From a virus, in the IMG/VR virus record IMGVR_UViG_3300021964_000489, positions 1 through 25,031 of that record: a DNA stretch of 25,031 nt; one strand, 5' to 3'. A program made the position numbers and the translations under genes. Positions 1 through 25,031 of the stretch are shown piece after piece. Every line of letters begins with the position of its first letter. The first letter of the stretch is position 1. The notes beneath the pieces are model-generated. The model searched no databases. It was given only the letters and a program-made list of their open reading frames with translations, and was not told the DNA's origin.

Positions 1-25
1 AAATAGGAAAAACCAAAGGTTATAG

Positions 26-54
26 TTGGTCCCTGTCTCTTTTTTTCTTATATT
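26..54 (+). promoter_or_regulatory. Bacteroidota-type promoter, copy 1
   Basis: TTG at 26-28 and TATATT at 49-54 are separated by exactly 20 nt, and TTCT comes just before the -7 box. Four other sites in the window have the same AGTTG, 20-nt spacing and TTCKTATMTT. The layout fits the known Bacteroidota vegetative promoter (-33 TTG, -7 TAnnTTTG). It lies about 29 nt upstream of the gene at 78 and probably drives the groES-groEL unit. Promoter activity is inferred. Confidence 0.65.
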
Positions 55-77
55 AAGTAAATAATCAATAAGTAGTT

Positions 78-359
78 ATGGCTAGAGGAAAGCAAAAAGG
101 TCATCAGAAGACGATGATGACGATCAAGGATAAGGTGTTATCTCCTTATTACATTACACTAGACGAATCCCAGTATACTTTAATGACTGAAGGCTCTACA
201 TTACCTGTAGGTTACTTTAGTAACTTAAGTAATGCTTTAAAAAGAGTATCACGTCTATTAACTGTTAATGAATCTAATCAAGATACGTTAAGTATTGGCG
301 AGTATATCACCCGCTATGAAGAAGTATCTCAAAAAGTAAACGATCTAACAAACATATGA
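78..359 (+). CDS. Small phage hypothetical protein, first gene of the groES-groEL unit
   Basis: This 93-aa soluble protein has a basic N-terminus (ARGKQKGHQK). A short fold of the type YYITLDESQYTLM..GYFSNLSNALKRV follows, then an acidic helical C-terminus. The arrangement (YY-I-L-x-Y-L, then SNALKRVSRLL) recalls small phage proteins of the DUF5405 type, but this is a weak recollection and the function is unknown. The stop codon overlaps the groES start (ATGA at 356-359), so the two are probably translationally coupled. A promoter of the TTG-N20-TATMTT family lies about 29 nt before the start. There are no membrane segments or cysteines. Confidence 0.75.
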   Translation: MARGKQKGHQKTMMTIKDKVLSPYYITLDESQYTLMTEGSTLPVGYFSNLSNALKRVSRLLTVNESNQDTLSIGEYITRYEEVSQKVNDLTNI

Positions 360-682
360 AACAATTAACGCCTTTGAATGATAGGATTATAGTTAAGCCT
401 ATCGAAGCAGAAGAGCAGATGTACGGTAACATTATCGTTGCCGACATGGGTAAGGAGCGTCCAGAAATGGGTGAAGTTATCGCAATAGGACCCGGACGGA
501 TGTCTGAGTTTGGTAAATTTATACCAGTCAACGTATCGGTTGGGGATGTGGTGCTATTGCCTAAAGTAGGAGCTATTAGAGTAGAATTTGAAGGAGAAGA
601 GTACTTAGTTGCTCCTTCTAGAGAGATCCTATGTGTAGTAAAAGAAACGTATAACCCAGCAGACGACCACGAATTAATCTAA
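356..682 (+). CDS. groES: GroES co-chaperonin
   Basis: This 108-aa protein is the cap of the GroEL folding chamber. The N-terminus LTPLNDRIIVKPIEAEE is the classic GroES opening strand (PLxDRVxVKxxE). The mobile loop, about residues 17-37, contains the hydrophobic triplet IIV that would dock on the GroEL apical domain. The line GEVIAIGPGR and the C-terminal half (VNVSVGDVVLLPK, then EEYLVAPSREILCVV) match the family. It is about 10 residues longer than E. coli GroES because of an acidic tail. The start overlaps the upstream stop by ATGA, and the groEL start follows one base after its stop. Marine T4-like phages often carry a GroES-like or gp31-like cofactor; here it sits with its own GroEL. 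Confidence 0.93.
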   Translation: MKQLTPLNDRIIVKPIEAEEQMYGNIIVADMGKERPEMGEVIAIGPGRMSEFGKFIPVNVSVGDVVLLPKVGAIRVEFEGEEYLVAPSREILCVVKETYNPADDHELI

Positions 683-683
683 T

Positions 684-2312
684 ATGAGCAACCAAATTAA
701 ATTTTCATCAGAAGCACGTGAGCAACTTCTAGCAGGTGTTGAGAAGCTAGCAAACGCAGTAACAGCAACGATGGGTCCTAATGGACGTAACGTTATTATT
801 GAGCAAGCTCAAGGCATGCCAGTCTCGACTAAAGACGGTGTAACGGTAGCTAAAGCTATCGAACTTGAGGATGTTATGGAGAACATCGGAGCACAGTTAG
901 TAAAGCAGGCATCTATTAAGACTGCAGATCAAGCCGGTGACGGTACAACTACATCTACTTTATTAGCAGCAGCTATCCTTAAGAGAGGTATGGCAGCGAT
1001 CTCTAATAAGGAAGCTAATGCTGTACAGATTAAGAAAGGTATTGAGCAAGCAGCTAAAGAAGTTTTAGAGTATTTAGAGAATCAATCTGTAGAGATTACA
1101 GATGAGAATCAGCTACGTCAGGTAGCAACCATATCAGCAAATAACGACGCAGAGGTAGGAGAGCTTATCGCATCATCGATGGATAAGGTAGGGCGAGAAG
1201 GTGTTGTGACTATAGAGGAGTCTCGTACAGGAGAGACATACCTCGAGGTTGTAGAAGGTATGCAGTTTAGTAGAGGTTATAAGTCTATATACTTTGTGAC
1301 AGATAACAATACTATGACTGCTACTTTAAGTAATCCACAGGTTCTTATTGTGGATAAGAAAGTCACCGCCGCAAAAGAGCTTCTTCCAATTCTTGAAGCT
1401 TGTTCAGCACAGAACAAACCACTATTGATTATCGCAGACGATATCGATGGCGAAGCTCTCTCTACCCTTGTCGTTAATAAGATGAGAGGAACTCTTCAAG
1501 TAGTAGCAGTTAAAGCACCAGAATTTGGCGATCGTAAGAAAGCTATGATGGAAGACATTGCTACCTTAACAGGAGGATCAGTAGTGAGTCCAGAGAAAGG
1601 AATGCGCCTAGATAAGTTTGATGTAAGCTGGTTAGGATCTTCTCGTAAAGTAACAGTAGGTAAAGATGAGACTACTATCGTAGATGGCAAAGGAGACACT
1701 GAAGCAATCGAACAGAGAGTAGAGGAGATTAAGTCTCTCATCGATAATAGTAATTCACCGTTCGAAAAAGAGACCCTACAGGACCGCTTAGGACGATTGA
1801 TCGGAGGAGTAGCTATCGTACATGTAGGAGGCTATTCTGAAGTAGAGATGAAAGAGAAGAAGGATAGAGTTGAAGATGCTCTACATGCTACTAAAGCTGC
1901 TTTAGAAGAAGGTATACTACCTGGAGGTGGAACAGCTCTTTATCGTGCGGCAATGGCTATCAATAACGGTAAGGATGATACCGATAATGCCAAAGGTCAA
2001 TCGATCTTATTTAGCAGTATCATGGAACCTCTCCAGACTATCCTAAAGAATGCAGGATATAATGCTCATAGTCTCATTCAGGTAATGAATATGATCGACG
2101 ATGAGGAAGACTTCTGGATGGGGTATGATTTATCTGAATCTAGTATGACTAACATGCTAGGCGAAGGTATCATTGACCCAGCTAAAGTTACTCGATTAGC
2201 ATTAGAGAATGCAGTATCAGTAGCAGGAACAGTAATGGTAACAGAAGCTGTCGTTTCCAATATCAAGAAAGAAGAGCAATCAACCGAAATGGACTTTAAT
2301 CAATTTATGTAA
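684..2312 (+). CDS. groEL: GroEL chaperonin, 60 kDa subunit
   Basis: This 542-aa protein is a full-length group I chaperonin with equatorial, intermediate and apical domains in the normal order. ATP-site elements are present: GPNGRNVII at 31-39, DGVTVA starting at Asp51, GDGTTT at 85-90 with Asp86, GGGTAL in the C-terminal third, and the catalytic Asp398 in VEDALHAT, at the same number as in E. coli. Apical substrate-binding positions look preserved (GYKSIYF near 199-204, [14 protein letters not shown]). The protein lacks the Gly-Gly-Met tail and ends in an acidic segment ([10 protein letters not shown]). It is adjacent to groES, so the phage could assemble a complete folding machine for its own proteins. 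The stop (TAA) shares its last base with the start of the next ORF. Identity to host GroEL cannot be judged without alignment. Confidence 0.96.
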
Positions 2313-2482
2313 TGAGTAGAATATCAGCAAAGCAACGCTACGAAGCTTTTAGCGAATGGTTAACTTGGTTTAACAAAGAAACAGGTAGAACTAAGCAAAC
2401 AGTAAAGAGAGAAAATAAGACTCAAAATGTAGATAAGAGTCATAAAGTTAATATGGGCGGATTCCGTAAAAGAAATAAATAA
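2312..2482 (+). CDS. Small basic hypothetical protein
   Basis: This 56-aa ORF starts on the last base of the groEL stop codon (TAATG) and ends in the same way on the next start, so it sits in a coupled chain. The N-terminal part (SAKQRYEAFSEWLTWFNKE) looks helical with Trp/Phe residues. The C-terminal half is rich in Lys, Arg and Asn and ends MGGFRKRNK, which suggests a nucleic-acid or acidic-surface contact. I do not recognise the family. Support comes from the tight start/stop packing and coherent composition. Confidence 0.6.
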   Translation: MSRISAKQRYEAFSEWLTWFNKETGRTKQTVKRENKTQNVDKSHKVNMGGFRKRNK

Positions 2483-2652
2483 TGCCAATTTATAGATCAG
2501 GTGACTTGGTGAAAGTAAAGCAAGGCTTTCACGCCGGCAAGGAGTTAAAAGTAGTAGAAGTAAAAGGATCTGTCTTAATATTAGAAGATAAAGAAGGATC
2601 TGTTACCGAGCTTTACGTCGATCAAGTACAAAAGCAAATGTTGTTTGGTTAG
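2482..2652 (+). CDS. Small KOW-like domain protein
   Basis: This 56-aa ORF starts on the last base of the previous stop codon. The sequence YRSGDLVKVKQGFHAGKELKV is close to the KOW motif (GDxVxVxxGxxxGxxGxV) found in ribosomal proteins and NusG. The rest is short beta strands (GSVLILEDKEGSVTELYV), as expected for a small SH3-like barrel. A role in RNA or ribosome contact is inferred from the motif only. It ends just before a GC-rich hairpin island, so it is probably the last gene of the groES-groEL unit. Confidence 0.6.
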   Translation: MPIYRSGDLVKVKQGFHAGKELKVVEVKGSVLILEDKEGSVTELYVDQVQKQMLFG

Positions 2653-2654
2653 GC

Positions 2655-2744
2655 CGAGGGGCGGGGGCGGGCGTCTGTCTTCCCTCGCACCGAAGGTGCC
2701 ACGCGCGAATATCTAGAAAAGTCCCTACCGGGCCTTTGACCCGG
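2655..2744 (+). terminator. GC-rich multi-hairpin island, probable terminator
   Basis: Three stems follow one another in an otherwise AT-rich genome. CGAGGG (2655-2660) pairs with CCCTCG (2682-2687) around a very G-rich loop. GCACC (2687-2691) pairs with GGTGC (2695-2699) around a GAA loop and shares one base with the first stem. CCGGG (2728-2732) pairs with CCCGG (2740-2744). The last hairpin is followed at once by CTATTTATT, as at two other hairpins in the window. There is no clean T-tract, so intrinsic termination is inferred from position and structure. Confidence 0.5.
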
Positions 2745-2745
2745 G

Positions 2746-2754
2746 CTATTTATT
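2746..2754 (+). promoter_or_regulatory. CTATTTATT motif, candidate phage promoter element
   Basis: CTATTTAT directly follows a hairpin, as at 7966 and 14185 (CTATTTATA); a copy without a hairpin is at 21280. It lies about 43 nt before the gene at 2797. The repeated hairpin-motif order suggests a promoter placed after a terminator. This copy differs in the final base. Confidence 0.35.
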
Positions 2755-2796
2755 AGGGTATTACTTGTTGTTTAATTGTTTATTACTTTTGGTGTT

Positions 2797-2970
2797 ATGA
2801 GTGAGAAACGTATTGAGGAGTTAGGTCACCTCGCTTTCGATGAAGGATTTTTTGTACAATGGCAGGATACTGCTTCAAGGTACGTAAAGGAAGAGAGGTA
2901 CAGGAACAAGCTCGATGCATACGAAAGAGCGTATCAAAAGTTTTCCGGAACAGTTGTAGGAAGCAGGTAA
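2797..2970 (+). CDS. Small hypothetical protein
   Basis: This 57-aa ORF begins MSEKRIEELGHLAFDEGFF and continues with a charged helical C-terminal part (VKEERYRNKLDAYERAYQKF). I prefer the ATG at 2797 to the in-frame TTG at 2776, because the extra residues from TTG add only a short hydrophobic stub. It follows the hairpin island and the CTATTTATT motif, and a promoter of the TTG-N20-TAT family begins inside its 3' end. Function unknown. The charged, Arg/Tyr-rich helix is typical of small phage regulators, but that is not evidence of a role. Confidence 0.6.
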   Translation: MSEKRIEELGHLAFDEGFFVQWQDTASRYVKEERYRNKLDAYERAYQKFSGTVVGSR

Positions 2971-2982
2971 TTTTCGTATCTT
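2954..2982 (+). promoter_or_regulatory. Bacteroidota-type promoter, copy 2
   Basis: TTG at 2954-2956 and TATCTT at 2977-2982 are spaced by exactly 20 nt, with TTCG before the -7 box. It lies inside the 3' end of the previous ORF. Transcription would begin close to 2990, which is just after the ATG at 2983 and therefore favours a later start for the product it drives. Confidence 0.6.
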
Positions 2983-3114
2983 ATGGAATGGAACGATAGT
3001 GATGTAGGCTTCACATTTTGGGATGAGATGTGGAACATTGAGAGCGATGAACAGAGAAAGCAAAGAAGAGAGGGCATTAGCCCAAAAGATTCGGAGAAAG
3101 ATGATCTCGCGTGA
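2983..3114 (+). CDS. Possible small acidic protein overlapping the next ORF
   Basis: This 43-aa reading frame (MEWNDSDVGFTFWDEMW, then a charged tail) is coherent in composition. Its ATG, however, overlaps the -7 box of the promoter at 2954-2982, so it could only be translated from read-through transcripts or from the internal ATG at 3028. It overlaps the ORF at 3047 by 68 nt in a different frame. At most one of the two may be real, and this is the weaker candidate. Confidence 0.3.
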   Translation: MEWNDSDVGFTFWDEMWNIESDEQRKQRREGISPKDSEKDDLA

Positions 3115-3175
3115 TCACGGTGATAAAAAAAAGTTCGATAAAACTAAGGAGCGTAGTTGGAGATACGAAGGTTAA
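3047..3175 (+). CDS. Small basic hypothetical protein
   Basis: This 42-aa ORF is strongly basic and helical (NRESKEERALAQKIRRKM, then DHGDKKKFDKTKERSW). The promoter at 2954-2982 would give a leader of about 57 nt to this ATG, and an in-frame ATG at 3023 would add eight residues. The next promoter of the family overlaps its 3' end. The Lys/Arg-rich make-up suggests nucleic-acid contact, but no family is recognised. It overlaps a competing frame (2983-3114). Confidence 0.45.
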   Translation: MNRESKEERALAQKIRRKMISRDHGDKKKFDKTKERSWRYEG

Positions 3176-3185
3176 TTCGTATCTT
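3157..3185 (+). promoter_or_regulatory. Bacteroidota-type promoter, copy 3
   Basis: TTG at 3157-3159 and TATCTT at 3180-3185 are spaced by exactly 20 nt, with TTCG just before the -7 box and AGTTGG at -33. The start codon at 3213 lies 33 nt past the first T of the -7 box, preceded by GAAAGAAAGG, which could serve as a ribosome-binding site. Confidence 0.65.
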
Positions 3186-3212
3186 TATTGAAGATAAAAA
3201 GAAAGAAAGGTT

Positions 3213-3383
3213 ATGAATGAATTAGAAGGAAATTTAGCAAGTGAGATTCTATCACAAGTTATGTATCACGGATTACAAGTAGAGGTAGTATTAGATGCTA
3301 TGGCGCTGGTTAAAGAGGATCCTACGATGGATTCAACTCGTGCATTAGTATTAGCTGCTGCAGATTGGGATGTATTACTTTAG
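3213..3383 (+). CDS. Small hypothetical protein, all-helical
   Basis: This 56-aa acidic ORF (MNELEGNLASEILSQVMYHG, ending LVLAAADWDVLL) looks like two or three short helices rich in Leu, Val and Ala. It is preceded by a member of the TTG-N20-TATMTT promoter family and by an AAAGG-type ribosome-binding site. No motif is recognised. The next gene starts six bases after its stop, so they are probably cotranscribed. Confidence 0.6.
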   Translation: MNELEGNLASEILSQVMYHGLQVEVVLDAMALVKEDPTMDSTRALVLAAADWDVLL

Positions 3384-3388
3384 GTTTT

Positions 3389-3520
3389 ATGGAGAAGAAT
3401 AAGTTATACGATGATGCTTACTTTGCTCATGTGGTAAAGGAGTTAGTCAAGCAAGTACCTAACGACAATCAGTTAGGATCAGAGATCAGAAGTTTATACT
3501 GGAAGACTAAGGAAGAGTAA
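3389..3520 (+). CDS. Small hypothetical protein
   Basis: This 43-aa ORF (MEKNKLYDDAYFAHVVKELV, ending RSLYWKTKEE) is a charged, helical sequence. It begins five bases after the previous stop, and its stop codon shares a base with the next start (TAATG), which supports translation as one chain. No family is recognised. Confidence 0.55.
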   Translation: MEKNKLYDDAYFAHVVKELVKQVPNDNQLGSEIRSLYWKTKEE

Positions 3521-3639
3521 TGGATTTTAATGAGGATCCGTATTTGGTTTATACATTTTACTATGGTAAGATGGCTCTGTATGGAGAGACTAGTGCGGAG
3601 GCTTCATACGATGAGGATGGGGTAGAACTTCCATTCTAG
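3520..3639 (+). CDS. Small acidic hypothetical protein
   Basis: This 39-aa ORF (MDFNEDPYLVYTFYYGKMAL, then an acidic tail ending ELPF) starts on the last base of the previous stop codon. It is rich in Tyr and acidic residues. It ends five bases before the first tRNA gene. Support is the start/stop overlap only; the function is unknown. Confidence 0.5.
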   Translation: MDFNEDPYLVYTFYYGKMALYGETSAEASYDEDGVELPF

Positions 3640-3644
3640 AAGGA

Positions 3645-3730
3645 GCCTTAGTGATGGAATTGGTAGACATGAGGGACTTAAAATCCCTTGGGCAGTAATG
3701 TCCGTGGCGGTTCGAGCCCGCCCTGAGGTA
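3645..3730 (+). tRNA. tRNA-Leu(UAA)
   Basis: Acceptor strands GCCTTAG and CTGAGGT pair over seven positions, with a discriminator A at 3730. The anticodon stem AGGGA/TCCCT holds the loop CTTAAAA, giving anticodon TAA. A long variable arm is present, as expected for Leu, and the T-loop is GTTCGAG. CCA is not encoded; the tail reads A-CA. UUA is a common codon in the surrounding genes. Confidence 0.93.
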
Positions 3731-3830
3731 CATAAGAGAGGAGTAAAACGTAAAATCCTAAGAGTACAGTCGACGGACTGCTTAGGTAGGGACCCTGAAG
3801 CGCGCTACATGGGTGAAGCCTCTCACATAT
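3731..3830 (+). ncRNA. Structured inter-tRNA spacer A, possible small RNA
   Basis: This 100-nt spacer folds on itself. GAGAGG (3736-3741) pairs with CCTCTC (3819-3824) to close it. CCTAAG (3757-3762) pairs with CTTAGG (3781-3786), enclosing CAGTC/GACTG (3767-3771 with 3776-3780) on a GACG tetraloop. ACCC (3792-3795) pairs with GGGT (3811-3814). GTAAAA follows the closing stem. The same three-part order is seen in the next spacer. Whether it is a stable RNA, a processing signal or something else is unknown. Confidence 0.45.
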
Positions 3831-3904
3831 GGACTCGTAGCTCAGCTGGATAGAGCATCTGCCTTCTAAGCAGACGGTCACAGGTTCGAATCCTGTCGGG
3901 TTCA
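3831..3904 (+). tRNA. tRNA-Arg(UCU)
   Basis: Acceptor strands GGACTCG and CGGGTTC pair over seven positions with two G-T wobbles, and the discriminator is A. The anticodon stem TCTGC/GCAGA holds the loop CTTCTAA, giving anticodon TCT, which reads AGA/AGG. The T-arm is CAGGTTCGAATCCTG. The tail is A-CA, so CCA is not fully encoded. AGA is the favoured Arg codon in many genes here. Confidence 0.95.
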
Positions 3905-3999
3905 CAATAGAGCGGGTAAAAAGTTCAGTACACCTCTGCAGGGGTAAAAGTAAGTTACTGTTAATAGGACGACGTATCCTAACGACTGCTCTTATTTAA
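3905..3999 (+). ncRNA. Structured inter-tRNA spacer B, possible small RNA
   Basis: This 95-nt spacer has a closing stem AATA-GAGC (3906-3913) with GCTC-T-TATT (3988-3996, one bulged T). CAGTA (3926-3930) pairs with TACTG (3956-3960) around an inner hairpin ACCTC/GGGGT (3932-3936 with 3941-3945, loop TGCA). A last hairpin TAGGA/TCCTA lies at 3965-3969 and 3977-3981. GTAAAA follows the closing stem at 3916-3921. The order of parts matches spacer A, although the stem sequences differ. Confidence 0.45.
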
Positions 4000-4080
4000 T
4001 GGGGAGTTGAGCAATTGGTTGGCTCGACGGACTGTAAATCCGTTCCTAACGGCGTGGGGGTTCGAGTCCCTCCTCCCCAA
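4000..4080 (+). tRNA. tRNA-Tyr(GUA)
   Basis: Acceptor TGGGGAG pairs fully with CTCCCCA, and the discriminator is A at 4080. The anticodon stem ACGGA/TCCGT holds the loop CTGTAAA, giving anticodon GTA. A longer variable arm (class II, usual for bacterial Tyr) precedes the T-arm with TTCGAGT. The tail is A-CA. Choosing T4000 as the first base gives a perfect acceptor; starting at G4001 leaves a mismatch. Confidence 0.93.
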
Positions 4081-4181
4081 CAAAGTTATATCTTCAGGTA
4101 CCCGCACAGCGGTGAGTAGGGCTAAGTTAGATACAATTCCTCGGAGCTGGGAGTAGAATGCCTGTCTGATGTAACTTTAAT
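4081..4181 (+). ncRNA. Structured inter-tRNA spacer C, possible small RNA
   Basis: This 101-nt spacer has an 11-bp closing stem between AAAGTTATATC (4082-4092) and GATGTAACTTT (4168-4178) with one G-T wobble. An internal CAGGT/GCCTG pairing (4095-4099 with 4160-4164) extends it inward. A small hairpin CCGC/GCGG lies at 4102-4112. GAGTAG occurs twice inside (4114-4119 and 4151-4156). The GTAAAA box of spacers A and B is absent. The stem begins two bases after the tRNA-Tyr discriminator and ends three bases before tRNA-Thr. Confidence 0.45.
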
Positions 4182-4254
4182 GCCTCTTTAGCTCAGTTGG
4201 TAGAGCAGCTGATTTGTAATCAGCAGGTCGTCAGTTCAAGTCTGGCAAGAGGCT
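4182..4254 (+). tRNA. tRNA-Thr(UGU)
   Basis: Acceptor strands GCCTCTT and AAGAGGC pair fully, and the discriminator is T. The anticodon stem GCTGA/TCAGC holds the loop TTTGTAA, giving anticodon TGT, which reads ACA. The D-arm AGCTCAGTTGGTAGAGC and the T-loop GTTCAAG are canonical. The tail is T-CA. The next gene starts 18 bases downstream. Confidence 0.95.
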
Positions 4255-4271
4255 CAAATATAATAAGAGTA

Positions 4272-5141
4272 ATGGCGAAAGCAATAGTTACTGGAGGAGC
4301 AGGTTTTATTGGGCATCATTTAGTTGACTTATTATTGCAAGAAGGTCATAAGGTAGAGGTGTGGGATGATCTATCAACAGGTAAAATAAGAAGAATCCCA
4401 TTCACAGAAGTATCTTTTAGAAATATAAACTTAATCACTGACAGACTTCCGGACATAGAAGTCGATTGGGTATTTCATTTAGCTTCACCAGTCTCAGTTC
4501 AAGAGTCTATAGAAAATCCTGATAAGTACGAAAAAGGAATATGTGTAGCTACAAGTAGATTAGTGAGTTGGGCATCTAGAAAAAAGGCGAGTAACTTTGT
4601 TTTTGCCAGTACTGCTGCTGTCTACGGAGATAGAGAGGATATTCCTTTTGTAGAAGATTCTAAATTAAACCCTATTAGTCCTTACGCACAGTACAAGCTT
4701 ATAGCAGAACATATGCTAAGTGCATTTAGCGACTTAAACATAAATGTATTTAGATTCTTTAATGTCTTCGGAGAAGATCAACCAAGTACTGGATCATACG
4801 CACCCGCTGTAGCTTTATTCTTAAAACAACATTCAGCTAACGAACCTATAACAATCACTGGAGACGGATCACAGACTCGTGATTATGTATACGTTAAGGA
4901 TATCTGCTCTGCTATGTATAAATCAACACAGGTGGGTAATTCCTCTTACAGTGTTATAAATTTAGGTTTTGGCCAAGAGACTTCTATTACCGATATAGCA
5001 AAAGCTATTTCCGGAAACCTTATTTATATTCCTGCAAGAAAGGAACCTCGACGAAGTTGTGCAGATATAACTGCTGCAAAGAAACAGTTAGAATGGTCAC
5101 CTGTTACATCGATTTTACAATGGGTACAAAAACAAAAATAG
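4272..5141 (+). CDS. NAD-dependent sugar epimerase/dehydratase (extended SDR)
   Basis: This 289-aa protein is an extended short-chain dehydrogenase/reductase of the type that changes nucleotide-sugars, such as UDP-hexose 4-epimerase. The NAD-binding glycine motif GGAGFIG is at 8-14 and the acidic strand-2 end is WDDLSTGK near 31-38. The catalytic region is FASTAAVYG (111-119), followed by YAQYK at 138-142 (YxxxK). DYVYVKDI in the C-terminal half is typical of GalE- and RfbB-like enzymes. The start is the ATG at 4272; an upstream in-frame extension would run through tRNA-Thr and is rejected. The glycosyltransferase starts one base after its stop. The exact sugar cannot be read from the sequence; a role in capsule, LPS or virion glycan synthesis is inferred from the neighbours. 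Confidence 0.88.
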   Translation: MAKAIVTGGAGFIGHHLVDLLLQEGHKVEVWDDLSTGKIRRIPFTEVSFRNINLITDRLPDIEVDWVFHLASPVSVQESIENPDKYEKGICVATSRLVSWASRKKASNFVFASTAAVYGDREDIPFVEDSKLNPISPYAQYKLIAEHMLSAFSDLNINVFRFFNVFGEDQPSTGSYAPAVALFLKQHSANEPITITGDGSQTRDYVYVKDICSAMYKSTQVGNSSYSVINLGFGQETSITDIAKAISGNLIYIPARKEPRRSCADITAAKKQLEWSPVTSILQWVQKQK

Positions 5142-5142
5142 A

Positions 5143-5823
5143 ATGAAGACCTTTGTAATATACCTCAGCGGCAACGAATTTTCAGTTGAGATGACATCTG
5201 ATACTATTGCTTCTTTAGAGAAATTTAATATTGATTACGAATTATTTGATGGAGTAGTAGGTAACGATGGTATTGATGTATTAAAATTATTTAAAGTAAA
5301 TCCTTCAGCATATGTACCTCAATCAGCCTGGTCTGCTGGTACTATTGGATGCTTAGCTAGTCACTATTTACTTTGGGATAAATGTGCTAAACAAGAAGAA
5401 CCTTTTCTAATCTTAGAACAGGACGGAGTGCTTATCCGTGATCCGAGAGAGATTCTTTCTGATGTTAAGAAAGTATGTCACTTAGATGCACATCTACCAT
5501 TTGAAAGCGGGGATAATGAACATTATAAGACGTATAACGCAAATCTAGAGAAGTACGAACCAGGGGTACAGCCTCACCCTAAGAACAGTTTTTACATAGG
5601 AGAAGAGATAACAGGGTATACATTTAGAGGGACTTACGGATATTTAATCACTCCAGAAGGAGCTAGAGATGTTCTAGACTTTATATCAAGACATGGAGCA
5701 TTTCCTTCTGATAAATGTCTATGCATTAGAGCTACAGAGATAGAAAGAGCTAATAGTAGTTATGTAAGATTAAATGAGTTCTTCAGAACACTTAAATTAC
5801 AGAAAGATTTCTCATTAAGATAA
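5143..5823 (+). CDS. GT25-like glycosyltransferase
   Basis: This 226-aa protein resembles glycosyltransferase family 25 (LPS and collagen galactosyltransferases). It opens with a short strand MKTFVIYLSG and carries the family block SAGTIGCLASHYLLW (64-78) and then PFLILEQDGVLI (87-98). The usual metal/nucleotide-sugar motif is LEDD; here it is LEQD, a change worth noting. GYLITPEGARDVL near residue 166 matches the late GT25 motif (AYxISxxGAxKLL). It lies between an epimerase and a sulfotransferase, which suggests a small glycan-building cassette. The acceptor is unknown: it could be a host surface glycan or a virion protein. Confidence 0.78.
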   Translation: MKTFVIYLSGNEFSVEMTSDTIASLEKFNIDYELFDGVVGNDGIDVLKLFKVNPSAYVPQSAWSAGTIGCLASHYLLWDKCAKQEEPFLILEQDGVLIRDPREILSDVKKVCHLDAHLPFESGDNEHYKTYNANLEKYEPGVQPHPKNSFYIGEEITGYTFRGTYGYLITPEGARDVLDFISRHGAFPSDKCLCIRATEIERANSSYVRLNEFFRTLKLQKDFSLR

Positions 5824-5829
5824 AGAACG

Positions 5830-5884
5830 CAGTCAGGTGTCTATCAGTTGAATTACTGAGGAGGAGCTTCGGCTCCTCTGACTG
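5830..5884 (+). terminator. Nested hairpins between glycosyltransferase and sulfotransferase
   Basis: GAGGAGC (5861-5867) and GCTCCTC (5872-5878) form a perfect 7-bp stem on a TTCG tetraloop. CAGTCAG (5830-5836) can also pair with CTGACTG (5878-5884), enclosing the first hairpin and sharing only base 5878. There is no T-tract after it, so a simple intrinsic terminator is uncertain. It might instead be an RNA-processing or stability element. Confidence 0.45.
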
Positions 5885-5898
5885 ACTTAAGATTAGTT

Positions 5899-6564
5899 AT
5901 GATAGTATCACATAAGTTTAAATGTATAATTATACAGCCTCGTAAGACAGCAGGAACATCTTTAACTGAATTGTTTAAGATGATCGATCCTGAGGTAGAG
6001 GAGACTTACGAAGAATACAACCCTCCAGTACCTCCTTATAATCACCAACCAGCATCTGAATGTAGAAAGATTGTCGGTGAAGAGATTTGGAACTCTTATT
6101 ATAAATTTGCTTTTGTACGAGAGCCTTTCAACTGGGTACGTTCATATTATATGCATGAACGGAAAGCATGGTGGTCTAATCAACATCCTACTTACAAACT
6201 AGTAGGAATGACTCTAAGATGGCAACAACAGATCCCTTTAGAAGGTAATATAATCACTCCAGATAATTTTCTATCACTATATACTCTTATGAAGTGGTGG
6301 TACCCTCCTAGAGGAATAGTTGGACAATCCTCGTGGTTTGATGAAGAACTAGATCATATCGGTATATTTGAAAACTTAAGAGATGAGATAAAATTTTTAG
6401 GAACTAAATTGGGATTCGATTACGACTTAATGCCTCATTCAAATAAAAGTAAATCAAACACAGTACAACTACACTCCGATACTTATCAGCTTATAAATGT
6501 ACTATTAAGAGAAGATATAGAGTTCTACGAAAAGTACAGGCTCCTTAGTATTGAACAAAGATAG
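5899..6564 (+). CDS. Sulfotransferase family protein
   Basis: This 221-aa protein carries the two PAPS-binding motifs of carbohydrate sulfotransferases. The 5'-phosphosulfate loop is PRKTAGTSL at 14-22 (family PKTAGTS) and the 3'-phosphate motif is FVREPFNWVRSYY at 72-84 (family RDPxxRxxSxY). It would move sulfate from PAPS to a hydroxyl or amino group, most likely on a sugar, given the epimerase and GT25 genes just upstream. The remainder is rich in Trp and aromatic residues, and its C-terminal part is like the Sulfotransfer_2 family. The length is a little short for the family. A 75-nt gap with nested hairpins separates it from the glycosyltransferase, so it may be controlled separately. 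Confidence 0.82.
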   Translation: MIVSHKFKCIIIQPRKTAGTSLTELFKMIDPEVEETYEEYNPPVPPYNHQPASECRKIVGEEIWNSYYKFAFVREPFNWVRSYYMHERKAWWSNQHPTYKLVGMTLRWQQQIPLEGNIITPDNFLSLYTLMKWWYPPRGIVGQSSWFDEELDHIGIFENLRDEIKFLGTKLGFDYDLMPHSNKSKSNTVQLHSDTYQLINVLLREDIEFYEKYRLLSIEQR

Positions 6565-6576
6565 TACTACCTGTAG

Positions 6577-6605
6577 TTGGATAGTAGGAAGTAATTTCTT
6601 ATATT
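6577..6605 (+). promoter_or_regulatory. Bacteroidota-type promoter, copy 4
   Basis: TTG at 6577-6579 and TATATT at 6600-6605 are spaced by exactly 20 nt, with TTCT before the -7 box and AGTTGG at -33. It lies between the sulfotransferase and the gene at 6624, whose ATG is 24 nt past the first T of the -7 box and follows AAAAGGTT. Confidence 0.65.
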
Positions 6606-6623
6606 TAGACAAAGTAAAAGGTT

Positions 6624-7130
6624 ATGGAGATATTAGAATACGATAAATACGATCACTGTCCGTTTAAGCCTCTGCATACTGAGGAGTGGTTAGAAAAGTT
6701 CTTTAAGAAGAATTATTATAAGATGCCTTACAATAGGTTTATGTGGTGGAAGAGTTATACTCCTAAAAATAAACCTCTACCCACTACCGCTTCTTTTGCT
6801 TCGAAGGTTGAGAATGGCGATTATGATTTATCTCCTTATAAGTTTGAAGCTGAATTAGTAGAGCACAGGCTACGTAAGAAGTGGTTTGAGTACAAAGATA
6901 CTGCTGAGTTCTTAGAAGCAGCTAGAATGGATATCGCTAGACGAAAAAGGTTACTTGAGGATCATGAGAAAGATGAAAATAAGAAGTTAGACTCTTTCTT
7001 TAAAGCTGCTAGCAAAGCTTTTAATGTTAGTAAGTCGGAAATAGATAAGCTTATTGATTCTTTTGATGGAGAAACTATTGTGGACTTTTATAACTTTTTA
7101 CAAAAAAAACTTGAAGATAGTCCGGTATAA
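6624..7130 (+). CDS. Hypothetical protein, aromatic N-terminus and helical C-terminus
   Basis: This 168-aa protein is not recognised. The first 70 residues are rich in Trp, Tyr, Phe and Pro (CPFKPLHTEEWLEKFFKKN, then NRFMWWKSYTPKNKPLP). The centre and C-terminus are charged helices (EFLEAARMDIARRKRLLEDH, then SKSEIDKLIDSFDG) with a likely coiled-coil portion near 95-125. There is no signal peptide or membrane segment. It has its own promoter of the TTG-N20-TATMTT family and a ribosome-binding site (AAAAGG), which sets it apart from the cassette upstream. A DNA- or protein-binding role is possible but not shown. Confidence 0.75.
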   Translation: MEILEYDKYDHCPFKPLHTEEWLEKFFKKNYYKMPYNRFMWWKSYTPKNKPLPTTASFASKVENGDYDLSPYKFEAELVEHRLRKKWFEYKDTAEFLEAARMDIARRKRLLEDHEKDENKKLDSFFKAASKAFNVSKSEIDKLIDSFDGETIVDFYNFLQKKLEDSPV

Positions 7131-7144
7131 ATGGTAAACAGTAT

Positions 7145-7153
7145 ATATTTATA
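7145..7153 (+). promoter_or_regulatory. ATATTTATA, weaker copy of the CTATTTATA motif
   Basis: The 50-nt gap between the genes at 6624 and 7181 holds ATATTTATA, which differs from the motif at 7966, 14185 and 21280 in one base. It ends 28 nt before the next ATG. The gap is very AT-rich, so a chance match is quite possible. Confidence 0.25.
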
Positions 7154-7180
7154 TATAACAAACATTTAAAATTAAAAGAC

Positions 7181-7588
7181 ATGTTAAGAAGTTTATGGAA
7201 CCGAGTAGTAGCAAAGTTAGCTCAAGCTTGGAATTGGTTATTAGGTCGTACAACCATTGATGAAAGAATCATCGAAACAGTCGACAACGCAAAGAGAACT
7301 GTTATTGCAGTTAAGGACAGAGTAGAGGACGTAGTAGAAGAAGTACAAGACGTCATGGAAGCTGTAAAAGAAGCCTCAGAAGATGTAATAGAAGAGGTGA
7401 ATGATGTAGCAGAAGCCCTAAGAGGCGGTCCGGTAATCGAAGGTAAGGTTACCAAAAGTAAACTAAGAGGATTGAAAAAGCAAGAATTGCTTGATCACGC
7501 TAGAACCGAATTTAACACTGAGTTAGATTCTAGTTTGAATAAGACTAATCTGATTAATAAAGTTTACGAACTACATCACACAAAGTAA
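7181..7588 (+). CDS. Coiled-coil protein with SAP/HeH-like C-terminal domain
   Basis: This 135-aa protein has three parts. Residues 1-22 (LRSLWNRVVAKLAQAWNWLL) form an amphipathic Trp-rich helix that could lie on a membrane. Residues 26-80 form a long acidic coiled coil with repeated VxDVxEEVxDV steps. The C-terminal 45 residues (KLRGLKKQELLDHARTEFN, then NKTNLINKVYEL) have the helix-extended-loop-helix look of SAP, HeH and Rho-N domains, which bind nucleic acid. It could be a virion-associated or DNA-bridging protein. The stop (TAATG) overlaps the start of the zinc-ribbon gene. Function is not known. Confidence 0.7.
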   Translation: MLRSLWNRVVAKLAQAWNWLLGRTTIDERIIETVDNAKRTVIAVKDRVEDVVEEVQDVMEAVKEASEDVIEEVNDVAEALRGGPVIEGKVTKSKLRGLKKQELLDHARTEFNTELDSSLNKTNLINKVYELHHTK

Positions 7589-7821
7589 TGCAGCAACAAA
7601 CAAACGTAAGTTTAGATCAAACTTCTCCTGTGACATGTGACTCATGCGGAGGAATGTATTTTGAACAAGCTTTGCATATCAGAAAGGTATCCGGACTTTT
7701 AACAGGGACCGGTCAAACATCGTACATGCCAATCCCAGTCTTTAGTTGTAAAGATTGTGGACATATTAACAGCGAGTTTTTACCTAAAGAGATACAGAGC
7801 TTAGATGATACCGATCAATAG
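7588..7821 (+). CDS. Small zinc-ribbon protein
   Basis: This 77-aa protein has two Cys pairs, CDSCGG near residue 18 and CKDCGH near residue 54, with about 32 residues between, which is a zinc-ribbon layout. The intervening part (HIRKVSGLLTGTGQTSY, then PVFSC) is beta-rich. Short zinc ribbons of this kind sit beside virion genes in marine T4-like phages as far as I recall, but I cannot name the gene. Its start overlaps the previous stop (TAATG), and its end overlaps the next small ORF by 17 nt. Confidence 0.72.
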   Translation: MQQQTNVSLDQTSPVTCDSCGGMYFEQALHIRKVSGLLTGTGQTSYMPIPVFSCKDCGHINSEFLPKEIQSLDDTDQ

Positions 7822-7912
7822 ACCTGAATTCGATCCACGTCTACTTTTTGAGGGACTGCAAGACGGAATCTACTTCGAAGATGAAGTAGAGGAAGACTTG
7901 GATGAAGAGTAG
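7805..7912 (+). CDS. Very small acidic ORF
   Basis: This 35-aa ORF begins MIPINRPEFDPRLLFEGLQD and ends in a strongly acidic tail (EDEVEEDLDEE). It overlaps the zinc-ribbon gene by 17 nt in another frame and ends 24 bases before the hairpin/CTATTTATA module, so it would be the last gene of this unit. The composition (a short folded start plus an acidic tail) is like many small phage proteins. No homology is recognised. Confidence 0.45.
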   Translation: MIPINRPEFDPRLLFEGLQDGIYFEDEVEEDLDEE

Positions 7913-7936
7913 CCCAGGACGTAAGTTTAAGTTTAC

Positions 7937-7962
7937 CGGAAGGGGCCCTGTGCCCCTTTCCG
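7937..7962 (+). terminator. Hairpin of the repeated hairpin/CTATTTATA module, copy 1
   Basis: CGGAA-GGGGC (7937-7946) pairs with GCCCC-T-TTCCG (7952-7962) with one bulged T and a CCTGT loop. The stem is followed by TGTCTATTTATATT. A nearly identical stretch occurs at 14155. It lies between the small acidic ORF and the tail-fibre gene and probably ends upstream transcription. Confidence 0.65.
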
Positions 7963-7965
7963 TGT

Positions 7966-7974
7966 CTATTTATA
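7966..7974 (+). promoter_or_regulatory. CTATTTATA, candidate late promoter element
   Basis: CTATTTATA occurs four bases after the hairpin and 20 bases before the fibre-gene ATG. The same motif follows the matching hairpin at 14155-14181 and also precedes the gene at 21320. Its reverse complement contains the T4 late promoter box TATAAATA, but on the + strand the motif points the other way, so I only propose it as a phage-specific element. Confidence 0.45.
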
Positions 7975-7993
7975 TTAAACTTAATTTATCACT

Positions 7994-10816
7994 ATGAACC
8001 TCACCTTAAGAGTATTAGGAGATAATCCGAAACTTTCTCCACTAACCCATGACGAGATAGATGACAACTTCTTAGAAGTTAGTGCATCGATTGCTGAAGT
8101 ATCTGCTAAGTCATTAGTTACTGCTAGCCTGTCTGCTGATGTCCTTAGATTCGAGAAAGGAGACGGCTCTACATTCGATATTGATTTTACAGAGTTTGTA
8201 ATAGAACCTGAAACAGGATCTCTATATTTGGGTTCAAGCTTTGATGATGTATCACAAATTATAACTTTCATTAAAGGTAACGGTACAACTGACCTAGTCG
8301 ACCTAAGCTCTTTTGTAACTGAAGCAGAATCTGGCTCACTAGTATACAGTGCTTCTTTTGATGCAAACGCAAACATATTTACATTCCATCGTCATCATGG
8401 AGACTATGATATTAACATCAGTAGACTTTCAGGCTTAACTTTATACGAAGTAGAAGCTTCTGGATCATTCTCAGGATCATTCGAAGGCGATGGATCTGGA
8501 CTAACAGGTGTAGGACTAGATCATACTATTGAAGGTGGACTAGGTGTTAGGTCATTCTTATTTGACGGATCTTCTGATGAGATTGTAACAGTAGATACAG
8601 GATCAGCTCATTTCACAGAAGGAGTTAGAAAGAAGATAACAGGTTCACCTACTGGTGGTCCTGGAGGAATTGAAGTACACTACGATCCAATCCCTGGCGA
8701 GATTACCGCTAATATAGTAACTCCTAATATTATAGTAGGTAATACAAATCTAGATTTAGGCAACACTTACCCAGCTTTAGATGGAGTTCAATTAACCAAC
8801 GTAGAAGCTACTGGCTCATTCACAGGGTCATTCGAAGGAGATTTCATCTTATCAAAAGCAGTAAGTAGCGGCAAAGGAATTGATCCTTTCAGCTTTAACG
8901 GACTATCAGATCAAGTTGTAGGAGTTGCTACAGCATCGGCTCATTTTACAGAAGGAGCCAGAAGGACCATAACAGGTCTATCAACTACAGGACCTGCTGG
9001 TATTGATGTAAATTACGATAGCGGTACTGGTGAGATACTTTCAACATTAGTTAACTCATCAATTACAATAGGTACTTCAGGATTAGATTTAGGAGGTAGC
9101 TACAGTACAATCGACGGAGTTCAACTAACAGATGTTGAAGCAACAGGATCATTCACAGGATCATTTGCAGGTGACTTTATCTTATCAAAAGCAGTAAGCG
9201 CTGGAAAAGGTATTGAGTCATTTAACTTTGATGGTTTAGCAGATCAAGACGTAAACATCGATACAGGATCAGCTCATTTTACAGAAGGAGTAAGAAAGAA
9301 GATAGGCGCAGCAGACACTACAGGACCTTCTGGTATCGACATGTCTTATGACGCTGCTACAGGATTAGTAAGCGGTTCATTAATTAACTCATCGATCACA
9401 ATCGGTACCTCAGGATTAGATTTAGGAAGTACAAATAGTAGATTAGATGGAGTTCAACTAACAGATGTTGAGGCAACTGGTTCATTCACAGGGTCGTTTG
9501 CAGGAGACTTTATTTTATCTAAAACATTAAGTTCCGGAGACGGGATTAAGTCTTTTAGCTTTGACGGTTTAGCAGATCAAGATGTAAGTGTAGATACAGG
9601 TTCATTACATTTTACAGGTGGTGTTAAGAAAAAATTAAATACCGAAGCAGTAGTAAGTAGCTCTGCTCAAGTAGTAGCTCATCTACCTGCCGGTACAGTG
9701 TCCGGATCATCTCAGATCACAATTACTGAATCTCAGATCTCAGATTTAGTTCACTACACAGATACTGATGTTAAGAATAAGATGAACCTTGACAACGTTG
9801 TATCGGGTTCTTTAACTAGTTTACTTCCATCAGGAGTAGTATCAGGATCACAACAAGTAGTAGATCACCTGCCAGCAGGTACAGTATCAAGCTCACAACA
9901 AATCACAATTACTGAATCTCAGATCTCAGATTTAGTACATTATACAGATGCTGATGTAAAAGCTAAGATGAACCTTGACGGAGTACTTTCAGGTTCATTA
10001 ACAAGCATTTTACCTTCAGGAGTTGTATCGGGCTCACAGCAAGTAGTTGATCATTTACCTTCAGGTACAGTATCTGGATCACAACAAATTACAATTACTG
10101 AATCTCAGATTTCTGACCTTACTCACTATACAGATGCTGATGTAAAAGCTAAGATGAATCTTGATAATGTAATCTCAGGTTCAGTATCAGGTCAGGTTGA
10201 TCATGACGCTACTTCTAACTTTGTAGCGAATGAACACATCGACCACTCTTCAGTAAGCATCACAGCAGGTGATGGATTAGATGGCGGAGGTGATATAACA
10301 GCTACTAGAACATTATCCGTTAATACAGGTTCATTACATTTTACTGACGGAGTTAAGGAGAAGTTAGATGCTGAAGGAGTAGTTAGCGGATCAATTAACC
10401 AATACACAGACTCTGATACATTAACATACATTAACTCAATTAATGTAATCAGTGGATCTATTGGAGTATCTTCTACATCACAAGGAACCTTCTCTCATTC
10501 AGCTATGGGCACGACTACAGCTGTAGATTTAGGATTAGAAACTACAGATGATGTTAAGTTTGCTAGCACATACTCAGGAACAGGAACTAAAGATAGTTCA
10601 GCTATTCTACAAGCTGATTCAACTACTCAAGGATTACTACCTCCAAGAATGACTGAAACACAGAGAATAAACATATCTAGTCCTGCAACAGGTTTAGTAG
10701 TTTATCAAACAGACGGTAGTATTACGATCACTACCCCATTTGGAAATCAGGTAATTGATAACAGAGGGCTTTGGTATTACGACGGTACAGATTGGATTGG
10801 ACCATTATCTATATAA
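7994..10816 (+). CDS. Large repeat-containing tail fibre/virion structural protein
   Basis: This 940-aa protein is rich in Ser, Gly, Thr and Asp with almost no Cys, as expected for a trimeric fibre. An N-terminal region (residues 1-150) with a helix and beta repeats is followed by tandem units. Three units of 117, 111 and 111 aa plus a partial fourth start at VEA(S/T)GSF and run from about residue 153 to 552. Three 62-aa units with VVSGSQQVVDHLP and ITESQISDL run from about 553 to 730. The C-terminus carries LLPPRMTETQR and GLWYYDGTDWIG, which I recognise from fibres of Bacteroidota and marine phages. It opens the structural block behind the hairpin/CTATTTATA module. Host-range variation by loss or gain of repeat units is plausible. 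Confidence 0.82.
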   Translation: MNLTLRVLGDNPKLSPLTHDEIDDNFLEVSASIAEVSAKSLVTASLSADVLRFEKGDGSTFDIDFTEFVIEPETGSLYLGSSFDDVSQIITFIKGNGTTDLVDLSSFVTEAESGSLVYSASFDANANIFTFHRHHGDYDINISRLSGLTLYEVEASGSFSGSFEGDGSGLTGVGLDHTIEGGLGVRSFLFDGSSDEIVTVDTGSAHFTEGVRKKITGSPTGGPGGIEVHYDPIPGEITANIVTPNIIVGNTNLDLGNTYPALDGVQLTNVEATGSFTGSFEGDFILSKAVSSGKGIDPFSFNGLSDQVVGVATASAHFTEGARRTITGLSTTGPAGIDVNYDSGTGEILSTLVNSSITIGTSGLDLGGSYSTIDGVQLTDVEATGSFTGSFAGDFILSKAVSAGKGIESFNFDGLADQDVNIDTGSAHFTEGVRKKIGAADTTGPSGIDMSYDAATGLVSGSLINSSITIGTSGLDLGSTNSRLDGVQLTDVEATGSFTGSFAGDFILSKTLSSGDGIKSFSFDGLADQDVSVDTGSLHFTGGVKKKLNTEAVVSSSAQVVAHLPAGTVSGSSQITITESQISDLVHYTDTDVKNKMNLDNVVSGSLTSLLPSGVVSGSQQVVDHLPAGTVSSSQQITITESQISDLVHYTDADVKAKMNLDGVLSGSLTSILPSGVVSGSQQVVDHLPSGTVSGSQQITITESQISDLTHYTDADVKAKMNLDNVISGSVSGQVDHDATSNFVANEHIDHSSVSITAGDGLDGGGDITATRTLSVNTGSLHFTDGVKEKLDAEGVVSGSINQYTDSDTLTYINSINVISGSIGVSSTSQGTFSHSAMGTTTAVDLGLETTDDVKFASTYSGTGTKDSSAILQADSTTQGLLPPRMTETQRINISSPATGLVVYQTDGSITITTPFGNQVIDNRGLWYYDGTDWIGPLSI
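8450..9649 (+). repeat. Tandem 333-351 nt repeats coding 111-117 aa units
   Basis: Units begin at 8450, 8801, 9134 and 9467, each with a codon run for VEA(S/T)GSF(S/T)GSF. The second, third and fourth are closest, sharing DFILSK, GLADQ or GLSDQ, and TSGLDLG blocks. The last unit stops after the GSLHFTGG block. All keep the reading frame of the fibre gene. Confidence 0.8.
9650..10183 (+). repeat. Tandem 186-nt repeats coding 62-aa units
   Basis: Units begin at 9650, 9836 and 10022, exactly 186 nt apart. Each carries VVSxSxQVVxHLP, ITITESQISDL, HYTD(T/A)DVK and KMNLD. The third is slightly short. Nucleotide identity between units is high, suggesting recent duplication or recombination. Confidence 0.85.
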
Positions 10817-10834
10817 TATAAAAAATAAATCTAG

Positions 10835-13800
10835 ATGGCATTAGGAATTTACAATAACACAGCCAATAACCAATGGTTAGTCTACCACAGTAATGGTAGT
10901 ACATATCCTATAAAATTCTTAATAACAACCACCTCTGGTATATTCAGTGACGGGAGTTATATAAGTGCAGATTTTGGTCTCGCTTCTGGAGCACAAATAA
11001 AGTTGTATAATCCAACTATTGCTAGTGGATCTTTTGAAGCAAAGAGTACGGTAACACTCTCAGCTTTGGATACTTCAGCAGCTGACAATGTTGTGACTAT
11101 AGACGGAAATGGAGCTTTACATTACATTGCAAAGAGCGATCTAGTAGGAGCAGTAACAGTAACTGATTCTTCAGCTAATAATGTACACTACTTAACATTT
11201 GTATCTCAATCATCAGGTAATGCTGATGTATTAGTTGATAGCTCAGACTTAACTTATAACCCATCTACTAACCTGTTAACAGCTGGCAACTTATATCTCT
11301 CAGGAGACTTAACAGTTACAGGTACTAAGACAGAATTGCAAGTTAGCGAGTTAAGAGTAGAGGATAAACTTATAACAGTAGCCTCAGGTTCAGCAACAGC
11401 AGCAGCAGCTGACGGAGCAGGTATCGAAGTAGCTGGAGCAAATAAATCTCTGAAATGGAATAACGGTAACAGTAGATTTGTTATTGACACTGGATTAAGA
11501 GTTGATGATAAACTAAGTGTAGGAAGTGTTTCGACAGATGCTACTAACACGAACTTCTTAGTCTTGGATGCTGCCACAGGAGAAGTAAGACAACGCACTG
11601 GAGGAGCTCAAGGTATACAAGGAATCCAGGGCACACAAGGAGTACAAGGTATACAGGGTACACAAGGTATCCAAGGTATCCAAGGTATTCAAGGACTACA
11701 AGGAGTGCAGGGTATCCAAGGTACCCAAGGCGTTCAAGGTATACAAGGTATCGGATTAGATGGCGCTCAAGGTACTCAAGGTATACAAGGAGAGAGCTTA
11801 CAAGGAGTCCAAGGAGTCCAAGGAGTGCAGGGTGTACAGGGAACCTCTGGTGAAGGTATACAAGGTGCACAAGGTCCTTCAGGAGGAGCATCAGCACAAG
11901 GTACTCAAGGTACTCAAGGTATACAAGGAGTACAAGGAATCCAGGGCACACAAGGAGTACAAGGAATCCAGGGCACACAGGGCATCCAAGGTGTACAAGG
12001 TCTACAAGGCCTCCAAGGAGTGCAGGGTATACAAGGCCTCCAAGGAGTACAAGGAGTCCAGGGTATACAAGGCTTACAAGGCCTCCAAGGAGTTCAAGGC
12101 ACACAGGGTATACAAGGCATTCAAGGTATCCAGGGTCTTCAAGGTATCCAAGGACTTCAAGGTATCCAAGGAGTACAAGGTCTGCAAGGAACAACAGGTA
12201 TTCAGGGAACTCAAGGAGTGCAGGGAGTACAAGGTAGACAAGGTACACAGGGAACTCAAGGTATACAGGGTGTACAGAGCGTCCAGGGTATACAAGGTTT
12301 AACTGGAGCCGGTATTCAAGGTCTCCAGGGTATTGCCGGCTCTACCGGTACAGCAACACCAGGAGGATCTAACGGACAGATTCAGTACAACGATGCAGGT
12401 GTTATGGGTGGAGCTTCTGGATTTACTTGGGATGATGTAAATAGTAGACTTGGATTAGGACAAGCATCACCTTCTAGGAAATTCCATATTAGCGGCGAAG
12501 GAGTACCTATCAGAATGGACTCTACAGAAAACAATGCTATCAGACTCCAGATGATGGGATCTAACGGAAGTGGAGCTGGTATACTATTTGGTACTAAAGG
12601 AACTAATGACTTTGCATTAGAGCAGACAGAAGCTACTACTTCTACCATCAATACAAACCTCTACGTATCTCAATCTGGAGAAATGTACTTACCTCGACTA
12701 GGTGGAGGAACAACCTCTTACGCAGTTTACTTCGACGACTCAACAGGTGAGTTAAGTTACGGAGCAGCAGCAACAGGAGGAGGCTCAACCTCACCAGGTG
12801 GTTCGGATGGACAAATCCAATTCAACAATAACGGGTCATTCGGAGGAGATAGCGGCTTGACCTACGACAATACAAACGACACTCTAACAATAGCGAGTAC
12901 AGCTATTAATCCATCGTTAAGATTCTCTACAGCTTTTCCACCCGTAGCACCTCAACCAGGATTCTTATTTGCTGAATTACAAGCACACTCTCGAACTTAT
13001 TCAAAAGAGGTAGGTAGTGTGCAGTTTCAATTGGACACTACTGCAGGTACTTATTCTGCTACAAACCTGCCATCAAGATTTGTTGTACAGACAGTACCAG
13101 ACGGAACAGCATCTCCCACTACTAAGTTACAGGTACTAGCAAGCGGAAAAGTTAAACTAAATGAGTACGGAGGAGGAAGCTTTACAGGTATAGCAGCTAA
13201 ATGGTTAGCAGTAGATGCTTCAGGTAACGTTATTGAACAAAATGCTCCAACAGGCGGAGGTTCTACAGATTACGTATCAAATGTAACTTTAACCGGAACC
13301 AGTCTCGCCTTTACAGGAGTAGGAAGTGCATTTAACTCAAGCGTTAACATATCATCCGCGGTAGGAGGCGATGCATCAAGAAGAGGGTTTATCAATTCTC
13401 CTGACGATACATTCTATACTGTAGATAGCAACAGTACAGAGGTCGTCATCGGAAACAGTTCTCCAGCAGGTTTAAGTACAATTGACGAGATTAACGGTAG
13501 AACAATCTTAGTTGATCAAGATAATACATATAACGGAACTCTTCGCTTTGGATTTGCATCATGGACCCAAACCTACAGCTCCGGCGGACCAACTGCAAAA
13601 CAGACATTTGAGTGTACCGGGCATAATGTAGGTCAAGATGATTTCAACATAGGCGTATTCCTTCCACAAGGTACTTGGGACCTATATATGACAGGTCATA
13701 ACGAAGGAGGGGGTGACACAGTATCTCAATATCAATCAAATATAAGTATAGGTGCTAGTGGTGCGACTAGGTACTATCCTCGAAGAATTAGACAAGGAGC

Positions 13801-13927
13801 GATGTTTAAAGTATATTATAACTACTTCCATAAGAAGGTAGTGATTTGGTGTTCCAACTGGGATGGATGGCTTACAAACGGTGCTAAGACTGGAACAATG
13901 ACAACTACTACTGCAGATCCAAACTAA
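10835..13927 (+). CDS. Collagen-like tail fibre/virion protein
   Basis: This 1030-aa protein has several parts. Residues 1-255 include the phage-fibre block [21 protein letters not shown] and [14 protein letters not shown], resembling marine T4-like virion proteins. Residues about 257-505 are an almost unbroken Gly-X-Gln stretch (X is Ile, Val, Leu or Thr) with nearly no proline. Two copies of a PGGSxGQIQ(Y/F)N block with SGxT(W/Y)DxxN follow. The C-terminal 120 residues ([20 protein letters not shown], then [11 protein letters not shown]) are unrecognised and could be the receptor-binding tip. The ATG lies 19 bases after the previous stop. It is probably a fibre whose shaft is the collagen-like part. 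Confidence 0.8.
11603..12352 (+). repeat. Gly-X-Gln microrepeat tract (9-nt based)
   Basis: About 80 triplets of Gly-X-Gln are coded by recurring 9-nt units such as GGTATACAA, GGAATCCAG and GGAGTACAA in varied order, with short interruptions ([21 protein letters not shown]). Long open frames appear on several other frames because of the 3-nt periodicity. The tract could change length by slippage or recombination. Confidence 0.85.
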
Positions 13928-13938
13928 AATAAACTATT

Positions 13939-14130
13939 ATGACAGTTCAAAATAAGTATTACTTACTAGAAAAAGGTTACGCATTAGACAGTAACCTGCA
14001 AAAGACCAGCCAAGACGATGAAGTACTCTTCTATAGCTCTGAAGCAGAGGTAGATGCAGCACTAGCCGTTAACGGTACTCCCGGCACCGTATATACAGTC
14101 CGGTACCACAAAGAAGTTGTAGAAGAGTAA
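13939..14130 (+). CDS. Small hypothetical protein downstream of the fibre
   Basis: This 63-aa protein (MTVQNKYYLLEKGYALDSNL, then EAEVDAALAVNGTPG and TVYTVRYHKEVVEE) has a mixed alpha/beta pattern. It begins 11 bases after the collagen-like fibre stop and ends just before the second hairpin/CTATTTATA module, so it is the last gene of the fibre unit. It may be a fibre assembly factor or tip partner by position only; no family is recognised. Confidence 0.65.
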   Translation: MTVQNKYYLLEKGYALDSNLQKTSQDDEVLFYSSEAEVDAALAVNGTPGTVYTVRYHKEVVEE

Positions 14131-14154
14131 GTTAAGTAGTAGTTTAAATTATTC

Positions 14155-14181
14155 CGGAAGGGGCCTTGTAGTCCCTTTCCG
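14155..14181 (+). terminator. Hairpin of the repeated hairpin/CTATTTATA module, copy 2
   Basis: CGGAA-GGG pairs with CCC-T-TTCCG across 14155-14181, and the loop (GCCTTGTAGT) is larger than in copy 1. The hairpin, TGTCTATTTATA and most flanking bases match the module at 7937-7974. It separates the fibre unit from the exported-protein island. Confidence 0.65.
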
Positions 14182-14184
14182 TGT

Positions 14185-14193
14185 CTATTTATA
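14185..14193 (+). promoter_or_regulatory. CTATTTATA, candidate late promoter element
   Basis: This is an exact copy of the motif at 7966, again four bases behind a hairpin. The ATG of the T9SS cargo gene is 60 bases downstream. It is the only candidate start signal I see for the following run of tightly packed genes. Confidence 0.45.
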
Positions 14194-14252
14194 ATAAGTA
14201 AAAAGAGTTTTATTTAATATGTTTTCTATGTTCAAACTAAAACGATTATTAG

Positions 14253-16181
14253 ATGAAACGTCTATTACTAACATTAATAGCGGTTATGGGCCTATCCGCT
14301 ACATATGCTCAAAACGGGGCCACTGAGGTATTAACACCTCCTTCAAGTAACTCGGCTTACATTCTAGTCGATACTTTATTTACATTAGAAGAGTCTACAG
14401 TAGGGTACACAGAAGTATACCTTCACTTCTCTAATCCAACTGCTGATGCTGTTAAAGCTGTACAGTTCCAGATCAATTACGATGCCACTGCATTTGGTAG
14501 TGCTCAGATCTTTTGGGGACCAACAGCAATAAGTGTAACGGATAAGTATGGTAGCTACTTCGACAACAATGGAGTATTGAATGTTATTGCCTCTTACACG
14601 GGTAACTCTACAACGTTTGATTGGTCGAATGGAGCGATGTTTAAGTTAAAACTAAACAACGCAACAACGTATAATGCAGAGAGTGACTCACTCTTCTTCG
14701 ATCCAACAACAACTTACCAATCAGTTTACACAACGGGTAATGGTATTGATAACGCATTAGGATTAGAGAACTACGGAGGGAACTTCCAACAACCAATCAT
14801 TAACTATCCAATCCACGTTTATAATGTAGACAGCTCAGATGCATTAGGGGTATGGTATTCAGCTTATGCTCGTCATAAAGATAGTACAACAGCAGCATGG
14901 ACGTTAATTGAAGCTGATAGTACAGACTCAGATGGTTTAGCAATTGTAACTACTTCATTAGATACTTCTAAGTATCATTTAAGATTAGTAGGACAGACTG
15001 ATACGATGACTGATGGAGGAGCCTTATCCATCACTGATGCTTACAAACTAGCTAATCAAGCTTCACAGCAAGATACTTTAAATGGTATTGAATGGTTGCA
15101 AGGAGATATCAACGAGAGTGAAGACATCACAATCTCAGATGCCTTTGCAATGTTTAACAGATTAGCTTTATCTCAAACAACGTGGAATAACTTATTCAAC
15201 GGAGTATACAATACTACATTACTGACACCGGATGCTTATGCTCTTGCAGTTCAATCACAATCTACTCCGCTATGGTCACTAGCACCGAGACAGTATTCAA
15301 TTGATACAATTCAGAATGGTAATGATTCAGCAATTGCTTTCTTATATGTTGTAGGTGATGTAACGAATACGGGATACAATAACCCAGCTGTTATTGTTGC
15401 TAAGATGGCTGACTCAACTATAGGTACAGATTACATCTTAGACCCAACAGTTTACATGACTCCTAACCCAGACACGGTAGAGTTTAGAATTCCTAAGTTA
15501 ACGATGACTGCAGACTTCACAATGCAGGTTCCGGTAACGATGTATACTTACGGCAATAAGATTGGAGCCATTCAGATGGGTATTGAGTTTGATACTACCA
15601 TCTTTGAGTTCACGGGTATTGAGACGGGTGAAGCTGTTAGCAAGTGGAACTCTTTATTAACCATCAATGATGGAGAAGTCTTTTGGGCAGGGCATGAGGA
15701 TGCATTGAATCCTTCTTTAGTTGATAATATGACTCAACAATTTGTATTCAACTTTGATGTTAAGGTTGTAAGTGGATGGCAAACATCACCATTAAAGATT
15801 GTACATAAGGCAGCTGGTAGCGAGCATGCTGAAGATTTGAATATTAAGCCTTCACCTAATGATGGTTCGGTAGTAAATAGAATCTCTATTGATCCGGAAT
15901 TGTTAGCATTGATGGAAGGATTTAAAGTTTATCCAAACCCAACCTCAGACTTAATAGGCAATTGGATTGTATTTGAGTACCACACAGAATTAGAGAGTGG
16001 AACGATAAGTGCTAACATAATGGATAACTTCGGTAGAGAGGTTATGAGATGGGAAGATAAGATCTACCAAAAAGGATTTCAACTTCAAGGCTTCACAATG
16101 GAGAGTTTACCAAATGGTATCTACTACGTGAATCTAGTTACAGCAGATAGAAACAAAACATATAAGGTAATTAAAAAGTAA
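14253..16181 (+). CDS. Exported protein with T9SS type A sorting domain, cohesin- and dockerin-like parts
   Basis: This 642-aa protein has a signal peptide (MKRLLLTLIAVMGLSATYA, cut before Gln20). Residues 45-150 form a cohesin-like beta-sandwich (VYLHFSNP, then VKAVQFQINYD). Residues 256-304 resemble a dockerin with two halves, GALSITDAYKL and GDINESEDITISDAFAMFN. A second cohesin-like part lies near 405-545 (IGAIQMGIEFDTTIFEFTGI). Residues 557-642 are a T9SS type A sorting domain: FKVYPNP, then IMDNFGREV, then LPNGIYYVNL and a basic end. In Bacteroidota this C-terminal domain takes proteins through the type IX translocon to the cell surface or medium. In a phage it implies a product delivered by the host's own T9SS. 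It heads the exported-protein island. Calcium-binding positions in the dockerin-like part are partly changed. Confidence 0.87.
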   Translation: MKRLLLTLIAVMGLSATYAQNGATEVLTPPSSNSAYILVDTLFTLEESTVGYTEVYLHFSNPTADAVKAVQFQINYDATAFGSAQIFWGPTAISVTDKYGSYFDNNGVLNVIASYTGNSTTFDWSNGAMFKLKLNNATTYNAESDSLFFDPTTTYQSVYTTGNGIDNALGLENYGGNFQQPIINYPIHVYNVDSSDALGVWYSAYARHKDSTTAAWTLIEADSTDSDGLAIVTTSLDTSKYHLRLVGQTDTMTDGGALSITDAYKLANQASQQDTLNGIEWLQGDINESEDITISDAFAMFNRLALSQTTWNNLFNGVYNTTLLTPDAYALAVQSQSTPLWSLAPRQYSIDTIQNGNDSAIAFLYVVGDVTNTGYNNPAVIVAKMADSTIGTDYILDPTVYMTPNPDTVEFRIPKLTMTADFTMQVPVTMYTYGNKIGAIQMGIEFDTTIFEFTGIETGEAVSKWNSLLTINDGEVFWAGHEDALNPSLVDNMTQQFVFNFDVKVVSGWQTSPLKIVHKAAGSEHAEDLNIKPSPNDGSVVNRISIDPELLALMEGFKVYPNPTSDLIGNWIVFEYHTELESGTISANIMDNFGREVMRWEDKIYQKGFQLQGFTMESLPNGIYYVNLVTADRNKTYKVIKK

Positions 16182-16182
16182 T

Positions 16183-16980
16183 ATGAGCGAACAAGTTAGT
16201 GGACAAGTAGGTAACGATAATGTAGGAGCATCAGCAGAGGCTCATATCGGAACTGAAGTTACAGACTCATCAGTAAGCGCTGGTGTAGGAGCAAGTGCAG
16301 AAGCACATGCAAGTGTAGAGAACGAAGAGCAGATAGGCGATGTAACTATCTCACAAGAGGCACACGCTGATGCAGAAGTACATGCCGAAGCTGAAGCATC
16401 AGCTGGATGGGATGGTAGAAACGCAACAGTAGATGCACATGCAGAAGTAGGAGCATCAGCTGAAGTTGGAGCATCTAACTCAGTAGAGTATGGCGGTGTA
16501 ACTAATACAACTGAGGTACACGCTGGAGCGGAAGCAAAAGCTTATGTTGGAGCCAGCGGTCAAGTAGGTAAAGATGGAGCTGAAGGTCACGCAGGAGCGA
16601 TGGCTGGAGCATCAGTAGGTGTGGGAGCATCCAATGGAACCTATGATGAGAATGGTAATGGTGCTGAAGCTGGAGCAGGAGTATCTGTAGGAGCACAAGT
16701 AGGTGCTGAAGTAGGCGGAGGAGCTACAATGGATGATGGTGTTGCAACAGTAGGTATAGATGGTAAACTTGCATTAGGTGTTGGAGTGGATGTGGATACA
16801 TCAGTAAGTGTAGACACTAAACCAGCCCAAAAGGCAGTGACTAACAGTGCAAATAGCGTAGCCAATACAGTTTCCAACGATACTCACAAAGCAGCTAGTG
16901 CAGTAAGTAATGCAGGAAGTTCTGTATCAAAAGGAGCTAGTAAAACTAAAAAGAAGTTAAAAAAGAAATTTAAACTATAA
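16183..16980 (+). CDS. Ala/Gly/His repeat protein with Lys-rich tail
   Basis: This 265-aa low-complexity protein is built from short alternating steps (GASAEAH, EAHADAEVHAEAE, GASVGVGAS, SVGAQVGAEVGG). That fits a regular beta-roll or stacked-strand shape. The C-terminal 60 residues change to Ser/Asn/Val helices and end in SKTKKKLKKKFKL. There is no signal peptide. Similar AEAHA/GASA repeats occur in the stem part of some polymorphic toxins and in phage structural proteins, but no toxin domain is visible here. It starts one base after the T9SS cargo stop, so it is in the same unit. The role is unknown; scaffold, filament or envelope binding are options. Confidence 0.75.
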   Translation: MSEQVSGQVGNDNVGASAEAHIGTEVTDSSVSAGVGASAEAHASVENEEQIGDVTISQEAHADAEVHAEAEASAGWDGRNATVDAHAEVGASAEVGASNSVEYGGVTNTTEVHAGAEAKAYVGASGQVGKDGAEGHAGAMAGASVGVGASNGTYDENGNGAEAGAGVSVGAQVGAEVGGGATMDDGVATVGIDGKLALGVGVDVDTSVSVDTKPAQKAVTNSANSVANTVSNDTHKAASAVSNAGSSVSKGASKTKKKLKKKFKL

Positions 16981-16984
16981 TAAG

Positions 16985-17368
16985 ATGAAAGAAGAGATCA
17001 AAGAGGGAATGAGTTCCTTGAAGAAAGGTATTATAGGACTTGCTGGAACATTGGTTGCAGCTGGGGGTACTTATATCTCGACTCAATTTAATACTCTATT
17101 AGGTATTGAAGAGGAGAGTGAAGCTCCAACTGAGGTTATTGAAATTATCGAAACTACTCAGAGTAACCAACAAAACGTTAATGTAGCTGGTCCAGAGATC
17201 ATCATTAACATTCCTCAACAACAAGCACCTGCTCCTACTAAAACTATTATTAGAGAGACTGTTAAGGAGGTTCCAGCCGCACCGGTTGAAGTTGTAAAAG
17301 AGAAGCCAGAGACTCCATTAGAGAGAATGCAAAGGTTAAGAAAGGAAGCAGCAGAAAGAAATAAGTAA
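16985..17368 (+). CDS. Membrane-anchored Pro-rich protein (TonB- or i-spanin-like layout)
   Basis: This 127-aa protein has an N-terminal membrane helix at about residues 13-33 (LKKGIIGLAGTLVAAGGTYI). A Gln/Asn/Pro-rich extended stretch follows (IINIPQQQAPAPTKT, then KEVPAAPVEVVKEKPETP), and then a charged helix (ERMQRLRKEAAERNK). An inner-membrane anchor plus an extended Pro-rich periplasmic arm is the layout of TonB and of some inner spanins, although no TonB C-terminal domain is present. It is placed between the repeat protein and the CsgG-like gene and might span the periplasm. No family match is claimed. Confidence 0.68.
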   Translation: MKEEIKEGMSSLKKGIIGLAGTLVAAGGTYISTQFNTLLGIEEESEAPTEVIEIIETTQSNQQNVNVAGPEIIINIPQQQAPAPTKTIIRETVKEVPAAPVEVVKEKPETPLERMQRLRKEAAERNK

Positions 17369-17369
17369 T

Positions 17370-17456
17370 ATGAGAAAGCTTCATAAATATGTTGATTGGA
17401 TTGCAGCAATAGCTGTAGTAGGATTGATAACACTTATGGCTTTCACTTTAGTATAA
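17370..17456 (+). CDS. 28-aa single-pass membrane peptide
   Basis: This short ORF (MRKLHKYVDWIAAIAVVGLI, ending MAFTLV) is a basic start plus one hydrophobic helix. Its ATG begins two bases after the upstream stop, and its stop is four bases before the CsgG-like start, so it fits the gene spacing exactly. Phages often carry such peptides as lysis or envelope modifiers; no function is claimed. Confidence 0.5.
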   Translation: MRKLHKYVDWIAAIAVVGLITLMAFTLV

Positions 17457-17460
17457 GATT

Positions 17461-18210
17461 ATGAGACATACATTAAGAAAGATATGGCACGGGGTACAAG
17501 TCTTTGCCGTTATAGCACACGTAGCACTTATACCTACAATAGCATATGGTATAATGTTATTATTCAATAGCTGTGCATCATCAATTAGTACTACTCAGTA
17601 TCAAGCTGAGTTCGAAACCTCAGAAGGATTAAACACTCTACCAATCTACACCGGAGAGAGACAGATCGTTCAATTATCAAAGCTGAATGTTAATAAAGAG
17701 CTTTGGGATATGTTCCCAGAGTTGAGAGACAAGAGAGTAGGTTTAGGAGTATCAAATAGAATCATTGAGAACTTCGAGATGACGGGAAGGTTTGCTTATG
17801 CTGAAGAGAAAGAAGCTATTCAGAATCAGATGTTAGATGCATGGGAGACTGAACTTACCGGTATGGGTGATGGTCAGACTAAGCTTAAGATGGAAGGTAT
17901 TGCTTTACCAAAGTATATTGTGTATGCAGAGATATACGACTTCAGTGTCTCATATGGAGAGAATTACAAGAGGGGTAAAGTAGAGATGACTAATACAACT
18001 ATCATGGGGGTACAGATTCGCATGGTTAATGTTGATAACTCACAATACATCGTAGCTTCCGGACAAGGGACGGCAACACAGATTGGTGAGGGTATGTTTA
18101 GAAACCCAACCATGGGCTTTGATCAATCAACAGTTGGTATTGCAACCCAACGAGCTCTAGAAACCGCTACCGTTAATTTGGTTAAGCGTATGGAGCAGTA
18201 TGGATGGTAA
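17461..18210 (+). CDS. CsgG-family outer-membrane secretion lipoprotein
   Basis: This 249-aa protein matches the CsgG fold in order. VGLGVSNRIIENFEMTGRF corresponds to the helix in front of the ERQ-like loop and is followed by EEKEAIQNQM. KYIVYAEIYDF corresponds to the IMVEGSI strand. MGVQIRMVNVDNSQYIVASG corresponds to the NLRVVNVSTGEIL hairpin. ATQRALETATVNLVKRM is the last helix. A long hydrophobic N-terminus ends in LLFNSC with Cys38, a possible lipobox, as needed for an outer-membrane lipoprotein. In bacteria CsgG forms a nine-subunit channel for curli subunits. No curlin (CsgA/B) gene is visible here. It overlaps the next gene by 11 nt. I recall CsgG/CsgF genes reported in SAR11 myophages, but the role there is unproven. 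Confidence 0.8.
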   Translation: MRHTLRKIWHGVQVFAVIAHVALIPTIAYGIMLLFNSCASSISTTQYQAEFETSEGLNTLPIYTGERQIVQLSKLNVNKELWDMFPELRDKRVGLGVSNRIIENFEMTGRFAYAEEKEAIQNQMLDAWETELTGMGDGQTKLKMEGIALPKYIVYAEIYDFSVSYGENYKRGKVEMTNTTIMGVQIRMVNVDNSQYIVASGQGTATQIGEGMFRNPTMGFDQSTVGIATQRALETATVNLVKRMEQYGW

Positions 18211-19711
18211 GAGGAAGATATTAATATTTCTCTTTCTCCTATTAGCTAACTTAGCTTTTGGGCAATCCATTTCGTATACTTATACAGATCCGTGTACGGG
18301 TATACCTAATACAGTAACAGTCAGTTCCCAAGCGGGGACTGTTGTTATGTTTTATGCTGGCAACTATCAATCCTTCACCATGGCTCAATTACAAGCAGGT
18401 GGGTATGAGGCGTGGGTAGCGTCGGTTAATGCAGCAGCACCACCGGGAAGTAATCCATGTGCAGGGAATGCTGGAGCGGTATCGGGTACAACATCAGCCT
18501 CAGTAGGTACGAATGTAACCAATACAGTAACAAATGTAACGGGTGCATTGAGTGTATTAGGTGGGACTACTACAACCTCATCAGGGGGTATGGATGTGAG
18601 TGGGAGTACCGGAGGAAGCTCAAGCAGTAGTTCAAGCAGTAGTAATTCAAATGATAGTGGGAATGACCAAGGGAATGGTGACTCTTCTGGCGATGATGGT
18701 GGCTCTGGTGGTGATGATACTTCCGGGGACTCTGGTACTAATGATGGCGATTCAGGAGGAGGTGACTCAGGTTCTGGTTCTTCTAGTTCTTCTTCTGGCT
18801 CCGGTGACACTGGGGGTGGTAGTTCGGGTGGTGGCTCTTCAGGAGGATCTGGAGGAGGCTCATCAGGAGGTAGCGGCTCTGGAGGAGGCACTTCGGAAGG
18901 AGGCCAAAGCACATCGGGTACTCAGACAGATGGAGGAGGAGACGACTCAAACGGAGGAGCGATAGGAGATCAGAGTATTGAATCATCCTCAGGTGGACAA
19001 TCAGATACTGAATCAGATAGTGACTCAGGAGGTTCTGGAGGAGGTAAAAAGAAGAAGAATGGTCCGAGAGCTAGAAAGGGATCGTTAATAGCCTCAGGTG
19101 ATATGGTTGTAGTTAGGAATGGTTCCGACTATAAGCAAGGAGGTAATGATAACCTCAAGCTCAATGCAGGTATGACTTATGCTAATACAAAACAAACATT
19201 AGCAGCAGGAGCACTCTTAAACTACACCACAGGACAGAATGAGTTTGCAATAACGGGATACGGATCATGGAAAGTTGAGGAGTCTATGCTCGTAGGATCA
19301 AACTCCTTCCTTTATAACGCAAAGCAGCAGACTTGGTTCAATACTGGGAATGTGATGTATGCTTTCAAACAAACAAGGTATACTACGATCTTGCTTGGTA
19401 CAAACTTCTCTTTAGGTAAATTAGGAGAAGAGAACTTTAGTAACTGGTCAGCCCAAGCTGGAGTATTCACCACCTTCAACGGATACAAAGGAGTGGCAAT
19501 AAACTTGATGAGTATAGGTATGTACTCACCTTATACGTTTTTTTATGAGGGTCAATGGTTCAAAGGTGGATTTTTATTAGTACCTTTAACTAGCTTTGAC
19601 TTTAGTGTAACGAGTACATTTAAACTTAATATCTCTACCAGCACAGTATTGTTACAGGGTCAAGGTATATTGAACTTCCAGCTTATGACTGGAACTAAGA
19701 TGTTGTTATGA
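18200..19711 (+). CDS. Exported protein with Ser/Gly/Asp linker and probable outer-membrane beta-barrel
   Basis: This 503-aa protein has a signal peptide (KRKILIFLFLLLANLAFG, cut before Gln22). A small N-terminal part with two Cys (YTYTDPCTGIP, then GSNPCAG) is followed by a Ser/Gly/Asp/Asn low-complexity linker at about 121-292 that ends in a Lys/Arg patch (KKKKNGPRARK). The C-terminal 200 residues show alternating beta strands with aromatic ends (NLKLNAGMTYAN, FAITGYGSWKV, YTTILLGTNFSLG, VAINLMSIGMYS), as in an 8-12 stranded outer-membrane barrel. It starts inside the end of the CsgG-like gene and ends on the ATGA overlap with the next gene. A phage protein destined for the host outer membrane is the simplest reading. 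Confidence 0.72.
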   Translation: MDGKRKILIFLFLLLANLAFGQSISYTYTDPCTGIPNTVTVSSQAGTVVMFYAGNYQSFTMAQLQAGGYEAWVASVNAAAPPGSNPCAGNAGAVSGTTSASVGTNVTNTVTNVTGALSVLGGTTTTSSGGMDVSGSTGGSSSSSSSSSNSNDSGNDQGNGDSSGDDGGSGGDDTSGDSGTNDGDSGGGDSGSGSSSSSSGSGDTGGGSSGGGSSGGSGGGSSGGSGSGGGTSEGGQSTSGTQTDGGGDDSNGGAIGDQSIESSSGGQSDTESDSDSGGSGGGKKKKNGPRARKGSLIASGDMVVVRNGSDYKQGGNDNLKLNAGMTYANTKQTLAAGALLNYTTGQNEFAITGYGSWKVEESMLVGSNSFLYNAKQQTWFNTGNVMYAFKQTRYTTILLGTNFSLGKLGEENFSNWSAQAGVFTTFNGYKGVAINLMSIGMYSPYTFFYEGQWFKGGFLLVPLTSFDFSVTSTFKLNISTSTVLLQGQGILNFQLMTGTKMLL

Positions 19712-20886
19712 TAAAGTATTTGATTTACATATTACTATTCCCAGTAGGAGTCTTTGCACAGAGTGTTTCTTTTGCTACAGTTGGACTACAGGACCTAAGT
19801 GGTATTGATGTGACTGTGGTACATTCTCAGCCCGGAGGACCTACCGGAACTATATCTCAGTTAACAACCGGTATACCAGCTGATAGAGGTCAAGGCACCA
19901 CAACAGTCTTCAGTACATTAAATTCAGATCAAGGCTCAGTTGTGATTAACTTTCCTTCTGGGTACGGACCTATGATAAGTGGAGTAACTTATACAACGGG
20001 TAAGCTTCATGCCAATGCTTGGATGGCATTCCCAACTACAAATTATAATAGCTATGCTAGTTCAGCAGCAGCACCTAATGTACCAACCTTACACTTTACA
20101 TCAGTTAACAATGGATCTACAGACAATAATATGTCTCATGTATCAACTGAAACATACAACGATGCTTCATTAGGGGACGTATTTAGAATTAGATATGAAG
20201 GGAGTTATAAATACAACGTTCAAGGGATCAACACAAAGATTGATATTTACTTTCCAAAGAATAATAACAAAGAGGTATTAGTAGTGTTGAGACAGTTCTT
20301 AGCAGATGGTTCCGGTATAGAGCAGATAGGTTTATCAAACGGATCTATATGGATAGCTCAAAATCAAATAGGTAATGGAAGTTATACAAACGGTCAAGCT
20401 TGGTTGATTGAAAATAGTTTATTAGCCGGAGTACAAGATACATTAGTGACACAGACTACCGGACCTTCTGGCATCTTATCCTTCTCCAATCCAAACAACT
20501 ACAGCTATGAGGTTATAGTTGATGCATCGAACTTTGAGAGTTATATCACTGAAGATGATATGAACTTCTTAATGTATAAGAGAATGTTTCCATCTAGTTT
20601 AGCTTCATGGGATTTTCATATTGTGGACTTTGATGGTGATGAGGTTGTAGGTTATCAAGATGTGAAAGAGATATGGTGGCACTACGATAGTGGTAATCCG
20701 GTATCCGAGAATGCTATCTACAACCAGAGTGAGAAGGATGATATAGAAGTAAATGCTAAATCCTTTAGTTATCACAAGAAGTATCCTCGAAGTGATGTAA
20801 GGAAGTTTAGTAATATAGATAGATTTTATATAGTTACGTTAGGAAAGTTTAGACAATTAACCCCAAATAAAAAGATAACACAATGA
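19708..20886 (+). CDS. Exported protein with a dockerin/EF-hand-like loop
   Basis: This 392-aa protein has a signal peptide (MIKYLIYILLFPVGVFA, cut before Gln18). The body is Ser/Thr/Asn-rich and beta-like, with a long segment resembling a surface-exposed beta-sandwich (GDVFRIRYEGSYKYNVQGIN, then IDIYFP). At 307-319 lies DFDGDEVVGYQDV, a calcium-binding loop in the EF-hand/dockerin pattern, followed by a helix (KEIWWHY). The C-terminus is basic. It begins on the stop of the beta-barrel gene (ATGA) and ends on the start of the next gene in the same way, so the three are translated together. The function is not recognised; a link to the cohesin-like parts of the 14253 product is possible. Confidence 0.72.
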   Translation: MIKYLIYILLFPVGVFAQSVSFATVGLQDLSGIDVTVVHSQPGGPTGTISQLTTGIPADRGQGTTTVFSTLNSDQGSVVINFPSGYGPMISGVTYTTGKLHANAWMAFPTTNYNSYASSAAAPNVPTLHFTSVNNGSTDNNMSHVSTETYNDASLGDVFRIRYEGSYKYNVQGINTKIDIYFPKNNNKEVLVVLRQFLADGSGIEQIGLSNGSIWIAQNQIGNGSYTNGQAWLIENSLLAGVQDTLVTQTTGPSGILSFSNPNNYSYEVIVDASNFESYITEDDMNFLMYKRMFPSSLASWDFHIVDFDGDEVVGYQDVKEIWWHYDSGNPVSENAIYNQSEKDDIEVNAKSFSYHKKYPRSDVRKFSNIDRFYIVTLGKFRQLTPNKKITQ

Positions 20887-21278
20887 TCAATTGCTACGCA
20901 GTAACATTAATTTTAGCTCTATTCTCAGTTCCGGGAGTGAATCCTGATAGAGTACAACTAGGTGCAAGACCTATTGTAGAACAAGTACTACAAGATAAAG
21001 GCTATCCACTATGTGATGATGGAAGTGGAGTAGAGGTAAGAGTCCTAGAGGTAAGGTCTCCAACAAAAGGAATTCAGATAGGACCTTTCAAGATTAAACA
21101 AAAGAAGACAACAGTAGTGACTGAGATTACAGTCAATGGAGAGAAGTTTGTAGGAGAAGGATCAATAAAGACCTCAGCACGTTCTACTATCACTCAGTTA
21201 AAGGATGAGACTATTCCTTTGAACGAGACAGCTTTTTCAAATGCATTGAAATTATCTATCGTTGATGCTCTAGACTAA
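20883..21278 (+). CDS. Small exported protein, beta-sandwich, CsgG-neighbour
   Basis: This 131-aa protein has a short hydrophobic N-terminus (MINCYAVTLILALFSVPGV) that may be a signal peptide. A compact alpha/beta body follows: RPIVEQVLQDKGYPL, then GVEVRVLEVRSPTKGIQIGP, then KTTVVTEITVNGEKFVGEGS and FSNALKLSIVDAL. The pattern (a helix, two long strands, a small helix at the end) recalls small periplasmic accessory lipoproteins of the YajG type, but I cannot name it. It overlaps the upstream gene by ATGA, so it belongs to the exported island and is its last member. Confidence 0.6.
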   Translation: MINCYAVTLILALFSVPGVNPDRVQLGARPIVEQVLQDKGYPLCDDGSGVEVRVLEVRSPTKGIQIGPFKIKQKKTTVVTEITVNGEKFVGEGSIKTSARSTITQLKDETIPLNETAFSNALKLSIVDALD

Positions 21279-21279
21279 G

Positions 21280-21288
21280 CTATTTATA
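21280..21288 (+). promoter_or_regulatory. CTATTTATA, candidate late promoter element
   Basis: This third exact copy of the motif starts one base after the TAA of the upstream gene and lies 31 bases before the gene at 21320. Unlike the copies at 7966 and 14185 it has no hairpin before it. It would start the lysis gene unit. Confidence 0.4.
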
Positions 21289-21319
21289 TCAAAGGAGTTT
21301 CACTAAAACTAGTTGTGCC

Positions 21320-21595
21320 ATGTTAAAATTTATAAAAAGAAAATTTATGGCGTTCTCAGACATTTTTAAAGACGACAATAAGTTCAACGAAAAGAACATT
21401 GTAGGCTTTGCTTCATTCGCAGTGATGAGTATTTTTGCAGCAGCAGATATCATAACAGGTATCTTAGGACAAGACTTACCAATCAGTGATACAATTTTTA
21501 ACTCTTTTGTGATCATCACATTAGGTTCATTTGGTATCGATGGTGCAGTTAAGACCTTCGCAAAGAAAGAAGATAAAGACGAAGAAATAGGTTAA
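21320..21595 (+). CDS. Small two-helix membrane protein of the lysis region
   Basis: This 91-aa protein has hydrophobic segments at about 28-48 (IVGFASFAVMSIFAAADIIT) and 57-75 (IFNSFVIITLGSFGIDG), a basic start and an acidic/Lys end. An in-frame ATG at 21347 would remove the first nine residues and may be the true start, because KFIKRKFMAF adds only a basic run. An AAAGGAG run lies at 21291, 22 bases before the first ATG, which is far for a Shine-Dalgarno site. Its place directly before the endolysin suggests a holin or pinholin partner, but this is inferred. Confidence 0.62.
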   Translation: MLKFIKRKFMAFSDIFKDDNKFNEKNIVGFASFAVMSIFAAADIITGILGQDLPISDTIFNSFVIITLGSFGIDGAVKTFAKKEDKDEEIG

Positions 21596-21596
21596 G

Positions 21597-22298
21597 ATGA
21601 GATTAAAGCAAGGAGATAAGGGAGAACTCGTATCACAGTTACAGAGAGCTATTGGATTAGATGCTGTAGGTGTATACGGACCAAAGACAGTAGCTGGAGT
21701 ACAAGTATTCCAATTTTTAAAAGGACTACCCAATACGGGTATTGCTGACGAGGCAACTTTAAAAGCAGCAGGCATCTTAGGTGGAGCAGTGAAAGAAGAA
21801 AGCAAATCAACTCTAACTGAACTACCTGAGAAACTTTCAGCTAACTTCTCAATGAAAGAGTTTGTAGCATCAAGCACAGCTAAGAGAAAAGGTATTGACA
21901 ACAATCCAAACCTAGAGCATGCAGAGGCAGCTCTTGCATTGTTCGAAAACATTGTACAGCCAGTTAGAGATCACTTTGGCACTTCTATTTTCATCTCATC
22001 AGGATACAGATCATATGCTTTGAATAAGGCAATTGGCGGTTCTCAAACATCTCAGCACAGTAAAGGTGAGGCAGTTGACATTGACATGGATGATAGAAAA
22101 GGTCCAGAGAATGAAGATGTGTTCCACTACATAAGAGAGAACTTACCCTTTGATCAAATGATTTGGGAGTTCGGAGATAGTAAAAGACCTGACTGGGTTC
22201 ACGTTTCATATAAAAAGAACGGACCACAAAGAGGTCAGATTCTAACTGCAAAGAGAAACTCAGCAGGAAAGACTTATTACGAAAACTGGAAAGCATAG
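21597..22298 (+). CDS. Endolysin: peptidoglycan-binding domain plus M15 peptidase
   Basis: This 233-aa protein has an N-terminal peptidoglycan-binding repeat (residues 1-62: LKQGDKGELVSQLQRAIG, then YGPKTVAGVQVFQ) and a C-terminal zinc peptidase of family M15. The M15 signature is complete: SGYRS at 135-139, then SQHSKGEAVDID with zinc ligands His154 and Asp161, and DWVHVSY with His202. M15 endolysins cut peptide cross-links in the cell wall. The protein has no signal peptide and would need a holin, which is found three genes downstream. It starts one base after the upstream stop. Confidence 0.9.
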   Translation: MRLKQGDKGELVSQLQRAIGLDAVGVYGPKTVAGVQVFQFLKGLPNTGIADEATLKAAGILGGAVKEESKSTLTELPEKLSANFSMKEFVASSTAKRKGIDNNPNLEHAEAALALFENIVQPVRDHFGTSIFISSGYRSYALNKAIGGSQTSQHSKGEAVDIDMDDRKGPENEDVFHYIRENLPFDQMIWEFGDSKRPDWVHVSYKKNGPQRGQILTAKRNSAGKTYYENWKA

Positions 22299-22306
22299 GA
22301 TAAGAT

Positions 22307-22918
22307 ATGAGTTATACTAGAGAACAAATCGAAGCAGCAGTTAAAGCAAAAGGGTACAAATGGTTTACCTCAGACAACTACGATGTAAATATTGTAGGAG
22401 TTAGAAACGCTGACACTAACGGAGCAGTAACAAATAAGTTTGACGACCACGTTACTATCTCTTATAAAGATGAAGAAGGTAAATGGCACTTCCACTGCTT
22501 TGATGCAACTACCGATCCAGGTTCACATTGGACTGAGAAGCAACTCTTAAATAAAAATGGAGTAGCAATATTAAAAGAAGGTCAGTACAGAGGTTCTCAC
22601 ATGATCGGCTTACACCAAGGTAAGTACGAAGCACTCAGACAAAAGAAACCTTTAAAGGTATATAGAGACGGAGACAAAGACGGTACTTACGATTTCATTG
22701 AAGAGAACGTACACGAAGGTATCTACGGTATTAATATTCACAGAGCAACAGCCAGACCCGGAGGTAAATCAGTACAGGTAGACAAATGGTCGGCAGGTTG
22801 TCAAGTTATTGCTGCAAGCGACAATTTTAAGTTATTCATGGAGGTTGTAAATAAAGCTGCCAAAGTATGGGGCAACTCGTTTACGTACACATTGATTAAT
22901 TCAAATGACGTTGCGTAA
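22307..22918 (+). CDS. L,D-transpeptidase-like (YkuD-like) cell-wall protein
   Basis: This 203-aa protein carries GINIHRA (His145) and, after a Lys/Pro/Gly-rich link, KWSAGCQVI with Ser162 and Cys165. His plus S-x-G-C is the active-site pattern of YkuD-type L,D-transpeptidases (HG...SxGC), although the spacing is shorter than usual and the upstream beta-domain is unlike classic ones. The N-terminal 60 residues (REQIEAAVKAKGYKWF, then VNIVGVRNADTNG) are not recognised. It sits between endolysin and holin, so it may act on peptidoglycan during lysis or protect it. Its last base is shared with the holin ATG (TAATG). Confidence 0.6.
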   Translation: MSYTREQIEAAVKAKGYKWFTSDNYDVNIVGVRNADTNGAVTNKFDDHVTISYKDEEGKWHFHCFDATTDPGSHWTEKQLLNKNGVAILKEGQYRGSHMIGLHQGKYEALRQKKPLKVYRDGDKDGTYDFIEENVHEGIYGINIHRATARPGGKSVQVDKWSAGCQVIAASDNFKLFMEVVNKAAKVWGNSFTYTLINSNDVA

Positions 22919-23337
22919 TGAAATCTAATACACTTTTCTTAACAGCAGCAGTATCAACTACTATGTCTTTTATTTGCTCTTACTTTATGGAGCTCTACAT
23001 GGGAAATGCAGAGCAATACTTAGCTTTAATTGCTATAGTATTCATTGATGGTTTCTTTGGCATCGCCGCAGGTATCAAAAGAGAAGGATTCCAGACTAGA
23101 AAAGCTGTTAGAGTGTTACAGAGGATAGTTACCTGGGTAGTTTTACTAACAGTTATCCTAATGGTTGAGAGAGGTTTTGCAGGAACAAGTTGGCTGTCTG
23201 AAACAATTATCGTACCTTTCATAGTATTGCAATTAATAAGCGCCCTTAAGAATGCATCTATGGCAGGTTTTATCAAAGCAGAAGAACTCAATCAACTCCT
23301 CGACCGAATAGATAATCACAAGGGCAAAAGAAAATAA
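22918..23337 (+). CDS. Holin of the Phage_holin_4 type
   Basis: This 139-aa membrane protein has four likely hydrophobic segments, at about 7-25, 35-53, 68-84 and 95-110. The conserved block of the family is IDGFFGIAAGIKREGFQTRK, then KAVRVLQRIVTWVVLLTVI (Asp-x-x-x-Gly, small residues, then a Lys-rich loop). The C-terminus is charged and soluble (ELNQLLDRIDNHKGKRK). Holins make the holes through which the endolysin gets out. It overlaps the YkuD-like gene by one base and lies seven bases before the next membrane gene. Confidence 0.78.
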   Translation: MKSNTLFLTAAVSTTMSFICSYFMELYMGNAEQYLALIAIVFIDGFFGIAAGIKREGFQTRKAVRVLQRIVTWVVLLTVILMVERGFAGTSWLSETIIVPFIVLQLISALKNASMAGFIKAEELNQLLDRIDNHKGKRK

Positions 23338-23344
23338 ATGCCTT

Positions 23345-24460
23345 ATGTGGAAGAAGATTCAAGAGAGGATTCTCCCTTTCATCATAGCCCTATCGGCTCT
23401 ATCGGTATCAGCCTCAGCTGCTTTTTATTCCGTTAGCGGCCTCTCTAAGCTATTTGCCGGAGCTTCATTAGAAGTAATTATCATGGCTAGTTCATTAGAG
23501 GTAGCTAAGTTAGTTATTGCTTCTCTACTTTATCAATATAGAAAGACTATCCCTACAGCACTTAAGTACTACTTAACAACTGCAGCAGTAGTATTGGTGT
23601 TAATTACCTCGATGGGTATTTATGGATTCTTATCAGCAGCTTATCAAGAGACAGCTACTAAAGCCGGGAACATAACAGCACAGGTAGAGTTATTAGAAAC
23701 TAAGAGAGATAACTTTGAAGAACAGTTAACAGGTTATAGTCAAGAGAAAGAATCCCTCAATCAATCAATCTCAGATCTTAGAGCTGGCTTAGCCGGTAAT
23801 AAGATTCAATACAAAGATAGAGAGACAGGTCAGATTATAACTACTACTTCGTCGTCTAATAGGAAAGCATTTGAGAGACAGTTAGATCAAGCTTTAGAAA
23901 GACAAGACGTACTTAACGAAAAGATCGACGGGCTACGTCAATCTATCTTTGATTTAGAAACAGAGATAGTAGAAGTAGAAACAGGATCAGATTTAGCCGG
24001 CGAACTAGGACCTCTAAAATATCTATCAGGACTTACAGGAGTATCTATGGATAAGATCATTAACGTACTACTCTTAGTTATTATATTTGTATTCGATCCT
24101 TTAGCAATCGCTTTAGTTATTGCTGCTAACTATGCTTTTGAAAGACTTAAACCGCAAACTAGAGAGAATATTTACGGAGAGAAAGAAGTAGTTGCAGATG
24201 ATGACATGTGGACTGAAGAAGAGATGGAAGACTTTAATGAGCAGTTTAATGCCGATCACCTACTCCAAGACGATGACGATTGGGTGGTAGTTGACGAAGA
24301 AAAGTTTGACGAATTCGATGTCAATCAAGATGGAGTTGTAGACGACAGGGAAGAACTATTCAAAGAAAAGGTACAGGAAATTCGCAATAAAAATTACTCT
24401 GCCTGGAGAAGCAATAAATTAATAGTAGAATTAAAGCAAAAGTTGTTTAGTCGAGAATAA
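23345..24460 (+). CDS. Multi-pass membrane protein with coiled coil and EF-hand loop
   Basis: This 371-aa protein has membrane segments in the N-terminal 100 residues (LPFIIALSALSVSASAAFYS, LEVIIMASSLEVAKLVIASL, VVLVLITSMGIYGFL). A long coiled coil lies at about 105-205 (VELLETKRDNFEEQLT, then ERQDVLNEKIDGL), followed by another membrane pair near 235-262 (VLLLVIIFVFDPLAIAL). The cytoplasmic tail is very acidic and contains DVNQDGVVDDRE at about 325-336, a canonical EF-hand loop. I recognise the N-terminal half from marine T4-like phages, where it has no assigned function. It follows the holin closely, so it may affect lysis timing or the membrane. Confidence 0.75.
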   Translation: MWKKIQERILPFIIALSALSVSASAAFYSVSGLSKLFAGASLEVIIMASSLEVAKLVIASLLYQYRKTIPTALKYYLTTAAVVLVLITSMGIYGFLSAAYQETATKAGNITAQVELLETKRDNFEEQLTGYSQEKESLNQSISDLRAGLAGNKIQYKDRETGQIITTTSSSNRKAFERQLDQALERQDVLNEKIDGLRQSIFDLETEIVEVETGSDLAGELGPLKYLSGLTGVSMDKIINVLLLVIIFVFDPLAIALVIAANYAFERLKPQTRENIYGEKEVVADDDMWTEEEMEDFNEQFNADHLLQDDDDWVVVDEEKFDEFDVNQDGVVDDREELFKEKVQEIRNKNYSAWRSNKLIVELKQKLFSRE

Positions 24461-24471
24461 GTTCGTATATT
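24443..24471 (+). promoter_or_regulatory. Bacteroidota-type promoter, copy 5
   Basis: TTG at 24443-24445 and TATATT at 24466-24471 are spaced by exactly 20 nt, with TTCG before the -7 box and AGTTG at -33. It overlaps the stop of the previous gene and lies 31 nt before the ATG at 24497 (counted from the first T of the -7 box). Confidence 0.65.
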
Positions 24472-24496
24472 GTAGTTATATAAAAATTTAAAGTAT

Positions 24497-24790
24497 ATGG
24501 TGAATATCTTTCATACAGTCGTCGCACTGTTTGCATTTTTCTTTTTAGTAACTCCTACAGTTTTAGGAGCCTATATTATCTTTAAGTTACCAACTAAGAG
24601 CAGAGAGCCTAGAGTATCTCCTGAGCATATTGCTCAATTAGAACAAAACGATAATATTATTGTAGAGGATATTAATAATGCCCTTACTGAGATTGTTACT
24701 CGCTTAGAAGCTATCGAAGAGAGACTAGACAGAGAAGATCAGACTGTAAAAGGTTTTGCAAAGAAGGGTAAGCAACAACTAAACGATTAA
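24497..24790 (+). CDS. Single-pass membrane protein with coiled coil
   Basis: This 97-aa protein begins with a hydrophobic segment (residues 3-30, VNIFHTVVALFAFFFLV, then LGAYIIF) followed by a basic stretch. A long acidic coiled coil comes next (IAQLEQNDNIIVEDINN, then EIVTRLEAIEERLD) with a basic end (GFAKKGKQQLND). It has its own TTG-N20-TATATT promoter. The layout suggests an inner-membrane anchor with a helical arm, but the function is unknown. Confidence 0.7.
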   Translation: MVNIFHTVVALFAFFFLVTPTVLGAYIIFKLPTKSREPRVSPEHIAQLEQNDNIIVEDINNALTEIVTRLEAIEERLDREDQTVKGFAKKGKQQLND

Positions 24791-24795
24791 GAGTT

Positions 24796-25031
24796 ATGTC
24801 AGAAGATCCAACACACTATGGTAGAACGGCTACCGAAATACTTAAGGAAGAGTATCCTACTATATACAATGGCTATATGGCTGTCGTGGAAGAGCAGCTG
24901 GAGCTATTTAGTAAGAAACATCTTGACTATGGTATGCATAATATCACTGCTGGTACTAGCCTTAGTAATGAAGAGGAAAGGTCTTTTGCTCTCACAGGAC
25001 TTTGGTATCGAATGAGCGATAAGATCAATCG
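24796..25031 (+). CDS. DUF1599/Nmad1-like protein, cut by the window edge
   Basis: This partial ORF has 78 complete codons and no stop before the window ends. It starts at ATG 24796, five bases after the previous stop. It carries LELFSKKHLDYGMHN and GLWYRMSDKINR, which match the DUF1599 (nucleotide-modification-associated domain 1) pattern LxxFxxKxxDYG and a conserved RxxDKxxR helix. Such proteins are found beside base-modification genes in phages. The enzymatic role of the domain is uncertain, and the C-terminal part is missing here. Confidence 0.72.
   Translation, partial: MSEDPTHYGRTATEILKEEYPTIYNGYMAVVEEQLELFSKKHLDYGMHNITAGTSLSNEEERSFALTGLWYRMSDKIN

Follow-up and report, generated by a model that had tools for sequence, protein, structure and literature searches.

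Known type A cargo of the type IX secretion system (T9SS) includes RemA and AmyB, both from Flavobacterium johnsoniae; RemA is a surface adhesin of the lectin type (PMC12618676). Type A CTDs have seven strands and suffice to export foreign proteins via SprA with PorV, after which the cargo is statically anchored or released (PMC12618676). Cargo of this kind has also been described in a cryoconite phage, where three variable genes for T9SS-tagged enzyme/PA14 proteins were found in one phage population and called a unique occurrence (Bellas 2020, PMC7468147), and T9SS domains were mentioned near head genes in a crAss-BACON study. The pelagimyophages and phage Melnitz encode CsgG/CsgF, for which sibling capture or lysis has been proposed and whose function is debated (PMC7029224, PMC9004378). 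Isolated T9SS cargo (Bellas 2020) and CsgG (pelagimyophages, Melnitz) are, therefore, already known in phages.

We analyzed a 25,031-nucleotide stretch of viral DNA (hereafter the window), which is a 25 kb virus contig (IMG/VR record IMGVR_UViG_3300021964_000489), and compared one of its loci to these systems. The protein at the head of this locus, here called the scaffold, resembles RemA and AmyB in having a signal peptide and a predicted seven-strand type A domain. Unlike them, it is phage-encoded in a fixed cassette, has a cohesin/dockerin architecture and is predicted to be secreted. Like the products of the cryophage genes of Bellas 2020, it is type A cargo encoded by a phage and presumably exported by the host T9SS, whereas here one conserved scaffold and a syntenic set of exported genes recur in many phages and in an isolate. 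With pelagimyophage and Melnitz CsgG/CsgF, the locus has in common that a phage encodes a CsgG-fold protein, with small exported partners in the same conserved operon; it differs in its Bacteroidota hosts, in the likeness to CsgG being by fold only, in having no detected CsgF or CsgA/B, and in the linkage of the CsgG-fold gene to a T9SS scaffold and lectins. As in cellulosome scaffoldins, the cohesins are recognized by profile and fold, and a dockerin-like module follows a CnaB-like domain in both scaffold and partners. Here, however, the scaffold is T9SS-tagged and phage-borne, the partners are lectin and PA14 proteins rather than cellulases, the dockerin match is weak and binding is predicted. 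We found no report of the conserved combined cassette in the openly accessible literature, a body that excludes most subscription journals.

Table 1 Features of the window, numbered from its first nucleotide.
Feature	Position	Strand	Description or evidence
Collagen-like tail fibre	10835..13927	+	phrog_5073 8e-46; PF01391 2e-31
Terminator-like hairpin	14156..14179	+	9 pairs, 5 GC; between tail-fibre unit and scaffold gene
Late-promoter-like motif TATTTATAA	14186..14194	+	58 nt 5' of scaffold ATG
T9SS-tagged scaffold (CTD642)	14253..16181	+	Signal peptide, cohesin-like 1, CnaB/dockerin-like module, cohesin 2, type A sorting domain
Sec signal peptide, residues 1-19	14253..14309	+	Cleavage before Q20, Bacteroidota style; read from sequence
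Cohesin-like domain 1, residues 30-185	14340..14807	+	PF00963 E 0.1; model strands 36-191
Middle module, residues 186-400	14808..15452	+	CnaB-like plus dockerin-like F-hands ALSITDAYKL, DINESEDITISDAFAMF
Cohesin domain 2, residues 410-539	15480..15869	+	PF00963 profile; Foldseek to solved cohesins
Type A T9SS sorting domain, residues 559-642	15927..16178	+	TIGR04183, PF18962 above cut-off; seven predicted strands
265-aa A/G/V-rich repetitive low-complexity protein	16183..16980	+	Directly after scaffold; matches in 5/84 sequences, window included
Small membrane protein TM127	16985..17368	+	BLAST matches in 51/84 sequences
CsgG-fold exported protein G249, putative outer-membrane pore subunit	17461..18210	+	AF2 model, Foldseek
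B503, exported, beta-barrel-like	18200..19711	+	Matches in 71/84 sequences
Variable D protein	19708..20886	+	Signal peptide, unique N-terminal half, dockerin-like C-terminal module (hhalign)
Small exported protein E131, last cassette gene	20883..21278	+	Matches in 62/84 sequences
Endolysin, peptidase M15 + peptidoglycan-binding domain	21597..22298	+	PF08291 7e-22; phrog_894 2.5e-39
Holin	22918..23337	+	phrog_199 7.9e-8

The scaffold gene forms an open reading frame from its ATG, encodes a product of 642 residues with a signal peptide, and lies on the + strand exactly where the earlier note had placed it (Table 1). Its N-terminus, MKRLLLTLIAVMGLSATYAQ, reads as the Sec signal peptide characteristic of type A cargo, the peptide itself being MKRLLLTLIAVMGLSATYA followed by Q. 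Among 88 distinct homologues a hydrophobic N-terminus is found in 86 and a cleavage motif in 80, signal peptides having been judged throughout by a heuristic and not by SignalP. The second cohesin domain was matched by PF00963 above cut-off (E 3.2e-9), as was the case for 40 of 44 scaffold members. At a loose threshold (E 0.1) this profile listed two stretches of the scaffold, and hhalign found no homology between the two domains, hence the weaker label of cohesin-like for domain 1. An AlphaFold (AF2) model of the scaffold, built from 37 relatives with a mean pLDDT of 78, was compared by Foldseek to solved cohesins (TMt 0.66–0.75, rmsd mostly 2.7–3.0 Å); the matches comprised cohesins, scaffoldins and also PorU, a T9SS protein. 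Direct sequence comparison of the scaffold, CsgG-fold and barrel proteins with solved structures gave no useful match. PHROGs holds no family for the scaffold or for the scanned cassette proteins between 16183 and 20886, and a marginal match only for 20883-21278. The window and L002 scaffold genes differ by a dN of 0.18 and a dS of about 2.2, indicating strong purifying selection, with an overall dN/dS of about 0.09–0.12. For the sorting domain of the same pair, dN is 0.22 and dS is saturated. The two cohesin-like domains, the dockerin-like middle module and the surrounding cassette go beyond what the earlier note had described.

The sorting domain was matched over all or nearly all of the length of each profile, at the very C-terminus of the scaffold and above both curated cut-offs: TIGR04183 at positions 1–72 of 72 (34.1 bits, cut-off 23, E 2e-8; E 5e-11 in the search of the whole record) and PF18962 at positions 1–74 of 75 (31.1 bits, cut-off 27, E 3e-7). 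The YPNP, FGREV and LPNGIYYV motifs from which a complete type A domain had been proposed are all present, with VYPNP at about residues 558–563, and the domain is indeed complete by both models. The AF2 prediction places seven strands in residues 558–641 (pLDDT about 79–93), the number published for type A CTDs (PMC12618676). Each of the 40 scanned homologues that possess a C-terminus retains the sorting domain, even where overall identity falls to about 25%, and thus the match is not due to chance; the remaining four members of the 44-homologue set are N-terminal halves of a split gene. A search of phage genomes for the domain, as the earlier note had proposed, returned a match above cut-off in all 50 virus records tested over their whole length. 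Exactly one match at the threshold used was found in 44 of these, and four hold a second match above cut-off, a further type A domain outside the cassette (records G011, G024, G029 and G034).

A scaffold homologue without a sorting domain is encoded in L084 (6403-8569), followed by a 123-residue lipoprotein with a sorting-domain-like end (GLYDLVLTDISGTSIKKPLVIKK). Within the scanned set, a 731-residue phage protein from L066 (16021-18216) has a CHU_C type IX signal (PF13585) together with Ig_7 and SprB repeat matches, and is a candidate for a second class of phage T9SS cargo.

We explored the gene neighborhood in two independent scans of virus contigs, one seeded with the 249-residue neighbor protein (196 confirmed relatives, 80 loci kept and examined) and one with the scaffold (345 confirmed, 79 loci kept and examined). 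Many of the examined loci are fragments. Wherever the locus held enough sequence, the scaffold and CsgG-fold genes occur together on the same strand (64/64 scaffold-seeded and 70/70 neighbor-seeded loci, two sets that partly overlap, as some contigs turned up in both scans), and the kept loci of both scans are collinear. Usually the scaffold comes first and is followed by the small membrane protein, the CsgG-fold protein, the barrel-like protein, one to three variable genes for lectin/PA14 proteins and, last, a small exported protein. The 265-residue protein directly behind the scaffold in the window is a lineage-specific insert in this cassette. By the same heuristic, a hydrophobic N-terminus resembling a signal peptide is present on almost every cassette protein, including all 76 distinct members of the B503 family, in which a conserved N-terminus and a G/S-rich linker precede a C-terminal domain judged beta-barrel-like from its sequence.

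The protein at 17461-18210 had no family match, to CsgG or otherwise, in the Pfam/NCBIfam scan, and we therefore name it CsgG-fold and not CsgG. Its AF2 model, from 30 relatives (pLDDT 70), retrieved CsgG in all of the top 25 Foldseek matches against the PDB (E down to 1.2e-8, prob 1.00, TM 0.38–0.50), and the best viral match is a phage protein annotated as CsgG. The assignment is thus one of fold, at moderate model quality. The lipobox cysteine is not conserved, the site reading FNSC in the window and GGC in L002 and being absent in the phage immuto relative, which has a VASAQ cleavage site. Among the exported cassette proteins checked, no curli family match to CsgA/B or CsgF was found.

Comparison of the variable proteins to the scaffold points to how the cassette products may associate. 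Among 34 sampled genes between the barrel-like and last genes, nine matched Lectin_C, seven PA14, two GEVED and one LamG; most encode signal-peptide proteins with exchangeable ligand-binding domains. The C-termini of 16 sampled D proteins aligned to the scaffold middle module with an hhalign probability of 98.6% (E 9e-16), compared with at most 0.3% in ten controls, which included column-shuffled and reversed profiles; the E-values are those of single comparisons. Since the variable proteins share the dockerin-like module of the scaffold, a cohesin-dockerin surface complex between them is likely. Dockerin_1 (PF00404), which matches the dockerin-like repeats of the module weakly, was found in few members (5 of 44 scaffolds, 1 of 34 D proteins), and calcium-dependent cohesin binding is for this reason a guess.

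Next to these metagenomic loci, a protein search of annotated phages retrieved a scaffold relative (29% identity over 95%) in an isolated phage, immuto, whose host is Flavobacterium sp. LMO8 and which is a T4-like myovirus, as its annotated gp20, gp23 and sheath genes indicate. Here the scaffold is split, with cohesin-like domain 1 and the dockerin-like module in ORF14, and cohesin 2 and the sorting domain in ORF15. Both halves carry a signal peptide, ORF15 having its own, and thus both appear destined to leave the cytoplasm. The same split is found in three metagenomic relatives (L063, L079 and L080), and these contigs, together with the ORF15 signal peptide, rule out a sequencing error. On the linear record, about 100 kb separate the immuto cassette from the genes for head and tail. 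The presence of the same cassette in dozens of independent phage contigs and in an isolated lytic phage rules out a chimera or contamination, and the earlier note was right to treat the gene as belonging to the phage.

We also searched cellular genomes. The CsgG-fold profile found four loci only in 84,980 bacterial and archaeal species genomes, and of 399 genomes of one host family 398 lack the gene, the exception being the seed; a single capture of a host gene is ruled out by this distribution of the cassette marker. One of the four loci (L087) lies on a 254 kb contig with content like that of a large phage. Another, a chromosomal-looking Fibrobacterota operon of three genes (L086, 9971-12365), encodes CsgG-fold, barrel-like and small exported proteins with no T9SS scaffold, and is possibly a cellular relative of the pore core.

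The intergenic region upstream of the scaffold contains a terminator-like hairpin, with comparable hairpins in L006 and L014, and a late-promoter-like motif (Table 1), the core of which recurs at 7967, before the tail-fibre gene at 7994. Of 47 scaffold genes, 16 have TATTTAT in the 120 nt upstream, where dinucleotide shuffles predict 2.0. The immuto structural block has this sequence ahead of 11 of its 32 genes (0.9 expected), and the replication block ahead of one of 10. The TATTTATA-type motif is common to tail, head and cassette genes (7967 and 14186 in the window, and the immuto structural block, L168), and it resembles a late promoter of the T4 type in a form suited to Bacteroidota hosts. 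Of 18 regions upstream of the scaffold, only one contains the Bacteroidota consensus promoter TAnnTTTG, at a long distance from the start. Judging from the late-promoter-like motifs, late expression of the cassette is probable. T9SS cargo had seemed out of place in a phage late unit; the late-promoter-like motif agrees with such a unit, but the gene is the first of a conserved cassette and no lone oddity. The accompanying claim that the product is built for export by the host T9SS holds at the level of signal peptide and sorting domain. Phage T9SS cargo had been reported before (PMC7468147).

We propose that the T9SS-exported scaffold gathers phage-encoded ligand-binding partners, with the cell surface rebuilt late and adhesion controlled, an explanation to which we give a little better than an even chance. 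Export, complex formation and benefit are what we infer from the domains, their order, co-occurrence, selection and the promoter-like motif. The scaffold would cross the inner membrane by Sec and then be moved over the outer membrane by the host type IX secretion system, directed by the type A sorting domain. Outside the cell, its cohesins would hold dockerin-like partners, most likely the lectin, PA14 and other ligand-binding proteins encoded downstream, and the CsgG-fold, barrel-like and two small proteins would probably carry or anchor these partners. Since the cassette is probably expressed late, the surface would be rebuilt shortly before lysis, and rebuilding before burst is made probable by the many Bacteroidota viruses that share the same gene set. 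The most likely benefit would be the masking of receptors on the dying cell and its debris, such that progeny are not lost and rivals are unable to adsorb. Against this explanation count the lack of a sorting domain in the D proteins, whose passage over the outer membrane is presumed, the few Dockerin_1 matches, the moderate quality of the CsgG-fold model and a late motif ahead of only 16 of 47 homologues. The LamG-type protein found also outside the cassette in some loci is not decisive for receptor masking. A more specific form, a cellulosome-like adhesive complex with a T9SS-delivered cohesin scaffold and exchangeable lectins exported via a CsgG-fold pore, made late by a widespread class of Bacteroidota phages, we put forward tentatively and at clearly less than an even chance.

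The candidate roles named in the earlier note were to block the adsorption of other phages, to hide the cell surface or to help release; the domain content favors surface scaffolding and glycan binding. Alternatively, the scaffold and lectins could stick infected cells to neighbors or particles, which would bring progeny into immediate contact with hosts. The exchangeable glycan-binding domains and late-type motif suit such sibling capture, which was proposed for the pelagimyophage curli genes (PMC7029224), and a host lectin-type T9SS adhesin exists in RemA (PMC12618676); however, no clumping was observed with phage Melnitz, which carries csgGF (PMC9004378), and we consider this outcome possible but rather unlikely. 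The CsgGF proteins of Melnitz have also been given a suggested role in lysis (PMC9004378), and a release device, in which the CsgG-fold and barrel-like proteins breach the outer membrane with the scaffold as no more than a helper, would fit the frequent position of the cassette next to genes for endolysin and holin. This is improbable, since the window has its own holin and endolysin, the immuto cassette is far from the annotated lysozyme, and a pore needs neither a T9SS-tagged cohesin scaffold nor variable lectins.

It is more improbable still that the scaffold decorates the tail or head of the virion, with the sorting domain as a borrowed fold. Ig-like domains are frequent in phages, and the gene comes after the tail-fibre genes in the window, but in immuto it is remote from the structural genes, and the Sec signal peptides on the scaffold, its partners and both split halves direct these proteins out of the cytoplasm, the site of virion assembly. 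Type A sorting domains are common in Bacteroidota, and the gene might on that account be a recently captured cellular T9SS protein or an assembly chimera. We regard this reading as refuted by conservation, with next to no probability left to it, given the 196 and 345 confirmed virus stretches, the isolated phage, the marker in only one of 399 host-family genomes and the purifying selection.

If our proposal of a phage-built surface is correct, lytic phages take over host outer-membrane secretion late in infection, displaying a scaffold with exchangeable sugar-binding proteins. Phage ecology would then be tied to a secretion system that is specific to Bacteroidota and related phyla, and phages of these hosts could be detected in metagenomes by a conserved marker. 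What a phage gains from remodeling the exterior of a cell about to be destroyed becomes a testable question, for which an isolated phage-host pair exists in immuto and Flavobacterium sp. LMO8.

Further genes were seen in and around the cassette. The left end of the window contains a GroES/GroEL pair (356-2312), and GroEL is also found near the cassette in L054, L059 and L066. Downstream of four tRNA genes in the window (4266-6564) lie genes for a nucleotide-sugar epimerase, which has a phage-family match, a family 25 glycosyltransferase and sulfotransferase-like proteins, a content that suggests surface sugar modification. Finally, an endonuclease-G/NUC1-like nuclease with a signal peptide is encoded within the cassette or next to it in about 15 loci (for example L003 9935-10513, L054 13253-13837, L056 9677-10261 and L066 13167-13748), and, once secreted, might destroy the injected DNA of rival phages or extracellular DNA.
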